Below are positions 1 to 64,000 of a DNA stretch of 64,000 nt, piece after piece; positions within the stretch are counted from its first letter, which is position 1; each line of letters opens with the position of its first letter. The DNA is taken from contig NZ_CP060298.1 in NCBI RefSeq assembly GCF_014303395.1, forward strand, positions 1,364,001 through 1,428,000. Reading direction: 5' to 3'. Origin of the DNA: Nakamurella sp. PAMC28650 (lineage in GTDB: Bacteria; Actinomycetota; Actinomycetes; Mycobacteriales; Nakamurellaceae). Both the position numbers and the translations under genes were made by a program. The notes under the pieces are model-generated. The model was not told the origin of the DNA. It did no database searches and was given only the letters and a program-made list of their open reading frames with translations.

Positions 1-56
1 CGGGCGCGTCCAACGCCTACTTCACCGCTTCCAAGGCCGCGCGCAAGGGTCTCTGA
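1..56 (+). CDS. 3' end of a truncated coding region
   Basis: Reading from base 3 gives GASNAYFTASKAARKGL followed by a TGA stop at 54-56. The frame uses G/C at most third positions, as real genes here do, so this is probably the last 17 codons of a gene that begins left of the window. Too little is present to name a family. The next gene lies on the opposite strand and ends 21 bases further on, so the two are convergent. Confidence 0.45.
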   Translation, partial: GASNAYFTASKAARKGL

Positions 57-77
57 CGCGGCCTCTGGTGCGCCGGC

Positions 78-1289
78 CTACTTGCGGCCGGCGGCCAACG
101 GGACCGTGCCCGGTCTGAACCCGGGCACGGTGGCGCCCAACCACTGCAACGTCTGCGGGATCAGGGGTATCCAGACGCTGACCCGATGGCCGGCATTGGG
201 CAGCACGTCGGCGGTCACCGACATCGGGGGTCTGGTGGTGCTCAACAACTGCTGGGCGGTGCCGTAGGACAGTGGGTCGCCCTTGGACGTCTGGACCCAC
301 AGCGCCACCTTCGGGGGGTTGTCCTTGGCCAGCTTGAGGAGGTCGTAGTGCGAGAACGCCGGACTGCCCGGTTTGAAGGGCACGTACGGCGCCTCGAAGC
401 CCGGCTGGAAGTAGCCGCCGAGGCTGATCGCGGCCGAGTAGATGCTCGGATGCAACATCGTGAGCATCGAGGCGCACCAGGCACCGGCGCTCAGCCCGAA
501 GGTCGCCCACGAACTCCGATCGTTCACCACCCGCAGATGGTGGTCGACCCAGGTCGTCACGTCCTGGGTCAGCCACTGCTCCATCTGCAGCTGGCCGGCT
601 CCGCCGTCCACGCACTCCGTGTCGATCTGGCCGGGCGCCCAGTCGGGCATCACCACGATCGAATCGGCGATCTTGCCGGCGGCCACCTGCTCTGCCACCG
701 AGGTGCCGAGATGCATGTTGTACCAGAGCTGTCGCGGCGTGCCGGGTACGCCGTGGAAGGCCTCGATCACCGGGTAGCGGTGGGTGGCCATCTTCGGGTC
801 GGTGTACGAGGCGGGGAACCACACGTCCACATAGCTCTTCACCCCGCTGACCTTGCCGGGGATGCGAAAGGACTTGATGGTGCCGTCGGCCGGGCCGCGT
901 CCGCTGCTCAGGCCGAGCTTGCCCAGCGCCGGGACGGTGGCCAACGGCACCACGTCGTGGCCGGGGGTCGAACCGAAACCAGCCGAACTGCCGCCAGGAC
1001 CGGTCGCGTCGGTCGCGCTCGCGCCGGAGGCGACCACGGTCCCGGGGTTGGCGGTGCTGAAGATGCTGCCCAGATCACCCCAGTTGGCGTACCACCCGTA
1101 CTGGGAGTTCAAGGTGATGCCCACCGCCAGCAGCAGGCTGATCACGACTGCGGACTGGTATCCGATCCGACGCAGCACCGAGAGCCAACCGGGCCCGGCG
1201 AATCTGGCCCAGTCGATGATCACCCAGACGAACAGTGCGATGGCCACGATCCAGATGGTCCAGGCGAGCAGCGATCCAGTCAGCGACAT
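78..1289 (-). CDS. membrane-anchored alpha/beta-hydrolase esterase (antigen 85/esterase D-like)
   Basis: 403 residues. Two hydrophobic segments near the N-terminus (about residues 8-25 and 45-60) should anchor it in the membrane. They are followed by a Ser/Gly-rich linker and a hydrolase domain from about residue 140. The nucleophile elbow is GLSAGAW, SKGDP supplies a plausible acid, and NAGHR near the end gives the catalytic His, the order expected of an alpha/beta-hydrolase. The family contains mycolyltransferases (antigen 85) and esterase D-type enzymes; the substrate cannot be told here. The active domain is probably outside the membrane, acting on envelope lipids or esters. It is divergent from the secreted protease at 1514, with 224 bases between them. 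Confidence 0.82.
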   Translation of the reverse strand: MSLTGSLLAWTIWIVAIALFVWVIIDWARFAGPGWLSVLRRIGYQSAVVISLLLAVGITLNSQYGWYANWGDLGSIFSTANPGTVVASGASATDATGPGGSSAGFGSTPGHDVVPLATVPALGKLGLSSGRGPADGTIKSFRIPGKVSGVKSYVDVWFPASYTDPKMATHRYPVIEAFHGVPGTPRQLWYNMHLGTSVAEQVAAGKIADSIVVMPDWAPGQIDTECVDGGAGQLQMEQWLTQDVTTWVDHHLRVVNDRSSWATFGLSAGAWCASMLTMLHPSIYSAAISLGGYFQPGFEAPYVPFKPGSPAFSHYDLLKLAKDNPPKVALWVQTSKGDPLSYGTAQQLLSTTRPPMSVTADVLPNAGHRVSVWIPLIPQTLQWLGATVPGFRPGTVPLAAGRK

Positions 1290-1414
1290 GCGCGCTGCCC
1301 CTCTTCATTTCATTTGCGGTACGACGGACACAAGACCCAGGACGCCTGGGACGACCACCCGTTGCGCTCCGCTGCCACCGCGGGAGCGGTGTTGCGGGAG
1401 CGTGTGGAATGCGT

Positions 1415-1450
1415 CACTGTGCGTGCTGTGTTGCCACTGTGCGTGCTGTG
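1415..1450. repeat. 16-bp direct repeat in a divergent promoter region
   Basis: CACTGTGCGTGCTGTG occurs at 1415-1430 and again at 1435-1450, identical and 20 bases apart start to start, which is two helical turns. It lies between the divergent esterase and protease genes, so a regulator binding the same face twice is possible. Function is inferred from position only. Confidence 0.5.
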
Positions 1451-1513
1451 CGGGCCCTGTGAGTGACGCCGTCATCGTTGCCCCTCGTCATATGTGGGTG
1501 ATACGCAGGAGTA

Positions 1514-2413
1514 ATGAATAACGTGAGCAAACGGCAGCGGCCGGGCTCGCGACGTCCCGTTCGCACGGTGATGGGTCTCGCGTTGGGTCTGGCGGTCACG
1601 ATAGTGGCGATCCTCGAACCGGGCGGCATCGCGGTAGCGGACACGCCGTCGGCCGCGGTCGGATCTGCTCTGTCCGCCGGGGCGGCTGGGTCCGCGGTCT
1701 CGGTGGGCAGCGCGCAGGAGGCGCTGAGCGCACCGGCGAACCCGACGGTGGGCCCGTTGTTCACCAACGGTCTCTCCTCCGGGCACAGCTGCACGGCCAG
1801 CGTCCTCTCGGTCGGCCGCGGCCTGCTGCTGACGGCGGCGCACTGCCTGTCCGGCAAGCCGGTGGGGATCCAGTTCATCCCGGGCTACGACGGCACGAAG
1901 GCGCAGGCCGCCCCCTACGGCATCTGGACGGTCACCCGCTCGTGGGTCCCGGCCTCCTGGGTGAACTCGGAGGACCCGCAGCACGACTACGCGATCCTGC
2001 AGGTCCAGGACAACGTGGTGCAGGGTCAGCACGTCGCGGTCAACGACCTGGTGGGCGGAAACGGGATCGGGATCGCGCTCGGCAACAGCGTCGCGGTCAC
2101 GGTGCCCGCCTACGTGAACGGGGCGCACGATGCGCCGATCAGCTGCACGGCGGCGTTGCAGGTCGACCAGGGCTTCGCCAGCTTCGGCTGCGCGGGCTAC
2201 TTCACCGGCACCAGCGGCGCGCCGTGGATCGCCGACTCCACGGCGGCGGAGCCGGCGGTGGTCGGGATCATCGGCGGTCTCCACCAGGGTGGCTGCACCG
2301 ACTCAACGTCCTATTCACCGGACTTCAACGCCGACGTGTACCTACTGGTGATCAGGGCCGTGGTGGGTCTGCCGTCCGACACCGCGCCGAAACCCGACAG
2401 CGACGGCTGCTGA
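1514..2413 (+). CDS. secreted trypsin-like serine protease
   Basis: 299 residues. The N-terminus has a basic stretch (KRQRPGSRRPVR), then a hydrophobic core (about residues 19-35) and an AVADT-like cleavage site, a Sec or Tat-type export signal. After an Ala/Ser-rich stretch comes a chymotrypsin-fold peptidase (S1 family). The triad is visible: His in TAAHC, Asp in HDYAIL and Ser in GTSGAPW. Cys residues beside the His and in the C-terminal half suggest disulphides, as in exported proteases. The gene ends 3 bases before the convergent gene at 2417. The substrate is unknown. Confidence 0.9.
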   Translation: MNNVSKRQRPGSRRPVRTVMGLALGLAVTIVAILEPGGIAVADTPSAAVGSALSAGAAGSAVSVGSAQEALSAPANPTVGPLFTNGLSSGHSCTASVLSVGRGLLLTAAHCLSGKPVGIQFIPGYDGTKAQAAPYGIWTVTRSWVPASWVNSEDPQHDYAILQVQDNVVQGQHVAVNDLVGGNGIGIALGNSVAVTVPAYVNGAHDAPISCTAALQVDQGFASFGCAGYFTGTSGAPWIADSTAAEPAVVGIIGGLHQGGCTDSTSYSPDFNADVYLLVIRAVVGLPSDTAPKPDSDGC

Positions 2414-2416
2414 CCG

Positions 2417-3784
2417 TCAGGGACGGGCCTCGAGCACCACGTAGCGACCGGGATGGGCGAAGGTCGTGAACCGGCCGGAGGCCAGCAACGAGTCCAGCAG
2501 CGTGCGACTCCAGCCCGGTGTGTAGGACGTGCTGTCCAGATCCAGGATGACCCAGTCGGCCCGCAGCGGCAGCCCCGTCGAGTCCACGAAACCGGGATAG
2601 GCCTGCATCACCTGGGCGCGGTCGACCAGATGAGGCATCAGGAAGACGTCGGCAGCCACCCTGGCACCGTCCGGGATGTCGGCGACGGCGACGGCGGCGG
2701 ACGTGCAGCGGGGGCAGTCGGTGACGACCGCAGCGATGCTCGGCACGGTCGGGGACCTGGCCACACCGACCGCGACGACCCCCGCCAGCAGGACCGTCTG
2801 CCAGCGCAACCATCCCCGGGCGCGGTCCGCGCCGGCACGTTGCCGGGAGATGCCGTCGACCAGGGCGGCGAAGCAGATCACCATCAGGGTGGCGTTGTAG
2901 TGGTAGAGAAAGCCGGTGTAGGCGTAGTTGTTCGAGACGAGCCGCGCGCCGAGGGTCGGGAGCAGCGCCAGGATCAGCGGCGAGCGCAACCCGAGGCCGG
3001 AGGTCAGTGCCAACGCACCGAGAAACGTCAGGCCGCGCAGTGAGAAGACGGTGCCGAAGGCACTGCCCACCAGGCCGCCGATGCCCCCAGAACGCCCGGC
3101 GTAGGCGAAGTAGGTGTAGGTGTGCGAGTAGCTGAAGTGGGGGATGACCACGAAGACGATCAGTCCGAAGCTGATCAGGCCGAAGGCCCCCAGCAAGGCG
3201 GCCTGACGGTACTTCCGCTGCACGGCCAGGACCAGCGCGATGCCGATGACCAGCAGCGGTGAGTCCTCCTTGACCAGCACCAGCAGCCCGGCGCAGACGA
3301 CCACGCGGGTGTACCGACCGGCCAGCAGCGCCTCCAGGGCCAGTGCCAGCAGCGGTACCGCGAAGGCGATCTCGTGGAAGTCGAAGTCGACGGCCTGCAG
3401 GATTCCCCAGCCGAGCGCGAACGCAGCCCCGACGAAGTAGCCGAGACCACCGAGGCGCCGGACGGCGAGTCGGCTGACGACGTGCACGCCGATGGCGACG
3501 AGCAGCGCCTGGGCGATGAGCAGCAGCCTGGCGTCGGGCCACAGTCGGTAGAACGGGGCGAGCAGCACCAGGATCGGGTGGAAGTGGTCGCCGAGGATGT
3601 TGAACGGCTGCTGCGACTTGATCAGCACGTCCGGCGCGCGGAGGTGGGCGTAGTCGTCGATGGCCTGATCGAAGATCGTCAGGTCGTAGCCGGTGTTGAA
3701 CCGCGCGTGCCTGATCAACGAGTCCAGCAGGTACAGGACCAGTGCGCTGAGGCTGATGATCCAGACACGGCGGGCTGGACGCAC
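2417..3784 (-). CDS. DUF2079 family polytopic membrane protein
   Basis: 455 residues with around ten hydrophobic segments. The N-terminal part, with TGYDLTIFDQAI and a GDHFHPIL motif in the first long loop, matches DUF2079, a family resembling GT-C glycosyltransferases that lacks a proven reaction. The GTG start at 3784 lies 3 bases downstream of the GT87 gene, so the two are co-transcribed and probably co-translated. Pairing with a GT87 enzyme suggests a role in lipid-linked sugar transfer at the envelope, which is inference. The C-terminal ~100 residues are soluble and presumably extracytoplasmic. Confidence 0.8.
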   Translation of the reverse strand: MRPARRVWIISLSALVLYLLDSLIRHARFNTGYDLTIFDQAIDDYAHLRAPDVLIKSQQPFNILGDHFHPILVLLAPFYRLWPDARLLLIAQALLVAIGVHVVSRLAVRRLGGLGYFVGAAFALGWGILQAVDFDFHEIAFAVPLLALALEALLAGRYTRVVVCAGLLVLVKEDSPLLVIGIALVLAVQRKYRQAALLGAFGLISFGLIVFVVIPHFSYSHTYTYFAYAGRSGGIGGLVGSAFGTVFSLRGLTFLGALALTSGLGLRSPLILALLPTLGARLVSNNYAYTGFLYHYNATLMVICFAALVDGISRQRAGADRARGWLRWQTVLLAGVVAVGVARSPTVPSIAAVVTDCPRCTSAAVAVADIPDGARVAADVFLMPHLVDRAQVMQAYPGFVDSTGLPLRADWVILDLDSTSYTPGWSRTLLDSLLASGRFTTFAHPGRYVVLEARP

Positions 3785-3787
3785 GGG

Positions 3788-5170
3788 TCAGGAGCCTACC
3801 CGGGCCCGTACCGGTGAGCCGGAGATGCGCTGTTCCAGTCGCCGCGCGTCGGCGGCGGTCCGGGTCGGCAGCAACATCACGGCGGCCAGCATCCAGATGG
3901 CCTGCACGCTGCCGGCCAGCCTGGACCAGAGCGTCAGGTCCGCGTACCCGGTGTCGGGCAGGTCGAACATGTTGCGGGTGTTGACCATGAAGATCACCAG
4001 TCCGACCGCGGTGAACACGGCGGTACCGATCCAGCGGCGGGTGGCCCTGCTGTCCTCGGGGTGCAGTTTCGTGCCGCCGTCGGCCGGGCGGAATCGGTGC
4101 CTGGGCAGGGTGGTGACGAGGCGGCCGAACAGCACCACCATCGCCGGCACGATCCAGACGGCGTGGTGCAGCCAGCTGACGGGGCTGACCAGGACGCCGA
4201 GCAGGCCGGTCACCGTCACCGCGAGCAGGGTGTCGCCGGCGGCCACCGCGCGGTGGATCCGCACCGATGCGATGACGACGACGATCACCACGCCGAGCGC
4301 CCAGAGGATCTTGTCCGGGGGAAAAGCCCCGCTGAACCGGGCCAGGGTGCCGTTGAGCGACTGGTTGGCGGTGTTGTCCAGGACGCCCACCCGACTGGAG
4401 TCCCAGAGCGCCGACGTGAAGTAACGCCAGGTGGCGACCGGTGCGACGACGCCGGCCACAACGGTCGCGGCCGCTGCCGTCGCCACCGACACCCGCAGCA
4501 TGCGCCACTGCTTCGACAGCACCAGGTAGAGAAGGAAGACGGCGGGTGTCAGCTTGATCGCCATCGCGAGGCCGATCCCGATCCCGGCCCACCGGCTGCC
4601 GCGCCGGGAGAGCACGAAGATGTCGAACATCACCAGCAGCGCCAGGAAGGTGTTGACCTGGCCGTAGGCGGCAGTCTGGCTGATCGGCTGCAGGCAGAAG
4701 GCTGCCGCGACGGCGAATCCGGTGGCCAGCACCATCTGCGGACGACGTAGCAGGACGCGCTCCCGCAGCGAGAGCAGGACAAGGCCGACGGTGGCACCGA
4801 GGATGGCCAGGCTGGTGATCACGACCACCGGGCGGATCGACAAGGCCGTCATCGGCGACATCAGGATCGCGGCGACCGGGGGGTAGGTGAAGCCGAGCAG
4901 GCCGTTCACCGGGTCCTTCTGACTGAAGGCATAGAGGTCGTTGCCGCCGTGCCAGAAGTTCAGCGCGCTGTAGTAGATGCGCAGGTCGTACTCGTTGCGC
5001 GGGGCACCGAACCGGCGGTAGACCTCGAAGGCAAGGGCGCCGGCCGCGGCGAGGGCGAGAATACCCACCGTGATCCCCGCAACACGTTCGCGGGTGTTCA
5101 ATTTCCGCAGATCCAGGTTCGCCCAAGCCCCGAAAGTCCGGGTTGCCCTGAGCGTGTCCACGTCCGGCAT
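3788..5170 (-). CDS. GT87 family (DUF2029) polyprenyl-phosphate-mannose-type glycosyltransferase
   Basis: 460 residues with about ten to eleven membrane segments. An N-terminal cytoplasmic stretch is followed by a first helix and a loop with NEYDLRIYYSA, where acidic residues of GT-C enzymes sit. FTYPP and the later LHHAVWIVPA block are typical of GT87. Characterised members such as PimE use polyprenyl-phosphate mannose to extend phosphatidylinositol mannosides; the exact acceptor here is unknown. The ATG start at 5170 gives a sensible N-terminus. It is the first gene of an operon with the DUF2079 gene, and a 402-base non-coding stretch upstream probably holds the promoter. Confidence 0.83.
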   Translation of the reverse strand: MPDVDTLRATRTFGAWANLDLRKLNTRERVAGITVGILALAAAGALAFEVYRRFGAPRNEYDLRIYYSALNFWHGGNDLYAFSQKDPVNGLLGFTYPPVAAILMSPMTALSIRPVVVITSLAILGATVGLVLLSLRERVLLRRPQMVLATGFAVAAAFCLQPISQTAAYGQVNTFLALLVMFDIFVLSRRGSRWAGIGIGLAMAIKLTPAVFLLYLVLSKQWRMLRVSVATAAAATVVAGVVAPVATWRYFTSALWDSSRVGVLDNTANQSLNGTLARFSGAFPPDKILWALGVVIVVVIASVRIHRAVAAGDTLLAVTVTGLLGVLVSPVSWLHHAVWIVPAMVVLFGRLVTTLPRHRFRPADGGTKLHPEDSRATRRWIGTAVFTAVGLVIFMVNTRNMFDLPDTGYADLTLWSRLAGSVQAIWMLAAVMLLPTRTAADARRLEQRISGSPVRARVGS

Positions 5171-5572
5171 TGTGCCATCGAATCGACGATACCGGGCTGG
5201 AACTGATCCTCATCAAATGGCCGGTGGATCACGGCCGCAATTTGTTGGACGAACCGGCTCGACCCGGCGAGCTGATGTCGGATTTGCCGGAGTTTCCTGT
5301 GCGTTGACCCGAAGTGCCTGTGGTGGAGAAGGTTTGGGACAGGGGGAGGTTCGGCGTCGCAGCGTCCCGGTGATGTCACCACGGGGAAAGGAGCTGAATC
5401 TGCTTCCTTGCCCCCGTGGGTCACCGCCCTGTCAGTGATGAGATTCACCATTGGTGTCCCGCCACCGTTACCGGCGCGAAGCGATTCAAACAATGTCTTT
5501 ACGGTTTCCTGACGAGCCGATTTCTCGCGGGGCCGATCCGCGAAGGGTCGACCCGCCGGGAGGGACCGATCG
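5171..5572. other. non-coding interval between APC permease gene and GT87 gene
   Basis: No convincing gene is present. A small palindrome, GGTGATGTCACC, lies around 5370-5381. This interval should contain the terminator of the permease gene and the promoter of the GT87/DUF2079 operon, since both are on the minus strand, but no clear -10/-35 pair or U-tailed hairpin was found. Confidence 0.4.
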
Positions 5573-7996
5573 TCAGGAGGACAGCAGTTGGTAGTCCGGG
5601 TTGGCGATGACGTACCCGTTGTCACGGCGCAGCGACCGTCCCTGGACCCGCAGCATCCGGCCGGGGGCGATCCCGGCGACGTGCCGCCGCCCGTAGAACT
5701 GGACGGTGAGGGTGCCGGTGGAATCGGCGATCTCGCAGATGAAGGTGGGACTGCCACCCAGTGCCTTGACCTGGACCGTGCGTACCCGGCCCTGGACGTC
5801 GCAGGCATCCCCGGAGACCAGGTTGCAGATCGGCCGGGCGTCCTGTGGCGGCTCCGGCGCGGCATATTTCAGGATCGCGTTCCGGGTTGCGCCATTCGGG
5901 CGGCCGGCCAGCACCTTGTCGGGCGGGTCCACCGCCGCGGCGTGTCCAGGGCCATTGCGCACCACACGGCGCTGCGTCTCGTCCCAGTGCTCGCCGTCCG
6001 GAGAGCGGTGCAGCGCGGCCTCGTCCAACAGGGCCTGCTCCAGACGGGCCTCGTCGTGCAGTCGATGACGCTCCACCGCAGCAATTTTTGCGCTGGTGTC
6101 GTACGGGATGATGGTGGCCGTGGCGTTCGGCACCCGGCTGATCAGCCGGGCGATCCGGTCCGCGGTGCGGTCGTGGAGCAATCGGCCGAGCACGCTGGCG
6201 TAGCTCCGCCGCGGTAGCAGCACGGTGACCTCGGTGCGGGGCAGCGCCTCTCGGGCGATGGTCTCGAGCGCGGCGCGGCCCAGCCGCCGGTCGGGGCAGT
6301 CGATCAGTTCCAGCGGGACGATCTCGGCCGTTGCCTCCCAACGGGCCTGCAGGCGCTCGGCGTGCAGGCTGTCCAGCACGAAGTGCACGGCCCGCAGGCT
6401 GCTGGGACGCAGGCTCTGCCCGTAGCGCAGGGCTTCGATCGAGGCCAGGTCGAGCACGTCGACGAACACCAGCACGGTGTGGTGCGAGAACTTGGTCCCG
6501 GCGCTGAGCTTGTCCGAGTCGAGGCTGCGCAGGATTTCGGCTTCGGTCCGGTACTCACGGTTGAGGCGGATCAAGGCGAACACCATCACCGGGAAGAGGA
6601 TGACCACCACCCAGGCACCTTCGGTGAACTTCACGACGGCGAAGATCAGCACCACGATCAGCGAGGTGGTGCCGGCCGCTACGTTCACCGCAACCTTACG
6701 CCGCCAGCCCTTGCCCTGCCCCCGTTTGAAGTGCTTCGCCATCCCGAAGCCGGCCATGGTGAAGCCGGTGAAGACGCCGATGGCGTACAGCGGGACGAGC
6801 GCGTCGAGCTTGCTGCCGGTCACGATGATCAGCACCAACGCGACCGCTGCGAGCACGATGATGGCGTTCGAGAACACCAGTCGGTGCCCGCGCTTGCGGA
6901 GCTGACGGGGCAGGAAGGCGTCCTCGGCGACAAAGCTGGCCAGGAAGGGGAAGCCGTTGAAGCTGGTGTTGGCCCCGGTGTACAGGATGAGCGCGGTGGC
7001 CGTCTGCATGAGGACGAAGAAGATGTTGCCGAAGGTGCCGTGGCCGAAGACCAGCCGTGTCTCCTGGCTGATGACCGATGGAAAGCCAGCGTTGTAGGGG
7101 CTGGCGTGGGTGAAGTGGGCCAGCAACGACACACCCGAGACCAGGAAACCGAGAGTGCACGCCATGATCAGCATGGCCTTCTTGGCGTTGACGCCTTCGG
7201 GGGACCTGAAGGCGCCGACACCGTTGCTGATCGCCTCGAGACCGGTCAGCGAGGAACCGCCGTTGGCGAAGGCCCGGAGTAGGACCAGTACGGTCGCGCC
7301 CATGACGAAGCCGTTCGCGTGGCCGATCAGGATGTCGGGGTTGTGCGTGGGGTCGAACTGGGGCAGGTTGCCCATCAGCTCGCGGATGATCCCGACGGTG
7401 ATCATGGTGCCGGCCACGAAGGCGAACAGATACGTCGGGATCGCGAAGGCCTTGCCAGCCTCCTTGATGCCCCGCAGGTTGCCCCAGCACAGCAGCAGGA
7501 TGACACCGACACTGATGTAGGTGGGTGTGTGGCCGTGGCCCAGGGCCGGGATGGCCGAAACCACGGCGACCGTGCCAGCCGCCGTCTGGACGGCCACCGT
7601 CACCACGTAGTCGATCATCAGCGCGACAGCGGCGATCTGCGCCACGCGTGGTCCGAAGTTCTCCCGCGCCACGACGTAGGACCCGCCGGCCTTCGTGTAG
7701 ACGGAGACGACCTGCCGGTAGGAGATGGTCAGCAGGACCAGGATCGCGATCACGACGCCGGTGATCGGCAGCACCAGCACGAACGCACCGAGGGCCGCAT
7801 ACGGCAGCAGGGCGAGCAGGATCTGCTCGGTGCCGTAGGCGGAGGAGGAGATGCAGTCCGGAGCGAGGACCCCCAGCGCCAGGAATTTCGACAGACGCTC
7901 GTGTTTGAGCTGATCGTTGGTCAGCGGCTGGCCCAGGAGCCTGCGCTTCACGCGGTAGGAGAACCGCTCGGGTAGGTCGAGGTCGAGGGCAGTCAT
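5573..7996 (-). CDS. APC family permease fused to a C-terminal OB-fold domain
   Basis: 807 residues from the ATG at 7996. This start is preferred over an upstream in-frame TTG at 8101, because the preceding 35 codons do not look like a permease N-terminus. Residues about 25-480 form an APC-superfamily transporter with around 12 helices; APDCISSSAYGTEQILLAL is the characteristic TM1 region. A soluble domain follows (about 490-640), typical of the KimA/DUF-type APC proteins involved in potassium or amino-acid uptake. The last ~85 residues read as an OB-fold (VQFYGRRHVAGIAPGRMLRVQG). Actinobacteria usually encode this OB protein as a separate small gene near the permease and TrkA-type genes. The continuous frame indicates a true fusion. 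It is divergent from the TetR gene at 8324. Confidence 0.85.
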   Translation of the reverse strand: MTALDLDLPERFSYRVKRRLLGQPLTNDQLKHERLSKFLALGVLAPDCISSSAYGTEQILLALLPYAALGAFVLVLPITGVVIAILVLLTISYRQVVSVYTKAGGSYVVARENFGPRVAQIAAVALMIDYVVTVAVQTAAGTVAVVSAIPALGHGHTPTYISVGVILLLCWGNLRGIKEAGKAFAIPTYLFAFVAGTMITVGIIRELMGNLPQFDPTHNPDILIGHANGFVMGATVLVLLRAFANGGSSLTGLEAISNGVGAFRSPEGVNAKKAMLIMACTLGFLVSGVSLLAHFTHASPYNAGFPSVISQETRLVFGHGTFGNIFFVLMQTATALILYTGANTSFNGFPFLASFVAEDAFLPRQLRKRGHRLVFSNAIIVLAAVALVLIIVTGSKLDALVPLYAIGVFTGFTMAGFGMAKHFKRGQGKGWRRKVAVNVAAGTTSLIVVLIFAVVKFTEGAWVVVILFPVMVFALIRLNREYRTEAEILRSLDSDKLSAGTKFSHHTVLVFVDVLDLASIEALRYGQSLRPSSLRAVHFVLDSLHAERLQARWEATAEIVPLELIDCPDRRLGRAALETIAREALPRTEVTVLLPRRSYASVLGRLLHDRTADRIARLISRVPNATATIIPYDTSAKIAAVERHRLHDEARLEQALLDEAALHRSPDGEHWDETQRRVVRNGPGHAAAVDPPDKVLAGRPNGATRNAILKYAAPEPPQDARPICNLVSGDACDVQGRVRTVQVKALGGSPTFICEIADSTGTLTVQFYGRRHVAGIAPGRMLRVQGRSLRRDNGYVIANPDYQLLSS

Positions 7997-8074
7997 TCCC
8001 TGGCCATGGTCGGGCGGGGTCGCGGGCACCCGCCCCAGCTTTGACCTGACTGGACGGACCGTCAACCAACCCTC

Positions 8075-8210
8075 CAAGATCTTGACGATATCTTGATGCA
8101 AAAGTGTGCGTTGTCACCGATCTCTGTGATCGAGGTGGGGTTATTACCCCAATGCGCGTGATGCCGCTCATTCGCCACACACCTTACGGTGTCGATCTTG
8201 CGATGTAAGG
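8075..8210. promoter_or_regulatory. three inverted repeats between divergent permease and TetR genes
   Basis: Three dyads lie in this divergent interval: CAAGAT-N9-ATCTTG at 8075-8095, TGGGGT-TATT-ACCCCA at 8136-8151, and CCTTAC-N16-GTAAGG at 8183-8210. TetR proteins commonly bind dyads in the intergenic region beside their own gene. The first two fall in the permease leader and could also act as RNA structures. Which one is an operator cannot be settled from sequence. Confidence 0.4.
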
Positions 8211-8323
8211 CAAGCGTGCGCGTCGTACGGTAGGCGAGTGGAGCCCAACGGGTCGCCCATGAAGGGGGACCCACCCGCGGAACTACCCGGCTCAGTGGTG
8301 TGGCCGCGAGCGAAAGGCTTCAC

Positions 8324-8995
8324 ATGAGCTCGGACCGGATCCCGTTGACCAGGGATCGAATCGTCGAGTCCGCCCTGGGGCTGGCCCGCCACGAAGGTCT
8401 GGCCGGCGTCTCGATGCGCAAGCTCGCCCAGGAACTCGGCGTCGAAGCCATGTCGCTCTACCACCACGTTCCCAACAAGCGTGCACTGCTGATCCTGATG
8501 GCGGATCGGTCCCTGGCCTCGCTGCGTCCGGCCGATCCGGCACTGCCGTGGAACCAGCGCCTGGTGACCCTGCTCGACGACATCTTCCGCGCCGGGGTGG
8601 AGAACCCTGCGATGATCTCGGTGCTGGCGGCGCAGGAGCTCGACCCACTGCAGATCGAGGCCTCGGAGATCTCGGCGCTGATGCTGATCGAGTCCGTCCT
8701 GCAGATCCTGTCCGAGTCCGGCCTCGAGGTGGCGAAGCGCGTCTACGTCTACAACTCGCTGATCAACCTGGTCTACGGGTTCGTGCTGGCCCGGACCCAG
8801 GGCGCGACCCTGGCGGCTCCGAAGGGCTCCGGTCAGGACCCCGCCCGCCGGCTCACCGGCCGTTGGGAATCCTTTCCCGCGCTGGCCGACGTGCTCGACG
8901 GTCTCGAGGACTCCGATCCGGCTGCGGACCTACACTTCAGTCTCGAGATCTACGTCGGCGCGCTGGCCGGCCTGGTCGCCGCCCAGGTCGGCTGA
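8324..8995 (+). CDS. TetR family transcriptional regulator with TetR-type C-terminal domain
   Basis: 223 residues from the ATG at 8324, with AAAGG upstream; an in-frame GTG lies at 8300 but has no ribosome site. The N-terminal helix-turn-helix is clear: LTRDRIVESALGLARHEGLA, then VSMRKLAQELGVEAMSLYHHV. The middle and C-terminal parts resemble the ligand-binding domain of tetracycline-repressor-like members (TetR_C). The neighbours are the divergent APC permease and, 232 bases downstream, the catabolic genes starting with a fumarylacetoacetate hydrolase-family enzyme; either could be its target. The ligand is unknown. Confidence 0.88.
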   Translation: MSSDRIPLTRDRIVESALGLARHEGLAGVSMRKLAQELGVEAMSLYHHVPNKRALLILMADRSLASLRPADPALPWNQRLVTLLDDIFRAGVENPAMISVLAAQELDPLQIEASEISALMLIESVLQILSESGLEVAKRVYVYNSLINLVYGFVLARTQGATLAAPKGSGQDPARRLTGRWESFPALADVLDGLEDSDPAADLHFSLEIYVGALAGLVAAQVG

Positions 8996-9034
8996 CGTCC
9001 TGATCCGGCGTCCTGATCCGGCGTCCCGATCCGG
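8996..9034. repeat. 13-bp tandem repeat, three units
   Basis: CGTCCTGATCCGG is present at 8996-9008 and 9009-9021, and with one change (T to C) at 9022-9034. The array starts at the stop codon of the TetR gene and occupies the start of a 232-base gap. Length change by slippage is the simplest explanation. Confidence 0.7.
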
Positions 9035-9227
9035 AGTCCGCGGGTCGGAAACCCTCAGAAGTACTCCGAACGCCGGGGTGAAGCGACAGTTTCCTTTGCG
9101 CCGGGGTGTTTCCGACGTGCGGGGGGCCGCTGCGCCGCCGGACGCGGGTGACCCCCGGGTATCCGGCCGGCGCGGCCACTTGTAGCGTCCTGGCCATGAA
9201 CAGGGTTGCCGAGAAACGGTCGTCGTC

Positions 9228-10073
9228 ATGAAGTTGCTGCGGGTCGGCCCGGTCGGTGCGGAAATCCCGGTGGTGATGGACGGTGGCGGGCACACCTTCG
9301 ACGTGTCGTCGGTGACTGCCGACTTCGACGGCGCTTTCTTCGCGGGCGGTGGACTCGAGCGATTGGTCGCCGCCGCAGGTGATCTGCCGGGCATCGACCT
9401 CTCCGGCAAGCGGATCGGTCCGCCCATCGCCAGGCCGGGGGCCGTGCTCTGCATCGGGATGAACTACGCCGCACACGCCGCGGAGTCCGGCTCCGCGCCG
9501 CCGACCGTGCCGATCCTGTTCTACAAGTCGCCCAATACCGTGATCGGCCCCGACGACGAGGTGTTGATCCCGCGCGGCTCGGCCAAGACCGACTGGGAGG
9601 TGGAGCTGGGCGTCGTCATCGGGAAGACCGCCCGCTACCTGCCGTCCCGGGAAGCCGCACTGGAATGCGTTGCGGGGTACGTCTTGTCGAACGACGTCTC
9701 GGAGCGTGCCTTCCAGTTGGAGACCAGCGGCGGCCAGTGGTCCAAGGGCAAGAGCTGCGAGACCTTCAATCCGCTCGGGCCCTACCTGGTCACCGTGGAC
9801 GAGGTCGGGGACCCGCAGGGTCTGCGCCTGCAGTCCTGGGTCAACGGCGAGCCGCGGCAGGACTCCAACACGCGAGACATGATCTTCGATGTCGCGGAGA
9901 TCGTCTACCAGCTCAGCCAGGTGCTCGTGCTGGATCCGGGTGACCTGGTGAACACCGGCACGCCGCAGGGTGTTGCGCTCTCCGGCAGATTCCCGTTCCT
10001 GGAGGCCGGCGACGTGATGGAGCTGGAGATCGAGCGCCTGGGGCGGCAACGGCAGGTGCTCGGCCAGGCATGA
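9228..10073 (+). CDS. fumarylacetoacetate hydrolase (FAH) family protein
   Basis: 281 residues. An N-terminal cap of about 65 residues precedes the FAH catalytic domain. Metal-binding and catalytic features are present: [32 protein letters not shown], and [14 protein letters not shown], which is characteristic of the sugar-acid/ureidoglycolate branch. Family members cleave C-C or hydrolyse diketo acids, for example 2,4-diketo-3-deoxy-fuconate. The stop overlaps the start of the next gene by 4 bases (ATGA at 10070), so it is translationally coupled with the PxpA-like gene. The exact substrate is unknown. Confidence 0.87.
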
Positions 10074-10834
10074 CGACGGTGGATCTCAACGCCGATCTGG
10101 GTGAGAGTTTCGGCCGGTGGGTGCTCGGCGACGACGAGGCCATGCTCGACGTGGTGACGAGCGCCAACGTCGCCTGCGGATTCCATGCGGGGGACCCGTT
10201 GACGTTGCGCCGCACGGCGAAGGCCGCAGTGGAACGCGGCGTGGTGATTGGCGCGCAGGTCGGCTATCGGGACCTGGCCGGCTTCGGCCGGCGCTTCGTC
10301 GACATGGAAGTGGCCGACCTGACGGCCGAGATCATCTACCAGATCGGGGCCCTGGACGGCCTTTCCCGCAGTGTCGGCGGTCGCGTCCGCTACGTGAAAC
10401 CCCATGGTGCCCTGTACAACACGATCGTCACGCACCCCCTCCAGGCGGCAGCCGTCGTCGCCGCGGTCCTCGCCTACGACCCGACGCTGCCGGTCGTCGG
10501 TCTCCCGGGGTCGCTGTTCCTGCGGCTGGCCGAGGAAGCGGGCCTCACACCGGTCCGGGAGGCGTTCGCCGATCGCGCCTATACCGCCGACGGCAACCTC
10601 GTCTCCCGCCGGGAGCCGGGGGCGGTGCTGCACGATCCGTCCGAGATCGCCGACCGGGTGGTGGCACTGGTGCAGAACGGCGAGATCCGTGCGATCACCG
10701 GAGAGCGGGTGGCGGCACAGGCCGATTCGGTCTGCGTACACGGCGACTCACCGGGCGCCGTGCAGATCGCCGTCGCCGTCAGGTCCGCGCTCGCCGGGGC
10801 CGGGGTCGGCCTCCGGCCGTTCGTCACCACTTGA
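10070..10834 (+). CDS. pxpA: 5-oxoprolinase subunit PxpA (LamB/YcsF family)
   Basis: 254 residues, full length for the family. Hallmarks are [14 protein letters not shown] at the start, [13 protein letters not shown], the [15 protein letters not shown] stretch, KPHGALYN and [11 protein letters not shown] at the end. PxpA works with PxpB and PxpC in ATP-dependent opening of 5-oxoproline to glutamate. Neither PxpB nor PxpC is encoded nearby, so the partners are elsewhere or this copy has another role. It starts inside the stop of the FAH gene and is followed by a peptidase gene after about 190 bases. Confidence 0.9.
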
Positions 10835-11026
10835 GCCGTCGGCAGCGGACCAGCGTCGGGAGCGGAAGCGGGAGCTGGAATCAGGAGATGGCCGAGGACG
10901 GAATCGCTGGACCTGTTGCAGCGCAACGCCCCGGCTCCGGAGCGGTCCCCCGGGGCCTGCCGCGGGAGCAGGAATGGCTCCCGGCGGTGCGAAGATGGGA
11001 CGACGCCAGACGGGAGGAACCACGAG

Positions 11027-12412
11027 ATGACCGAACCGACAGCAGCGCCGCGGAAGTCCACCCTGCCGACGACCGCGGAGTTCGCCGAGTACATGGGTTC
11101 CGGATGGGCCGAGCCCTCCGGCGAGATACCCGCCGCGGCGCCGGTTGCGGCGTACGCCGCGGTCCGGCGCCAGGCCCTCTCGGCGTCGTTCCCCGGCCGC
11201 CGCCTGTTCATCCCGGCCGGTGAGGAGGCGATCCGCTCCAATGACGTCGAGTACGAGTTCCGGGCTCATTCGGCGTTCGTCCACCTGACGGGCTGGGGGT
11301 TCGGTGCGGTGCCGGGTTCGGTCCTGGTCCTGACGCCCCGGGAGGGCGGCCACGCGGCCACCCTCCATCTGCCGCCGCCGGCCGGGCCGGGCTCCCCTGC
11401 GATGTTCACCGACCACGGTCGGGGCGAGTTCTGGATCGGGCCGCAGCCCGCGCTCGCGGAGCTGGCAGCCCAGTTCCTCATCGACACCGCCGATCTCGGC
11501 GATCTGTCGGCACCAGGGGAGGGCGATCTCCAGGTCGGCGCGAGCGCCGAGCTGGACCGGGCCCTGTCCGAACTCCGGCTGGTCAAGGACGACTTCGAGA
11601 TCGCCGAACTGCAGAAGGCCGTCGACGCCACGTCCGCCGGCTTCGACGACGTCGTCCGCGCCCTCCCCGATGCGCAGAAGCACCCGCGGGGTGAGCGGGT
11701 CATCGAAGGTGCGTTCGGCAACCGGGCCAGGGTCGAGGGCAACGGCGTCGGCTACGGGTCGGTGGTCGCCTCCGGCGGGCACGCCTGCGTCCTGCACTGG
11801 TGGCGCAACGACGGTCCCGTCGAACCCGGCGACCTCCTGCTGGTGGACGCCGGTATGGAGATGGACAGCTGCTACACCGCCGACATCACCCGCACCCTGC
11901 CGGTTTCCGGGATCTTCTCGCAGGTGCAACGGCAGATCTACCAGGCCGTCCTGGATGCCGCGGATGCTGCGGTGGCGATCGTCCGGCCCGGTATCCGATT
12001 CCACGAGATCCACCAGGCCGCGATGGAGGTCATCGCCGCCCGCCTGGAGGATTGGGGTCTGCTGCCGGTGCCCGCCGCGCAGGCGCTCGAGCCGGACCAG
12101 CAACAGCACCGCCGGTACATGGTGCACGGGACGAGCCATCACCTCGGGCTGGACGTGCACGACTGCGCGCAGGCGCGTCATGAGCACTATGCCGACGGGG
12201 TCCTGGTGCCGGGCATGGTCTTCACCATCGAACCAGGGCTGTACTTCCGCGACGACGATCTGACCGTGCCGCCCGAGTACCGCGGCATCGGCGTCCGGAT
12301 CGAGGACGACATCCTGGTCACGCAGGACGGCTGCCGGAACCTGTCCGGCGCCATTCCGCGGACGGCCGACGACGTCGAATCCTGGGTCGGCAGCATGGCT
12401 GAACTGCGATGA
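11027..12412 (+). CDS. Xaa-Pro aminopeptidase (M24B)
   Basis: 461 residues from the ATG at 11027, preceded by a strong GGGAGGAAC ribosome site. The N-terminal aminopeptidase-P domain (about residues 30-175) is followed by a pita-bread M24 metallopeptidase domain. Metal ligands are visible: Asp in LLVDAGMEMD and TADITRT, His in MVHGTSHHLGLDVHD, Glu in FTIEPGLY and GVRIEDDILVT. It releases N-terminal residues preceding proline in the cytoplasm. It shares direction with the PxpA gene upstream and the acyl-CoA dehydrogenase gene downstream (18-base gap), so an amino-acid catabolic operon is plausible. Confidence 0.92.
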   Translation: MTEPTAAPRKSTLPTTAEFAEYMGSGWAEPSGEIPAAAPVAAYAAVRRQALSASFPGRRLFIPAGEEAIRSNDVEYEFRAHSAFVHLTGWGFGAVPGSVLVLTPREGGHAATLHLPPPAGPGSPAMFTDHGRGEFWIGPQPALAELAAQFLIDTADLGDLSAPGEGDLQVGASAELDRALSELRLVKDDFEIAELQKAVDATSAGFDDVVRALPDAQKHPRGERVIEGAFGNRARVEGNGVGYGSVVASGGHACVLHWWRNDGPVEPGDLLLVDAGMEMDSCYTADITRTLPVSGIFSQVQRQIYQAVLDAADAAVAIVRPGIRFHEIHQAAMEVIAARLEDWGLLPVPAAQALEPDQQQHRRYMVHGTSHHLGLDVHDCAQARHEHYADGVLVPGMVFTIEPGLYFRDDDLTVPPEYRGIGVRIEDDILVTQDGCRNLSGAIPRTADDVESWVGSMAELR

Positions 12413-12430
12413 CGCCGCCGGGACGCCGCC

Positions 12431-13648
12431 ATGATTACCGTGGTGGGCATGACTGTTGCAGACGATATCCTCCAGATGCCTCTCCTCCCGGGTGATCTGT
12501 TCGGCTACGAATCGATGCTGACCCCCGCCGAGTGGGAGCTGATCACGGCGACCCGCAGTTTTCTCGCCGAGCACGTCGCGCCGATCGCCGAGGAATGCTG
12601 GGCCAAGGCCGAGTTCCCCTTCCAGATCATCGAGCCGATGTCGAAGGTGGGCATCGTCGGGCTGCCGTACGGGTTGGACGGAAAACCGCCGGTCGGGCAG
12701 CTGCTGACCGGGTGGCTCGGTCTGGAGATCTCTCGCATCGACCCGTCGATCGCCACCTTCTACGGTGTGCACAACGGTCTGGCGATGGGCAGCATCTTCC
12801 AGTGCGGGTCCCAGGAGCAGAAGGACCGGTGGCTACCGGCGATGCAGCGGATGGAACTGATCGGAGCATTCGGGCTGACCGAGCCGGACGGCGGCTCCGA
12901 CGTGTCCGGTGGCATGCGCACCACCGCACGCCGCGACGGCGACCACTGGGTGCTCAACGGTGCGAAGCGCTGGATCGGAAATGCGACGTTCTCGGATCTG
13001 ACGATCATCTGGGCCAGGGACGAGGCCGACGACCAGGTCAAGGGGTTCGTCGTGGAGAAGGGCACCCCGGGTTTCGTCGCGACCAAGATCGAGCGGAAGC
13101 TGTCGCTGCGGACCGTGCAGAATGCCGACATCCTGCTGTCCGACTGCCGGGTGAGCGAGGACAACCGGCTGGCGGAGGCCAACTCCTTCCGTGACACCAG
13201 CAGGGTGTTGCGCACCACCCGCGGTGGCGTCACCTGGTCGGCGGTCGGTTGCCAGATCGGTGCCTACGAGGCGGCGGTGGCCTACGCCAAGGAACGCATC
13301 CAGTTCGGCAAGCCGATCGGGCACTTCCAGCTGATCCAGGACCTGCTGGCGCGAATGCTCGGCAACATCACCGCGTCGCTCGGGATGGCGGTCAGGGTGG
13401 CCCAGCTCCAGCAGGAGGGTATCTTCCGCGACGAGCAGGCGGCGCTGGCCAAGTGGTACTCCACCACCCGGCTGCGCGAGACCGCCGCCTGGGCACGAGA
13501 GTTGATGGGCGGCAACGGGATTCTGCTGGACCGTGACGCCGTCCGGTTCTTCGCCGACGCGGAGGCGCTGTATTCCTACGAAGGCACGGCCCAGATGAAC
13601 GCGCTGATCGTCGGCCGGTCGATCACCGGCAAGAGCGCCTTCGTCTGA
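12431..13648 (+). CDS. acyl-CoA dehydrogenase, glutaryl-CoA dehydrogenase-like
   Basis: 405 residues from the ATG at 12431; a second in-frame ATG at 12449 has a better purine-rich GGTGGGC upstream and may be the true start. The three domains of FAD acyl-CoA dehydrogenases are present: the helical N-domain, a beta-domain with GLTEPDGGSD and WIGNATFSD, and a C-terminal helical domain with QFGKPIGHFQLIQ. SYEGTAQMNALIVGR near the end carries the Glu in the position of the catalytic base and resembles glutaryl-CoA dehydrogenases. It oxidises an acyl-CoA with electrons going to ETF; the substrate is unproven. Confidence 0.87.
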   Translation: MITVVGMTVADDILQMPLLPGDLFGYESMLTPAEWELITATRSFLAEHVAPIAEECWAKAEFPFQIIEPMSKVGIVGLPYGLDGKPPVGQLLTGWLGLEISRIDPSIATFYGVHNGLAMGSIFQCGSQEQKDRWLPAMQRMELIGAFGLTEPDGGSDVSGGMRTTARRDGDHWVLNGAKRWIGNATFSDLTIIWARDEADDQVKGFVVEKGTPGFVATKIERKLSLRTVQNADILLSDCRVSEDNRLAEANSFRDTSRVLRTTRGGVTWSAVGCQIGAYEAAVAYAKERIQFGKPIGHFQLIQDLLARMLGNITASLGMAVRVAQLQQEGIFRDEQAALAKWYSTTRLRETAAWARELMGGNGILLDRDAVRFFADAEALYSYEGTAQMNALIVGRSITGKSAFV

Positions 13649-13679
13649 TCTGCCGGGGGATCACCCTTTTCCCCGGTGA

Positions 13680-13691
13680 CCCCTCGAGGGG
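13680..13691. promoter_or_regulatory. perfect 12-bp palindrome upstream of PEP mutase-family gene
   Basis: CCCCTCGAGGGG lies between the acyl-CoA dehydrogenase stop and the next gene. It follows a G/C-rich inverted stretch and TTTT around 13660-13672, so the region could be a terminator. The self-complementary core could also be an operator. Confidence 0.35.
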
Positions 13692-13752
13692 CTCAACATC
13701 ATTCGGCTCCCCGAGGATTCACCGTCAAACACGAGCCAGGAGAAAACCTCCG

Positions 13753-14508
13753 ATGTCCGAGTCGTTGTCGTCCAGGGCCACCACGTTCCTCGGTCTGCAT
13801 CAACCGGGCCGCCCGGTCGTGCTGCCCACCATCTGGGATGCGTGGTCGGCCAGGCTGGCGGAGAGCGCCGGGTTCTCGGGTCTGACGGTAGGGAGCCACC
13901 CGGCGGCCAACTCGATCGGCAAACCGGACAACGAGGGCCTGACCTTCGACGAACTGCTGACCAGGGTCGCCCAGATCACCGCAGCCGTCGACCTCCCGGT
14001 CTCGGTCGACATCGAGTCCGGCTACGGCGCCACGCCGCAGCGTCTGGTCGAGGGGCTGATCTCCGTCGGGGCGGTCGGTTTCAACATCGAGGACACCGTG
14101 CACAGCGAGGGCGGCCGGCTGCGCGACGCCCAGGAGCACGCGGACCTGGTCGGCGCACTGCGCGCCGCTTCCGACGCCGCCGGGGTGCACCTGGTGATCA
14201 ATGCCCGCACCGACCTGTTCGTCAAGCAGATCGGTGACGCTTCCGACCGCGTCGAGCGGGCGGTCGCCCGGCTGAAGCTGTGCGCAGACGCCGGAGCGGA
14301 CGTGCTGTACCCCGTGGGTGGCCACGATGCGGCGACCTGGGCCGGGCTGGCCGCGGCCCTTCCGCTGCCGGTCAACGCCATCGCGTTCCCCGAGAAGGAG
14401 AGCCTCGCGGACTACGCGCCGTCGGGTGTCGGCCGGATCAGCTTCGGCCCGCGTCTGCAGAACGTGCTCGGCGATGCGGCCACCGAGATGCTGAAGGTCT
14501 GGAAGTAG
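13753..14508 (+). CDS. isocitrate lyase/phosphoenolpyruvate mutase family protein
   Basis: 251 residues with AGGAG about 10 bases before the ATG. It is a TIM-barrel enzyme: PTIWDAWSARLAE near the start, SVDIESGYG carrying the metal-binding acidic residue, GFNIEDTVH, and INARTDLF. The catalytic Cys-containing loop of true isocitrate lyases (KKCGH) is absent; the equivalent segment reads SHPAANSIGKPDN. The reaction could therefore be an oxaloacetate hydrolase, carboxyphosphonoenolpyruvate mutase or methylisocitrate-lyase-like cleavage. It is the last gene of the plus-strand catabolic run and is convergent with trmB, 12 bases away. Confidence 0.85.
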   Translation: MSESLSSRATTFLGLHQPGRPVVLPTIWDAWSARLAESAGFSGLTVGSHPAANSIGKPDNEGLTFDELLTRVAQITAAVDLPVSVDIESGYGATPQRLVEGLISVGAVGFNIEDTVHSEGGRLRDAQEHADLVGALRAASDAAGVHLVINARTDLFVKQIGDASDRVERAVARLKLCADAGADVLYPVGGHDAATWAGLAAALPLPVNAIAFPEKESLADYAPSGVGRISFGPRLQNVLGDAATEMLKVWK

Positions 14509-14520
14509 TCGCGACGTTCC

Positions 14521-15249
14521 CTAGCGGCGGGTGAACTCCACGTCGAAGATCTCCCGCCCCGCCGCCAGGCCGCGCCGCTCGAAACGCGTACGCGGGCGGA
14601 ACTCGGGTCGGGCGGCCCAGCCGGGGTGGGCATTGCGGAGGCCCTTGGTCGTGGTGCACACCGCGAGCATCTGCTCTGCGTAGGGCGCCCAGTCGGTGGC
14701 CAGGCGGAACGTTCCGCCGCGGCGGAGTCTGGAGGCCACCAGTTCGGCGAACGCAGGCGTCACCAGGCGGCGCTTGAGATGCTTCGTCTTCGGCCAGGGA
14801 TCGGGGAAGAAGAGCCACGCCTCGTCGAGGCTGCCCGGTGCGATGAGGTCCGTCAGGATCTGGACCCCGTCGCCCCGCATCACCCGGACGTTCGTGGTCC
14901 CGGTGCGGGCCAGGTGGTGAAACGTCTGGGCCACACCGGGTTTGTACACCTCGACGGCCATCAGATTCACTTCGGGCCGCGCCAGCCCCATGGCGGCGGT
15001 CGACTCGCCCATGCCGGAGCCGATCTCGATCACCAGAGGGGCCGGGCGTCCGAAGACCTGGTCCGCGTCGAATGGATTCGCTGCGCCGAACGACTCAGGA
15101 TCGAGGTACCAGTCGTCTGCATGTTCGGTCCAGGCCCGTCGCTGGACGTCGTTCAGCCGGCCGCCGCGGGGGTGGAAGCTGACGACTCGTCGAAAGTGCG
15201 CGGGCAGACCGTCATTCGGCGTGGCGGTTCGGATCCGCGAGTCCTGCAT
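14521..15249 (-). CDS. trmB: tRNA (guanine-N7-)-methyltransferase
   Basis: 242 residues from the ATG at 15249. The SAM-binding motif IEIGSGMGEST and the family signature LFFPDPWPKTKH are both intact, with RRLVTPAF following as expected. TrmB methylates guanine 46 in the variable loop of tRNAs. The frame stays open upstream of 15249, but that part is Gln/Arg/Asp-rich antisense sequence to the next gene and not protein-like. It is divergent from the TVP38-type gene, with 63 bases between the starts. Confidence 0.93.
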   Translation of the reverse strand: MQDSRIRTATPNDGLPAHFRRVVSFHPRGGRLNDVQRRAWTEHADDWYLDPESFGAANPFDADQVFGRPAPLVIEIGSGMGESTAAMGLARPEVNLMAVEVYKPGVAQTFHHLARTGTTNVRVMRGDGVQILTDLIAPGSLDEAWLFFPDPWPKTKHLKRRLVTPAFAELVASRLRRGGTFRLATDWAPYAEQMLAVCTTTKGLRNAHPGWAARPEFRPRTRFERRGLAAGREIFDVEFTRR

Positions 15250-15312
15250 GTCCGCGAGGGTAGGGCGCTCGCCGGTCGAAACGCCAATCAGCGGCTCTGG
15301 GAAGATGGACCG

Positions 15313-16008
15313 ATGCCGCCCGGAACGAGTGCGACCTCGGTACCGACGATCAGCAGACGGTTGATCTGGCAGGCGGTCGGTCTGTTGCTGCTGGTCGGAG
15401 CGATGGTGGTCCTCGCCCTGACCGTCGGACTGCCCGACGTCGCGGCTCTGCGGGCCGACCTGGCGCAGAGGGGATGGTGGGCCGGTGTGGTGTTCGCCGG
15501 GATCTACGCCGCTGCCACCCTGTCGCCCCTGCCGAAGACGGTGCTGACCCTTGCCTCGGGTGCACTGTTCGGCGTGCCCGTCGGGCTGGCGGTGGTCCTG
15601 GTCGGGGCGAACGTCGGTGCCGTCGTGGGGTTCTGGATCGGCCGGGCGCTGGGCCGGGAAACGGTGCGCCGGCTGGTCGGAACGAGGGTCGATCGTTTCG
15701 ACGACCTGCTGGGCCGCCGCGGATTCCTGGCCATCCTGACGGCCCGGCTGATCCCGGTCGTCCCGTTCACCGCCGTGAACTACCTGGCCGGGCTGACCGT
15801 GGTGCGCCTGCGTGACTTCGTCGCCGGAACGGCACTGGGCATGATCCCGGCCACGACCGCGTACGTGACGGTCGGCGCCTACGGCGCCACACCGGGATCG
15901 TGGCCGTTCCTGGCCGCCGTCGCGGCGCTGGTCCTGCTGACGTTGGTCGGCGGGGTGGTGACCCATCGGCGGCGCCGGGCCCGACTGGTCAGGCGTCCCG
16001 CCTGTTGA
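15313..16008 (+). CDS. TVP38/TMEM64 (DedA-like) family membrane protein
   Basis: 231 residues. The first helix (about 17-38) is followed by the SNARE-associated/VTT domain. GALFGVPVGLAVVLVGANVGAVVGFWIGRALGR is the conserved glycine-rich re-entrant region, given here in part as GANVGAVVGFWIGR, and RLIPVVPFTAVNYLAGLT is the family signature. Five to six membrane segments are expected, with a basic C-terminal tail (RRRRARLVRR). Relatives are lipid scramblases or transporters of undecaprenyl-phosphate-type lipids; the role here is not known. Its 3' end overlaps the convergent ABC permease gene by 20 bases. Confidence 0.87.
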   Translation: MPPGTSATSVPTISRRLIWQAVGLLLLVGAMVVLALTVGLPDVAALRADLAQRGWWAGVVFAGIYAAATLSPLPKTVLTLASGALFGVPVGLAVVLVGANVGAVVGFWIGRALGRETVRRLVGTRVDRFDDLLGRRGFLAILTARLIPVVPFTAVNYLAGLTVVRLRDFVAGTALGMIPATTAYVTVGAYGATPGSWPFLAAVAALVLLTLVGGVVTHRRRRARLVRRPAC

Positions 16009-16741
16009 GCACGAAGGCGGCGATCAGCCAGAGGACGACGGCGGTGGCCAGGAAGACCAGTAGCCCCTGGATCGGGCTCGGCCCGGAGGTCTTCACCACG
16101 TCCCGGATGCCGGCGACGTCGAAGGTCGGGGTGACGAACTCGTTGCCGGCCGTGAACGGCAACCACGGAGCGACCTTCGGCCCGACCGTCGGGATCAGCG
16201 TGAACAGCGATTCCACCAGCAGCGGCCAGAGCAGCAGCAGGGTGATGGCACCCGCGGACTGACGGAGCAGGGTGCCGACCGATACCGCGATGACGGCGGC
16301 GATGGCGAACAGCGCCGCGTAGCCCGCGACCTCCCGCCAGGCCTCGCCCTGCAGGACGAACGGCAGTGGCGGCTCCTTGGCCAGTGCCTTGGCCAGGAAG
16401 AAGGCCGCCATCGCGCAGACGAATCCGACGACCGCGCCGACGGCGGCCAGCAGCAGCGTCTTGGCGAGCAGGACGTTGGTCCGCTTCGGCACGGCCAGGA
16501 ACGTGCTGCGCAGCGTCGAGAAGCGGTACTCCGTGGTGACGGCGAGGGTCGCCATCACCATGAAGATGTCGAGCCCGAGCCCGACGCCGCGCAGTGCGAA
16601 GTACGGAATGGCCTGGCGCCCGCGGTCACCCAGACCGATGGCCAACGCGATGAGCAGCGACGCCGCGACGCTGGCTGCGACGCACCAGTAGGGCGACTTG
16701 GTCGAGAACAGTTTGATGCGTTCGACGGTGATCAGGCTCAT
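15989..16741 (-). CDS. ABC transporter permease (ABC-2 type)
   Basis: 250 residues from the ATG at 16741, with GAAGGGAAG upstream. Six hydrophobic segments are visible; the loop TTEYRFSTLRSTFLAVPKR between helices 2 and 3 is typical of ABC-2 permeases of the CcmB/bacteriocin-immunity type. It lies 4 bases after the ATPase gene, so the two form a transporter. Such pairs export lipids, peptides or drugs; the substrate is not evident. Confidence 0.86.
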   Translation of the reverse strand: MSLITVERIKLFSTKSPYWCVAASVAASLLIALAIGLGDRGRQAIPYFALRGVGLGLDIFMVMATLAVTTEYRFSTLRSTFLAVPKRTNVLLAKTLLLAAVGAVVGFVCAMAAFFLAKALAKEPPLPFVLQGEAWREVAGYAALFAIAAVIAVSVGTLLRQSAGAITLLLLWPLLVESLFTLIPTVGPKVAPWLPFTAGNEFVTPTFDVAGIRDVVKTSGPSPIQGLLVFLATAVVLWLIAAFVLNRRDA

Positions 16742-16745
16742 CGGG

Positions 16746-17792
16746 TCACTTCCCTTCGGCGTACGGGTTCGGCGCGGATCCGCCGGGCATCGGCTGCCGT
16801 GCAGGTGGCACCGGCAACGGCGGGGGTGGTGATGGATGGGGTGACGGCGGTGGCGCGCCGGCCGGCAGCATCGGGTCCCGGCCGACGGTGAATCCGTGTC
16901 CGCCGTACTCCACCGAATCACCGGTGAGCTGCATGAACGCTTCCTCCAACGAGCCCTGCACCCCGGCCAGCTCGTGCAGGGTGATGCCGGCGGCAGCGGC
17001 GATGTCACCCACCTGCTCGATCGGCGCGTTGTGCACCGTGAGTGCCGGCCCATCGGTGGTGATTCGGATGTTGTTGCGCACCAGCAGGTCTGTGAGCTGG
17101 GGGAGTTGCGGCGAGCGCACCCGGACGGTGGCTTCGGTGGACTGCTGGATGAAGTCGGCGGTACTCGCGTCGGCGATCAGGCGGCCACGGCCGATGACGA
17201 TGAGATGCTGTGCCGTCACCGCCATCTCGGACAGCAGGTGGGATGACACGAAGACGGTGCGACCGGCCGCGGCCAGACTCTGCATGAACTGCCGAATCCA
17301 GAGGATGCCCTCCGGATCCAGTCCGTTGACCGGCTCGTCGAAGAGCAGTACCTCCGGGTCGCCGAGGATCGCCCCGGCCAGGCCGAGGCGCTGTTTCATC
17401 CCGAGCGAGAACTTGCCGACCGACTTGGTGGCCACCGAAGTCAGGCCGACGGTCTCCAGGACCTCGTCGACCCGCTTCCTCGAGAGGCCGTTGGACGCCG
17501 CCATCCACCGAAGATGCGAGCGCGCGGAGCGGTTGGGGTGCACCCAGTTCGCGTCCAGCAACGCCCCGACCTGGGTCAGGGGCTTGACCAGGGACGCGTA
17601 CCGCTTTCCGGCGATCAGCGCCTGGCCGGCGGTCGGGTTGTCCAACCCCAGGATCATCCGCATGGTGGTGGACTTGCCGGCGCCGTTGGGTCCGAGGAAG
17701 CCGGTCACCATGCCGGGCCGGACGACGAAGGACAGTTGGTCGACGGCCTTGGTCTGGCCGAAGGTCTTGGACAGTGCCGAAACTTCGATCAT
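16746..17792 (-). CDS. ABC transporter ATP-binding protein
   Basis: 348 residues. All nucleotide-binding motifs are intact: Walker A GPNGAGKST (about residue 36), signature FSLGMKQRLGLA, Walker B VLLFDEPVNGLDPEG and the switch His in SSHLLSE. It is a CcmA/DrrA-type exporter ATPase. The last ~45 residues are an unusual Pro-rich tail (GAPPPSPHPSPPPPLPVPP) that is not part of the fold. Its partner permease follows after 4 bases. Confidence 0.92.
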   Translation of the reverse strand: MIEVSALSKTFGQTKAVDQLSFVVRPGMVTGFLGPNGAGKSTTMRMILGLDNPTAGQALIAGKRYASLVKPLTQVGALLDANWVHPNRSARSHLRWMAASNGLSRKRVDEVLETVGLTSVATKSVGKFSLGMKQRLGLAGAILGDPEVLLFDEPVNGLDPEGILWIRQFMQSLAAAGRTVFVSSHLLSEMAVTAQHLIVIGRGRLIADASTADFIQQSTEATVRVRSPQLPQLTDLLVRNNIRITTDGPALTVHNAPIEQVGDIAAAAGITLHELAGVQGSLEEAFMQLTGDSVEYGGHGFTVGRDPMLPAGAPPPSPHPSPPPPLPVPPARQPMPGGSAPNPYAEGK

Positions 17793-17894
17793 GTCGTCAT
17801 CCTGCAGCAGTCGGGCCGCTGCCGGGACAAAGTGGAGGTTTCTGGCGGCGCCGCCATGCCCGGTTGCTGCCGGGTTGACGATCGCCGTCCGAAT

Positions 17895-18599
17895 TCAGTC
17901 GGACGCGGGCGTTCTCCGGCCGAGGCGTCGCAGGCCGTCATGAGCCGTCACCGCGACGCGTGCGGTGTCGGGCAGGACCTGCTTCGCCAGTGGGGGTGCC
18001 GGATCAGTTGCCAGGGCCGGGGCTGGTCCGGTTGTCGTTGCCGGGGCCGTTGTGGGACCGCCGGTCGCGGCCGTGGTGATGGTGATGGCACGACCGGCGA
18101 CCGGGAAGGCCGAGACGGCCAGCACCAGACAGGCGATCGCGGCGGGTACCTCCACGCCGGCGGCCATGGCGATCGACATGACCTTGGCATGACCCGGTGC
18201 AGACGTGGTGACGTCCACCCAGGCGTCGATGGCCAGCAGGGCGGAGGTGAACGCGGCCGGGAGGGCCCGACGCGGGCTGCGCCGCCACTGCAGGATGCCC
18301 GTCAGGATCAGACCGATCGCCTCGGCGACGTCGACCCCGGTCCACATCAGCGACCAGTTGCGGGCGCGCGCGGTGTTCGGCAGCCTGAACGAGAGGTAGA
18401 GCAGCCAGGGCACCAGCAGCAACCCGCATCCGATCAGCACGGGTCCGAAGATCCGATGACGGTCCTTGAACCATGTGTGCACGAATTCGAGAGTAGGTCG
18501 CAATTCCGATGAGGGGGTGGCCGGAGGCTGTGTGCCTCCTGTGGGTGGCCGTGCCTGCGTCGACCATGTGCCGGTGCCGGTGCCGGTGCCCGTGGTCAC
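17895..18599 (-). CDS. four-helix hypothetical membrane protein
   Basis: 234 residues from a GTG at 18599. The first 35 residues are low-complexity, beginning with repeated Gly-Thr, so the true start may be further in, before ELRPTLEFVHTWF. Four hydrophobic helices follow (about residues 52-74, 86-106, 115-133 and 142-165), then a Pro/Thr/Ala-rich tail of about 60 residues. No family was recognised. It is the last gene of the minus-strand series that begins with the WXG100 gene and may belong to the type VII locus. Confidence 0.6.
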   Translation of the reverse strand: MTTGTGTGTGTWSTQARPPTGGTQPPATPSSELRPTLEFVHTWFKDRHRIFGPVLIGCGLLLVPWLLYLSFRLPNTARARNWSLMWTGVDVAEAIGLILTGILQWRRSPRRALPAAFTSALLAIDAWVDVTTSAPGHAKVMSIAMAAGVEVPAAIACLVLAVSAFPVAGRAITITTAATGGPTTAPATTTGPAPALATDPAPPLAKQVLPDTARVAVTAHDGLRRLGRRTPASD

Positions 18600-18639
18600 G
18601 AGTCGCGTAGTGCTCGGGCGGCCGGTGCGGGCCGGCCTG

Positions 18640-18849
18640 TCACTGATGGCCGATCATCGCTCCGACCCGGCCACCGACGGCCACCGCCACCACGATGACG
18701 ACGGCCACGACGAGCGAGGCCAGCAGCGTGTTCATGGGCTTGCGCATGTCGCGCGGACCTCGGTCCCGGGCGTGGAGCAGCAGGGCGAGGGCGATGAGCG
18801 ACCTCGTGGCATGGGCCTGCAGGATGACCTTCGGTCGGGTCTGGCTCAT
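18640..18849 (-). CDS. small single-span membrane protein in the type VII secretion operon
   Basis: 69 residues. A basic N-terminal half is followed by one C-terminal transmembrane helix (LLASLVVAVVIVVAVAVGG). Its ATG overlaps the stop of the preceding gene (ATGA at 18846-18849), so translation is coupled and the gene is very likely real despite its size. No family was recognised. Position suggests an accessory or anchoring role for the secretion apparatus. Confidence 0.6.
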   Translation of the reverse strand: MSQTRPKVILQAHATRSLIALALLLHARDRGPRDMRKPMNTLLASLVVAVVIVVAVAVGGRVGAMIGHQ

Positions 18850-19739
18850 CGCCGGCGGCCCTTGGCGGGATCGTCCCCGGCGGGACCGGCTCCGGCGGGA
18901 CCGGCCCCGGGACCGGCTCCGGGACCGGTTCCGGGACCGGGATCTGGTGCGGAAGCCTCCGGAGGCTCGATGCGGCGCAGCACCATGGTTCCGAAACCGC
19001 GCTCGAACCCCGGTCCGCCCGGGGTGGCTGGCGTGGTGAATTCACCCTCCACCGCCTCGGGCCCGTCGTCGGCAAGCTGGCCGGTCCCGGTTCCGGCCGC
19101 GAGCGTGTCGGCGTCATCGGTCTCGGTGGTCCGGATGCTCTGGGCCGCAGCACGAATCAGCGACTCGAGCGGATCGGTCAGCTCCGGGTAGGCGCTCGCG
19201 GTGGAAAGGATGACGGTCCAGCTGGTGCCCGGGATCGGGACGAACACCTGGATGCTGGTCAGCGCGGCGATCTCGGCCGTCCCGGGCACCACCATCGTCA
19301 TCCGGTCGCGGTGCATGACCGCCGGTCCTACCCCGGTGATGATCTCGCTGGTGACGCCCGTGCGCGGCAGGATGTCGTGCACCCGGCCGAGCGAGGCGAC
19401 CCGGCCGTCGCTGGCGAAGGCCAGGTGGAGTCCGAAGCTGGCCGCACCGCCCGCGGCGCGGCGTCCGACGGTGATCAGGCTCAACGCCGCGCCCGCCCGC
19501 TGGCAGTCGGCGACCAGGCCTTCCAGCAGCGCGACGATCTCCCGGCGCTCCCTGGCCGGCACACGTGAACCGCGAAAGGTCGTGTCGATCAGATCGTCGG
19601 CCGACCGTCGCCAGGTGCCCGGGTTCGAGTCCAGGCGGGACCAGGTGGCGGGGACGCGCATCCACACCGGGAAAGGTGGGAAGGGGACCTCCGGATTGAG
19701 CTCGATCCGGTCACCGGCCAGCTCGCCGATCTGCGTCAC
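18846..19739 (-). CDS. hypothetical type VII secretion-associated protein
   Basis: 297 residues, GTG start at 19739 inside the stop of the WXG100 gene (GTGA overlap). The first ~210 residues look folded, with alternating hydrophobic strands (SIQVFVPIPGTSWTVILSTA) and a ligand-domain-like ending (DPLESLIRAAAQSIR). The last ~55 residues are a Gly/Pro/Ala repeat (GPGAGPGAGPAGAGPAG) ending in KGRRR. No signal peptide is seen. No family was recognised with confidence. Translation-coupled placement behind the WXG100 gene suggests a chaperone, substrate or stabilising partner. Confidence 0.6.
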   Translation of the reverse strand: MTQIGELAGDRIELNPEVPFPPFPVWMRVPATWSRLDSNPGTWRRSADDLIDTTFRGSRVPARERREIVALLEGLVADCQRAGAALSLITVGRRAAGGAASFGLHLAFASDGRVASLGRVHDILPRTGVTSEIITGVGPAVMHRDRMTMVVPGTAEIAALTSIQVFVPIPGTSWTVILSTASAYPELTDPLESLIRAAAQSIRTTETDDADTLAAGTGTGQLADDGPEAVEGEFTTPATPGGPGFERGFGTMVLRRIEPPEASAPDPGPGTGPGAGPGAGPAGAGPAGDDPAKGRRR

Positions 19740-20065
19740 TGCGACGGCCCGCCGCCTGACGGTCCGGCCCCGCTGCCGCCCGGGTTCATCGCAGTCGCGA
19801 GACCGGAGTCGGTCTGGGCGGCGAGGGCGCCGATCTGGGTGCTCTTCTCGCCGAAGCCGCCGATGTTCTCGCCCAGTTTCTTCACGCTGGCCTCCCACTC
19901 GCTGCGGAAGTGGCCGAGCGCCCCGTTGATCCGGTCCTGGTCGGCGGTGAGCCCGAGGATCTCGAACGCGTTCTTCGACTTCGACCCGATCTGATCCGAG
20001 ATGTTGGCCAGGTTGCTGCCGACCGACTGCAGAGCCTCGTACGGATACTGCGCATATTCCGACAT
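19736..20065 (-). CDS. WXG100-like type VII secretion protein
   Basis: 109 residues from the ATG at 20065, preceded by GGGGAGTGG. Two long amphipathic helices flank a turn near SEWEASVKKLGE, where Trp sits but the classical W-x-G is degenerate. A Gly/Ser/Pro-rich tail follows. Size, helix-turn-helix shape and position beside EccC and EccD support an EsxA/B-type export substrate, which would leave the cell as a dimer. Only one such gene is seen, so it may be a homodimer or pair with a product encoded elsewhere. Its divergent promoter region holds the 17-bp repeat array. Confidence 0.72.
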   Translation of the reverse strand: MSEYAQYPYEALQSVGSNLANISDQIGSKSKNAFEILGLTADQDRINGALGHFRSEWEASVKKLGENIGGFGEKSTQIGALAAQTDSGLATAMNPGGSGAGPSGGGPSQ

Positions 20066-20207
20066 TTCCCACCACTCCCCGTTGTCGTGCTGTCGAACGA
20101 ACCTCGTGCCGAGCCCTGATCGGACGACCGGCACCGCGAGGTGGTTCCCTCGCCATCGTGCCAGTTGTGGCCGTCACCGTCGGCAGTTGTCCACATCGTT
20201 CGACAGC

Positions 20208-20291
20208 TGGAACCGTCGGTAGGTGGAACTGGTCGTCGGATGGAACCGTTCGACAGGTGGAACCGACCGGTCGGTGGAACTACCGTGCACG
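20208..20291. repeat. five-unit 17-bp array in the type VII divergent promoter
   Basis: The hexamer TGGAAC starts at 20208, 20224, 20241, 20258 and 20275, spaced 16, 17, 17 and 17 bases. The remaining 10-11 bases of each unit are only loosely alike (CGTTCGACAGG in one, CGACCGGTCGG in another). The array lies between the divergent WXG100 and MinD-like genes. Regular phasing with a conserved hexamer looks like an operator array. GGAAC also matches the -35 element of many ECF sigma factors, so overlapping ECF promoters are an alternative. Confidence 0.65.
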
Positions 20292-20363
20292 AGCGGGCGT
20301 CGGAGTGTTCCGGCGCCGGGACCGCCCCGCCCGCAGCATCCCCACGAAGTGACGAGGAGAGCG

Positions 20364-21191
20364 ATGAGTGTGCAGATCAGGCAACTGCTCGCCTCGGCGA
20401 GCCCCGCTCTCGCGATGGGTGTCGGGTCTTTCCGACGCGCCGGTGCGCTGGTACCGGCCGGCGCCAGGGGTCGGACCGTCGCACTGATCGGTCGACAGCC
20501 CGGCTCCGGGACCAGCACCGTCGCGGCCGTGATGGCACTGGCGGCAGCCGGCTACACCGGCAACCGAGTGGTCGTCATCGAGACCAACACCCCCGGCCCC
20601 GGTGCCGGCCGCGGGGTCACCCAGCTGCTGGGCGGAACCGGCGACGGGCGCCTGCCCGCTCTGCTCGCCGTGCCGGACGGCGAGGCGGTGGCCCGGCGCC
20701 GGATCCGGGCGGCGGCCACTCCGGGCGCGGCCGTCCCGGTGCTCGCACTGCCGCCGGAGGCCGGCGGCTTTGCCCCACAGGTGCTCGAGCGGACCCTGGC
20801 CCGGCTGCGTCATCGGGCCGACCTGACGATCGTCGACACCCCTAGTGACCGGGGCGAACCGGTCTTCCACGCCGTTCTGCACCTGGTCGACCACGTCCTG
20901 CTGGTGCTGCCCGCCGACGCCGAGGCGCCGGAGCGTCTGGCCGCCATGCGTCGCTGGCTCGCCGCAACCCCGGGGCGGCCCCGTCAGCACGACCTGTCCG
21001 TGGTGCTGGTCGCCCGCAAGTCGCTCGTCCCGTCGTGGCGGCCGCAGGATCTCCGGTGGGTGCTGCTCCGACGGGACCGTGCCCTGCGTGACGGGCGGCC
21101 CGGCCGGATGTCCAGGGCGTCGCTCACCGGCGCCCTGGATCTGCTGACGACCGTCTCCGACCCGGTCAGTCGATCGAATCCTCCGGCCTGA
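20364..21191 (+). CDS. MinD/ParA-like protein of the type VII secretion locus with altered P-loop
   Basis: 275 residues from the ATG at 20364, with GAGGAGAG upstream. The fold is SIMIBI/MinD-like: a first strand VALIGRQPGSGTST in place of the deviant Walker A, then VVVIETNTPG (switch I), LTIVDTPS (Walker B/switch II) and VLLVLPAD. Both lysines of the usual KGGxGKT motif are replaced (Q and T), so ATP hydrolysis may be lost or different. ESX loci often carry such ATPases (EspI-like). It is convergent with eccC, and their 3' ends overlap by 26 bases. Confidence 0.7.
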   Translation: MSVQIRQLLASASPALAMGVGSFRRAGALVPAGARGRTVALIGRQPGSGTSTVAAVMALAAAGYTGNRVVVIETNTPGPGAGRGVTQLLGGTGDGRLPALLAVPDGEAVARRRIRAAATPGAAVPVLALPPEAGGFAPQVLERTLARLRHRADLTIVDTPSDRGEPVFHAVLHLVDHVLLVLPADAEAPERLAAMRRWLAATPGRPRQHDLSVVLVARKSLVPSWRPQDLRWVLLRRDRALRDGRPGRMSRASLTGALDLLTTVSDPVSRSNPPA

Positions 21192-24100
21192 AGGCCAGCT
21201 GTACCAACGTCGGCTTGCGGCCGCGTCGTACCAGGGTGCCGCGGCCGGGCGGCTGGACCGACAGGTGCACGCCCGGGTAGAGCGCCCCCTCCTGACGGTC
21301 GCCGGAGAGCAGCAGTCCGGTGGCGCCGACCTCGCGGAGCCGCTGCGGCACCGGCTCGTAGAGCGCGCGGGACACCCCGCCGGAACGCCGCGCCACGATC
21401 ATGTGGAATCCGACGTCCCTGGCCTGCGGGAGGAACTCGACGAACGGGGCCAACGGACCCGAGCCGCCGGGGGAGAGCAGGTCGTAGTCGTCGACGACGA
21501 CGAAGATCTCCGGGCCGCGCCACCAGGAGCGGGCGCGGAGAGCGGCCGCGGTCACGTCCTCCGGTGGCAGCCGCCCCTTGAGCTCGCCGGCCACCCCGGC
21601 CGCCATCCCGGCCGCCGTCGCGGTGGTCCCGGCGTAGGCGCCGAGGTAGTCCTCGGGGACCACGTCCAGCAGGGTTCGACGGATGTCGAACACTGCGAAC
21701 ACCACCTCGTTGTCGGTGTACCGGCCCACCAGATCCCGCACGATCATCTTCAGCAGCGACGTCTTGCCGGACTCTGCGTCACCGATCACCAGCAGGTGCG
21801 CGTCGGCACCGCGCCAGTCGAGTTCGACGGGTTTGAGATCGGTCTCGTCGACGCCGATCACGATGCCGCTCCTGGTCCCGGCGGCCCGCAGCAGCCGGCC
21901 GTGATCCACCAGGGTCGGCAGCATCCGGATCTCCGGGACCGGGTCACCGGGCCAGGCCGAGGCGATCGAGGCGATCAGCGATTCCAGGGTCGACCCACCG
22001 CCCAGATGCGGCAGGCAGACCTGGGCCTGCAGCCCACCCTCGACCAGAGCCCGACCGGGATTGTCCGACCGCAGGTTGACGGCCTGCTTGCGGCCGACCA
22101 CCGAATCACCCGGATCGTTGAGCCGGAACTCGATCTTGGTCCCGATCGCCGCCTGCAGTTGCATGCGGATGTCCGACCAGCGACCGGCCGTCAGGATCAG
22201 GTGGACGCCGTAGCCGGGACCGCGGGTGCCCAGATCCTGGACCAGGTCGGCCAGGTCCTCGAAATCGCTGCGCAGCACCGGGAAGTTGTCGATCACCAGG
22301 AAGATGTCGGCGACCTGCAGTTCGGTGAGACGCCCCTGCCGGAATCGATCGCGCATGGCCTCGACCGAGTCGATGCCCAACCGGCCGAACAGCTCCTCGC
22401 GCTCGGCCATCGCGGTGGCCACCTCGGCCACCGTGCGGCGCACCCGGTCACCGTCGAGCCTGGTGGCCACGCCGGCGACATGGGGCAGGCCGTCCAGGAT
22501 CCTGAGCGCGCCGCCCCCGAGGTCGAGGCAGTAGAACGCGACCTCGCCCGGTTGGTGGGACAGGGCGGTGGACACGACCAGGGTGCGCAGGAGAGTGGAC
22601 TTCCCGGTCTGCGGGGCCCCGAGGATCGCCAGGTGACCGCCGGAGGCACCGAGGTCGAGCGACAACGGTTCCTGCTTCTGCTCGGCCGGCCTGTCCAGCA
22701 GTCCGACGAGTGCCACGAGAGGGCCGGCCGACTGCGGGGTCGTGGTTGCGTTCCCGGATCGGGCGTCGAAGCGCAGCCCGAGTACGGGATCGGTGACGAG
22801 CTCGCCGAGCACGGCTCCGAGGGTGAGCTCGTGGGGCAGCGGCGGCAGCCAGATCTGGGTGACCTGACGCCCGGCCGCGGCCAACTGCGCGACGGCCACG
22901 TCGAGCACGGTCGGGGCGAGTGCATCGACCTCGACCGCCGGAGCGGGCCGATCCGGCTCGATCGCGGCGAGGTAGGCCGCGGTGTCGTTGAAGAACGGGA
23001 AGGGAGCCGGTACCGGCGCGGCGTCCGCGACGGTCTCGCCCGTCACCGGCGGAACGTAGGCCCCGGAGACGTAGCCGGCCTTGAACCGTTGGAACAGCGT
23101 GGTGTCGACCTTCAGGAAGCCCGACCCGGGAATGGGCGGGAGCTCGTAGGCGTCGCCGACGCCCAGCACGGCGCGCGACTCGCCGACGTTGAAGGTGCGC
23201 AACCCCAGGCGGTAGGACAGGAAGGATTCGAGCCCACGCAGCCGCCCCTCCTCCAGTCGCTGGCTGGCGAGCAGCAGATGGACGCCGATCGAACGTCCGA
23301 TCCGGCCGATGGCCAGGAACAGCTCGATGAAATCGGGCTTGGCGGTGAGCAGCTCACCGAACTCGTCGATCACCACGAAGAGGTTGGGCAGCGGCGGATC
23401 GCACAGCGGGTCGCCGCTGTCCCGGCGACGGTTGTACTCGGTGACGTTCGGCAGGTTCCCGGCGTCGGCGAGCAACTGCTGGCGTCGTTTCATCTCCCCG
23501 AACAGGGCGTCGTGCAGTCGATCCACCAGGCCGGTGTCGTCGGACAGGTTCGAGATCATCGCTGCGCAGTGCGGCGCGCGCTCCAACCCCGCAAAGGTCG
23601 CGCCGCCCTTGTAGTCGACCAGCACCAGTGAGAGGCGCTCCGGCGGGTGCAGCATCGCCATCGTCAGCACCACCGTGCGCAGCACCTCGGACTTGCCGGA
23701 TCCGGTGGCGCCGACGCAGAGGCCGTGCGGACCTATCCCGCCCAGTGCGGGCTCCTTCAGATCGAGGTACACCCGTTCGCCCGCCGGTCCGAGGCCGAAC
23801 GGGACCCGCAGGAAATCGACCATCGCGCGGGGCGCCCAGGTCTGCGACACGTCGAAGTGTCCAGGGTCCCGGACGCCGACCAGGTCGCCGAGGTCCAGCA
23901 CCGCTTCCAGCGGGGCGGCCGAGGACGTCTCCTCGACCAGCCGGACCGCCGTCAGCTCCCGGACCAGAGCCTTGACGGTGGAGGCCGAGATGGCGTCCGG
24001 TTCCCCCGAACGCGCCCCGGCGGCTCTGGTCCGTGCTTCGGCCCGGTCGTCGTCATCGCGCGGCGGCCGGAGATCCTGCACCTGCACAGCGCCCTCGTGG

Positions 24101-25251
24101 CAGGTCAGCCGGACGTCCACCCGCTCCGGTTCCTGCTGGACGGATTCGGCGAGCGTGATCACGTGGATGCCGAGGTCGGCCGGCCCTAGCTCGGGCGGGA
24201 GACCGGCGAACAGATCGAGCCGGGGGTCGCCGAGGTCGATGACCACGACGAGCGCCGGCCCGAATCTGGACGGATCGGCGCGGCCGAACCGGCCGGCTCT
24301 GATCGCCTCGCCGGTGCGCCGGGAGATCTCCGGACCGAGCAGCTGGGCGAGCGCCTCGGGGTGTTCGGTGGCCAGCCGCTTCGGCGCGGCACCGTCGAAC
24401 TCGTCCGCAGAGAGCGAGTGCGGCAACCACTTGAGCCAGCCGAGCCAGCCGGCCGACCGCCGGGGCACGCAGCTGTAGATGCGCAGCTCACCAGGGCCGT
24501 GCCAGGCCGCCAGCTGGGCGAGCGCCGCCGTCAGCACCTGCCGGGCCGCGCCGGACGGGCCGACCACCGAGACCCGTCCGCTGACCGGCAGCCCGATCGG
24601 CATGCCTTTCACGATCCGGTCCCGCTCGACGATCCGCAGGACGGCGGCCGCGACCACGACGTCCGGTTCGGCCAGTGGATCGCGGTCCAGCGGCGCGACC
24701 ACCCGCTGCCACAGGGGGCCGGCGCCGGTGCCGATCCTCGCGACCAGGAAGTCGGGATCGCCCGGCCGGCGCTCCCAGAGACGCAACGGATCACGCACGA
24801 GTTCGGGGAGCATTGCCGGATCGGGATGGTGGTGCAGTGCGAGGGCGCGCTGCGCCCGCACCGATTCGGCCAGGTCGCCGCGTACCCGGTCGAGATAGTC
24901 GAGATAGCGTCGCCGCAGGTCGTTGGCCCTTTTGCCGGCACCTGTGCGCTGCGCGACGAACATCACGATCGCGCCGATGACGGTCGCGGCCAGCATGATG
25001 CCGCCGGCGATCAGCATCACCGGATTGCGGTTGGCCACGATCATGATCAGGGACCCGGCCCCGCCCATGATCGGCATCATGATCTGCATGACGCCCTGCA
25101 GCCCGGCCGCCGCATCTGGCAGCGTAGGCGGCGAGAGCAGTTCGACCGGCCGCAGGTCGATCGGTTCCGTCCGGCTGCGGGCCGGTCGGTGGATCAGTCG
25201 TTGTGACACCCCCGCACCCCCCCCGGCCGACGAGCGATCACGCGTTCGCAT
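21166..25251 (-). CDS. eccC: type VII secretion system ATPase EccC (FtsK/SpoIIIE)
   Basis: 1361 residues from the ATG at 25251. Two transmembrane helices (about residues 53-73 and 78-100) are followed by a linker domain and three FtsK-type ATPase domains. P-loops are GATGSGKSE (about residue 515), GAPQTGKST (about 882) and GDAESGKTS (about 1160); the first domain has Walker B VVIDEFGELL. EccC is the motor that binds the substrate and powers export. Many loci split it into EccCa and EccCb; this is the fused form. EccB, EccE and mycosin are not in the window. It is divergent from eccD, and its 3' end overlaps the MinD-like gene. Confidence 0.95.
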   Translation of the reverse strand: MRTRDRSSAGGGAGVSQRLIHRPARSRTEPIDLRPVELLSPPTLPDAAAGLQGVMQIMMPIMGGAGSLIMIVANRNPVMLIAGGIMLAATVIGAIVMFVAQRTGAGKRANDLRRRYLDYLDRVRGDLAESVRAQRALALHHHPDPAMLPELVRDPLRLWERRPGDPDFLVARIGTGAGPLWQRVVAPLDRDPLAEPDVVVAAAVLRIVERDRIVKGMPIGLPVSGRVSVVGPSGAARQVLTAALAQLAAWHGPGELRIYSCVPRRSAGWLGWLKWLPHSLSADEFDGAAPKRLATEHPEALAQLLGPEISRRTGEAIRAGRFGRADPSRFGPALVVVIDLGDPRLDLFAGLPPELGPADLGIHVITLAESVQQEPERVDVRLTCHEGAVQVQDLRPPRDDDDRAEARTRAAGARSGEPDAISASTVKALVRELTAVRLVEETSSAAPLEAVLDLGDLVGVRDPGHFDVSQTWAPRAMVDFLRVPFGLGPAGERVYLDLKEPALGGIGPHGLCVGATGSGKSEVLRTVVLTMAMLHPPERLSLVLVDYKGGATFAGLERAPHCAAMISNLSDDTGLVDRLHDALFGEMKRRQQLLADAGNLPNVTEYNRRRDSGDPLCDPPLPNLFVVIDEFGELLTAKPDFIELFLAIGRIGRSIGVHLLLASQRLEEGRLRGLESFLSYRLGLRTFNVGESRAVLGVGDAYELPPIPGSGFLKVDTTLFQRFKAGYVSGAYVPPVTGETVADAAPVPAPFPFFNDTAAYLAAIEPDRPAPAVEVDALAPTVLDVAVAQLAAAGRQVTQIWLPPLPHELTLGAVLGELVTDPVLGLRFDARSGNATTTPQSAGPLVALVGLLDRPAEQKQEPLSLDLGASGGHLAILGAPQTGKSTLLRTLVVSTALSHQPGEVAFYCLDLGGGALRILDGLPHVAGVATRLDGDRVRRTVAEVATAMAEREELFGRLGIDSVEAMRDRFRQGRLTELQVADIFLVIDNFPVLRSDFEDLADLVQDLGTRGPGYGVHLILTAGRWSDIRMQLQAAIGTKIEFRLNDPGDSVVGRKQAVNLRSDNPGRALVEGGLQAQVCLPHLGGGSTLESLIASIASAWPGDPVPEIRMLPTLVDHGRLLRAAGTRSGIVIGVDETDLKPVELDWRGADAHLLVIGDAESGKTSLLKMIVRDLVGRYTDNEVVFAVFDIRRTLLDVVPEDYLGAYAGTTATAAGMAAGVAGELKGRLPPEDVTAAALRARSWWRGPEIFVVVDDYDLLSPGGSGPLAPFVEFLPQARDVGFHMIVARRSGGVSRALYEPVPQRLREVGATGLLLSGDRQEGALYPGVHLSVQPPGRGTLVRRGRKPTLVQLAFRPEDSID

Positions 25252-25467
25252 GATGACGTCGCCTAGAGTACGGCGGGTCACCGACAGCCGTCCGGGTTCG
25301 GCGTGATCAGGCGTCCGGGGCGGGGAAGCCGACGCCAGGACGCCGGTCCACCGCTGCAACGGTCCGGGGCGGCCGCACCGGTCCCGGGGCAAGCCCCAGC
25401 GGAGCGGGGCAGCGGAACCGATCCGGTCGCAACGGAGTCAGCTCTCCGCCGGCCCTTCGTGACCGCA

Positions 25468-25511
25468 CGCCGGAGCACGACGACCGCAGCGCCGGAGCAC
25501 GACGACCGCAG
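25468..25511. repeat. 22-bp perfect tandem duplication in the eccC-eccD intergenic region
   Basis: Two identical 22-base units, 25468-25489 and 25490-25511, begin CGCCGGAGCACGACG. The divergent 304-base interval 25252-25555 contains no gene; it should hold both promoters. The duplication ends 44 bases before the eccD start. Confidence 0.7.
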
Positions 25512-25555
25512 GGCATCACCGACATCGCACCGTTCGGGTCAGGCAGGGGAGGCGC

Positions 25556-27001
25556 ATGGGTACCCGGTTCACCAGGGTCACCGTCGTCGGCGACGGACGG
25601 CAGATCGACATCTCCCTCCCGGCCGACACGCCACTGGCCGAGCAGATGCCAACGGTGTTGAGGCTGTTGTCCGTGCCGATCACGGCGGTGCCGGTCCGCT
25701 GGCGGCTCGCCGCCCCCGAGTTCGGACCGATCGACCCCTCCAGGTCCCTCGACGAGGTCGGCGTCCTGGACGGCAGTCAGCTGTACCTGACCGAGGCGGC
25801 CGCCGCTCCGCCCCCGCCGTTCGTGGACGACGTCGAGACGACCGTCGCGGAGATGGTCCAGGACAGCGCCGCGAACTGGAGCGGCGAGCCCCGGCGGAGT
25901 GCGGTGGCCCGACTGCTCGCCGTCATGCTGACCGCGACGGTCGTCTTCGGCCTCTACGCCCCGTCCCCGATCGGCTGGGTCGCGCCCGCCGTGGTCGTCG
26001 TCGCGGCCCTGGCCGTCGGCCGTGTCATCACCGGCCGCGGTGGCTGGTTCGCCGCCTGTGCCGCCGTGCCGGCCGCTGCCACTCTGCTGCTGGGCTTCGT
26101 GGCCGTCCGGCCCTCGGCGTTCGGCCTGCGCGGACACGGCGCGGGTGTCCCCGGGGCGGCCGGCGGGGTCGTCGACGTGCCTCTGCGGCCGATCGACGAA
26201 CTCTCGGAAGCACTGCGCTGGAACGGTTTCCCGCTCGCCCTGATCGCGGCAGCCGCGATCGGGCTGGTCCTGGCCGGCCTCGTCCGGCGAACACCGGGTG
26301 TGGTCCTGGCCGGCGCGGCGACTGCGGCCGCTGCCGTCGCTGCGATCTTCTGCCTGCGGCTCGGGCTGCCACCGGACCGGACCGCCGGCCTCGGCCTGCT
26401 GGTCGGTGTCTCGCTGGCCGGTCTGGCCGGCCAGGCGGCTCTGGGCGGTGCCGGTCTGGTCGACCTGATGGTCGCGGACGAGCGCGGTGAACCGGTCCCG
26501 CGCGAGGCGGTCGCCACCGCGGTCCGGCGGGGGCTCGGGACGGCCGGTGGCATGCTCTGGGCCGCAGTCGGGATCGGCGCGGTCGCCTGCTCCATACTCA
26601 TCCTGCGCACCCCGGTCGTCGGCACCGCGGCGACCTGGACGGCGCCGGCTCTCGGGACCCTTGGCGGCCTGATCTTCGCGCTGCGGAGTCGCATGTTCAC
26701 CCGCACCCGGCACGTCGGTCCGATGCTGCTGGTGGCCGTGGTCGTCATGGTGGCGCTGGCCCTGCGCGCGCCGTCGTGGCTCTCGGCCGACCCGGCAGGA
26801 TCAGCGGTGATCACCCTGTCGGTGCTGGTCGTCGCAGGTGCGCTGACCGGCGTCGCGGGACTGCGGACCCTCCGGGAAGTGGCCGGCGCACGGTGGCAAC
26901 GCAACCTGGAACGACTGGAACTGGTCGCCATGCTGGCCCTGGTGCCCGGACTCGTGCTGCTGTTCAGGGTGATCCAGACGGTCCAGCGGTGGTGGGGTTG
27001 A
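25556..27001 (+). CDS. eccD: type VII secretion integral membrane protein EccD
   Basis: 481 residues, GGGGAGG just upstream of the ATG. Residues 1-85 form a ubiquitin-like YukD domain (TRVTVVGDGRQIDISLPAD...DGSQLYLTEA). From about residue 120 there are eleven hydrophobic helices, the architecture of EccD, which lines the export channel as dimers. Length agrees with the family. It is followed, after 109 bases, by the Hsp70-like gene in the same direction. Confidence 0.93.
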   Translation: MGTRFTRVTVVGDGRQIDISLPADTPLAEQMPTVLRLLSVPITAVPVRWRLAAPEFGPIDPSRSLDEVGVLDGSQLYLTEAAAAPPPPFVDDVETTVAEMVQDSAANWSGEPRRSAVARLLAVMLTATVVFGLYAPSPIGWVAPAVVVVAALAVGRVITGRGGWFAACAAVPAAATLLLGFVAVRPSAFGLRGHGAGVPGAAGGVVDVPLRPIDELSEALRWNGFPLALIAAAAIGLVLAGLVRRTPGVVLAGAATAAAAVAAIFCLRLGLPPDRTAGLGLLVGVSLAGLAGQAALGGAGLVDLMVADERGEPVPREAVATAVRRGLGTAGGMLWAAVGIGAVACSILILRTPVVGTAATWTAPALGTLGGLIFALRSRMFTRTRHVGPMLLVAVVVMVALALRAPSWLSADPAGSAVITLSVLVVAGALTGVAGLRTLREVAGARWQRNLERLELVAMLALVPGLVLLFRVIQTVQRWWG

Positions 27002-27110
27002 ATCTCACGTCGATCGTTCTCGTTCGGATCAGGCGCGCGGACGCGCCGTGTGACGATGTGACCAAGGACAGCGGACATCAGGGGGCAGCCCCGGGAACGG
27101 CAGGTGGGTG

Positions 27111-29231
27111 ATGCGGCTGCTGGCCATCGATTTCGGGACCTCGAACACGGTGGCGGCACTGCTGGTCGACGGCCAGGCGCCGCGGACGGTCAGCTTCGAC
27201 ACCTCACCCCTGCTCCCGTCGGCCGTCTTCCTGGGGGCGGACGGGCAGTACATCGTCGGACGTGACGCCCAGCGGCAGGCCAGGCTCGATCCGGCCAGGT
27301 ACGAGCCCAATCCCAAACGCCGGGTCGACGACGGCGAGATCCTGCTCGGTGACCGGGTGGTGCCGGTGGTGGACGTCATCGCCGCCGTGCTGCGGGTGGT
27401 CGCCACCGAGGTGCGACGTCAGCTCGGGGGGGCAGCTCCGGACGAGGTCCGCCTGACGCACCCGGCGCAGTGGGGCGCCATCAGGCAGAACGTGCTGGTC
27501 GCCGCAGCAAGGGCGGCCGGTCTGGGGACCAACCTGCTGCTGATCCCGGAACCGGTGGCAGCAGCGGCCCAGTTCACCCGGCTGCCGGGTCGCGCCCTGC
27601 CGCCCGGCGGCACCGTCGCCGTCTACGACCTCGGCGGGGGCACCTTCGACATCGCGATCGTGGGCCGGACGCAGGGCGGCGCCCCGTCCTCCGCCGGTCC
27701 GGCGTCGCGGGCCGGTCCGGCCCAGGCGGAGTTCCACGTGCTGGCCGAGGCCGGTCTGCCCGATCTCGGCGGCCTGGATTTCGACCAGGCCATCCTGGAC
27801 CAGGTCGGCAGGAGCACCTCCTCGACGGATCCCGGACGGTGGCAGCAGATCCTCCGGCCGGTGGACTCGGCGTCCCGGCGTGCGGCCAGGGCGCTCGCCG
27901 ACGACGTCAGGGCGGCCAAGGAAGCCCTGTCCCGCTACCCGCAGACGGATGTCTCGCTACCCGATCCGTTCGTCGACGCGCACCTGACGAGGACCGAGTT
28001 CGAAGGTCTGATCCGGCCCAACCTGCTGCGGTCCATCGAGGTGCTCTCGACGGTGCTGAAGACCGCGGGCCTTGCCCCGGAGCGGCTCGGGGGGATCTTC
28101 CTGGTGGGTGGGTCCTCCCGGATCCCGCTGGTGGCCGGCCTGATCCAGGACCGCCTGCACGTGACGCCGGTCGCGCTGGACCAGCCGGAGACCGCGGTCG
28201 CCCTCGGAGCCCTGCTGGTCCCGGTGAATCGTGCGAGCAACCGGACTGTGGGGCTCGCGGACCGGTCGTCGCCGTTCGCCGGCCGGCCGGCCGGTTCGCC
28301 GACCGGGCCGCATGCCCCACCTCTGCCGTCGGGGGCGGCCCCCTCACCGCCGGGGGGGAACGCTGCGTCCACCGGCCCGACGCACTCCGTCCGATCCGGA
28401 TCGGCGGGTTCGCCGGTCTCTCCGGACGTGATCCCCCCGTCAGCCGATCGTGGAGGGCGGCGGCGCCTGCTGCTGGCCGGCGCCCTGGTCGTGCTGGTCC
28501 TCGCGGGTGCGGTCCTGCTGATCGTCCGGCCGTTCGGCTCCACCCAGGCCTCCGGGCCGGCCGCCGGCCCGGCTGCCGGCCACCCGACCTCTGCAACGGC
28601 GGCCGGCCCGACCGCTGCCTCAGCCGCCGGGCCGACGCCGGCAACGGCCGCGTCCGTGGGACCGGCGACGGCTGCCACCTCGACCGGCAGCGTGGTCGCC
28701 GCGACCGGTCTGGGGCCCGGCAAAGCGTTCACCGCGGGTGAGGTCGCGTTCATGAGCAACAACGTGGACCGCCTGACGCAGTGCTCGGAGTACACCTCCA
28801 CGTTCAACGGCGCGCCGGAGATCGCCGCCTCGGCGGGGTTCAAGGTCAGTCGGGCGGTGCGATGCGCCGTGGCCACCGCGGACGAGGGCAATCTCTACGG
28901 ATCCGTGCTGGTCTACGTGATGACGGTGAAGACCCCGGCCGCCGCCGACCGATACCTGAGCGATATGTACAAGGCCAAGGTCGCGGACCGGTTCGGTGGC
29001 TACAAGCAGGACAGCGACGTCAAGTTCACCAACGGCGCGGGTGGCCGGGTGATCACCGCGAGCGACCTGCCGACCTTCGGGCAGAATCCCAGCGACCCCA
29101 CGCAGGGCGCCTCGGTGCTGGCCTGGACGTCGACGGGCCGGCCGTACGTGGGCATCGTGGTCTCGCTGCCCCTCGCCTCCCAGTCCGCTCTCAACAGCTA
29201 CTGGGTGGCGAACTACAAGCCACGCAACTGA
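27111..29231 (+). CDS. membrane-anchored Hsp70-like protein without substrate-binding domain
   Basis: 706 residues from the ATG at 27111; a GTG one codon earlier is possible. Residues 1-375 are an Hsp70 nucleotide-binding domain: AIDFGTSNTVAAL, PEPVAAAA, YDLGGGTFDIAIV and FLVGGSSRIPLV. The peptide-binding domain of DnaK is missing. A Pro/Ser/Gly linker (376-440) leads to one transmembrane helix (about 448-468), an Ala/Thr/Pro-rich spacer and a ~165-residue extracytoplasmic domain with two Cys (TQCSEY, AVRCAV), likely disulphide-linked. ATPase events inside could thus drive or sense something outside. Downstream are a dynamin-like GTPase and a GrpE-like protein, its probable exchange factor. 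Confidence 0.85.
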   Translation: MRLLAIDFGTSNTVAALLVDGQAPRTVSFDTSPLLPSAVFLGADGQYIVGRDAQRQARLDPARYEPNPKRRVDDGEILLGDRVVPVVDVIAAVLRVVATEVRRQLGGAAPDEVRLTHPAQWGAIRQNVLVAAARAAGLGTNLLLIPEPVAAAAQFTRLPGRALPPGGTVAVYDLGGGTFDIAIVGRTQGGAPSSAGPASRAGPAQAEFHVLAEAGLPDLGGLDFDQAILDQVGRSTSSTDPGRWQQILRPVDSASRRAARALADDVRAAKEALSRYPQTDVSLPDPFVDAHLTRTEFEGLIRPNLLRSIEVLSTVLKTAGLAPERLGGIFLVGGSSRIPLVAGLIQDRLHVTPVALDQPETAVALGALLVPVNRASNRTVGLADRSSPFAGRPAGSPTGPHAPPLPSGAAPSPPGGNAASTGPTHSVRSGSAGSPVSPDVIPPSADRGGRRRLLLAGALVVLVLAGAVLLIVRPFGSTQASGPAAGPAAGHPTSATAAGPTAASAAGPTPATAASVGPATAATSTGSVVAATGLGPGKAFTAGEVAFMSNNVDRLTQCSEYTSTFNGAPEIAASAGFKVSRAVRCAVATADEGNLYGSVLVYVMTVKTPAAADRYLSDMYKAKVADRFGGYKQDSDVKFTNGAGGRVITASDLPTFGQNPSDPTQGASVLAWTSTGRPYVGIVVSLPLASQSALNSYWVANYKPRN

Positions 29232-29328
29232 TCGCCCGGGTAGGCACGGGCGCACACGAGCACAGCCGGGCGGTCTGCTCATCGGCTGGAGCAGGTCGCG
29301 GTCAGGAACTCCGCGGGAAGGAACACCG

Positions 29329-30978
29329 ATGCAGGGTCCGTTGTCCAAGGCGGTCGGCGGTATGTGCACCGCCCTCCTGCCGCAGGTCTCGCCGCGGACG
29401 GCGGCCGGCGTCGGCGAGGTGCTGAGGCGACTGGACACGCCGTTGCAGCTGGCGGTGGCCGGGCGGATCAAGTCGGGAAAGTCGACCCTGGTCAACGCCT
29501 TGATCGGGCGGCGGGTCGCACCGACCGACGTCGGTGAGTGCACCCGCCTGGTGACCCGGTTCCAGTACGGGACGGTGGATCGCATCGAGGTGGTGTTCCG
29601 GGACGGCCGGCGGTCGACGCTGCCGTTCGCTCCGGACGGCGGGATCCCGGCCGATCTCGGGATCGACCTGGTCGGCGTCTCGCACCTCGAGGCCTACCTG
29701 ACCAGCGCGCTGCTGGCCGACATCACCGTCATCGACACCCCCGGTCTCGGATCGTTGGATTCGGCCTCGGTCTCCCGGACGGAGGCGTTGCTGGGTGCGT
29801 CGCGACTGCCGGCCGATGTCGACGGGTCGGCCGCTCAGGACCCGTCGTCCCTCGATGCGACCTCCCGGTTCGCGGTCGCCGGAGCCGAGGCGGTCGTCTA
29901 CGTGTTCACCCAGTCGGTCCGGGCCGACGACGCGCTGGTGCTGGCCGCCTTCACCGCCGCCACCGCGTCCCGTGACGCCGGCCCGGTCAACGCGCTCGCG
30001 GTGCTGAACAAAGCCGACACCGTGGTCGCCGATTCGGTGCAGGGCGCCGGCGGCAGCATCCGGGAGGCAGCCCGCATCCTGGCCCGCAGCCAGGCCGACC
30101 TCCTCCGGCCGCGGGTGGCGGACGTGTTGCCCGTCATCGGGTTGCTCGCCGAGACAGCGGAGACCGGCGCGTTCACCGCCGCTGACGCCGAGGCCCTGCG
30201 CCTGTTGACCGGTGTCGATCCCGCCCTGTTCGGCGCCATGACGATGGCCGGTGACCTGTTCACCGAGATGGATGCACCCCTCGACCGCCGCACCAGGGTG
30301 CGGCTGCTGCAACTGCTGGACCTCTACGGCATCAGCGAGGCGGTCCGAATCCTGCGGGCCGAGCCGGCGATCTCGGCGGGTGAACTGCGCCGCCGGCTGC
30401 TGGAGGAATCCGGATTCACCGAGCTGCGCCGGAGGCTGGGTGAGGTGTTCCGCTCCCGGGCCGACGGGATCAAGGCCTCGGCGGCACTGGCCGCGATGGC
30501 GGCTCTGGCCGCGTCCTCCGGTGATTGGGCCGAACGCCAGCGCGTGCACGATGCGATCGAGCTGCTGCTCCAGCGGCCGGAGGCTCACCAGCTCCGGTTG
30601 CTGGAGGCATTGACCCTGGTCAGTACCGGTACGGTCCCGATGCCGAACGATCTGACGGCCGAGATCCTCCGGGTCGGCGGATCGGTGCGCCCCGCCGACC
30701 AGCTCGGCCTGCCGGGGGTCCCCGTCGAGCAACTGCAGGCGACCGCGCTGGAACGGGCGGGCTGGTGGCGTTCGTTCGCCTCGTTCGGCGCCACGCCGGC
30801 GCAGAGCCGGGTGGCGCACGTCGTGCACCGGGCCTACTTCCTGATGTGGCAGGAGCTCAGGGGTGATCCACCGTCTCGACCGGTCGGGGCCCTGGCCGTC
30901 GGCACCGCACCACTGCCGCAATTCCGTCAGCCCGATCCGCCGTTCGGGCAGGGCCGGCCCGGGGAGGGACCGAGATGA
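29329..30978 (+). CDS. dynamin-like GTPase (IniA/IniC-type)
   Basis: 549 residues with GGAAGGAAC upstream. The GTPase domain has G1 AGRIKSGKSTLVNAL, G3 DTPGLG and G4 NKAD; an unusually long insert follows G3. The remaining ~330 residues are helical, with RRRL-rich segments, as in bacterial dynamin-like proteins that bend or fuse membranes. Mycobacterial IniA and IniC are characterised relatives in broad terms. Its stop overlaps the next start (ATGA at 30975), placing it in a coupled operon with the repeat protein and the GrpE-like protein. Confidence 0.85.
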   Translation: MQGPLSKAVGGMCTALLPQVSPRTAAGVGEVLRRLDTPLQLAVAGRIKSGKSTLVNALIGRRVAPTDVGECTRLVTRFQYGTVDRIEVVFRDGRRSTLPFAPDGGIPADLGIDLVGVSHLEAYLTSALLADITVIDTPGLGSLDSASVSRTEALLGASRLPADVDGSAAQDPSSLDATSRFAVAGAEAVVYVFTQSVRADDALVLAAFTAATASRDAGPVNALAVLNKADTVVADSVQGAGGSIREAARILARSQADLLRPRVADVLPVIGLLAETAETGAFTAADAEALRLLTGVDPALFGAMTMAGDLFTEMDAPLDRRTRVRLLQLLDLYGISEAVRILRAEPAISAGELRRRLLEESGFTELRRRLGEVFRSRADGIKASAALAAMAALAASSGDWAERQRVHDAIELLLQRPEAHQLRLLEALTLVSTGTVPMPNDLTAEILRVGGSVRPADQLGLPGVPVEQLQATALERAGWWRSFASFGATPAQSRVAHVVHRAYFLMWQELRGDPPSRPVGALAVGTAPLPQFRQPDPPFGQGRPGEGPR

Positions 30979-31172
30979 GTGCCCGACCGGACGCCGGGCC
31001 GACCGACGGCCGGGCCGGCGCCTACGTCGGCGACGCGTACTCGGGCGACGGGGTCTCCGGGGACGGGATCTCCGGCGAGGCCGGGGTCTCCGGGGCCGGG
31101 GTCTCCGGCGAGGCCGGGATCTCCGGTGAGGCCGGGATCTCCGACATCAAGACCAGGACACCGAACTCATGA
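30975..31172 (+). CDS. 65-residue Gly/Ser/Val repeat protein
   Basis: The ATG overlaps the dynamin-like gene stop and its own stop overlaps the GrpE-like start, so it is sandwiched in translational coupling. After a 20-residue polar lead it repeats SGDG/SGEAG units linked by V or I (GVSGDGISGEAGVSGAGVSG), then ends DIKTRTPNS. The third codon position is almost always G or C, supporting a real gene. No signal peptide or hydrophobic helix is seen. A flexible low-complexity linker or coat is the most that can be said; mycobacterial IniB in the related cluster is likewise Gly/Ala-rich. Confidence 0.6.
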   Translation: MSARPDAGPTDGRAGAYVGDAYSGDGVSGDGISGEAGVSGAGVSGEAGISGEAGISDIKTRTPNS

Positions 31173-31471
31173 TGGATTCCGATCCGTCGGTGGAACGACG
31201 GCTGTTGCTCGACCTGCTGATCTACGCCTGGGATCGCGCGCGCAGCGCCGGCGTGTGGGAGCGCCTCTCGGTCGGGCTCGCCGGTGTCGGGGTCGAGGTC
31301 GTCCGACCCGACGGAGAGGTATTCGATCCGATCGCACACGAGGCCGGGGGCGTCGAACCCACGTCGGACCCATTGCTGCACAACACCGTCGCCGAAACCG
31401 AATCGGTGGGTTTCCTCGATCGTGGGCGAGTCATCCGGGAACCGGTGGTCGTCGTCTACCGCTTGATCTGA
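31169..31471 (+). CDS. truncated GrpE-like nucleotide exchange factor
   Basis: 100 residues. The second half matches the GrpE beta-domain: GVEVVRPDGEVFDPIAHEA aligns with the conserved GVE...GExFDPxxHEA block, and the ending VGFLDRGRVIREPVVVVY matches the family's GYxxxxRVLRPAxVVV. The long dimerising coiled coil of true GrpE (about 100 residues) is reduced to a short helix. GrpE releases ADP from Hsp70; the natural partner here is the membrane Hsp70-like protein three genes upstream. It is coupled to the previous gene by an ATGA overlap. Confidence 0.75.
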   Translation: MMDSDPSVERRLLLDLLIYAWDRARSAGVWERLSVGLAGVGVEVVRPDGEVFDPIAHEAGGVEPTSDPLLHNTVAETESVGFLDRGRVIREPVVVVYRLI

Positions 31472-31576
31472 GGACTTTCGTTGCGGGCAGGCAGTTCTCG
31501 GCTTGTGCGGCCACATCTGCGCCCTTCGACCGTCATCGGTGGTCGGCCGCCATTGCGGCCATTCGGCCTAACTTTG

Positions 31577-32957
31577 GGGTCTCCTGACGTTTTCGTGGGT
31601 GGTTTAGCGGCCTGGTAGCGGCGGGCATAACCCGCCGCGGGTGAGCATTGCCATGGCTATCAACGCTTCTGGGCTGTGAAAGCCGTACGACCTGCGGGTC
31701 AAGGCCCGTAGGTGGGTGTTGGTGGCCTCGGATTGGGCGTTGCTCATGTGGTGGATCAGGGTGTTCCAAATCAGCTGCTGGAACCGCTTCAACGTTGCGG
31801 CCAGGGCGATGAACCCGGGCAGTTGGGAGCGGCGGGCCCAGGCGATCCAGCCGGCCAGCAGTTCACGGCCGGCCTGGCCCTTGACCTGGAACACCGCGCG
31901 CAGTTGCTCCTTCAGCAGATACGCCCGATACAGATGCCGGTTGGTCTGGGCGATCGAGGTGACCGACCCGCGTTGCTCCGGGGACAGGTCCGCCGGGTTT
32001 TTCAGCAATGCCCAGCGGCTGCCCTTCACCGACGACGCCTGCGCAGAGCTACTGTTACCCCGCAGCGTGTTCCACGTCTGACGACGGACCTTGTCCAACT
32101 CCCGGGTGGCCCACCCCACGATATGAAACGGATCCAATCCCAGCACCGCCTGCGGCGCGCGGGCCGTCACGGTGTCGTGGATCCACTGCGCCCCGTCGGC
32201 CGAGACGTGCGTCAACGCCGCCGCCCGTTCTGGGCCGAGTTGGTCGAAGAACCGACCCAGGGTGTCGCTGTTGCGGCCCGGTGCGGCCCACACCAATCTG
32301 CCGGAGTCTTGATCGACCACGCACGTCAGATACCGCTGGCCTTTGCGGTGGGAGATTTCATCGATGCCGATCCGCTGCAGCCCCGCGAGCACGTCCCGGC
32401 CGGCCAAACCGTCGGCGACGACGTGCTCGATGATTGCGCTCACGTGCCGCCACGACGTCCGCATCAACTGCGCCACCACCGACGAAGCGGTGTGCGCCGC
32501 CAACCACGCGCACTGGTCTTCAAACGCTCGGGTTGCCCGCGCGCCGGGTCGGGCCCACGGCACCGCCGCGACGACCACCCCGTGCGTCCGGCAGTTCACC
32601 CGCGGAGCCGCAGCCTGCAGGAATACCATCGTCGACCCCCAGTCCAGCGACCGCCACCGCCGGGTTCCGCCGCCCTGGTCATAGCCCGGCCGTCTACGCC
32701 GGCATCGACTGCACCTGCTCCGGGCGCCCTTCGTCGCACGCACCGAAACGACCAGCACCTGCCGGTCGTCGGCCTCCTCCCACGCCACATCGCACACCTG
32801 CAGTTGCTCGACACCGAGCAGCTTTCGCCATATCGTTACACCGCGCACACCGTGCTCCTGGATAGTGACTGACCCTAGATAAGCCAGAACCTATACGCAG
32901 CCCGGTGTGTCGCCCACAACCAGGGGTCAAACCACCCACGAGAACGTCACAAGAGCC
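31577..32957 (-). mobile_element. ISL3-family insertion sequence, copy 1 (1381 bp)
   Basis: The ends are imperfect inverted repeats of about 30 bases: GGGTCTCCTGACG at the left and GGCTCTTGTGACG read inward from the right, followed in both by a shared CGTGGGTGGTTT block. The element is flanked by an 8-bp target duplication, TAACTTTG at 31569-31576 and 32958-32965, as expected for ISL3. It contains one intact transposase gene and should be active or recently active. It has inserted 106 bases after the GrpE-like gene. Confidence 0.95.
31604..32848 (-). CDS. ISL3 family transposase (copy 1)
   Basis: 414 residues, full length. The N-terminal zinc-binding region (CSRCRRRRPGYD) and a helix-turn-helix precede the DDE_Tnp_ISL3 catalytic core: GIDEISHRKGQRYLT (first Asp), GLDPFHIVGWA (second Asp) and SEATNTHLRALTRRSYGF (Glu region). 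It differs from copy 2 by only a few residues (for example FDQLG against FDELG, RGNSS against RGRSS, RGSVTS against RGSLAS). Transposes its own element. Confidence 0.95.
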   Translation of the reverse strand: MRGVTIWRKLLGVEQLQVCDVAWEEADDRQVLVVSVRATKGARSRCSRCRRRRPGYDQGGGTRRWRSLDWGSTMVFLQAAAPRVNCRTHGVVVAAVPWARPGARATRAFEDQCAWLAAHTASSVVAQLMRTSWRHVSAIIEHVVADGLAGRDVLAGLQRIGIDEISHRKGQRYLTCVVDQDSGRLVWAAPGRNSDTLGRFFDQLGPERAAALTHVSADGAQWIHDTVTARAPQAVLGLDPFHIVGWATRELDKVRRQTWNTLRGNSSSAQASSVKGSRWALLKNPADLSPEQRGSVTSIAQTNRHLYRAYLLKEQLRAVFQVKGQAGRELLAGWIAWARRSQLPGFIALAATLKRFQQLIWNTLIHHMSNAQSEATNTHLRALTRRSYGFHSPEALIAMAMLTRGGLCPPLPGR

Positions 32958-32965
32958 TAACTTTG

Positions 32966-33296
32966 ATGCGTTAATCGTTGACGACCGCGCAACTCTTGTA
33001 TCATCGCCGCACTTTGCAGAAGGGTGGACGAACGCGGCCGAACTCTGCCAAAATCCTGCCAAAGTCCGGCCAGAATCCGCTGCATAATCTCTGCCCGCGG
33101 ATGTTCGACCGGGCAAATCCACGGCTCTGGATACCGTCACCGATTCCGGTACGGGTCGGCTGTCGCGGGAAAGCGTCCGGGGTTCCGTGTCGCTTCGTTC
33201 GAAGTCGTCGATGCACCAGCTCACCTGTAGTGACCGAAACACCTCTCACGTCGCAGTGCGGTCTGGTGGACGAGGCCCCGCAGACGCACTATCGAT
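32966..33296. other. non-coding DNA trapped between the two ISL3 copies
   Basis: 331 bases remain between the element target sites. No gene is supported. The left part is richer in A/T than its surroundings (around GATGCGTTAATCG). Together with 31472-31568 and 34694-34781 it reconstructs an ancestral ~530-base interval between the GrpE-like gene and lsr2. Confidence 0.6.
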
Positions 33297-33304
33297 ATAT
33301 TTCA

Positions 33305-34685
33305 GGGTCTCCTGACGTTTTCGTGGGTGGTTTAGCGTCCGGGAAGCGGCGGGCATAACCCGCCGCGGGTGAGCATTGCCATGGCTATCAACGCTTCTGG
33401 GCTGTGAAAGCCGTACGACCTGCGGGTCAAGGCCCGTAGGTGGGTGTTGGTGGCCTCGGATTGGGCGTTGCTCATGTGGTGGATCAGGGTGTTCCAAATC
33501 AGCTGCTGGAACCGCTTCAACGTTGCGGCCAGGGCGATGAACCCGGGCAGTTGGGAGCGGCGGGCCCAGGCGATCCAGCCGGCCAACAGTTCACGGCCGG
33601 CCTGGCCCTTGACCTGGAACACCGCGCGCAGTTGCTCCTTCAGCAGATACGCCCGATACAGATGCCGGTTGGTCTGGGCGATCGAGGCGAGGGACCCGCG
33701 TTGCTCCGGGGACAGGTCCGCCGGGTTTTTCAGCAATGCCCAGCGGCTGCCCTTCACCGACGACGCCTGCGCAGAGCTACTCCTACCCCGCAGCGTGTTC
33801 CACGTCTGACGACGGACCTTGTCCAACTCCCGGGTGGCCCACCCCACGATATGAAACGGATCCAATCCCAGCACCGCCTGCGGCGCGCGGGCCGTCACGG
33901 TGTCGTGGATCCACTGCGCCCCGTCGGCCGAGACGTGCGTCAACGCCGCCGCCCGTTCTGGGCCGAGCTCGTCGAAGAACCGACCCAGGGTGTCGCTGTT
34001 GCGGCCCGGTGCGGCCCACACCAATCTGCCGGAGTCTTGATCGACCACGCACGTCAGATACCGCTGGCCTTTGCGGTGGGAGATTTCATCGATGCCGATC
34101 CGCTGCAGCCCCGCGAGCACGTCCCGGCCGGCCAAACCGTCGGCGACGACGTGCTCGATGATTGCGCTCACGTGCCGCCACGACGTCCGCATCAACTGCG
34201 CCACCACCGACGAAGCGGTGTGCGCCGCCAACCACGCGCACTGGTCCTCAAACGCTCGGGTTGCCCGCGCGCCGGGTCGGGCCCACGGCACCGCCGCGAC
34301 GACCACCCCGTGCGTCCGGCAGTTCACCCGCGGAGCCGCAGCCTGCAGGAATACCATCGTCGACCCCCAGTCCAGCGACCGCCACCGCCGGGTTCCGCCG
34401 CCCTGGTCATAGCCCGGCCGTCTACGCCGGCATCGACTGCACCTACTCCGGGCGCCCTTCGTCGCACGCACCGAAACGACCAGCACCTGCCGGTCGTCGG
34501 CCTCCTCCCACGCCACATCGCACACCTGCAGTTGCTCGACACCGAGCAGCTTTCGCCATATCGTTACACCGCGCACACCGTGCTCCTGGATAGTGACTGA
34601 CCCTAGATAAGCCAGAACCTATACGCAGCCCGGTGTGTCGCCCACAACCAGGGGTCAAACCACCCACGAGAACGTCACAAGAGCC
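33305..34685 (-). mobile_element. ISL3-family insertion sequence, copy 2 (1381 bp)
   Basis: Same length, orientation and ends as copy 1. The 8-bp target duplication is ATATTTCA at 33297-33304 and 34686-34693, different from that of copy 1, so the two insertions were independent. The right end lies 96 bases upstream of lsr2 and 13 bases upstream of a palindrome, so it probably separates lsr2 from distal promoter elements. Confidence 0.95.
33332..34576 (-). CDS. ISL3 family transposase (copy 2)
   Basis: 414 residues, intact, nearly identical to copy 1. The same zinc-binding region and DDE core residues are present. Both copies being uninterrupted suggests recent arrival or maintained activity. 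Confidence 0.95.
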   Translation of the reverse strand: MRGVTIWRKLLGVEQLQVCDVAWEEADDRQVLVVSVRATKGARSRCSRCRRRRPGYDQGGGTRRWRSLDWGSTMVFLQAAAPRVNCRTHGVVVAAVPWARPGARATRAFEDQCAWLAAHTASSVVAQLMRTSWRHVSAIIEHVVADGLAGRDVLAGLQRIGIDEISHRKGQRYLTCVVDQDSGRLVWAAPGRNSDTLGRFFDELGPERAAALTHVSADGAQWIHDTVTARAPQAVLGLDPFHIVGWATRELDKVRRQTWNTLRGRSSSAQASSVKGSRWALLKNPADLSPEQRGSLASIAQTNRHLYRAYLLKEQLRAVFQVKGQAGRELLAGWIAWARRSQLPGFIALAATLKRFQQLIWNTLIHHMSNAQSEATNTHLRALTRRSYGFHSPEALIAMAMLTRGGLCPPLPGR

Positions 34686-34698
34686 ATATTTCAGGCGG

Positions 34699-34712
34699 CA
34701 AACCCGGGTTTG
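34699..34712. promoter_or_regulatory. perfect 14-bp palindrome upstream of lsr2
   Basis: CAAACCCGGGTTTG is fully self-complementary, 69 bases before the lsr2 ATG, in an A/T-richer stretch (TTGTTGTGATTTTTCC follows). A dimeric repressor site is plausible; Lsr2 itself prefers A/T-rich minor-groove sites. ISL3 copy 2 ends 13 bases before it. Confidence 0.4.
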
Positions 34713-34781
34713 TTGTGATTTTTCCGACTTGCATGCGCCATGATGGTTGTCTCACGTTCATTCGAGTCGAAAGGCCTCGTC

Positions 34782-35120
34782 ATGGCTCAGGTCACCAATG
34801 TCAAACTCCTCGATGATCTCGACGGCGGCAAAGCCGTGGAGACCGTCTCCTTCGGCGTCGACGGGGTCGGCTACGAAATCGACCTCAGCCTCAAGAACGC
34901 AAAGGCCCTCCGCAAGGCGCTGGCCGAGTTCGTCTCCGTCGGGCGTCAGGTGAAGGCGCCCTCCAGTGGGTCTCCGCGCACCGCCTCCCGGGGTAGGGCT
35001 GCTGGTCCCGATGCCGCAACCGTGCGGGCGTGGGCGCACGAGAACGCCGTTCCGGTATCGGTTCGGGGTCGTGTTTCTGCCGAGGTGCGCGCTCAGTACC
35101 TGGAAGCCAACAGCCAGTAA
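34782..35120 (+). CDS. lsr2: Lsr2 nucleoid-associated silencer
   Basis: 112 residues from the ATG at 34782, with AAAGG 8 bases upstream. The N-terminal oligomerisation domain (VKLLDDLDGGKAVETVSFGVDG...YEIDLS) and the C-terminal DNA-binding domain (VRAWAHENAVPVSVRGRVSAEV), with the RGR AT-hook-like motif, are both complete. Lsr2 is the actinobacterial H-NS analogue; it binds A/T-rich foreign DNA and silences it. It sits between two dynamin-like GTPase genes, directly after the paired insertion sequences. Confidence 0.95.
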   Translation: MAQVTNVKLLDDLDGGKAVETVSFGVDGVGYEIDLSLKNAKALRKALAEFVSVGRQVKAPSSGSPRTASRGRAAGPDAATVRAWAHENAVPVSVRGRVSAEVRAQYLEANSQ

Positions 35121-35129
35121 TCGCGAACC

Positions 35130-35146
35130 GCCGACATATCGTCGGC
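35130..35146. terminator. hairpin after lsr2
   Basis: GCCGAC-ATATC-GTCGGC forms a 6-bp perfect stem starting 10 bases after the lsr2 stop. There is no T-run, so termination would be of the actinobacterial stem-only type; this is a weak call. Confidence 0.4.
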
Positions 35147-35382
35147 CTGCCGTATCGGTGTTGCCGGGTGATCTCGCCCACGCCGACATCGGTCACCGGG
35201 ATCGATCACCGCGTCGATCAGATGTTCGCCAACGAACACGGAGGCCCTCGGGTTCCCCGGGGACCGGAATATCTCCCGGCCGGTAATCTCCCCGAAATAC
35301 GGGGTAGCTTTCAGGTTCGGCACCGTCACGGTGGGTGCCGCAACACCTCAAGCTAGTAGCGGCCCCGGTTGGAGAAGAAACC

Positions 35383-36363
35383 TTGACGATCACCTCGAGT
35401 GGGATCAGCACCAGAATCATTCCCAGAGATGCGGCTGGGCTCCAGACCCGTCTGCTCATGGACCTCGAGCCGGTCGTCGAAGAGAACCTCAACCGTCATC
35501 TTTCCGTTTTCAAGGACTGGATGCCGCACGACTACATCCCGTGGAGCCAGGGCCGGGATTTCCAGATGCTGGGCGGTCAGGACTGGTCGCTCGAGGATTC
35601 GCGCCTGGATCCGACGGCCCGGACGGCGATGATCGTCAATCTCCTGACCGAGGACAACCTGCCCTCCTACCACCGCGAGATCGCCACTCGTTTCGGGCGT
35701 GACGGCGCCTGGGGCCAGTGGGTCGGACGATGGACCGCCGAGGAGGGTCGGCACGGTATCGCCCTGCGCGACTACCTGGTGGTCACCCGAGGTGTCGACC
35801 CGGTCGAGCTGGAGAACCTGCGGATCGCCCACATGACCGCCGGCTACGACTCCGGGGACAAGTCGGTGCTGCAGACCGTCGCCTACGTCTCCTTCCAGGA
35901 ACTGGCGACCAGGGTCTCGCACCGCAATACCGGCAAGGCGTCCGGCGATCCGCTGGCCGAGGCGCTGCTGGCCAGGATCGCCCTCGACGAGAACCTGCAC
36001 ATGATCTTCTACCGGAATCTGGTTGCCGCCGCCTTCGACATGGCACCGGACGCGACCATGGAGGCGATCCGCGACGAGGTCGTCGGGTTCGCGATGCCGG
36101 GCGCGAACATGCCCGGTTACACGCGCAACGCTGTGACGATCGCAAAGGCCGGTATATACGACCTGCGGCTGCACCACGACGCCGTGGTCCAGCCCGTCCT
36201 GAAGTTCTGGCGTGTCTTCGACCGTGCCGACCTCGGGCCCGCCGGCGAACAGGCGCGCGACGAGCTGTCGGCGTTCATGACGGGCCTCGACGCCCAGGCG
36301 AACCGGTTCGTCGAGCAGCGCGAGACCATGCGCGCGCGGATGGCCGCCAAGGCCGCCAGGTAG
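35383..36363 (+). CDS. acyl-ACP desaturase (di-iron)
   Basis: 326 residues from a TTG at 35383, chosen because GGAGAAG lies 8 bases upstream; an in-frame GTG at 35335 lacks a ribosome site. The di-iron ligands of the family are visible: EENLNRH (Glu), EDNLPSYH (Glu, His), TAEEGRHG (Glu-x-x-His) and LDENLHM (Glu-x-x-His). Such enzymes introduce a double bond into acyl chains on ACP, as mycobacterial DesA1/DesA2 do. It adjusts membrane or envelope lipids, which fits the membrane-remodelling genes on both sides. Confidence 0.87.
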   Translation: MTITSSGISTRIIPRDAAGLQTRLLMDLEPVVEENLNRHLSVFKDWMPHDYIPWSQGRDFQMLGGQDWSLEDSRLDPTARTAMIVNLLTEDNLPSYHREIATRFGRDGAWGQWVGRWTAEEGRHGIALRDYLVVTRGVDPVELENLRIAHMTAGYDSGDKSVLQTVAYVSFQELATRVSHRNTGKASGDPLAEALLARIALDENLHMIFYRNLVAAAFDMAPDATMEAIRDEVVGFAMPGANMPGYTRNAVTIAKAGIYDLRLHHDAVVQPVLKFWRVFDRADLGPAGEQARDELSAFMTGLDAQANRFVEQRETMRARMAAKAAR

Positions 36364-36437
36364 ACCTGGCCCGGATGCCCGGCCCGGCCGGTGGCGACCT
36401 CTGTGCCCGATCCGCCGGCGACGGTAGCTTTGGCGGC

Positions 36438-38687
36438 ATGACGAGTCCGCATCCGTTCGCCGCCGGGGCGGCGCCGGCAGCGCGTACCGGCGTTCTCACG
36501 CTCCCATCGGCGGTGCGGCAATGGCGCGAGGACTCCGCTGCCTGGCTGCGGGTCGACGACCCGGACGGGGCCGCGAATCTGGCGGCCCGCAAGACCTCGA
36601 CGGAACTGCCAAGGGTGGTGGTCGTCGGTGAGACGAACCGCGGTAAGTCGTCGCTGGTCAACGCGCTGCTGGGGGTCGCGGGCCTCTCCCCGGTCGATGC
36701 CGGGACGGCCACCTGCACCTATCTGGTCTTCACCCACGCTGCGACCCCGTACACGGTGGCCAGGTTCGGCGGCGGGATGGCCGACATCGCCTTCCCGCCC
36801 AAGGATCTGCGCGCCTGGGCGACGGTGGACGGCGAGCCCGATATCGACATCCCACCGCCGCGATGGATCGAGGTGGGTCTGCCGTCGGCGTTGACCTCGG
36901 TGATGACGGTGGTGGACACGCCCGGTGTCGGCGGTCTCGTCGCCGCGCACGCCGAGCTCGCGGCCGAGGCTGCGGCGTCGGCGGCCGCGCTGGTGTTCGT
37001 GGTCGACGCCTCGGCCCCGTTCGCCAGAGGCGAGCTCGACTTCCTCGCGCGCGTGTCCGACCGGGTCGAGGCCGTCCACTTCGTGGTCACCAAGACCGAT
37101 GCCTACCGCGGCTGGCGGGAGATCGTCGAGGCCGATCGGCTGCTGCTGGCCCGGCATGCGCCACGTTTCTCCGCGGCCCACTTCCATCCGGTCTCCTCCA
37201 GGCTGGCCGAGGCGGCCGCCGCCCAGGCCGATCCGAACATCGCCGAGATGCTGCTGAACCAGTCGGGGGTCGTCCAGCTGCGCGCGGTGTTGCAGGCAGA
37301 GGTGGCTGCGGCCGCGGAGATGGTGTCAGAGTCGAACATCCTGCGCACCGGCGTCACCGTGCTGGCCGGGGCCATGGTCAAGCTGGAGGGTCGACGTCGG
37401 GCCCTGACCACCGGTGCCGCCGAGGCCGATCTGCTGAAGCGGCGCCGCGAGGAGCTGCTGGGCCGGCGGAAGGCCGGCACCCGGGGGTGGCAGGTGATGC
37501 TCCGGGCCGAGATCCAGCGTGCCCGAGTGGATCTGACCCACGAGACCGCCCGCGAGGTCAGGGAGGCCTCGCAGATCTTCCGCGCGTCGATCGACGCGGC
37601 GGACAACAACGAGCTGAAGAACATGGCCTTCCACATCGATGCCTACGCGCAGGCGATGACGGCCAGGGCGCACCGCCGCCTGATCGAGGCGATGGGCCGC
37701 ATCTGTCACACCGTGTTGGCTGAACTGTTCACGCCGCAGGAGATGACGGTCCTGGTCTCCCAACTGGCCACCCGTCCGTACGCCGCGCTGGTCACCAGGC
37801 CGCCGGACCGGAGCAAGAACGTCGACGACACGATCATGACGTTGTCCGGTGCCAGCATGGGCTTCTCGCTCTCCCGCCTGATCACCATGGTGCCCGCGGC
37901 GGCCCTGCCGGCCGCCTTCGGCATCGCGATGGCGCCGGTCTCCATCGTGCTGGGCGGCGCAGCGGCCTTCTACATGATGAAATCCCGTCGCCGGGTGGCC
38001 GACAAGGGTCACCTCAAGCAGTGGCTGATGGAGGTCCTCGGGGAGGCCAAGGCCCAGATCGACCAGAACATCGCCGAGCAGTTCATCGAGGCGGACGAAC
38101 AGCTGACCCTGGCTCTCGACGATGCGCTGACCCGGCAGGTCGCGGCGTTGGACAACGAGATCAGGGCGGTCGACGGGGCGTTGAAGCTCGACGCCACCGA
38201 GCGGGCCGGTCGCCTGCGTGCGCTGGACGAGCGCCGGGCCGCCGGAACCGCAGTGATCAACGCCGGAGAGGCTGTGCTGCAACGGATCCGGGCGACCCGG
38301 ACGGGAGCCGCGGCCCCGGTTGAGACGAACTTCGGCCTGATCGACCGAGGTCCGGTCGCGCCCTCGTCGGGCCTCGCGGTGCCGGCCGTCGGGCCGCGTG
38401 CCATCCGACTGCCGGCCGGGCTGCCCGAACTCGTCGTCCGACAGCAGCGCGGCGGGCCACCCGACCCCGGGTGGCAGCCACCGACCGGGTCGGCCCCGGC
38501 CCCGCCCGTCAGGTCCCCGTTCGAAGGTCTGAACCTGTCCGCACTGCGCGCGGCGGTGCGGGATCCGGTCGTCGCCGCGGGTGCCGGGGGTGCCGCGGGT
38601 GCCGCCGGTGCCGCGGGTGCCGCCGGCGCTGGAGACCCGGCGGGCGAATCCGTCCGGCCGCCATCCCGGGAACCCCCGTCGCTCTGA
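36438..38687 (+). CDS. second dynamin-like GTPase with membrane hairpin
   Basis: 749 residues from the ATG at 36438; upstream sequence in frame is not protein-like. GTPase motifs are G1 VGETNRGKSSLVNALLG (about residue 62), G3 DTPGVGG and G4 TKTD. A helical stalk follows. About residues 474-520 contain two adjacent hydrophobic segments (RLITMVPAAALPAAFGIAMA and PVSIVLGGAAAFYMM) that could form a membrane-inserted hairpin, as in mitofusin/BDLP-type proteins. The last ~130 residues are a Pro/Gly/Ala-rich tail with an AAGA repeat. It could form a heteromeric pair with the GTPase at 29329, as IniA/IniC are suggested to do. Confidence 0.83.
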   Translation: MTSPHPFAAGAAPAARTGVLTLPSAVRQWREDSAAWLRVDDPDGAANLAARKTSTELPRVVVVGETNRGKSSLVNALLGVAGLSPVDAGTATCTYLVFTHAATPYTVARFGGGMADIAFPPKDLRAWATVDGEPDIDIPPPRWIEVGLPSALTSVMTVVDTPGVGGLVAAHAELAAEAAASAAALVFVVDASAPFARGELDFLARVSDRVEAVHFVVTKTDAYRGWREIVEADRLLLARHAPRFSAAHFHPVSSRLAEAAAAQADPNIAEMLLNQSGVVQLRAVLQAEVAAAAEMVSESNILRTGVTVLAGAMVKLEGRRRALTTGAAEADLLKRRREELLGRRKAGTRGWQVMLRAEIQRARVDLTHETAREVREASQIFRASIDAADNNELKNMAFHIDAYAQAMTARAHRRLIEAMGRICHTVLAELFTPQEMTVLVSQLATRPYAALVTRPPDRSKNVDDTIMTLSGASMGFSLSRLITMVPAAALPAAFGIAMAPVSIVLGGAAAFYMMKSRRRVADKGHLKQWLMEVLGEAKAQIDQNIAEQFIEADEQLTLALDDALTRQVAALDNEIRAVDGALKLDATERAGRLRALDERRAAGTAVINAGEAVLQRIRATRTGAAAPVETNFGLIDRGPVAPSSGLAVPAVGPRAIRLPAGLPELVVRQQRGGPPDPGWQPPTGSAPAPPVRSPFEGLNLSALRAAVRDPVVAAGAGGAAGAAGAAGAAGAGDPAGESVRPPSREPPSL

Positions 38688-38822
38688 TCCCGCCGATCGG
38701 GAACGGCCGGGCGGAGGTTCTCGGCCCCGGGAACCGAATTCGTGCTCCGCGAGTCGGACGGGAACGCCGTCATCGCACGACAGCGTCACGACAACGCACG
38801 ACAGAGCAACGGGAGCGCGATC

Positions 38823-39710
38823 ATGTTCACCGATTCGGACCTGTCCGACGAACCCCTGCAGGGGGCGGACGGACTGTCGTTCGGCGACCAGGGTGCGGCG
38901 TCCCACGACGACCTGGCGGCCGATCCGCACGACCACCTGTCGGCCGATCCGCACGACCACCTGTCGGCCGACCACCTCGGCGACGGTCTACCCCGGTACC
39001 CGGGGGTCGGGGGCGGCGCCGTGGCGGCGCACGGCAGGGCCGCCCCCGAAGGCCCGGACATCGTCTACACCGGCGCCGACGGCACCAGGACCGATCTCGG
39101 GGCCCCCACCGAGGACCTCGACGGGGACGGCGTGCCGGAATCGCTGGCGGTCCGGACCGACCAGGGCGATGTGCTCGTCCTGTCCGACACCGATGCGGAC
39201 GGACACCCCGACCAGCTGATCCAGGTCGACGCCCAGACCGGCGAGGCGACCTGGGCCGTTCCGGACGGTCACGGCGGGTGGGATGTGGTGCAGACCGGGC
39301 ACGTTGCCCACGACGGCACCTTCGTGGTCGACCACCCGCAGCAGCCGGTGGCGGACCCGCCGACCCACGTCCAGCCGGTCCACCCCGGCGGGCCCGGCAG
39401 TCCCACCGCGCTTCCCGGCAGTCCCACTGCGCATCCCGGCGACCCCGGTGCGCATCCCGGCGACGTGGAGGTCGAGGTGTCCGGACGGTCGTTCGACGCC
39501 GGCCAGGCGACCATCGACACCGATGGCGATGGGGTACCCGATACGGTCAGGGTCGCCGGCCCCGGTGGGTCGACGCTGTACTACCAGGACACCAACGGTG
39601 ACGGGGTTGCCGACCGGGCCTGGACCACGGACGCCGCCGGTCACCTGACGGCCGACTACACGCTGGACCCCGGCGGCAACTGGGTCACGGTCCCCGGCCG
39701 GACGCCCTGA
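38823..39710 (+). CDS. Asp-rich repeat protein with calcium-loop-like motifs (DUF6802-like)
   Basis: 295 residues from the ATG at 38823. No signal peptide. The N-terminal 60 residues include a perfect duplication of ADPHDHLS. Two globular repeats carry DLDGDGVPESLAVRTDQGDV...SDTDADGHPDQLI and DTDGDGVPDTVRV...QDTNGDGVADRAW, each with DxDxDG loops resembling EF-hand or dockerin calcium sites. The repeats are separated by a Pro/Gly linker (LPGSPTAHPGDPGAHPGD). Actinobacterial DUF6802 proteins look alike. It is followed by a paralogue, and both sit after the second dynamin-like gene. Export without a Sec signal through the type VII system is possible but unproven. Confidence 0.7.
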   Translation: MFTDSDLSDEPLQGADGLSFGDQGAASHDDLAADPHDHLSADPHDHLSADHLGDGLPRYPGVGGGAVAAHGRAAPEGPDIVYTGADGTRTDLGAPTEDLDGDGVPESLAVRTDQGDVLVLSDTDADGHPDQLIQVDAQTGEATWAVPDGHGGWDVVQTGHVAHDGTFVVDHPQQPVADPPTHVQPVHPGGPGSPTALPGSPTAHPGDPGAHPGDVEVEVSGRSFDAGQATIDTDGDGVPDTVRVAGPGGSTLYYQDTNGDGVADRAWTTDAAGHLTADYTLDPGGNWVTVPGRTP

Positions 39711-39827
39711 CCAGCGGGGTCGGTGGAGCCGCACCGGGATGCATTGCCCGGCCCGACCGGGAACCGAACGTCAGCCGTCGCCGTCACATCCGCGCCGTAC
39801 CCCCCCAAGAGCCGCAAGGAGCGCCCC

Positions 39828-41021
39828 ATGGAATTCGACACCGGTCCCGACGTGCAGCCCGGACACGACATCACCGTGGGCTCGGGTAGCTCGGCGCAGG
39901 ATCTGGGCCAGGCCACCTACGACTCGGATCACGACGGGGTCGCCGATTCGGTGATCGTCTTCGAAGGCGACCACGAGTACATCATCACCGATGCCGATCA
40001 CGACGGCCACGCGGACGCGATGCACGTCTACGACGCCGACGGCCGGGAGGTCGACCCCAGCACCGGTGCCCCGGTCGCCGGCTCCTCGGGTGCCGGAACC
40101 ACCCCCAACACCGGAACCACTGCCAACACCGGTACCACCACCAATACCGGTACCACCTCGGACACCGGGACCACTTCCCACACCGGCACGTCCTCGGGCG
40201 GCGCTGCCACCGGACACGACCTGACGGTGACCGGTGACGACGGGTCCGCCCATTCGCTGGACGCCCCGACCGTCGACATCAACCAGGACGGCTCACCGGA
40301 CACGGCGGTCGTGCACAACACCGACGGTTCGGTGACCGCCTACACCGACCGCGACGGCGACGGCAGGGCCGACCAGATCACCCAGATCGGTGCCGACGGC
40401 AAAGTGGTGATCGCGGTCCACGGCGCGGGCGGCGAGTGGGAGGTTTCCACCACCGGGCACCTGGACGCCTCTGGCCACCTCGTCCCCGACAGCACCCCGA
40501 ACACCGCGGCCGGGCTGAACCCCTCCGACAGCGACGGTGTCACCACCGGCCACCCGAGCACGGGGACGGCTTCCCACCCGGGCACGACGGGCGCTGCCGG
40601 CACCGGCACCGAGCCGGTCCCGGCCGGCGCGCCGATCAGCGGAAACGCTCCCGCCGGCGACATCACCTTCACCGACGGCGGCAAGAACTACGACCTCGGC
40701 CATCCGACCACCGACATCAACGGCGACGGGACCCCGGACACCGTCGTGACCCACCTCCCGGACGGCACGGTCGTCGGGTACTCCGACACGGACGGCGACG
40801 GCGCCGCCGATCAGGTGACCCGGATCTCGCCGGATGGACACGTGGTGATCGGCGTCTCGGACGGGCACGGCGGGTGGCACCAGGCGGCCACCGGCCGCCT
40901 CGATCACGACGGCAAGTTCGTGCCGGACGGGTCCACGTCCGGGGTCCCCGCGGCTAGGGCGTGTCCCGCGGATCTTGGAGGTCGGTTCCGACAGACTCTG
41001 ATTTGTGCAGAATCGTCATGA
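39828..41021 (+). CDS. Asp-rich repeat protein, paralogue with IS5-derived tail
   Basis: 397 residues, AAGGAG 6 bases before the ATG. Three calcium-loop repeat blocks occur: SDHDGVADSVI...DADHDGHADAM, DINQDGSPDTA...DRDGDGRADQI and DINGDGTPDTV...DTDGDGAADQV. Between the first two is a five-fold NTGTT/DTGTT repeat. Codons up to 40955 (376 residues) are original. An IS5-family element then replaces the ending: the joined flanks would read SPATG and stop at 42017, so the native protein was 381 residues, and the present one carries 21 element-derived residues. No signal peptide is seen. Confidence 0.75.
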   Translation: MEFDTGPDVQPGHDITVGSGSSAQDLGQATYDSDHDGVADSVIVFEGDHEYIITDADHDGHADAMHVYDADGREVDPSTGAPVAGSSGAGTTPNTGTTANTGTTTNTGTTSDTGTTSHTGTSSGGAATGHDLTVTGDDGSAHSLDAPTVDINQDGSPDTAVVHNTDGSVTAYTDRDGDGRADQITQIGADGKVVIAVHGAGGEWEVSTTGHLDASGHLVPDSTPNTAAGLNPSDSDGVTTGHPSTGTASHPGTTGAAGTGTEPVPAGAPISGNAPAGDITFTDGGKNYDLGHPTTDINGDGTPDTVVTHLPDGTVVGYSDTDGDGAADQVTRISPDGHVVIGVSDGHGGWHQAATGRLDHDGKFVPDGSTSGVPAARACPADLGGRFRQTLICAESS

Positions 41022-41998
41022 TTTGTCGGATGAGCAGTGGGCCCGGTTGGAGCCTTTGCTACCGGATCGGACCCCGATTCGGGGTGGTCGGTGGGTCGAT
41101 CACCGCAGGGTCGTCGACGGGGTGCTGTGGCGGACCAGGTCCGGTTCGGCGTGGCGGGATCTCCCGGAGTGTTACGGCAATTGGAAGACGGTGTACAACC
41201 GGCATCGTCGCTGGTCAGGGGACGGTACCTGGCAGCGGGTGCTGTCGATGCTGCGGGCGGACTGCGATCACGGCGATGTCGGTGAGTGGGCGTTGGGGGT
41301 GGATGCGACGGTGATCCGGGCGCATCACCACGCGGCAGGTGCCCGGCACGAACCGCCGAAGGACATCCCCGCCGCCGTCCTTGCCAGCGTCGTGTTGGAG
41401 GCTCCGATCAAGGCCCTCAAAGACACAGGGGGCACTATCGAACTACAAGAATTCTGCGGATCGGCCGCCGCCGGTCGTTGATCGGGAGGGTTTGGGGCGT
41501 AGCCGCGGCGGGGTGACGACGAAGATCCACATGGCGGCTGATTCGAAGTGTCGGCCGGTGGGGCGGGTCATCTCGGCTGGTCAGCGGCATGACGCGTTGG
41601 CGTTCACCGCGGTGCTGGCCGATATTCGGATCGTGCGCGGCCGTGATGGGCGGCCTAGGACCCGACCGGATCGGGTGTTGGCGGACAAGGCGTATTCCAG
41701 CGGCAGAATCCGTAAGTCGTTGCGGCGTAGGGGTATCAAGGCGACCATCCCGGAGCCGGTGAACCAGATCAACGGTCGCCTGTCCAAGGGTTCCCGTGGT
41801 GGTCGGCCACCCAAATTCGACAAGGAAATCTACAAGGACCGCAACACCGTGGAGCGGACGTTCAACCGGCTACGCGGCTACCGCGCGGTCGCCACCCGGT
41901 ATGACAAACGGGAGTTCGTCTACCGAGGCACCGTCGACGTCGCCAGCATCGGAATCTGGCTCAGGCATCTAACGGAGAACGATCCACGGGACACGCCC
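40957..41998 (+). mobile_element. IS5-family insertion sequence (1042 bp)
   Basis: Terminal inverted repeats begin GGGCGTGTCCCG at the left and are mirrored by CGGGACACGCCC at the right, extending imperfectly to about 17 bases. A TA target duplication (40955-40956 and 41999-42000) sits within CTAG, typical of the IS427 group of IS5. It carries two overlapping transposase frames. It is inserted in the last codons of the Asp-rich repeat protein gene, upstream of tldD. Confidence 0.93.
41005..41481 (+). CDS. IS5 family transposase, N-terminal frame
   Basis: 158 residues from a GTG. LSDEQWARLEPLLPDRTPIRGGRW and WRTRSGSAWRDLPECYGNWKTVYNRHRRW form the DUF4096 N-domain of IS5 transposases. WALGVDATVIRAHHHAAGARH supplies the first catalytic Asp. 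The frame ends shortly after, and the catalytic core continues in another frame from 41339, so a programmed frameshift or a frameshift mutation is implied. Confidence 0.88.
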   Translation: MQNRHDLSDEQWARLEPLLPDRTPIRGGRWVDHRRVVDGVLWRTRSGSAWRDLPECYGNWKTVYNRHRRWSGDGTWQRVLSMLRADCDHGDVGEWALGVDATVIRAHHHAAGARHEPPKDIPAAVLASVVLEAPIKALKDTGGTIELQEFCGSAAAGR

Positions 41999-42001
41999 TA
42001 G
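41339..42001 (+). CDS. IS5 family transposase, C-terminal frame
   Basis: Meaningful protein starts near LGRSRGGVTTKIHMAADS and continues with RVLADKAYSSGRIR (second Asp) and YKDRNTVERTFNRLRGYRAVATRYDKRE (catalytic Glu). The overlap with the first frame (41339-41481) is where a shift would occur. The stop codon TAG is completed by the duplicated target TA plus the first flanking base, so the host site finishes the gene. Confidence 0.88.
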   Translation: MPGTNRRRTSPPPSLPASCWRLRSRPSKTQGALSNYKNSADRPPPVVDREGLGRSRGGVTTKIHMAADSKCRPVGRVISAGQRHDALAFTAVLADIRIVRGRDGRPRTRPDRVLADKAYSSGRIRKSLRRRGIKATIPEPVNQINGRLSKGSRGGRPPKFDKEIYKDRNTVERTFNRLRGYRAVATRYDKREFVYRGTVDVASIGIWLRHLTENDPRDTP

Positions 42002-42059
42002 CCCGGCGACCGGCTGACCGGCGACGCCGCGCTTCGAGCCTGGATCGTCTCGTCATACA

Positions 42060-43604
42060 GTGTCGGACGTGCCACTCGATCCCGCCCCCGCCCCCGCCGT
42101 CCGCACCGTCGATCAGGATTTCCTGGACCTCCCGCTGCGACTGCTGTCCGATGCCGCACTCTCGGCGGCCACCTCCGCCGGGGCCTCGTTCGCCGACTTC
42201 CGCTTCGAGCGGTTGATGACCGGGTCCCTGAGCCTGCGCGACACCGCCGTGCAGTCCGCGGTCGATTCGGTGACGACCGGGTTCGCGGTCCGCGTGATCG
42301 TGGACGGCACCTGGGGTTTCGCGGCCGCGGTCGTGCCGACCCCCGAGGTGGCGGCGCGCACCGCACGGCAGGCGGTGGCGGTGGCCAGGGCGCTGGCCGG
42401 CGTCGTCGCCGAGCGGGTCGAGCGCGCCGACGAGCCCGTCCACCGCGACGTCACGTGGGTCAGCTCGTACTCGATCGACCCGTTCTCGGTACCGACCCAG
42501 GACAAGGTGGCCCTGCTGCTCGATCGCTCGGAGCGACTGCTGGCCGCCGACGGCGTCTCGCACGCCAGAGCGGGCCTCCTGTCGGTGAAGGAGAACAAGT
42601 TCTACGCCGACACGGCCGGCACGACCACCACCCAGCAGCGCGTCCGGTTGGAACCGACCCTGTCCGCGGTTGCGGTCGACTCCGACTCGGGCGGGTTCGA
42701 ATCGATGTCCTCGCTGACGCCGCCCGTGGGTCGGGGCTACGAGTACCTGACCGACGGCACGTGGGATTTCGATGCCGAGATCGCCTCCCTGCCGGTGGAT
42801 CTCGCGGAGAAGGTGAAAGCGCCGTCGATCGAGGCCGGTCGGTACGACCTGGTCATCGATCCGACCAACCTCTGGCTGACCATCCACGAGTCGATCGGTC
42901 ACGCGACCGAGTACGACCGGGCGATCGGCTACGAAGCCGCCTATGCCGGAACGTCTTTCGCCACGCCGGACCAACTCGGCACGCTGAAGTACGGTTCGCC
43001 GGTGATGAATGTCGTCGGGGACCGGACCGTCGAGCACGGCCTGGCCACCATCGGCTACGACGACGACGGGGTGGCCGGCCAGTCCTGGGATCTGATCAAC
43101 TCCGGTGTGCTCACCGGTTATCAGCTGGACCGCGTGTTCGCGCGCCGGCTGGGACTCCAGCGTTCCAACGGCTGCGCCCACGCCGATTCGCCGTCCCACC
43201 AGCCGCTCCAGCGGATGGCGAACGTGTCGCTGCTGCCCGATCCGGCCGGGGGATCCACCCTCGACCTGATCGGCGGCATCGACGAAGGCATCTACGTCGT
43301 CGGCGACAAGTCCTGGTCGATCGACATGCAGCGGTACAACTTCCAGTTCACGGGGCAACGGTTCTATCGCATCTCCGGGGGTGAGATCATCGGCCAGGTC
43401 AAGGATGTCGCCTATCAGGCGACCACCACCGACTTCTGGGGGGCGATGGACGCCGTCGGTGGTCCTGAGACCTACCTACTGGGCGGTGCTTTCAACTGCG
43501 GAAAGGGCCAACCCGGCCAGGTGGCCGCGGTCTCGCATGGCTGCCCGTCCGCCCGCTTCCGCGGCATCTCCATCCTCAACACCGTCTCCGAAGGTGCCGC
43601 ATGA
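42060..43604 (+). CDS. tldD: TldD-like metallopeptidase subunit
   Basis: 514 residues from a GTG. The zinc motif HESIGHATE is present, with the cysteine-bearing C-terminal region (FNCGKGQPGQ, SHGCPSARFRG) of TldD. TldD and TldE form a heterodimeric protease that degrades unfolded peptides and matures some ribosomal peptides such as microcin B17. It overlaps the TldE gene by 4 bases. The native end of the Asp-rich repeat gene lay only 42 bases upstream, so the IS5 insertion may have cut an operon. Confidence 0.92.
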   Translation: MSDVPLDPAPAPAVRTVDQDFLDLPLRLLSDAALSAATSAGASFADFRFERLMTGSLSLRDTAVQSAVDSVTTGFAVRVIVDGTWGFAAAVVPTPEVAARTARQAVAVARALAGVVAERVERADEPVHRDVTWVSSYSIDPFSVPTQDKVALLLDRSERLLAADGVSHARAGLLSVKENKFYADTAGTTTTQQRVRLEPTLSAVAVDSDSGGFESMSSLTPPVGRGYEYLTDGTWDFDAEIASLPVDLAEKVKAPSIEAGRYDLVIDPTNLWLTIHESIGHATEYDRAIGYEAAYAGTSFATPDQLGTLKYGSPVMNVVGDRTVEHGLATIGYDDDGVAGQSWDLINSGVLTGYQLDRVFARRLGLQRSNGCAHADSPSHQPLQRMANVSLLPDPAGGSTLDLIGGIDEGIYVVGDKSWSIDMQRYNFQFTGQRFYRISGGEIIGQVKDVAYQATTTDFWGAMDAVGGPETYLLGGAFNCGKGQPGQVAAVSHGCPSARFRGISILNTVSEGAA

Positions 43605-45028
43605 ACGCCCCCGGCCTCGTCCGCAACGTCCTGACACCCGACCAGATCGTCGAGACTGCGCTGGCCGCCTCGCTGGCCGACGGCTGCATCGTCGTGGTGA
43701 CCGCCGAGAGCACCGCCAACGTCCGGTGGGCGAACAACACCGTGACCACCAGCGGGGTGTCGGACACCCTGTCCTGGTTCGTCATCTCCGTCGTGGGCGG
43801 TGCCTCGGCGACTGTCAACGCGTCGGTCTCCGCCGCCTCCGGCGCCGCGGCCGTCATCGAGGTGGTCCGGCAGTCCGAGTTCGAGGCGGCCGCCTCGGCG
43901 TCGGCCGGCCCGGCGCAGGATCGCGCCGACCTGGTCACCCCGGAGCAGGCGGGCGGCTCCGACACCGGATTCTCGCTGCCCGGTGAGGGCACGTCGTTCG
44001 ACGTCTACTCGCGACTGCTGGCCGATCTGGCCGCAGCCTTCGACGGTGCCCGTTCGCAGGAACGCCTGCTGTTCGGGTTCGCCCGGCACGAGGTGCACAC
44101 CATGTACCTGGGGACCTCCACCGGAGTCCGTCGCCGCTGGGTCCAGCCCACCGGCGCCGTCGAGGTCAACGCCAAATCGGCGGACCTGTCCAGGTCCGCG
44201 TGGGTGGGCGCCTCGACCAGCGACTTCCGTGACGTCGACCTGCTGCAGCTCACCGACGGCCTCACCCGGCGGCTGGACTGGGCCCGCCGGTCGATCGATC
44301 TGCCACCGGGCCGCTACGACACCGTGCTGCCCCCGACGGCGGTCGCCGACTTCATGGTCTTCCTGGCCTGGTCCGCCGGTGCGCGGTCCGCCTACGAGGG
44401 TCACTCCGCCTTCGCGGCACCCGGCGGTGGTACCCGGATCGGAGAGCGTCTGACCGATCTCCCGCTGTCCCTCTACTCGGACCCGGCCTACCGGGGACAG
44501 GAGGCCGCGCCGTTCGTCGTCGCCGGGTCGTCCTCGGAGGACTCCTCCGTCTTCGACAACGGAGCCAGGATCGATCGGACCGACGTGATCGACGGCGGGG
44601 TGATCGTCAACCTGATCCACACCCGGGCGCTGGCGGCCGAGAAGGGCACGCCCTTCCGGGCTCTCGCGGACAACCTGATCCTGGACGGCGGTGACGAGGG
44701 GACTGCTACCGAGGATCTCGTCCGCGGCGTCGATCGCGGCCTGTTGGTGACTTCGCAGTGGTACCTGCGAGTCGTGGACCCGATGACGTTGCTGATGACG
44801 GGCCTGACCCGGGACGGGGTGTTCCTCGTCGAAAAGGGCGAGATCACCGGTGCGGTGAACAACTTCCGGTTCAACATGTCGCCGCTCGACGTCCTGCGGC
44901 AGGCTTCCGCAGTCGGGCGGACGCAGCCGGGACTGTCCCGGGAGTGGAGTGACTACTTCACCCGCTCGGCCATGCCACCCGTCCGGGTCGACGGGTTCAA
45001 CATGTCGTCGGTGTCCAAGGCGCAGTAG
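43601..45028 (+). CDS. tldE: TldE (PmbA)-like peptidase subunit
   Basis: 475 residues, ATGA overlap with tldD. It has the PmbA/TldE fold without a zinc site: AYEGHSAFAAPGGGTRIGERLTD, then FDNGARIDRTDVIDGGVIVNL, and the ending VEKGEITGAVNNFRFNMSPLDVL, all typical. TldE supports TldD structurally. A fairly A/T-rich 284-base gap follows before the PEP carboxykinase gene. Confidence 0.9.
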   Translation: MNAPGLVRNVLTPDQIVETALAASLADGCIVVVTAESTANVRWANNTVTTSGVSDTLSWFVISVVGGASATVNASVSAASGAAAVIEVVRQSEFEAAASASAGPAQDRADLVTPEQAGGSDTGFSLPGEGTSFDVYSRLLADLAAAFDGARSQERLLFGFARHEVHTMYLGTSTGVRRRWVQPTGAVEVNAKSADLSRSAWVGASTSDFRDVDLLQLTDGLTRRLDWARRSIDLPPGRYDTVLPPTAVADFMVFLAWSAGARSAYEGHSAFAAPGGGTRIGERLTDLPLSLYSDPAYRGQEAAPFVVAGSSSEDSSVFDNGARIDRTDVIDGGVIVNLIHTRALAAEKGTPFRALADNLILDGGDEGTATEDLVRGVDRGLLVTSQWYLRVVDPMTLLMTGLTRDGVFLVEKGEITGAVNNFRFNMSPLDVLRQASAVGRTQPGLSREWSDYFTRSAMPPVRVDGFNMSSVSKAQ

Positions 45029-45312
45029 TCGTCGATCGTGACGATCGAGGCACGCGTGATGTCGGATTTCTGAGCACAACGGTTCAATATCCAACAATGT
45101 CGAACAATTGTGTGTGCCATCACGTGTTCTGAATCGATCTCTTTTACGATCAAGTGGCGCGCACCTCATCGGAAAACCGGCGAATAGGTAGCCCCGGTGG
45201 CTAATGTCGTCGGAATCCTCTCCGGTAATGGCCGGATGCCGTCGGGATTTCCCGTCGGGCGTCCTCGACCGAACCGGTGCAATCGAACGAAAATCAACAG
45301 GAGATGGTGTCG

Positions 45313-47244
45313 ATGACCGCCGTTGTCAAACCGCCCCTCGAACACCTGCTCACCCGCCCGACCGCGTCACCCGGGCGCACCCGGCTGGCCGGCCTGCCGA
45401 GCCTGCTGGACCGGAGGCCGCAGCCCGTCGCGACCGACGAGGCATTGCTGGCCTGGGTCGCCGAGGTCGCCGAACTGACCGAACCCGAGCGGGTGGTCTG
45501 GGTCGACGGGTCCGACGCGGAGTACAAGGCGATGACGGACAAGCTGGTGGAGGCCGGGACCTTCGTCCGACTCCAGGGCAAGCCGAACTCCTTCTACTGC
45601 GCATCCGACCCGAGCGACGTCGCCAGGGTGGAGGACCGCACCTTCATCTGCTCGGTGGCCGAGAAGGACGCCGGGGCCACCAACAACTGGATGGACCCGG
45701 CCGAGATGAAGGCCGTCATGACGGAGCTGTACCGCGGCAGCATGCGCGGGCGGACGCTGTACGTCGTGCCGTTCTGCATGGGCCCCTACGACGCGGACAT
45801 CCCGATGCTCGGCGTCGAGATCACCGATTCGGAGTACGTCGTCACGTCCATGCGGGTGATGACGCGGGTGGGCACCGCCGCCCTGGAGCTGATCAACTCC
45901 GGCGCGCCCTGGGTCAAGGCGCTGCACTCGGTGGGCGCTCCCCTGGCCGACGGGCAGGTGGACGTGGCCTGGCCGTGCAACGACACCAAGTACATCACCC
46001 AGTTCCCGGAGGAGCGGACCATCTGGTCCTACGGTTCCGGCTACGGCGGAAACGCGTTGCTGGGCAAGAAGTGCTACTCGCTGCGGATCGCCTCCGCCAT
46101 CGCCCGCGACGAGGGCTGGCTCGCCGAGCACATGCTGATCCTGAAGCTGACGTCGCCGAGCAAGGCCGTCCACTACGTCGCCGCCGCGTTCCCCAGCGCC
46201 TGCGGCAAGACCAACCTCGCGATGCTCCAGCCCACGATCCCCGGGTGGGAGGTCCAGACGTTGGGTGACGACATCGCCTGGATGCGCTTCGGTGACGACG
46301 GCCGCCTGTACGCGATCAATCCGGAGTTCGGCCTCTTCGGCGTCGCGCCGGGTACCGGCTGGGCCACCAATCCGAATGCGATGACGGCCATCGCGGCCGG
46401 CAACTCGGTCTTCACCAACGTCGCCCTGACCGATGACGGCGACGTCTGGTGGGAAGGCATGACGAAGGAGCCGCCGGCTCACCTGACCGACTGGAAGGGC
46501 CGCGACTGGACCCCGTCCGGACTGGACGCCGACGGCCACCAGCTCGAGTCGGCCGGTCAGCCGGCCGCCCACCCGAACTCCCGGTTCTGCACACCGATCA
46601 CCCAATGCCCGATCCTGGCGCCGGAGTTCGACGCCCCGGGCGGCGTACCGATCTCGGCGGTCCTGTTCGGAGGGCGCCGCAAGACCACCATCCCGCTCGT
46701 CGCGCAGGCCCGCGACTGGGCGCACGGGGTGTTCATGGGTGCAACGCTCTCGTCGGAGACGACGGCCGCGGCGACCGGCGCAGTAGGCGTCGTCCGGCGC
46801 GACCCGATGGCGATGCTGCCGTTCATCGGCTACGACGCCGGCGACTACTTCAAGCACTGGGCCGACCTGGGCGACCGGGCCGATGCCGACAAGTTACCGG
46901 CCGTCTTCTACGTCAATTGGTTCAGGCGGGCGGCCGACGGCGGCTTCCTGTGGCCGGGCTTCGGCGAGAACTCGCGGGTGCTGAAGTGGGTCGTCGACCG
47001 GCTGGAGGGCGAGGCCGACGCCGTCGACACCCCGATCGGTCTGGTACCGGCCCCCGGCGGCCTGGACATCGACGGCCTTGACGTGACGCCGGAGGACATC
47101 GCCGCAGCCCTGGCGATCGACACGGAGGAATGGAAGAGGGAGCTGCCGCTCATCGACGAGTGGTTCGACTTCATCGGGGAGACCGTGCCGGCTTCGCTGC
47201 ACACCCAGCTGGACATCCTCAAGGCTCGCCTCGGCCTCGCCTGA
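45313..47244 (+). CDS. pckG: phosphoenolpyruvate carboxykinase (GTP)
   Basis: 643 residues from the ATG at 45313, with AGGAG 9 bases upstream; ATG at 45304 and 45277 are in frame but badly placed. The GTP-type P-loop region is intact ([13 protein letters not shown]), as are [20 protein letters not shown], the [22 protein letters not shown] block and the metal site DDIAWM. It makes PEP from oxaloacetate and GTP at the first step of gluconeogenesis. The 284 bases upstream include the A/T-rich stretch around 45080-45160, the probable promoter. Confidence 0.97.
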
Positions 47245-47273
47245 GCCGCGCTGGACTGCCGCCGGCCCCGTCG

Positions 47274-47370
47274 CGCTGATCAACTTCGCCCGCGCTGATC
47301 AACTTGGCCCGTTTGGGGCTGGTGTGACAGGAGTCGACGAGTTCGTCAGCGCCGTCGAAGTTGATCAGCG
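47274..47370. repeat. TGATCAACTT inverted/direct repeats after pckG
   Basis: CGCTGATCAACTTCG lies at 47274-47288, a near copy (CGCTGATCAACTTGG) at 47293-47307, and the exact reverse complement CGAAGTTGATCAGCG at 47356-47370. Paired inverted copies could form a long-loop hairpin and end pckG transcription. The motif looks like an interspersed genomic repeat. Confidence 0.6.
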
Positions 47371-47386
47371 CGGGTGGGCCCAGCTT

Positions 47387-47458
47387 CGCCGCGCGCCGGT
47401 CGGTCGCCGCGCGCCGGTCGGTCGCCGCGCGCCGGTCGGTCGCCGCGTGTTGGTCAGC
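47387..47458. repeat. 18-bp tandem repeat, four units
   Basis: CGCCGCGCGCCGGTCGGT occurs three times exactly (47387-47404, 47405-47422, 47423-47440) and once degraded (47441-47458). It is non-coding, between pckG and the convergent SRPBCC gene, which ends at 47504. Confidence 0.8.
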
Positions 47459-47503
47459 GGCCGCGTTGAACAGTTGCGGTCGCGTCAGTCGGTTGCGGCC
47501 GCG

Positions 47504-48244
47504 TCAGTCGATGACGGCGGCGGCCCGGGCGGCGCGGCGGCGCTTCGCCGAACGTCGCAGCAGGACGAACGCGAGGATCCCGAGAATCACCGGCGCCAGG
47601 CGCTTGAGGACCGGGGCACCGGCCGTCTGGATCAGGTTGATCGGTTCGGGCGCCGGGCCGGTGGGTACCCGGTGTGCCCCGACCGAGCGGTAGGGCTCCG
47701 TCGAGCCGCTCGCCGCCACGGCCTCGGTCGCGGCGGTGACCTCGGCTGCGACCTCGTCGGGATTGACCTCCATCAGGAGTTCGGCCCCACCGGAGGTGCG
47801 GCCGGCGAGCTGGGTGGAGACCGCATCTGCGAACTGGCCGATCATCTTGTTGCCGACCTCGACCATGACGCCGCGCCCGAACTGCGCCGGGCGTCCGGTG
47901 ATCGAGAGCGTGGTGACCAGATCGACCGCCGTCCGGCTCGGCGAGATGGCGGTGGCGGTCGCCGTCACGAGCATGGCCGCGGTGGAGGCCGATCTCGCGG
48001 CGTTGCCGGACGCCTCGATCTTGGCGCGGTGCGCCACCGGATCCTTCTCGACGATCGTGGCCTTGCCCCTGTAGGTCAGCTGGATCGGGCCGAGCTTGAT
48101 CTTGACCGATCCGGTGAAGCTGTCGCCGTCCACCGTCTCGAGCGTGGCGCCCGGAAAGCACGGTCCGACCTTCTCCATGTCGAGCAGCGTGTTCCAGGCA
48201 GTTTCGATGCCCACCGGCACCTCGAATCGGTGTTCCAGCTCCAT
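47504..48244 (-). CDS. SRPBCC/CoxG family protein with C-terminal membrane anchor
   Basis: 246 residues from the ATG at 48244, with GGAGG 7 bases upstream. Residues 1-150 are a CoxG-type START-like domain (EVPVGIETAWNTLLDMEKVGPCFPGATLE...GSVKIKLGPIQLTYRGKA). A Pro/Ala linker leads to a hydrophobic helix near residue 220 (LAPVILGILAFVLL) and a basic tail. CoxG anchors CO dehydrogenase to the membrane in one studied system; no coxL/M/S genes are near, so the client is unknown. Confidence 0.82.
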   Translation of the reverse strand: MELEHRFEVPVGIETAWNTLLDMEKVGPCFPGATLETVDGDSFTGSVKIKLGPIQLTYRGKATIVEKDPVAHRAKIEASGNAARSASTAAMLVTATATAISPSRTAVDLVTTLSITGRPAQFGRGVMVEVGNKMIGQFADAVSTQLAGRTSGGAELLMEVNPDEVAAEVTAATEAVAASGSTEPYRSVGAHRVPTGPAPEPINLIQTAGAPVLKRLAPVILGILAFVLLRRSAKRRRAARAAAVID

Positions 48245-48382
48245 GGTCAACCTCCGTCGTCAGCAAACATTGCGCCAAGCCGGAAACCTCGGCCGCCCTC
48301 GTTGGCCGCTCCGCTGCCTGTGATCGTAGGGCGGGAGCGGGTGTGCTGCGAGGAGAGGGTGTTCCGGCATGCGATATTCGGT

Positions 48383-48399
48383 CCTCCGATGGTCGGAGG
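48383..48399. promoter_or_regulatory. palindrome upstream of the E1-alpha gene
   Basis: CCTCCGA-TGG-TCGGAGG, 7-bp perfect arms, lies in the 381-base divergent gap 48245-48625 between the CoxG-like and E1-alpha genes. No gene was found in the gap. An operator for a GntR- or Lrp-type regulator of the dehydrogenase operon is plausible. Confidence 0.45.
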
Positions 48400-48625
48400 T
48401 GGCCTGGATCACGGGACCGTTCGATCCATGCCAGTATCTGAAGGTACTTCCCGCTTCCCGGCCATCTCACCCGGCGGCGCGGAAGCGGAACGCAATGCTG
48501 ACCGTCAACGCCGACTTCGGTGGCGCAGCGGCTCCACCCATGGGCCGGTCCACCACTGCTGCTCGGCGCCCAACACCCCCCGGCGATCCCGGGGGACGGG
48601 ACCCAATCGACGAGGAGATGCACCG

Positions 48626-49870
48626 GTGGTCAATCAGCAGTGGATCGACAGCCTGACGACGGCGAGAGGCGTGAAGGAACGCGGGGTCACCGGGATCGGT
48701 GCCGCTCCCGCCCCGACGACAGCCCCCTCGCCGGACCAGGTGATCGCAGGATTGAAGGCGACGAGCGGCGGTGTGGACCAGATCCAGCTGCTGAGTCCGG
48801 AGGGCGAGTACACCCCGCATCCGGACTATCCGCTCGAGATGTCCGCCGAGATGCTGCGCGGCCTGTACCGGGACATGGTGCTGGTACGGCGGTTCGACCG
48901 CGAGGGCAACGCGCTGCAACGTCAGGGCCAGCTCTCGATCTGGGTGCCGCTGCTGGGCCAGGAGGCTGCCCAGATCGGCGCCGGCCGGGCGTTGCAGCCG
49001 CAGGACATGGCCTTCCCGTCCTATCGCGAACACGGTGTCGCCTGGTGCCGCGGCATCGACCCGACCCAGCTGCTCGGCATCTTCCGGGGCGTCGAGCACA
49101 CCGGCTGGGATCCGCACGACTACGGCTTCAGCGGCTACTGCATCGTCATCGGCAACCAGGTCATCAACGCGACCGGATATGCCATGGGGCAACGCCTGGA
49201 CGGAGCGGTCGGTGCGTCGCCGGACGCAGGCCGACCATCCGAGGCCACCATCGCGTTCTTCGGTGACGGCGCCACCAGCCAGGGTGACGTCCACGAGGCG
49301 ATGGTCTTCGCCGCCGCCTACGACTCGCCGGTCGTCTTCTACTGCCAGAACAACCAGTGGGCGATCTCCGAGCCGGTGGAACGCCAGTCCAGGGTGCCGC
49401 TGTTCAACCGGGCCCACGGCTACGGCTTTCCCGGGATCCGGGTGGACGGCAACGACGTGCTGGCCTGCCTCGCCGTCACCAGGTGGGCGATGGACGAGTG
49501 CCGGTCCGGGAACGGCCCGGTCCTGGTGGAGGCGTTCACCTTCCGGATGGACGCCCACACGACCTCGGACGACCCGACCCGCTACCGGCAGGCCGACGAG
49601 GCGCAGGCCTGGAAGCTGCTCGACCCGATCGAGCGGGTGAAGGTCCACCTGGCCCGCACCGGGATGGCCGATTCCGCCTTCTTCGACTCGGTGGACCGCG
49701 AGGCGGACGAACTCGCCGCCCGATTCCGGGCGTTCTGCATCGCGATGGAGGTGCCACCTCCCGAGCGGATCTTCAGTCACGTCTACTCCGAGCCGAATCA
49801 CCAGATCGAGCAGCAGCAGGCCGAGTTCCTCGGGTATCTGGCCGGCTTCGAGGACGAGGTGTCCGTATGA
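48626..49870 (+). CDS. pdhA: 2-oxoacid (pyruvate/branched-chain) dehydrogenase E1 component, alpha subunit
   Basis: 414 residues from the GTG at 48626, with GAGGAGA about 8 bases upstream. The thiamine-diphosphate motif is complete: FFGDGATSQGDVHEAMVFAA to CQNNQWAIS. The family of separate-alpha E1 enzymes (PDH or branched-chain oxoacid dehydrogenase) is clear; the substrate is uncertain because mycobacterial relatives act on branched-chain oxoacids. It decarboxylates the oxoacid and passes the acyl group to the E2 lipoyl arm. It overlaps the beta gene by 4 bases. Confidence 0.9.
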   Translation: MVNQQWIDSLTTARGVKERGVTGIGAAPAPTTAPSPDQVIAGLKATSGGVDQIQLLSPEGEYTPHPDYPLEMSAEMLRGLYRDMVLVRRFDREGNALQRQGQLSIWVPLLGQEAAQIGAGRALQPQDMAFPSYREHGVAWCRGIDPTQLLGIFRGVEHTGWDPHDYGFSGYCIVIGNQVINATGYAMGQRLDGAVGASPDAGRPSEATIAFFGDGATSQGDVHEAMVFAAAYDSPVVFYCQNNQWAISEPVERQSRVPLFNRAHGYGFPGIRVDGNDVLACLAVTRWAMDECRSGNGPVLVEAFTFRMDAHTTSDDPTRYRQADEAQAWKLLDPIERVKVHLARTGMADSAFFDSVDREADELAARFRAFCIAMEVPPPERIFSHVYSEPNHQIEQQQAEFLGYLAGFEDEVSV

Positions 49871-50949
49871 CGACCACCGCGGCCGCCTCGCACACGACGA
49901 ACGGCACCGGCACCCCGGCCTCGGCGACCCCGGCCTCGGCGACCCCGAGCCCGACGACCCCGAACCCCACGACCCCTAGCCCGACCACGCTGGCCAAGGC
50001 CATCAACATGGGTCTGCGGGCCAGCATGGAACGGGACCCGAAGGTCCTGGTCATGGGCGAGGACGTCGGGAAGCTGGGTGGGGTGTTCCGGGTCACCGAC
50101 GGGCTGCAGAAGGACTTCGGCGAGCACCGCGTGCTGGACACCCCGCTGGCCGAGTCGGGGATCATCGGCACGGCGGTCGGGCTGGCCATGCGCGGCTACC
50201 GGCCGGTCGCCGAGATCCAGTTCGACGGGTTCGTCTTCCCGGGCTTCGACCAGATCATCTCGCAGCTGGCGAAGATGACGTTCCGTACGCAGGGCACCGT
50301 CCGGATGCCGGTCGTCGTACGCATCCCCTACGGCGGCGGCATCGGCGCGGTCGAACACCACGCCGAGGCGCCGGAGTCGTTCTTCTGCCACATCGCCGGC
50401 CTGCGCGTGGTGTCGTGCTCCAACGCCTCGGACGCCTACTTCATGATCCAGGAGGCCATTGCCTGCGACGATCCGGTCGTGTTCTTCGAACCGAAGCGCC
50501 GGTACTGGGAGAAGTCCCCGCTCGACGTGGAGACCGATCCGGGGAGCACCTTCTCCTCGGTCGTGCGGCGGCCGGGCACCGACGTCACCGTCGTGTCCTA
50601 CGGCCCGTCGATGCCGGTGCTGCAGGCGGCCGCCGATGCGGCGGCTACCGAGGGCCGGTCGTTGGAACTGATCGATCTGCGCACGCTGTCGCCGCTCGAC
50701 CTGGCCCCGGTCCTGGAGTCGGTCCGCAAGACCGGGCATCTGGTGGTCGTCAGCGAGGCCCCGCGGGAGTCGTCGATCACCGGTGACATCGCTGCCCGGG
50801 TGATGGAAGAGGCCTTCTACTCGCTGGCCGCGCCGGTGCTGCGGGTGGCCGGGATGGACACGCCGTACCCACCCAGCAAGCTCGAGGAGTACTACCTCCC
50901 GGACCTGGACAAGGTCCTGGACGCCGTCGACCGCGTGCTCGCGTACTGA
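49867..50949 (+). CDS. pdhB: 2-oxoacid dehydrogenase E1 component, beta subunit
   Basis: 360 residues, ATGA overlap. The catalytic domain starts around residue 42 (LAKAINMGLRASMERDPKVLVMGEDVGKLGG) with PLAESGIIGTAVGLAMRG and VRIPYGGGIGAVEHHAE as expected. Before it is an unusual 40-residue Thr/Pro/Ala stretch (ATPSPTTPNPTTPSPTT) encoded by a short repeat; typical E1-beta starts near residue 1 of the catalytic part. It pairs with the alpha subunit as an alpha2beta2 tetramer. Confidence 0.9.
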   Translation: MTTTAAASHTTNGTGTPASATPASATPSPTTPNPTTPSPTTLAKAINMGLRASMERDPKVLVMGEDVGKLGGVFRVTDGLQKDFGEHRVLDTPLAESGIIGTAVGLAMRGYRPVAEIQFDGFVFPGFDQIISQLAKMTFRTQGTVRMPVVVRIPYGGGIGAVEHHAEAPESFFCHIAGLRVVSCSNASDAYFMIQEAIACDDPVVFFEPKRRYWEKSPLDVETDPGSTFSSVVRRPGTDVTVVSYGPSMPVLQAAADAAATEGRSLELIDLRTLSPLDLAPVLESVRKTGHLVVVSEAPRESSITGDIAARVMEEAFYSLAAPVLRVAGMDTPYPPSKLEEYYLPDLDKVLDAVDRVLAY

Positions 50950-50964
50950 GGGATGGAGGATCAC

Positions 50965-52584
50965 ATGCCGAGAATCCGGACATTCCCGATGCCCGACGTC
51001 GGGGAGGGCCTCACCGAGGCCGAGATCCTGACGTGGCACGTCAGCGTCGGGGATACGTTGACCGTCAACCAGATCATGGTGGAGATCGAGACGGCGAAGG
51101 CAGCCGTCGAGCTCCCGTCGCCGTTCGCGGGCCTGGTGACGGCGCTGCTCGTCGAACCCGGCGTGACGGTTGACGTCGGCACGCCGATCATCAGCATCGA
51201 CACCGATCCGGGCGGGGTCGAGGTGGCCGATGTCGCTGGTCCCGTTGTTTCGGGTGCTGGAACCGGTTCTGGTGTTGCCGGGGGTGCCGCCGAGGAAGCC
51301 GGCGCGAAGATCGGCGAGATGACGGCCGACGGCCGGATCGCCACTCTGGTCGGGTACGTCTCGGCCAGCCCGGGCACCGCGCGCCGGGCCCGGCGGAGCG
51401 GAGCGATGCGCACCGTCGACGACCTGGGATTCGACCTCGACCGCATCCCAAAATCAGCGGCTCCGGCTGTCCAGCAGCCGGTGGTGGCCGAGCCGGAGCC
51501 CGTGGTGCAGCTGCCGGTGGTGGCCGAGCCGGAGCCGGCGGTGAAGCTGCCGGTGTCGGCTGAGCCGGCTCCCGTGGTGCAGCTGCCGGTGGTCTCGCAA
51601 CTGGCCCCGAAGGCGACCCCGCCGGTCCGGAAGCTGGCCAAGGATCTCGGGGTCGACCTGATGATGCTCAGCGCCGGTCGGGCGGACGGCGTGATCTCCC
51701 GGGCCGAGGTGGAAGCTGCGGCCGCCCCGGCAGAACCGTCGTCACTGGTAGCACCACTGGTAGCACCCTCAGTCGACTCGTATGACGCTCAAGCGTCATA
51801 CGAGAGGGTGCCCGGTGCTACGAGTGAGCCAGCAGCGGCGGCAGCGGCAGCCGCGCCGGCCGCGCCGGCCGCGCCGACCGTGAAGCCGCGCGAGACCAGG
51901 GTCCCGATCAAGGGCATCCGGAAGATGACGGCGCAGGCGATGGTGGCCTCGGCGTTCACCGCTCCACACGTCACCGAATTCCTGACCGTCGACGTCACCC
52001 CGATGATGGAACTGCGCGACAAGGTGCGCAAGCGGCCGGAATTCGCGGACGTCAAGGTGAGTCCCCTAGCGTTCGCAGCGTTCGCGGTGTGCCTGGCCTC
52101 GCGACGGACGCCCGAGATCAACTCGGTCTGGGACGGTGACGCCGGCGAGATCGTCATCCGGAACTACGTCAACCTCGGGATCGCCGCGGCCACCCCCCGT
52201 GGGCTGATCGTCCCGGTGATCGGCGACGCAGACCAGCTCGATCTCCGCGGGATCGCGATGGCGCTCGGCGCGCTCACCGACAAGGCGCGGGCCGGCAGGA
52301 CCCCGCCGACCGAGATGACCGGCGGCACCTTCACCATCACCAACGTCGGGATCTTCGGCGTGGATACCGGAACGCCGATCATCAATCCGGGGGAGTCGGC
52401 GATCCTGGCGATCGGATCGATCAAGGACGCACCCTGGGTGGTCGACGGCCAGCTGGCCGTCCGGAAGGTCTGCCAGCTCTCGCTGTCGTTCGACCATCGG
52501 GTGATCGACGGAGAGCAGGGCTCGCAGTTCCTCGCGGATGTCGGGGCACTGCTGGCCGACCCCGGCCTGTCACTCGTGTTCTAG
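50965..52584 (+). CDS. dihydrolipoamide acyltransferase E2 component
   Basis: 539 residues from the ATG at 50965 (GGAGG upstream; the ATG at 50953 is poorly placed). The lipoyl domain is residues 1-80, with lysine in EIETAKAAVELPS. The actinobacterial element TLVGYVSASPGTARRARRSG and a Pro/Val/Glu linker with an AEPEP repeat follow. The E1/E3-binding domain is PPVRKLAKDLGVDLMMLSAG. After a Ala-rich linker, the acyltransferase core ends with LSFDHRVIDGEQ, carrying the catalytic His and Asp. A palindromic DNA element is embedded in the linker at about 51748-51821. No E3 gene lies nearby. Confidence 0.93.
   Translation: MPRIRTFPMPDVGEGLTEAEILTWHVSVGDTLTVNQIMVEIETAKAAVELPSPFAGLVTALLVEPGVTVDVGTPIISIDTDPGGVEVADVAGPVVSGAGTGSGVAGGAAEEAGAKIGEMTADGRIATLVGYVSASPGTARRARRSGAMRTVDDLGFDLDRIPKSAAPAVQQPVVAEPEPVVQLPVVAEPEPAVKLPVSAEPAPVVQLPVVSQLAPKATPPVRKLAKDLGVDLMMLSAGRADGVISRAEVEAAAAPAEPSSLVAPLVAPSVDSYDAQASYERVPGATSEPAAAAAAAAPAAPAAPTVKPRETRVPIKGIRKMTAQAMVASAFTAPHVTEFLTVDVTPMMELRDKVRKRPEFADVKVSPLAFAAFAVCLASRRTPEINSVWDGDAGEIVIRNYVNLGIAAATPRGLIVPVIGDADQLDLRGIAMALGALTDKARAGRTPPTEMTGGTFTITNVGIFGVDTGTPIINPGESAILAIGSIKDAPWVVDGQLAVRKVCQLSLSFDHRVIDGEQGSQFLADVGALLADPGLSLVF
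51748..51821. repeat. palindromic element inside the E2 coding region
   Basis: The core is CTCGTATGACGCT (51777-51789), a two-base loop CA, and its exact complement AGCGTCATACGAG (51792-51804). Outer arms also pair: GTAGCACC (51748-51755 and 51760-51767) with GGTGCTAC (51814-51821), and CACCCTC (51764-51770) with GAGGGTG (51804-51810). In frame it adds residues around SLVAPLVAPSVDSYDAQASY to the linker, without breaking the gene. Confidence 0.8.
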
Positions 52585-52602
52585 CCTCGTGGACCTTCAG
52601 CC

Positions 52603-52857
52603 GTGAAGCTCAAGCTCGATCTGCACGAGATCTACAACAAGGGACAGGACATCGACCGGGCGCTGCGGGCGATCATCGACGAGGCCGTGGCCAAGAAGGC
52701 GCCGCTGGTGGAGATCATCCCGGGCAAGGGAACCGGAGCGCTGAAGAAGCACGTGCTCCGGTTCCTCGCCCAGAAGGAGATCAAGGCGCTCTACCACCGG
52801 GTCGAGAAGGACTCCGACAACTTCGGCCGCGTCTTCGTCCACTTCCGCTGGAAATGA
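52603..52857 (+). CDS. Smr domain protein
   Basis: 84 residues from a GTG. LDLHE at the start and the PGKGTGALKKHVLRFL loop, with a closing FGRVFVHFRWK strand, match the stand-alone Smr domain of MutS2-like proteins, a nuclease or nucleic-acid-binding module. The DxH motif is LDLHE here and the HGxG loop is replaced by PGKGTG, so activity is uncertain. It follows E2 with an 18-base gap. Confidence 0.8.
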   Translation: MKLKLDLHEIYNKGQDIDRALRAIIDEAVAKKAPLVEIIPGKGTGALKKHVLRFLAQKEIKALYHRVEKDSDNFGRVFVHFRWK

Positions 52858-52888
52858 CGCGCTGGAAATGACGCGCTGGAAATGACGA
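52847..52888. repeat. 14-bp triple duplication across the Smr gene stop
   Basis: GCTGGAAATGACGC occurs three times in tandem (52847-52860, 52861-52874, and 52875-52888 with a final G-to-A type change in context). The first copy contains the stop codon; the others are untranslated. A slippage product. Confidence 0.8.
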
Positions 52889-52892
52889 GGGA

Positions 52893-52952
52893 ACCCCGGT
52901 TGCGTCCTGCAGAGTGCTCGCTATCGCGAGCACTCTGCAGGACGTCCGGGGT
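52893..52952. terminator. perfect 19-bp hairpin between convergent genes
   Basis: CGTCCTGCAGAGTGCTCGC (52903-52921), loop TATC, then its exact complement (52926-52944), with an outer ACCCCGG/CCGGGGT pair (52893-52899 and 52946-52952). It sits between the Smr gene and the convergent hypothetical gene and would stop both transcripts. Confidence 0.7.
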
Positions 52953-53339
52953 CTACCGGTGGGCCGGCTGACGCAACAGGCTCGTCATCGTGATCGCCGC
53001 AGTCAGGTGGTCGAACACGATCTCGAGCTCGTCGTGCAGGGCCTCGGTGGACGCCCGGGCGCCGATCAGCACCGCGACCTGACGAAGTGCGGCCTCGGCG
53101 GACCGGACGTGACCGAGCAGCGTCAGATCCTCGGCGGAGGCCCGGAAGACGGCGAAGCGGCGCTCCATCATCACCTCGATCTGGGCGCAGACCACGGCAG
53201 CCGCCGTCGAGAGCGTGATCTCGTTCCGCCCGGGCTCGCTGGTGGCGATGGCGGGCCCGAAGGTCCGCGAGCTGAGGCGGCTCACGTCGAAGAGGTGGCG
53301 CTCGATCTTGGCGGTCAGGGTGGTGTTCAAGGCAGTCAT
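52953..53339 (-). CDS. hypothetical helical protein
   Basis: 128 residues from the ATG at 53339, with AGGA about 8 bases upstream; a further in-frame ATG at 53399 has no ribosome site. It is mainly helical (AAAVVCAQIEVMMERRFAVFRASAEDL, then SAEAALRQVAVLIGARASTEALHDEL) and resembles a small four-helix bundle. No signal peptide or membrane helix. No family was recognised. It is divergent from the MscS gene. Confidence 0.55.
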   Translation of the reverse strand: MTALNTTLTAKIERHLFDVSRLSSRTFGPAIATSEPGRNEITLSTAAAVVCAQIEVMMERRFAVFRASAEDLTLLGHVRSAEAALRQVAVLIGARASTEALHDELEIVFDHLTAAITMTSLLRQPAHR

Positions 53340-53567
53340 CGTGTCAGTCCTGGTGGCGGGGGCAGAGGGCGTGATGCGGGTCGAGATCTGGCCCGACATC
53401 AGATAGACGTTCGGAGCCGCCCGCCATCACGCGTGGTCAGGTACCCAAAGTGCGCGGACGTGCAAGCACAACGTGGGCGACACCACTCCGTCGTCAGGGC
53501 GTGCCTCTCCGGTCGGGACGTGACTGCTCGTCATGGACGTCGCGAATGGCCGTCCGGGCCTGACAGC

Positions 53568-54470
53568 ATGGAACGCATGATAGATCCGCACTCGGCGCCC
53601 CTTCCGCCGCCGGCGACCCCCACGCCGGAACAGCAGTCCCCCGAGCACCAGAACTCGGCCCTGGCCGTGCTCAGAGCCATCGACAACAGGGCCGAACCCG
53701 ACCTGAAGCGGGCCATCCCCGCCGTCCTGATCACGCTGGTGGCCTTCATCGTGGGCGAGCGGCTGGGCGGCATCGGCCGGACATCGCCCGGCAAGTTCAA
53801 CCTGTTCGGCCGGGATGTCGTCGTCCAGCCCGGGTACCTGACCATCATCGTCGTGGTGATCGCGCTGGTCTTCGTCCTGGCCGGGGTGATCGCCACCCGC
53901 GCGGTCGCGAACGAACTGGCCAGGGTGAGCAACCGCAGGGCCGGAGCGTCGGCGGCGTCGGCGATCCGGCTGATCTGCATCATCGTCGGCTACCTCTCGG
54001 TCGGTCTCGGACTGCTCGGGCTGCTGCGGGTGGACCTGGGCAATCTGCTGGTGGGAGGCGCTGTGACGGGTGTCGTGATCGGCATCGCGGCGCAGCAGAC
54101 GCTGGGAAACTTCTTCGCCGGCCTGGTGCTGCTGTTCGCCCGGCCCTACACCCCGGGTGAGCGGGTCAAGGTGCGGACGGGCGCCCTGGGTGGACCGTTC
54201 GAGGGTGTGATCGTCTCGGCCGGCCTGATGTACACGACCATCGAAACCCAGGAGGGACCGGTCCGGATGCCGAACGCCGGTCTGCTCGGCGCGGCCATCG
54301 GGCCGGCCCCGGAACCGGTGGAGAAGTCGTCCGACGACCTGGCCGACGAGCCGTTCCACGGCTCCGAAGAGGTCCCTGACGTGATGCCGGCCGAGGCGCC
54401 GAAGGCGGCGGGACAGGGGCCGGACGGCCGCGGCCCCAGGTCTGCAGCGGACGGGACCCAACAGCGGTAG
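53568..54470 (+). CDS. MscS family small-conductance mechanosensitive channel
   Basis: 300 residues from the ATG at 53568 (a second ATG is at 53577). Four hydrophobic segments occur; the fourth is the pore helix with the MscS signature VGGAVTGVVIGIAAQQTLGN, FFAGLVLLFARPYTPGERV. The cytoplasmic cage is short (about 90 residues plus a polar tail), so it is a minimal member. Opens under membrane tension to release solutes during osmotic downshock. Confidence 0.87.
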   Translation: MERMIDPHSAPLPPPATPTPEQQSPEHQNSALAVLRAIDNRAEPDLKRAIPAVLITLVAFIVGERLGGIGRTSPGKFNLFGRDVVVQPGYLTIIVVVIALVFVLAGVIATRAVANELARVSNRRAGASAASAIRLICIIVGYLSVGLGLLGLLRVDLGNLLVGGAVTGVVIGIAAQQTLGNFFAGLVLLFARPYTPGERVKVRTGALGGPFEGVIVSAGLMYTTIETQEGPVRMPNAGLLGAAIGPAPEPVEKSSDDLADEPFHGSEEVPDVMPAEAPKAAGQGPDGRGPRSAADGTQQR

Positions 54471-54654
54471 GGGTGATGAACGACAGGACGGATGGGGGTG
54501 CAGACGCTCTTATGCCGTGGAATCAAAGGCCTGTGATCGGCTTCACCGGCGAATCGGGTAACGACCGGGGTGTCCGGGGCGTCATACAGGGTGTCAAGCA
54601 TTCAAGACCGGAAGTGCCGGCAGTACAGATCGACCCAGCAAGGACGGAACGACC

Positions 54655-54801
54655 ATGAGCCGCCTCACCAACGCCATCCGCAACAGCCGCGAAGTTTCCC
54701 GCAACCGTCGTGCGATCGGCCGCGCCATCGAACGCGCCGCCACCCCGGCCATGCGCGACGAGATCATCCTGATGGCACAACGCCAGGGCTACAACCGCTG
54801 A
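54655..54801 (+). CDS. 48-residue conserved actinobacterial small protein
   Basis: Begins ATG at 54655 with AAGGA about 9 bases upstream and ends TGA at 54799-54801. The protein is basic and helical: MSRLTNAIRNSREVSRNRRA, then IGRAIERAATPAMRDEIILM, then AQRQGYNR. It has the composition of small actinobacterial proteins annotated only as hypothetical. Good ribosome site and clean codon use make it credible. Function unknown. Confidence 0.65.
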   Translation: MSRLTNAIRNSREVSRNRRAIGRAIERAATPAMRDEIILMAQRQGYNR

Positions 54802-55187
54802 GCGGTGGTGCCGCGTAGTGCCACCGAGTATCCGATCGCGCACTCTGGGTAGAGGGTGCGATCTGCGCCGTTGAGGCCGTTTCGGGTGCGTCAAAGATTG
54901 TTGAAGTCTCTTGTAACGCTTCTGAGGTGTCCAGCGACATCACCCATGACCCCGGTTGCTGCCGGACCCCCGACCTGGCAGCCCCCGGGGTCCTTTGCGT
55001 TCTCGGCCGGTGACCGCCGAACCGAACGAAATCTCGGTCGCCGGCGCCCCGCCGTCGCGCAAACCCCGATCGTGCCGGCCCGGTGGAGAGCTGCTCTGGC
55101 AGACTGGGCCGCGGTGAATCTGCCGGCGTGGCGCCGGGTCTGCGGTGCACGAGCGGGTGTGCGGGCGGTTCGAACTGGGAGGCGTGA
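54802..55187. other. non-coding interval with two hairpins
   Basis: No gene is supported. Hairpin one: GATCGC...CTCT against AGAG...GCGATC at about 54834-54862. Hairpin two at 54948-54992: GACCCCGG plus GCTGCC paired with GGCAGC plus CCGGGGTC, followed by CTTTGCGTT. The second looks like a terminator. The pair could be the leader or terminator of a small RNA running left to right from about 54880. Confidence 0.45.
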
Positions 55188-55652
55188 GTGATCTCGCGAG
55201 AGCTGGCGGTGGCCCTGCGGGATGCGGGTGTCCGCTGGACCCCGGTGATGGGGGACCGGTTCAGCCTGGTCGACGACAACTTCGACGGCGACGTCTTCAC
55301 CCTCAGCGACATGACGATCGAGGCCCACGGACCCGCAGACGCGCGGGTGCTCGGATTCAACGGCACCACCGAGTGGGCGCTGGACTCGGTAGGTCTGGAG
55401 GACGCCCTCTGGTTGCCCCGCGAAGACCAGCTGCGCGAACTGATGGGACCGACCTTCGTCAGCCTGCGGCGAGTCGACGGGGCGGACGGTACCGACCGGA
55501 CCTACCTCGTGACGGTCCGGCTGCCGCCGAGGCCCGACGAGGAGATCGAGGCCGACTCCGTGGAAGAGGCCTACGCGCTCGGGGCCCTGGCTCGCATCGC
55601 CGCGGCCAACGAACGACTCGCGCCGCCGCCACCGGACACGCAGATCGACTGA
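55188..55652 (+). CDS. conserved actinobacterial hypothetical protein (often named CpaE-like)
   Basis: 154 residues from a GTG at 55188 with GGGAGG upstream. It reads MISRELAVALRDAGVRWTP, GDRFSLVDDNFDGDVFTLSD and MTIEAHGPADARVLGFNGT, then ALWLPREDQLRELMGPTF. This matches a widespread actinobacterial family that databases label pilus assembly protein CpaE, although it has no ATPase motif. Role unknown. It is followed by a GroES-like gene 33 bases away. Confidence 0.75.
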   Translation: MISRELAVALRDAGVRWTPVMGDRFSLVDDNFDGDVFTLSDMTIEAHGPADARVLGFNGTTEWALDSVGLEDALWLPREDQLRELMGPTFVSLRRVDGADGTDRTYLVTVRLPPRPDEEIEADSVEEAYALGALARIAAANERLAPPPPDTQID

Positions 55653-55685
55653 GCGGCCGGCGGCCCGCGCACTACGCTCGGAGCC

Positions 55686-56006
55686 GTGCCCGACCATCCC
55701 CGCTCCATCCAGATGCTGCACGACAAGATCCTGATCAAGCTGTCCGGTGCGGCCGGTGAGCGCACCTCACGAGGTGGGATCGTCATCCCCGCAACGGCCG
55801 AGGTCGCCAAGCGACTGATCTGGGGCGAGGTCCACGGGGTCGGGCAGCACGTCAGATCGGTCAAGCTGGGGGACAGTGTGCTGTTCGACCCCGAGGACCA
55901 GTTCGAGGTCGAGGTCGGCGGTGAGACCTACCTCGTGCTGCGCGAGCGCGACCTCCAGGCCGTCGCCAGCGAGGCCGCGGCCGGCGGGGCGGGGCTCTAC
56001 CTGTGA
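55686..56006 (+). CDS. GroES-like (Cpn10) chaperonin subunit family protein
   Basis: 106 residues from a GTG. The Cpn10 fold is evident: MLHDKILIKL, RTSRGGIVIPATA, IWGEVHGVGQHVRSVKLGDSVLF and ETYLVLRERDLQA. The mobile-loop region is short and there is no GroEL gene beside it, so it belongs to the small actinobacterial GroES-like family outside the groESL operon. Partners unknown. Confidence 0.83.
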   Translation: MPDHPRSIQMLHDKILIKLSGAAGERTSRGGIVIPATAEVAKRLIWGEVHGVGQHVRSVKLGDSVLFDPEDQFEVEVGGETYLVLRERDLQAVASEAAAGGAGLYL

Positions 56007-56191
56007 CCGCGGCCAGGATCGACCCCATCGCTGCGAGGTCACCCTCGGAGAACGCGCGCAGAGGGACCACCTCGTCCTGGAGTTCGGGCCTGCCACGCGA
56101 CGGTTCATCGTGAAGCGGGAGACCTGAACACGAATCTTCCGTCAGGATCCCAGGTGTGTTGTCCTCGACCGGGTCTGGGAGACAATCAGGG

Positions 56192-56971
56192 ATGACCTTC
56201 ACGCCGCCCGCGGTGGCGCACAGTGCCCGACCGGCGGAATGGGTGACCTCGCGGATCGATGTCTTCGCCGAGCCGTGGGTGAGCGGGATGGTCGGGCCGG
56301 ACTTCCGGGCCCACGCGCGGATCTTTCATCCGCTGGACGACGGACCGGACGCCCTGCGGTGGGCCGACGTGGCCCGGATCCGGGGGCGGACCATGCATGC
56401 GGGCGCGCAGTGGTCCCAGATCAACCCGGCCCCGCCGGAACTGCGTGACGGCCGCAGCTTCCCGGGTGAGCCGCGCACGGGGAACCTGGACGGTGAGGCC
56501 TTGACCGCTCTGTGCTCCATCCTGGCGAGCCACACGGACACCCCGGCACGATGCTGGTTCGCGGTGTGGGACGGCTGGGGGTGGCAGCATCCGGGGGGAA
56601 CCACCCTGGTGCGGTCGACCGATTCGGGTGAGCTACCGCCACCGCCGGAGATGGCACCGCATGGGTGGCAGCTGGATCTCACCGGGCCCACCTTCGCTCT
56701 CCCCGGGCGCGGATACCGCTTGTTCGGTGGCCCCGTCGACGCGGCCACCCGGATCGGTCGCTGGGTCACTGCGGACTGGTTCGATCCGCAGTCACCGAGC
56801 ATTTTCTGGCCTGAGGATCACCGCTGGTGCGTGGCCACCGAGGTCGACGCCGACACCACCTTGATCGGCGGCAGCCGCGCCCTCGTCGACGAGGTCGTCA
56901 ACTCGCAGTTGCTGGAGGCGCTGCCCATTGCACGGCATGCTTCCCGGCTGGACACGGTCAACCCGTGGTGA
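56192..56971 (+). CDS. hypothetical protein
   Basis: 259 residues from the ATG at 56192. No signal peptide or membrane helix. Trp-rich segments (WFAVWDGWGWQHPGG, FWPEDHRWCVATEVDAD) and a central LPGRGYRLFGGPVDAA suggest a globular enzyme or binding protein of an uncharacterised actinobacterial family. Function unknown. Convergent with the dehydrogenase gene that ends at 56990. Confidence 0.6.
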   Translation: MTFTPPAVAHSARPAEWVTSRIDVFAEPWVSGMVGPDFRAHARIFHPLDDGPDALRWADVARIRGRTMHAGAQWSQINPAPPELRDGRSFPGEPRTGNLDGEALTALCSILASHTDTPARCWFAVWDGWGWQHPGGTTLVRSTDSGELPPPPEMAPHGWQLDLTGPTFALPGRGYRLFGGPVDAATRIGRWVTADWFDPQSPSIFWPEDHRWCVATEVDADTTLIGGSRALVDEVVNSQLLEALPIARHASRLDTVNPW

Positions 56972-56989
56972 CGTCGGTGACTGCCGGTC

Positions 56990-57991
56990 TCAGACGCGCA
57001 CCTCCTCGATCGTGACCGGACGATGCTCCCGGCGTGACAGGGTGCAGGCCTCGGCGATCAGGCCGACCTCGACCGCATCTGCGATGGTGCACGGCGACGG
57101 GCGGATGCCGGCGACCACTTCGGTGAACGCTACGAGTTCGGCGCGGAAGGCCGGCCCCAGCCGGTCCATGAAGAAGTCGTACGGGACACCCGCCGGGAAC
57201 GTCACACCCGGTTCGACCGATCGCAGCGGCAACCGGTCCTCGAGGCCGACGGCGATGCTGTCCTTGGAACCGTGCACCTCCAGTCGCACGTCGTAGCCGC
57301 GCGCGTTGTAACGGGAGTTGGACACCACGGCGATGGTGCCCCCGGACATGGTCAGGATGGCCGAGGCCGTGTCGACGTCCCCGACCTCGGCGAAGTACGG
57401 ATCGCCCTGATTGCTACCGGTGGCGAACACCTCGACCACCTCCTGGCCGGTGACCCAACGGACCGCGTCGAAGTCGTGGACCGAGCAGTCGCGGAAGATT
57501 CCGCCGGAGCCGGCGACGTAGCCGTGCGGCGGCGGTGACGGGTCCAGCGTGGTCGAGCGGACGGTGTGCAGCCAGCCGAGTTCACCGGCGGCGACGGCGG
57601 CGCGGGCCACGGCGAAGGCCGGGTCGTACCGACGCGGATAGCCGATCTGCACCGGTACGCCCGATCCGGCCACCGCGGCGAGCACCCGCGCGCTCTCGGA
57701 AGCCTCACGGGCCACCGGCTTCTCGCAGAAGACGGGAATCCCGGCCTCCACCGCGGCGACGATCAGGGACGGATGTGCCTCCGTCGCGGCGGCGATCAAC
57801 ACGCCGTCGATCCCGCTGCGCAGCAGAGCTTCCGGGCTGTCTGCCGTCTCGAAGCCGAACCGCTGCGCGACCTGCGCGGTGACCGCAGTCAGTGCATCGG
57901 TGACGACGAGGGACTCCACCGTCTCCATCCTGGCGAGGTTCTCCGCATGGTAGGCACCGATCCGGCCGAGGCCGATGAGGCCGAGTCTCAC
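56990..57991 (-). CDS. Gfo/Idh/MocA family oxidoreductase, inositol 2-dehydrogenase-like
   Basis: 333 residues from a GTG at 57991, with AAAGGG upstream. The Rossmann start LGLIGLGRIGAYHAEN, the EKP motif (VFCEKPVAREA), and the family block GGIFRDCSVHDFDAVRW with catalytic Asp and His are intact. Closest in features to myo-inositol 2-dehydrogenases (IolG); sugars other than inositol are possible. Last gene of the four-gene operon. Confidence 0.87.
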   Translation of the reverse strand: MRLGLIGLGRIGAYHAENLARMETVESLVVTDALTAVTAQVAQRFGFETADSPEALLRSGIDGVLIAAATEAHPSLIVAAVEAGIPVFCEKPVAREASESARVLAAVAGSGVPVQIGYPRRYDPAFAVARAAVAAGELGWLHTVRSTTLDPSPPPHGYVAGSGGIFRDCSVHDFDAVRWVTGQEVVEVFATGSNQGDPYFAEVGDVDTASAILTMSGGTIAVVSNSRYNARGYDVRLEVHGSKDSIAVGLEDRLPLRSVEPGVTFPAGVPYDFFMDRLGPAFRAELVAFTEVVAGIRPSPCTIADAVEVGLIAEACTLSRREHRPVTIEEVRV

Positions 57992-58049
57992 GTGATCACC
58001 CTTTCAGCAGGCTGTGCAGGATAACGACTTTCGCGGATTCCGGTGATGG

Positions 58050-58856
58050 TCAGTCCATTCCGCCGAGTACGTTCTGATCCCAGTCGATGACCGAGCCGGT
58101 GACGACACCGCTCCGGTCGGACAGCAGGAACACGGCGAAATCGGCGATCTCGTCCACTTGGCCGAGCTTGCCCATCGGGAGCCGAGCCCCCGCCTTGGCC
58201 TGCCAATCGTCCTGTGCGCCATGGAACTGCCGCTGTATGGCGTCCTCGCCCTCGGTCTCGGTCCAGCCGATGTCGAGCCCGTTGATCCGGATGCGGTCGA
58301 ACCGATGGGCGTGAGCGGCGTTGCGGGTGAGCCCGGCCAGACCCGCCTTGGCGGCCACGTAGGGCGCGAGGTAGGGCTGGCCACCGTGTTCGGAAGAGGA
58401 GATGACGTTGAGGATGGTCCCGGAAGCCTTGCGTGAGAGCATGTCCCGCACCGCAGCCTGCATCAGGAAGAACGGTGCGCGCAGATTGATCGCGATGTGG
58501 GCGTCGAACAATTCGGGGGTGGTGTCCAGCAGTGTGCCCCTGGTCGTCAGGCCGGCGCAATTGACGAGAGCGTCTACCCGTCCGAACTTCTCGACCGTGG
58601 CGCTCACGCTGTCCCGGGCCTGAGCGAGGTCGCTGACGTCGGTCCGGACGAACAGGGCCTGCGCGCCGGCGGCGATCAGCTCGGCGACCAGGGTGTCCCC
58701 CGCAGCCCGGTTGCGGCCGGTGACGACCACGGCGCCGCCCTGCTGCGCTGCCGCCCTGGCGATGCCGGCTCCGACCCCCAGCGTGCCACCGCTGACGAGT
58801 ACCACCTTGTCCTGCAACAACATGTCCTGAAACAACTTCTCGTACATCGGCCTCAT
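58050..58856 (-). CDS. short-chain dehydrogenase/reductase (SDR)
   Basis: 268 residues; ATG at 58856 or 58847. The cofactor motif is SGGTLGVGAGIA, with NCAGLTT, catalytic Ser in VISSSEHGG and the Tyr-x3-Lys pair in YVAAKAGLAG. The insert GWTETEGEDAIQRQFHGAQDD is unusual and the C-terminus carries GSVIDWDQNVLGGMD. It likely oxidises a polyol or sugar-derived hydroxyl with NAD(P). Confidence 0.88.
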   Translation of the reverse strand: MRPMYEKLFQDMLLQDKVVLVSGGTLGVGAGIARAAAQQGGAVVVTGRNRAAGDTLVAELIAAGAQALFVRTDVSDLAQARDSVSATVEKFGRVDALVNCAGLTTRGTLLDTTPELFDAHIAINLRAPFFLMQAAVRDMLSRKASGTILNVISSSEHGGQPYLAPYVAAKAGLAGLTRNAAHAHRFDRIRINGLDIGWTETEGEDAIQRQFHGAQDDWQAKAGARLPMGKLGQVDEIADFAVFLLSDRSGVVTGSVIDWDQNVLGGMD

Positions 58857-58896
58857 TCCAACGGTCGAGGGGATCCAGCGGCGCGGCGGCGGAGTC

Positions 58897-60075
58897 TCAG
58901 GAGAGGCGCCGCCCGTTCCAGGCCGTCAATTCGGACTCCAACTTCTCCTCCGGCCACTGCTGCTCCACTGCCGCGGCGAGAAGTTCGGCCTGGTTGGCCG
59001 GGGCGAGCCCGTCGACCGGCTGGTCGCGGTCCAGGTTCGTCGGGAACGAGTAGCCCTCCGCCGAGGACGCGATCACGTTGGCGATCTCCGCGCCGGTCGC
59101 CCCGTTGGCCTGCATCTTCAGTAGAGCGGGATAGAGCGCGGTCGACATCGCTTGTCGATCAACGGTTTCCATCGCGCGCCCGAACGCCGAGGAGATCTGC
59201 AGCAGGTTGGCCATGCGCCTGATGTCGGTGGTGTGATTGGTGCCGGCGGCGTGGAACAGGGCGGGGTTGAAGAAAGCCGCGTCGCCCTTGGCCAGCGGTA
59301 GCTGGACGAAGTTCGACTCGAAGAACTCGCGGAATTCCGGCCGACGCCAGGCCAGGTAGCCGGGCAGGTACTTCTGCGAGTGCGGCAGGTACTGGGTGGG
59401 TCCGGTCTCGACCGGCATGTCGGTGTGGGCCACTGCGCCCTGCAGGGTGAGGACCGGCGAGAGCCGGTGGACGTGCGCCGGGTAGCGGCCCGCCTGCTCG
59501 TTGGTCTGGAAGCCCAGGTGGTAGTCGCGGTGCACGCTCTGCGCCCTGCCGCCGGGGTTGACCACGTTGACCTGCGAAGTCACCTGATAGTTCGGTCCGA
59601 GCCAGGCCGTGCTGATCGCCGCGATGACGTCATTGGAGTAGTAGGACGCAAACACCTCTGGATTTCTGACGGCGAGCTTCTCCAGCGCATTCCAGATGCG
59701 GTCGTTGGCGCCGGCGGTCGCGAAGTGGTCCCCCACCGCAGTGCCGGCCGCATGTTGCTCGGCGATGATCGCCTGGAAGACCTCGGTCGCGGCGTCCACG
59801 ACGCCGGTGTCCGGGAAGGCGTTCTTGAACACCACGATGCCAGGACCGTCCATCAGTGCCCTGGCCAGTTCCGCGTGGAAGTCGTTCGTACCGGGCTCGG
59901 CGCCGGATGCCGGGCGCAGGGCGGCACTGTCGTAGACCAGGACGCCCTCCTGCACCGAAGAGGCGAGCGGGTACTCGGTGAGATCGGTGGTCCGGCCGAC
60001 CAACTCGACGAAATCGTCCAGCCTGCAGTCGGCTTCGGCCAGTGCGTAGGTCCTGCTGGGCAGGTAGGTCGTCAT
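58897..60075 (-). CDS. phytanoyl-CoA dioxygenase (PhyH) family oxygenase
   Basis: 392 residues from the ATG at 60075, with GAGGAG upstream. The 2-oxoglutarate/Fe(II) motif is present: VHRDYHLGF supplies His and Asp, and ALFHAAGTNHTTDIRR the distal His with Arg for 2-oxoglutarate. GIVVFKNAFPDTG is the family's N-terminal element. The substrate is unknown; with two sugar-type dehydrogenases and an SDR it may hydroxylate a sugar or polyol derivative. Same operon as the genes on both sides. Confidence 0.85.
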   Translation of the reverse strand: MTTYLPSRTYALAEADCRLDDFVELVGRTTDLTEYPLASSVQEGVLVYDSAALRPASGAEPGTNDFHAELARALMDGPGIVVFKNAFPDTGVVDAATEVFQAIIAEQHAAGTAVGDHFATAGANDRIWNALEKLAVRNPEVFASYYSNDVIAAISTAWLGPNYQVTSQVNVVNPGGRAQSVHRDYHLGFQTNEQAGRYPAHVHRLSPVLTLQGAVAHTDMPVETGPTQYLPHSQKYLPGYLAWRRPEFREFFESNFVQLPLAKGDAAFFNPALFHAAGTNHTTDIRRMANLLQISSAFGRAMETVDRQAMSTALYPALLKMQANGATGAEIANVIASSAEGYSFPTNLDRDQPVDGLAPANQAELLAAAVEQQWPEEKLESELTAWNGRRLS

Positions 60076-60137
60076 GCCGTCGGCTCCTCGTTGAACTCGG
60101 TTCGTCGTCGAACTAGGCTCGTCGTCGAACGCTCTGC

Positions 60138-61316
60138 CTACAGGCTGACCCAGCCGCCGCGCTCGACCGACGCTACCATCGCGTCCAGCGTGACCGCGCT
60201 CCGGACTGCGTCGGAAATGCTGGCGCCGTAGGTCTTTCCCTCCGCAATCGATCGGAGGAACCTCGCGCACTCGATGACCTTGAGATCGTCGTAGCTCATC
60301 GATGACGCCGCACCGGGCTGGAACGCGGCGTAGTCGCCGGCGCCGGGTCCGACGAACTTCGTCACCACGCTCTGGTCCTGGTAGTCGGTGCCGAGGCTGA
60401 GGCCGAGCTCGTTCATCCGGCGGAAATCCCAGAACACTGCGCCTCTGGTGCCATGGATCTCCAAGCCGTAGTCGTTCTGCGAACCGACGGAGATCCGGCT
60501 GGCCTCCAGCACGCCGCGGGCACCCGAGGTGAAGCGCAGCAGGCTCGAGACGTAGTCCTCGTTCTCCACGTTGCCCCGCTCGCCCCCGGCCGCCCGCCCA
60601 TGGCCCGTGGTGGCGGCCCCCGGCCTCGATCGCTGGGCCAGGAAGATGGCGGTGTCGGACACGACCTTTTCGATGTCGCCCAGCAGGTACCAGGCCAGGT
60701 CGACGCCGTGCGAGGCCAGATCGCCGAGCGCGCCGGCACCGCCGAGCTTGCGCTCGAACCGCCAGCTCAACGCGCCGTCCGGATGGGCGGCGTAGTCGCT
60801 GAACAGCCTGATCCGCGCGTGGGTGATGGCGCCGAGGTCGCCCTGCTCGATGAGCTGCTTCGCCAGTTCGACGGCGGGCGCATTGCGGTAGTTGAAACCG
60901 ACGGCCGCCTGCACACCGGCCTTCGCAACTGCGGTCTCGACCGCACGGGCATCGTCGGCGGACAATCCGACCGGCTTCTCGATCCAGATGTGCTTGCCCG
61001 CGGCGGCGAGCGCGGTCCCCATCTCGCGGTGCAGGAAGTTCGGGGCGGTGATGCTGACGGCCGAGATCGTGGCGTCGTCGGCCAGGTCCCGCCAGTCGGG
61101 GGTGGTGGCCGCGAAGCCGTACTGGGCGGCCGCCTCCTCCGCGCGGCCGGGAACCGCTTCGGCGACCGCGACGAGCTGGGGAGAGAGGTCCAGTTCAGGG
61201 AAGTGGTGCCGCACGCGCAGGTAGGCCTGCGCGTGCACCCGGCCCATCCATCCGAAGCCGGCCACCGCCACGCCCAGTCGGGTGGCCGTTGCTCGGGGTG
61301 CGGGAGTGAACGCCAC
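60138..61316 (-). CDS. Gfo/Idh/MocA family oxidoreductase
   Basis: 392 residues from the GTG at 61316 with GGAGG just upstream. Rossmann fold VAVAGFGWMGRVHAQA, then the EKP motif in IWIEKPVGLSA, and GALGDLASHGVDLAWYL with the catalytic Asp/His region. A poorly conserved loop GHGRAAGGERGNVENEDYV lies in the substrate domain. First gene of the operon; reads towards PhyH, SDR and the IolG-like gene. Confidence 0.86.
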   Translation of the reverse strand: MAFTPAPRATATRLGVAVAGFGWMGRVHAQAYLRVRHHFPELDLSPQLVAVAEAVPGRAEEAAAQYGFAATTPDWRDLADDATISAVSITAPNFLHREMGTALAAAGKHIWIEKPVGLSADDARAVETAVAKAGVQAAVGFNYRNAPAVELAKQLIEQGDLGAITHARIRLFSDYAAHPDGALSWRFERKLGGAGALGDLASHGVDLAWYLLGDIEKVVSDTAIFLAQRSRPGAATTGHGRAAGGERGNVENEDYVSSLLRFTSGARGVLEASRISVGSQNDYGLEIHGTRGAVFWDFRRMNELGLSLGTDYQDQSVVTKFVGPGAGDYAAFQPGAASSMSYDDLKVIECARFLRSIAEGKTYGASISDAVRSAVTLDAMVASVERGGWVSL

Positions 61317-61408
61317 TGGACCTCCGGGTGCGTGCAGGGTTCGGTTGCGGCCGGGACGAGGATCGGGCCGGGATGGGGGCGTGGCCTGGAACGAGGAGAC
61401 GGTCGGTA

Positions 61409-61422
61409 TTGGACCGGTCCAA
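61409..61422. promoter_or_regulatory. perfect 14-bp palindrome upstream of the catabolic operon
   Basis: TTGGACCGGTCCAA lies 93 bases upstream of the first start of the minus-strand operon. Such CG-centred A/T-flanked palindromes are typical of LacI, GntR or ROK operators. No regulator gene is adjacent, so the controlling protein is elsewhere. Confidence 0.6.
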
Positions 61423-61581
61423 GTAGTCTGGCGCGCAGAGCGCCCGGATGTCAATGCACCGTGATGTCCCGGGCGTCTGGTGTCCAGGTCCCGTTTTCAC
61501 CGTTCGCGTCAGGGTGACCGGGCCGCTATGGCCGGTCCCCTCGCAGCTTGGAGCATCGTCCTTCCTCCAAGTGGCATCACT

Positions 61582-61621
61582 GCAGGCGTTCGGTGCCCGT
61601 ACTCAGGCACCGAACACCTGC
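61582..61621. repeat. strong hairpin in a long intergenic region
   Basis: GCAGGCGTTCGGTGCC pairs with GGCACCGAACACCTGC (one mismatch) around an 8-base loop. The intergenic interval 61317-62014 holds no convincing gene, only this hairpin and the palindrome at 61409. It resembles the hairpins at 51777 and 52903 in form, though not in sequence. Confidence 0.6.
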
Positions 61622-62014
61622 GATGATGACGATTCGCCGACGCCCGCGACCGTCAGGCGTGGTCACTCATGCCCGGTCCGGATCCGTTCGGGCCGCAGCA
61701 GCGATCTCAGGGCCTCGCCCAAAGGTGTCCCCTGCATCTGCGCTACGGCCCCCGCGCCCGCGTCAGCACGAGAGGGCGTCGAGTGATGGAAACGGAGCGC
61801 CTGGCGGTCGATTCCCGACGGATCGGCCCGGGCCGGCGGGCGTCCGGCACGTCACGGCCGTGTGTCGGGCAGGCAACATCCAACTCCCGCCGCTGCGGCA
61901 GTGCTGTGCGATAGGCGAAGATGGCAACCGGTGCCGGCGCCGGGCACCCGACCAGGCCCCGATTCGCGTGCCGCCCCGCGCCGGGTCCGATCGCACCGAC
62001 AGGAAAGAGCCATC

Positions 62015-63424
62015 ATGGATCACTTCGACCTGATCGTCATCGGGTCCGGCCCGGCCGGCCAGAAGGCCGCCATCGCAGCCGCCAAGCTCGGGAGGAAGGC
62101 GGCTGTCATCGAGCGCCGCAACATGGTCGGCGGCGTCTGCATCAACACCGGGACCATTCCGTCCAAGACGCTGCGCGAGGCCGTGCTGTACCTGACGGGT
62201 CTGAACCAGCGCGAACTGTACGGCCAGGCCTACCGGGTCAAGGACGACATCACCGTCGCCGACCTGTCCGCCCGCACCCAGCACGTGATCAACCGCGAGA
62301 TCGACGTGATCCGCAACCAGCTGTCCCGCAACCGGGTGGCGCTGATCGCAGGCACCGCGAAGTTCACCGACGCGCACAGCATCGAGGTGGAGAACGAACA
62401 CGGGATCAAGCAGAAGCTGACCGCGGACAAGTTCGTCATCGCGGTCGGGACCCGGCCGGCGCGGCCGAGCAGCGTCGAGTTCGACGGCGAGACGATCGTC
62501 GACTCCGACCAGATCCTCAACATGAACAAGGTGCCGGCCTCGATGGTGGTGGTCGGCGCCGGCGTCATCGGCATCGAGTACGCCTCGATGTTCGCGGCGC
62601 TGGGGACCAAGGTGACCGTGGTGGAGAAGCGGGCCGCCATGCTGGACTTCTGCGACGACGAGATCATCGAGGCGCTGAAGTACCAACTGCGGGACCTGGC
62701 CGTGACGTTCAGGTTCTCCGAGTCCGTGCGCACGGTCGAGCGGCACGCGAGCGGCACCCTGACCATCCTCGAATCGGGCAAGAAGATCCCGGCCGACACG
62801 GTGCTGTACTCGGCGGGCCGCCAGGGCGCCTCCGACGAGGTCGACGTGCTGGTGGCGGGCATCGAGCCGGCCGAGCGCGGACGGCTGGAGGTCAACGAGA
62901 ACTTCCAGACCTCCGTCGACCACATCTACGCCGTCGGTGACGTGATCGGCTTCCCCGCGCTGGCCGCGACGTCGATGGAGCAGGGCCGGCGGGCCAGCTA
63001 TCACGCGTTCGGCGAGTCGGTCGGCGGCAAGCTCGGAGACCTGCAGCCGATCGGCATCTACTCGATTCCGGAAATCTCCTACGTCGGTCGCACCGAGAAG
63101 CAGCTGACGAGCGAGAACGTGCCGTTCGAGGTCGGTGTTTCCCGCTACCGCGAACTGGCTCGCGGCGCCATTCTCGGGGATTCCTACGGAATCCTGAAGC
63201 TGTTGGTGCACGCCGAATCCCGTGAGCTGCTCGGTGTGCACGTGTTCGGGACGAACGCCACCGAACTGGTGCACATCGGCCAGATGGTGATGGGGTGCGG
63301 CGGTACTGTCGACTTCCTGGTCGACGCCGTTTTCAACTACCCGACCCTGGCCGAGTCCTACAAGGTGGCCGCGCTGGACGCGGTCAACAAGATGCGCGCG
63401 ATCGCCCGGGTCACCCAGGCCTGA
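62015..63424 (+). CDS. sthA: Si-specific soluble NAD(P)+ transhydrogenase
   Basis: 469 residues from the ATG at 62015, with AGGAAAG upstream. FAD motif [17 protein letters not shown] motif [14 protein letters not shown] and the FAD-ending AVGDVIG are present. [21 protein letters not shown], with only one Cys where disulphide reductases have two, is the STH signature. It moves hydride between NADPH and NAD to balance the two pools, and has an interface domain ending HIGQMVMG. Confidence 0.95.
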
Positions 63425-63428
63425 CCGG

Positions 63429-63749
63429 GTGGTCGCTGTGATCCGAGCCCTGCGCAGGTGCATGTCGAAGGTGCTCGCCCGGATCGACGAACGCGTCGAT
63501 CGACCGCCGGACCCGGACGCCCTAACCGGCCGGCGGAGCCCCCGACGTCGCGGGCGGCCCGTCGACGGGTCGCTCCCGGACCGGTCCACGGATCGACCCC
63601 CGCACGACGATGCGCCGCCGGCCGAGCCGCCGCGGTCCGACGACGGTGACCTTCGATCAGGCGACGCCCTGGATCGGATCCGGGCCGACCAGCATCGGCG
63701 GATGCGTCGTGGCTCTCTCGGGCGACGGTCGGACCCCGGGAGCGGTTGA
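63429..63749 (+). CDS. doubtful Arg/Asp/Pro-rich small protein
   Basis: 106 residues from a GTG 5 bases after the sthA stop. Composition is very polar (RPPDPD, RRSPRRRGRPVDG, DRSTDRPPHDD), with an N-terminal helix (VIRALRRCMSKVLARIDERV). No ribosome site is obvious and codon bias is ambiguous. It may be a small basic protein or just non-coding DNA. Confidence 0.25.
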   Translation: MVAVIRALRRCMSKVLARIDERVDRPPDPDALTGRRSPRRRGRPVDGSLPDRSTDRPPHDDAPPAEPPRSDDGDLRSGDALDRIRADQHRRMRRGSLGRRSDPGSG

Positions 63750-63909
63750 CGGGGCCGGCCACCGGCACCGCCGTCCCCGGGGCCGAAGCGCTCATCCGGC
63801 TCCCAGCGCGCAGGAGTAGCTTGGCGACGCCCGACCATTCGGGTCCGCTTCCCGACCGATTGCGGGCAGGAGACGGTGCCAGCAGGACACGGTGCCAGCA
63901 GGAGGCGTC

Positions 63910-64000
63910 ATGACAACCGGTGCGGGACTTCCCCAGGTTGCGCTCGACCGGATCGCCAGGGCTTCTGCCTCCGGCGTCCGCACGTCACTGCTGTCGGTGC
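63910..64000 (+). CDS. 5' end of an unidentified gene running off the window
   Basis: AGGAGG six bases before an ATG at 63910 is among the best ribosome sites in the window. The first residues are MTTGAGLPQVALDRIARASA, continuing SGVRTSLLSV. Too short to identify. Confidence 0.6.
   Translation, partial: MTTGAGLPQVALDRIARASASGVRTSLLSV

Follow-up and report, generated by a model that had tools for sequence, protein, structure and literature searches.

What does an Hsp70-type ATPase domain fixed in the membrane do beside dynamin-like GTPases and a shortened GrpE? This question is raised by a locus of the soil-type actinobacterium Nakamurella sp. PAMC28650, which we analysed within a window of 64,000 nucleotides, the whole stretch of DNA in which all positions below are counted.

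Layout of the locus

27111..29231, + strand: HSP, Hsp70 nucleotide-binding domain (NBD), linker, transmembrane (TM) helix and external domain, 706 aa (Pfam HSP70)
27837..27860, + strand: insert of 8 residues, Trp244 among them, in lobe IIB of HSP (segment length compared with DnaK)
28470..28526, + strand: predicted transmembrane helix of HSP (Kyte-Doolittle script)
28707..29228, + strand: external domain of HSP, 174 aa (alignment; no Pfam family)
29329..30978, + strand: DYN1, IniC-like dynamin GTPase, 549 aa (Dynamin_N, 2.6e-12)
30975..31172, + strand: ORF of 65 aa for the Gly/Ser repeat peptide, a repeat tract at the 5′ end of the grpE-like gene
31169..31471, + strand: GRPE, GrpE-like protein of 100 aa with two short helices and the GrpE beta domain (Pfam GrpE, 1.9e-8)
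31577..32957, − strand: ISL3-family insertion sequence, copy 1 (DDE_Tnp_ISL3, 3.7e-65)
33305..34685, − strand: ISL3-family insertion sequence, copy 2, 99% identical to copy 1
34740..35120, + strand: lsr2-like gene, outside the module (Pfam Lsr2, 9e-25)
35335..36363, + strand: acyl-ACP desaturase-like gene, outside the module (FA_desaturase_2, 4.2e-70)
36438..38687, + strand: DYN2, IniA-like dynamin GTPase, 749 aa (Dynamin_N, 2.5e-15)
38742..39710, + strand: DUF6802 repeat protein, 3′ of DYN2, possible accessory (Pfam DUF6802, 2.6e-11)
39723..41021, + strand: second DUF6802 repeat protein (Pfam DUF6802, 2.7e-22)

The four ORFs from HSP to GRPE, which a preliminary description had grouped into one unit, lie where it placed them, and both ATGA overlaps of the last three genes were read in the sequence (30975-30978 between DYN1 and the repeat ORF, 31169-31172 between the repeat ORF and GRPE). 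HSP, for which GTG at 27108 is an alternative start, is separated from DYN1 by 97 bp. The unit of four was nevertheless drawn too small: DYN2 belongs to the conserved module as well. In relatives DYN2 comes after the grpE-like gene, and in the window it is separated from the rest by the two ISL3 copies and the lsr2-like and desaturase-like genes, the last two of which also lie between GRPE and DYN2 in genome G001. The Gly/Ser repeat peptide, in turn, had to be dropped as a member, being a species-specific tract that forms the beginning of the grpE-like gene. It is absent in the closest relative, where the grpE-like gene itself begins at the ATGA at which the repeat ORF begins in the window. 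This ORF holds a tandem-repeat tract (31049-31143) with a frame change, its product has no Pfam match, and the GRPE frame has a stop 14 codons upstream of 31169.

A dynamin pair related to IniA and IniC

The likeness to mycobacterial iniBAC that had been proposed for this locus was borne out by homology. DYN1 is 32% identical to the protein at the mycobacterial IniC position over 446 columns (E 3e-39), and DYN2 is 28% identical to that at the IniA position (E 4e-17) and matches the IniA structure 6j72 (E 2.8e-15). The G1, G3 and G4 motifs are intact in DYN1 (GRIKSGKS, DTPG and NKAD) and in DYN2 (GETNRGKS, DTPG and TKTD), and in most relatives read the two genes are adjacent or have only GRPE between them. 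By motifs and homology, DYN1 and DYN2 are a dynamin pair of the IniA/IniC type. Membrane fission or fusion activity is described as demonstrated for M. smegmatis IniA (PMC6715688), and iniBAC is presented as an envelope-stress operon (PMC5760070).

A membrane Hsp70 without substrate domain and a shortened GrpE

HSP was confirmed as an Hsp70 NBD that is followed by a membrane helix and an external domain instead of a substrate domain. Pfam HSP70 matches residues 89-369 (1.9e-28) and nothing in Pfam matches the rest of the protein; the Pfam and NCBIfam Hsp70 matches stop at residues 357-380, after which come the TM helix and the external domain, and HSP thus has neither the substrate-binding domain nor the linker of Hsp70 chaperones. 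The roles of the Hsp70 ATP-site residues are known from DnaK. HSP carries the ATP-site motifs DFGTSNT, NPKRR, PEPVAAA, DLGGGTFD and VGGSSRIP (at 7, 67, 146, 173 and 332), and the key positions are invariant across 15 rows. A 192-aa stretch containing the external domain gave no Pfam match at E 0.01, two cysteines of this domain are conserved in four aligned Nakamurella rows, and an AlphaFold model of whole HSP with a 3-row alignment had a mean pLDDT of 33.6. Several families have HSP loci at which a C-terminal TM helix after the NBD is the last element of the protein, so that signalling across the membrane, as first suggested, is not the general function.

GRPE had been described as a GrpE beta domain without its coiled coil. 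The loss of the long N-terminal paired helix holds, as the protein has 100 aa and its Pfam match covers GrpE positions 101-163 of 165; the beta domain is not all that is left, because AlphaFold (mean pLDDT 71) predicts two short helices as well, and only these (6-23 and 29-39). The PF01025 score of 34.6 bits lies above the gathering score of 25.8, which identifies the beta domain as that of GrpE, and a 19-row profile of GRPE matches GrpE chains 8gb3, 1dkg, 4ani and others. Foldseek with the GRPE model placed human GrpEL1 at the top with an E of 0.1, which is not significant.

Compared with DnaK-GrpE (1DKG, 8GB3, 4ANI), the module shares the NBD fold family, the ATP-site motifs, the GrpE beta domain and the short helices, but it is without the substrate domain, a nearby DnaJ gene and the long GrpE helix. 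Relative to DnaK, HSP also has mostly changed contact residues (see below), the 8-residue insert in lobe IIB, and an exposed IIB loop shorter by about nine residues; in DnaK we take this loop to be about residues 276-302 of the E. coli protein.

Recurrence of the module

The preliminary description had made its claim depend on recurrence of the gene order, and on this point it survives: the order hsp70(NBD-TM)-dyn1-grpE-like-dyn2 on one strand was found in 10 of 61 genomes, with 32 of the 35 DYN1 genomes among the 61 read at the level of the locus. Short GRPE-like genes (87-152 bits, vs ≤ 45.6 bits for the other, canonical-type matches) are present in 24 of these relatives and adjoin dyn1 in 23. 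DYN1 occurs in 24/24 GRPE genomes vs 11/37 others, and an Hsp70 of the HSP family (> 240 bits) in 24/24 vs 9/37, while a match to an Hsp70-type NBD is present in all 61. Loci scored as lacking GRPE or HSP were re-searched without the overlap filter. One more short GrpE, the 25th and divergent in sequence (Pfam GrpE, 1.4e-9), lies between DYN2 and HSP in G011 (L101); the GRPE counts are lower bounds, as this one escaped the genome search.

The same associations were found among 394 genomes of the class, where GRPE is accompanied by HSP in 14/16 genomes (vs 25/378 without GRPE) and by DYN1 in 14/16 (vs 49/378). HSP accompanies DYN1 in 33/63 genomes (vs 6/331), and in 26 of the 33 it lies ≤ 15 kb away. 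Outside the taxonomic order of the host, both dynamins are found at 11 of 13 GRPE loci, ten of these 11 with HSP, and HSP lies within the dyn operon in six genomes of the window's genus. The Hsp70/dynamin/GrpE-like unit is a conserved module. Gene order and orientation differ between families; in G025, GRPE lies away from the dynamins and HSP is without the insert; and at 43 loci (L039-L081) neither HSP nor GRPE was found within the locus DNA searched. The apparent GRPE-HSP pair L156 (G238) was rejected, as it clusters with DnaK and is likelier a second protein of the DnaK type, with a longer GrpE; it remains inside the counts of 16/394, 27 rows and 34 rows, and we treat it as an exception.

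An NBD insert that accompanies the GrpE-like gene

Hsp70s from loci with a grpE-like gene have a Trp-containing insert in common. Scored by segment length in the alignment, their lobe IIB segment exceeds that of DnaK by at least eight residues in 32 of 34 NBD rows, compared with 2 of 22 rows from loci that have no grpE and 0/2 for DnaK. The rows with grpE include L101, L146 (two rows), L155, L185, L187 and L188, and those without it L088, L105 and L106; L083, L090 (genomes of L036 and L038) and L037 (genome of L088) were left uncounted, and L102 and L152 fall outside the count because they do not span the insert site. A smaller first locus set had given 26/27 vs 1/20. The exceptions are L101 and L156, with GrpE but missing the full insert, and L099 and L088, with the insert but not GRPE. 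The insert is also present in 5/5 NBDs from the four f14 genomes in which HSP lies away from grpE, and G007 and G023 have insert-type NBDs (L183, L186) yet are without GRPE; in G141, the HSP found adjoins a second dynamin pair and is without the insert. These rows are related, and since the NBD tree needs only four label changes (shuffled mean 16.2), the insert and GRPE reflect few independent events.

In DnaK-GrpE, the contact of the beta domain with lobes IB/IIB is described as the major one, the long GrpE helix contacting IA/IIA and the SBD, and we took the contact residue pairs from the M. tuberculosis complex (PMC10803776). GrpE numbering came from the profile alignment, and DnaK numbering was placed by motif on the host DnaK. 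In 27 grpE-side rows, R44 is kept in one, N56 in none, T60 in two and Y257 in none, and E236 is E or D in 15. R44 and N56 are weak tests of contact, because the host's own DnaK has K and R in their place. Of the GrpE residues, R169 is kept in 0/19 stub rows, H181 in 2/19 and S118 in 0/19. The Hsp70/GrpE pairing proposed earlier is supported by co-occurrence and by the subtype-specific insert but not by the DnaK contact residues, four of five of which are rarely or never kept and one partly; if the contact is made, it is re-built, since most of these residues are changed.

Proposed function and alternatives

We propose, with a probability of roughly 0.55, that a dedicated Hsp70/GrpE nucleotide switch regulates the IniAC-type dynamin pair. 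DYN1 and DYN2 would be the membrane-remodelling pair, and the membrane-anchored ATPase domain, without a substrate-binding domain, would serve as a nucleotide-state switch whose cleft is opened by the dedicated short GrpE, with release of ADP. The losses on the two sides would match, as the stub is without the long helix that contacts the substrate domain and the Hsp70 is without that domain; what is left over would be the core contact of the GrpE beta domain with lobes IB/IIB. Fixed in the membrane, the Hsp70 may take up the dynamins or let them go when it is in one of its nucleotide states, and in this way may permit them to assemble, or drive them apart, when the envelope is under stress. 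The host's two J-domain genes lie far from the module, which we count in favour of such a switch; against it, dynamin pairs can manage without the switch, as in the 49 of 63 DYN1 genomes of the class that are without GRPE at threshold and at the 43 loci L039-L081, and four f14 genomes have GRPE beside the dynamins and HSP elsewhere. More tentatively, an orthogonal pair of Hsp70 NBD and GrpE stub, with neither substrate domain nor J-protein of its own, might time assembly and disassembly of the dynamin pair, with anchors and external domains exchangeable between lineages; the Hsp70 nucleotide cycle would then have been separated from chaperoning and turned into a pure switch. The module points to control of membrane remodelling by an Hsp70 clock that has no chaperone half. 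It supplies named candidates for what turns bacterial dynamins such as the drug-stress proteins IniA and IniC on and off, and, if the proposal is true, the ATPase cycle of Hsp70 can serve as a signalling switch even where the chaperone half is missing.

The stub might instead serve the housekeeping DnaK and recruit it to the dynamins for a disassembly like that by Hsc70/auxilin, the membrane Hsp70 being a separate protein that shares the locus. The FDP..HEA signature of GrpE, which the window's stub retains, and the profile matches to true GrpE chains agree with this, as do the f14 genomes, which keep GRPE with the dynamins and no linked HSP. We nevertheless consider it unlikely, as the stub differs from GrpE at most of the residues that contact DnaK and as GRPE tracks one Hsp70 subtype although an Hsp70-type NBD is found in every one of the 61 genomes. 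That the genes are chance neighbours in a common genomic region, with no common function, is very improbable indeed: order and orientation vary between families and insertions separate the genes in the window, but the genome-level and linkage statistics hold inside and outside the host's order, and the ATGA overlap of DYN1 and GRPE is also present in the closest relative.

A membrane Hsp70 that acts as a sensor feeding gene regulation, through an IniR-like regulator or a two-component system nearby and with no dynamin contact, would account for the ectodomains of Nakamurella, for the tandem of an Hsp70-like gene and an AAA-type gene at the iniR position in mycobacterial-type loci, and for the dnaK-like gene reported beside iniR in M. 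smegmatis (PMC5760070). An AAA-LuxR gene lies near six GRPE loci (L089, L096, L097, L098, L113, L114), and genes for a histidine kinase and for a response regulator are present at the f14 locus L087. Such a role is doubtful all the same, because the loci of the genus are without a strong regulator match (one weak, 158 bits, L100) and yet keep HSP in the dyn operon, and an ectodomain is missing from the HSP forms that end in a C-terminal TM helix. It is also improbable that the module is an anti-phage or conflict system, in which infection would make the dynamin pair seal or cut the membrane, with Hsp70/GrpE setting the trigger threshold. PADLOC matched DYN2 to LeoA (1.4e-19) and LeoBC (5e-13) and DYN1 to LeoA (6.5e-9), and B. 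subtilis DynA is reported to give phage protection (PMC8844932); GAP1-N2 GTPase systems, which occur mainly in actinobacteria and firmicutes, are described as carrying HSP70 and GrpE in one theme, a subset with an HSP70 that is without the peptide-binding domain (PMC7159879). PADLOC gave no match for HSP, GRPE and two neighbouring proteins, however, and the GTPases group with IniA/IniC, whose operon is linked to envelope stress (PMC5760070).

Relation to known systems

Beyond the homology of their paired dynamins, the module and iniBAC resemble each other in that the mycobacterial-type loci L105 and L106 also have an Hsp70-like NBD-TM gene next to them. They differ in that dyn1 (iniC-like) stands ahead of dyn2 (iniA-like) in the module, with GRPE between them, that no IniB gene was recognised there (no IniB profile was used), and that the Hsp70-like NBD of the mycobacterial type shows 29% identity and is without the insert. 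The AAA-LuxR profile gave no IniR-like match in the window, which sets it apart from the regulation of iniBAC proper. An AAA-LuxR gene lies beside the dynamins in 42 of the 43 loci L039-L081, and weaker matches (39-158 bits) were found in L086, L087 and L100. We tried this gene as an IniR homologue and rejected it (BLASTP with a partial mycobacterial iniR-position gene, E 0.23); it may be called IniR-like by architecture only, which Pfam revealed on L039, L089 and L097 only.

The Eleos/Leo dynamins are matched by DYN2 and more weakly by DYN1, but HSP and GRPE have no counterpart among the PADLOC matches and both dynamins are homologous to IniA/IniC. A limited literature search found no description of the module in print. 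For other GTPase-centred systems of multicellular bacteria, a trigger of the Hsp70/GrpE type has been proposed. Theme two of the GAP1-N2 systems shares with the module a GTPase, HSP70 and GrpE, including, in a subset, the missing peptide-binding domain; as described, these systems have Zn-ribbon GTPases, an FNIII-repeat component with DnaJ or TPR fusions, and GAP1 (PMC7159879). In Pfam scans that covered the module genes and their close neighbours and used no GAP1 model, DnaJ, FNIII, TPR and Zn-ribbon GTPases were not among the matches.

Directly upstream of the module are EccC-like and EccD genes; a link to a T7SS was rejected, as EccC was found only in G001 (L082) among the relatives displayed, and we do not count these genes as part of the module. 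Downstream, the two DUF6802 proteins belong to one family by neighbour clustering, which is present in 12 loci.

Gene content of the locus

The Nakamurella sp. PAMC28650 genome is one 5.63 Mb contig, with the window at 1,364,001-1,428,000. The preliminary description had proposed a four-gene unit comprising a membrane Hsp70, a dynamin, a Gly/Ser repeat peptide and a stub GrpE; all four open reading frames were confirmed at their positions, and the claimed ATGA overlaps were found in the sequence. Membership of the unit had to be amended: a second dynamin gene, DYN2, had been omitted, and comparison with the closest relative (G001, locus L082), where the grpE-like gene begins at the same ATGA after DYN1, identified the 65-aa repeat peptide as no conserved gene. 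The members are as follows.

27111-29231, HSP: Hsp70 match to residue 369 (Pfam), then a linker, one predicted transmembrane (TM) helix and a 174-aa domain
29329-30978, DYN1: dynamin-like
31169-31471, GRPE: match to the last third of GrpE
36438-38687, DYN2: IniA-like dynamin

The 174-aa C-terminal domain of HSP matched no Pfam family. Among named genomes of the collection, Nakamurella lactea, N. endophytica and N. aerolata gave the closest matches to DYN1. GRPE proteins vary freely at their N-termini: by eye, those from Nakamurella are low-complexity or repeat-rich, and those from several other families contain hydrophobic stretches resembling TM helices.

GRPE and DYN2 are separated by two ISL3 copies (31577-34685; 99% identical, same orientation, 347 bp apart), lsr2 and a desaturase gene, the last two of which also lie between them in G001. 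Elsewhere in the genus, DYN2 follows GRPE at about 0.8 kb or less (L083-L085) or about 4 kb (L090). Downstream of DYN2, 38742-41021 encodes two DUF6802 proteins whose repeats are acidic and rich in Asp; the neighbour clustering places members of this family in 12 loci. Directly upstream of HSP (21166-27001) are divergent genes for an EccC-like protein (1408 aa, minus strand) and EccD (plus strand; TIGR03920 at 96.4 bits, cut-off 94.95). The neighbouring genes scanned gave no match to EccB or MycP; G001 keeps the EccC-like gene, with no EccD matched.

Recurrence of the module

The same 61 near-relative genomes were searched three times, with DYN1, GRPE-like and HSP-family nucleotide-binding domain (NBD) queries. 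DYN1 had matches at E ≤ 0.001 in 35, and a GRPE-like gene was present in 24 (87-152 bits; remaining matches ≤ 45.6 bits). All 24 of the latter had DYN1, within 1 kb by coordinates in 23, and all 24 had an HSP-family NBD above 240 bits, versus 9 of the 37 others. The exception in distance is G025, whose GRPE-like domain sits within a 388-aa open frame (L123, 7908-9071) away from dynamins, with neither a DYN nor an HSP match in the 18 kb around it.

The order hsp-dyn1-grpE-dyn2 on one strand occurs in 10 of the 61 genomes (the window, L082, L083, L084, L085, L090, L091, L092, L093 and L095). This count covers loci from 32 of the 35 genomes with DYN1 (all but G036, G046 and G057). In other families HSP lies downstream on the opposite strand (L096-L098, L114) or, in the f14 genomes G029, G041, G050 and G058, elsewhere in the genome. 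Locus L101 (G011) has the order DYN2-GrpE-HSP-DYN1, with a GrpE that escaped the genome search:

10694-11227 of L101, minus strand: divergent short GrpE (Pfam GrpE, 1.4e-9) between DYN2 and HSP, same strand

Further divergent stubs of this kind may occur in other genomes. In G027, G049 and G057, 14-16 Hsp70 NBDs were matched per genome, counting DnaK. Most lie outside the dynamin locus, and together they form a large Hsp70 family of actinobacteria.

Across 394 genomes of the class, GRPE was found in 16, HSP in 39 and DYN1 in 63 (thresholds 1e-14, 1e-60 and 1e-40 respectively). HSP occurred in 14/16 GRPE genomes versus 25/378 others (P = 8e-14), DYN1 in 14/16 versus 49/378 (P = 2e-10), and HSP in 33/63 DYN1 genomes versus 6/331 others (P = 1e-24), all by Fisher tests that ignore kinship, the genomes being related and the values uncorrected for descent. 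HSP and DYN1 were ≤ 15 kb apart in 26 of the 33 genomes with both. Thirteen GRPE loci, from families f27, f31, f32 and f34, depart from the order seen in the window; both dynamins were present at 11 of them, and HSP too at 10 of these 11; the loci without dynamins are L154, where no other module gene was found, and L156. Thirteen more loci, selected for closeness of HSP and DYN1, hold DYN2-DYN1 pairs and HSP with no GRPE match. The proposed coupling of Hsp70, dynamin and GrpE-like genes thus recurs inside and outside the window's order, and we put the probability of a functional link among HSP, DYN1, GRPE and DYN2 at about 0.85.

An NBD subtype at grpE-bearing loci

In HSPs at grpE-bearing loci, one lobe IIB segment contains a Trp and exceeds its DnaK counterpart by 8 residues or more; at loci without grpE the excess is 1-6 residues. 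The full insert was present in 32/34 rows at grpE-bearing loci versus 2/22 without (Fisher P = 6e-11, kinship ignored), the exceptions being L101 and L156 (grpE, no full insert) and L099 and L088 (insert, no grpE). A smaller row set, with L101 filed as GRPE-less, gave 26/27 versus 1/20. Thirteen of 14 NBDs from other genome stretches also have the insert (sole exception G025). Because insert-bearing NBDs include paralogs away from dynamins and occur in GRPE-less genomes (L183 in G007, L186 in G023), the insert marks an NBD subtype rather than the locus.

In a 49-row NBD tree, 26 grpE-side rows cluster with L099, L101 and L169; with L101 labelled as lacking GRPE, the grpE label needs 4 changes versus a shuffled mean of 16.2. 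Judged from this tree, the association is therefore one or few old events, not many independent ones, kept inside and outside the order.

Interface, anchoring and mechanism

According to an account of M. tuberculosis DnaK-GrpE (PMC10803776), the GrpE beta domain makes the major contact with NBD lobes IB and IIB, and the long helix contacts IA/IIA and the substrate domain. GRPE keeps the beta domain without the long helix, and HSP is without the substrate domain; the two losses are complementary. Across 27 grpE-side rows, DnaK contact residues were kept as follows: R44 in 1, N56 in 0, T60 in 2 and Y257 in 0, with E or D at the E236 position in 15. The genome's own DnaK has K at R44 and R at N56. 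The Y257-bearing loop is ∼9 residues shorter in aligned HSPs (∼7 in L101), and in 19 stub rows R169 was never kept and H181 twice. These changes on both sides argue against a standard interface. Co-occurrence and the NBD subtype nevertheless bear out the Hsp70/GrpE pairing as a lead, and GRPE is probably the exchange factor of HSP.

A simple hydropathy scan detected a TM helix in 21 of 29 HSP rows, a set containing truncated sequences, a single DnaK and two rows in the wrong frame (L037 and L088). The helix lay ≤ 25 residues from the C-terminus in 9 of the 21, so that the external domain is optional, and a longer stretch followed it in 12; the earlier suggestion of signalling across the membrane was accordingly too quick. 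Two cysteines are kept in all four aligned Nakamurella external domains, which would be in keeping with an oxidising outside. Our best guess, held somewhat less firmly than the exchange-factor role, is that the HSP/GRPE nucleotide cycle may control the dynamins. The strengths given to the link, the exchange factor and dynamin control are judgements, not computed values.

Relation to iniBAC

The module represents a genuine variant of the iniBAC-type dynamin locus and is conserved; no description of it as such was found in the literature searched. DYN1 and DYN2 of the window are 32% and 28% identical to the IniC- and IniA-position proteins of L106, which with L105 represents mycobacterial-type loci (L105 DYN2 scored 1015 bits over 598 residues against M. 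smegmatis IniA). At both loci an Hsp70-like NBD-TM gene adjoins the ini genes and is divergent from them; it forms a tandem pair with the AAA-type gene that occupies the iniR position. A single sentence in PMC5760070 likewise mentions a dnaK-like gene as a neighbour of iniR in M. smegmatis. The Hsp70-dynamin tie therefore extends into mycobacteria. The mycobacterial-type NBD is 29% identical to HSP and lacks the insert, and neither L105 nor L106 yielded a GRPE stub. Among L039-L081, an AAA-LuxR (IniR-like) type regulator lies near the dynamin pair in 42/43 loci, with no HSP or GRPE match in the DNA around them. In L106 (1-1227 and 7095-12412), the ini genes lie ∼6 kb from dnaK.
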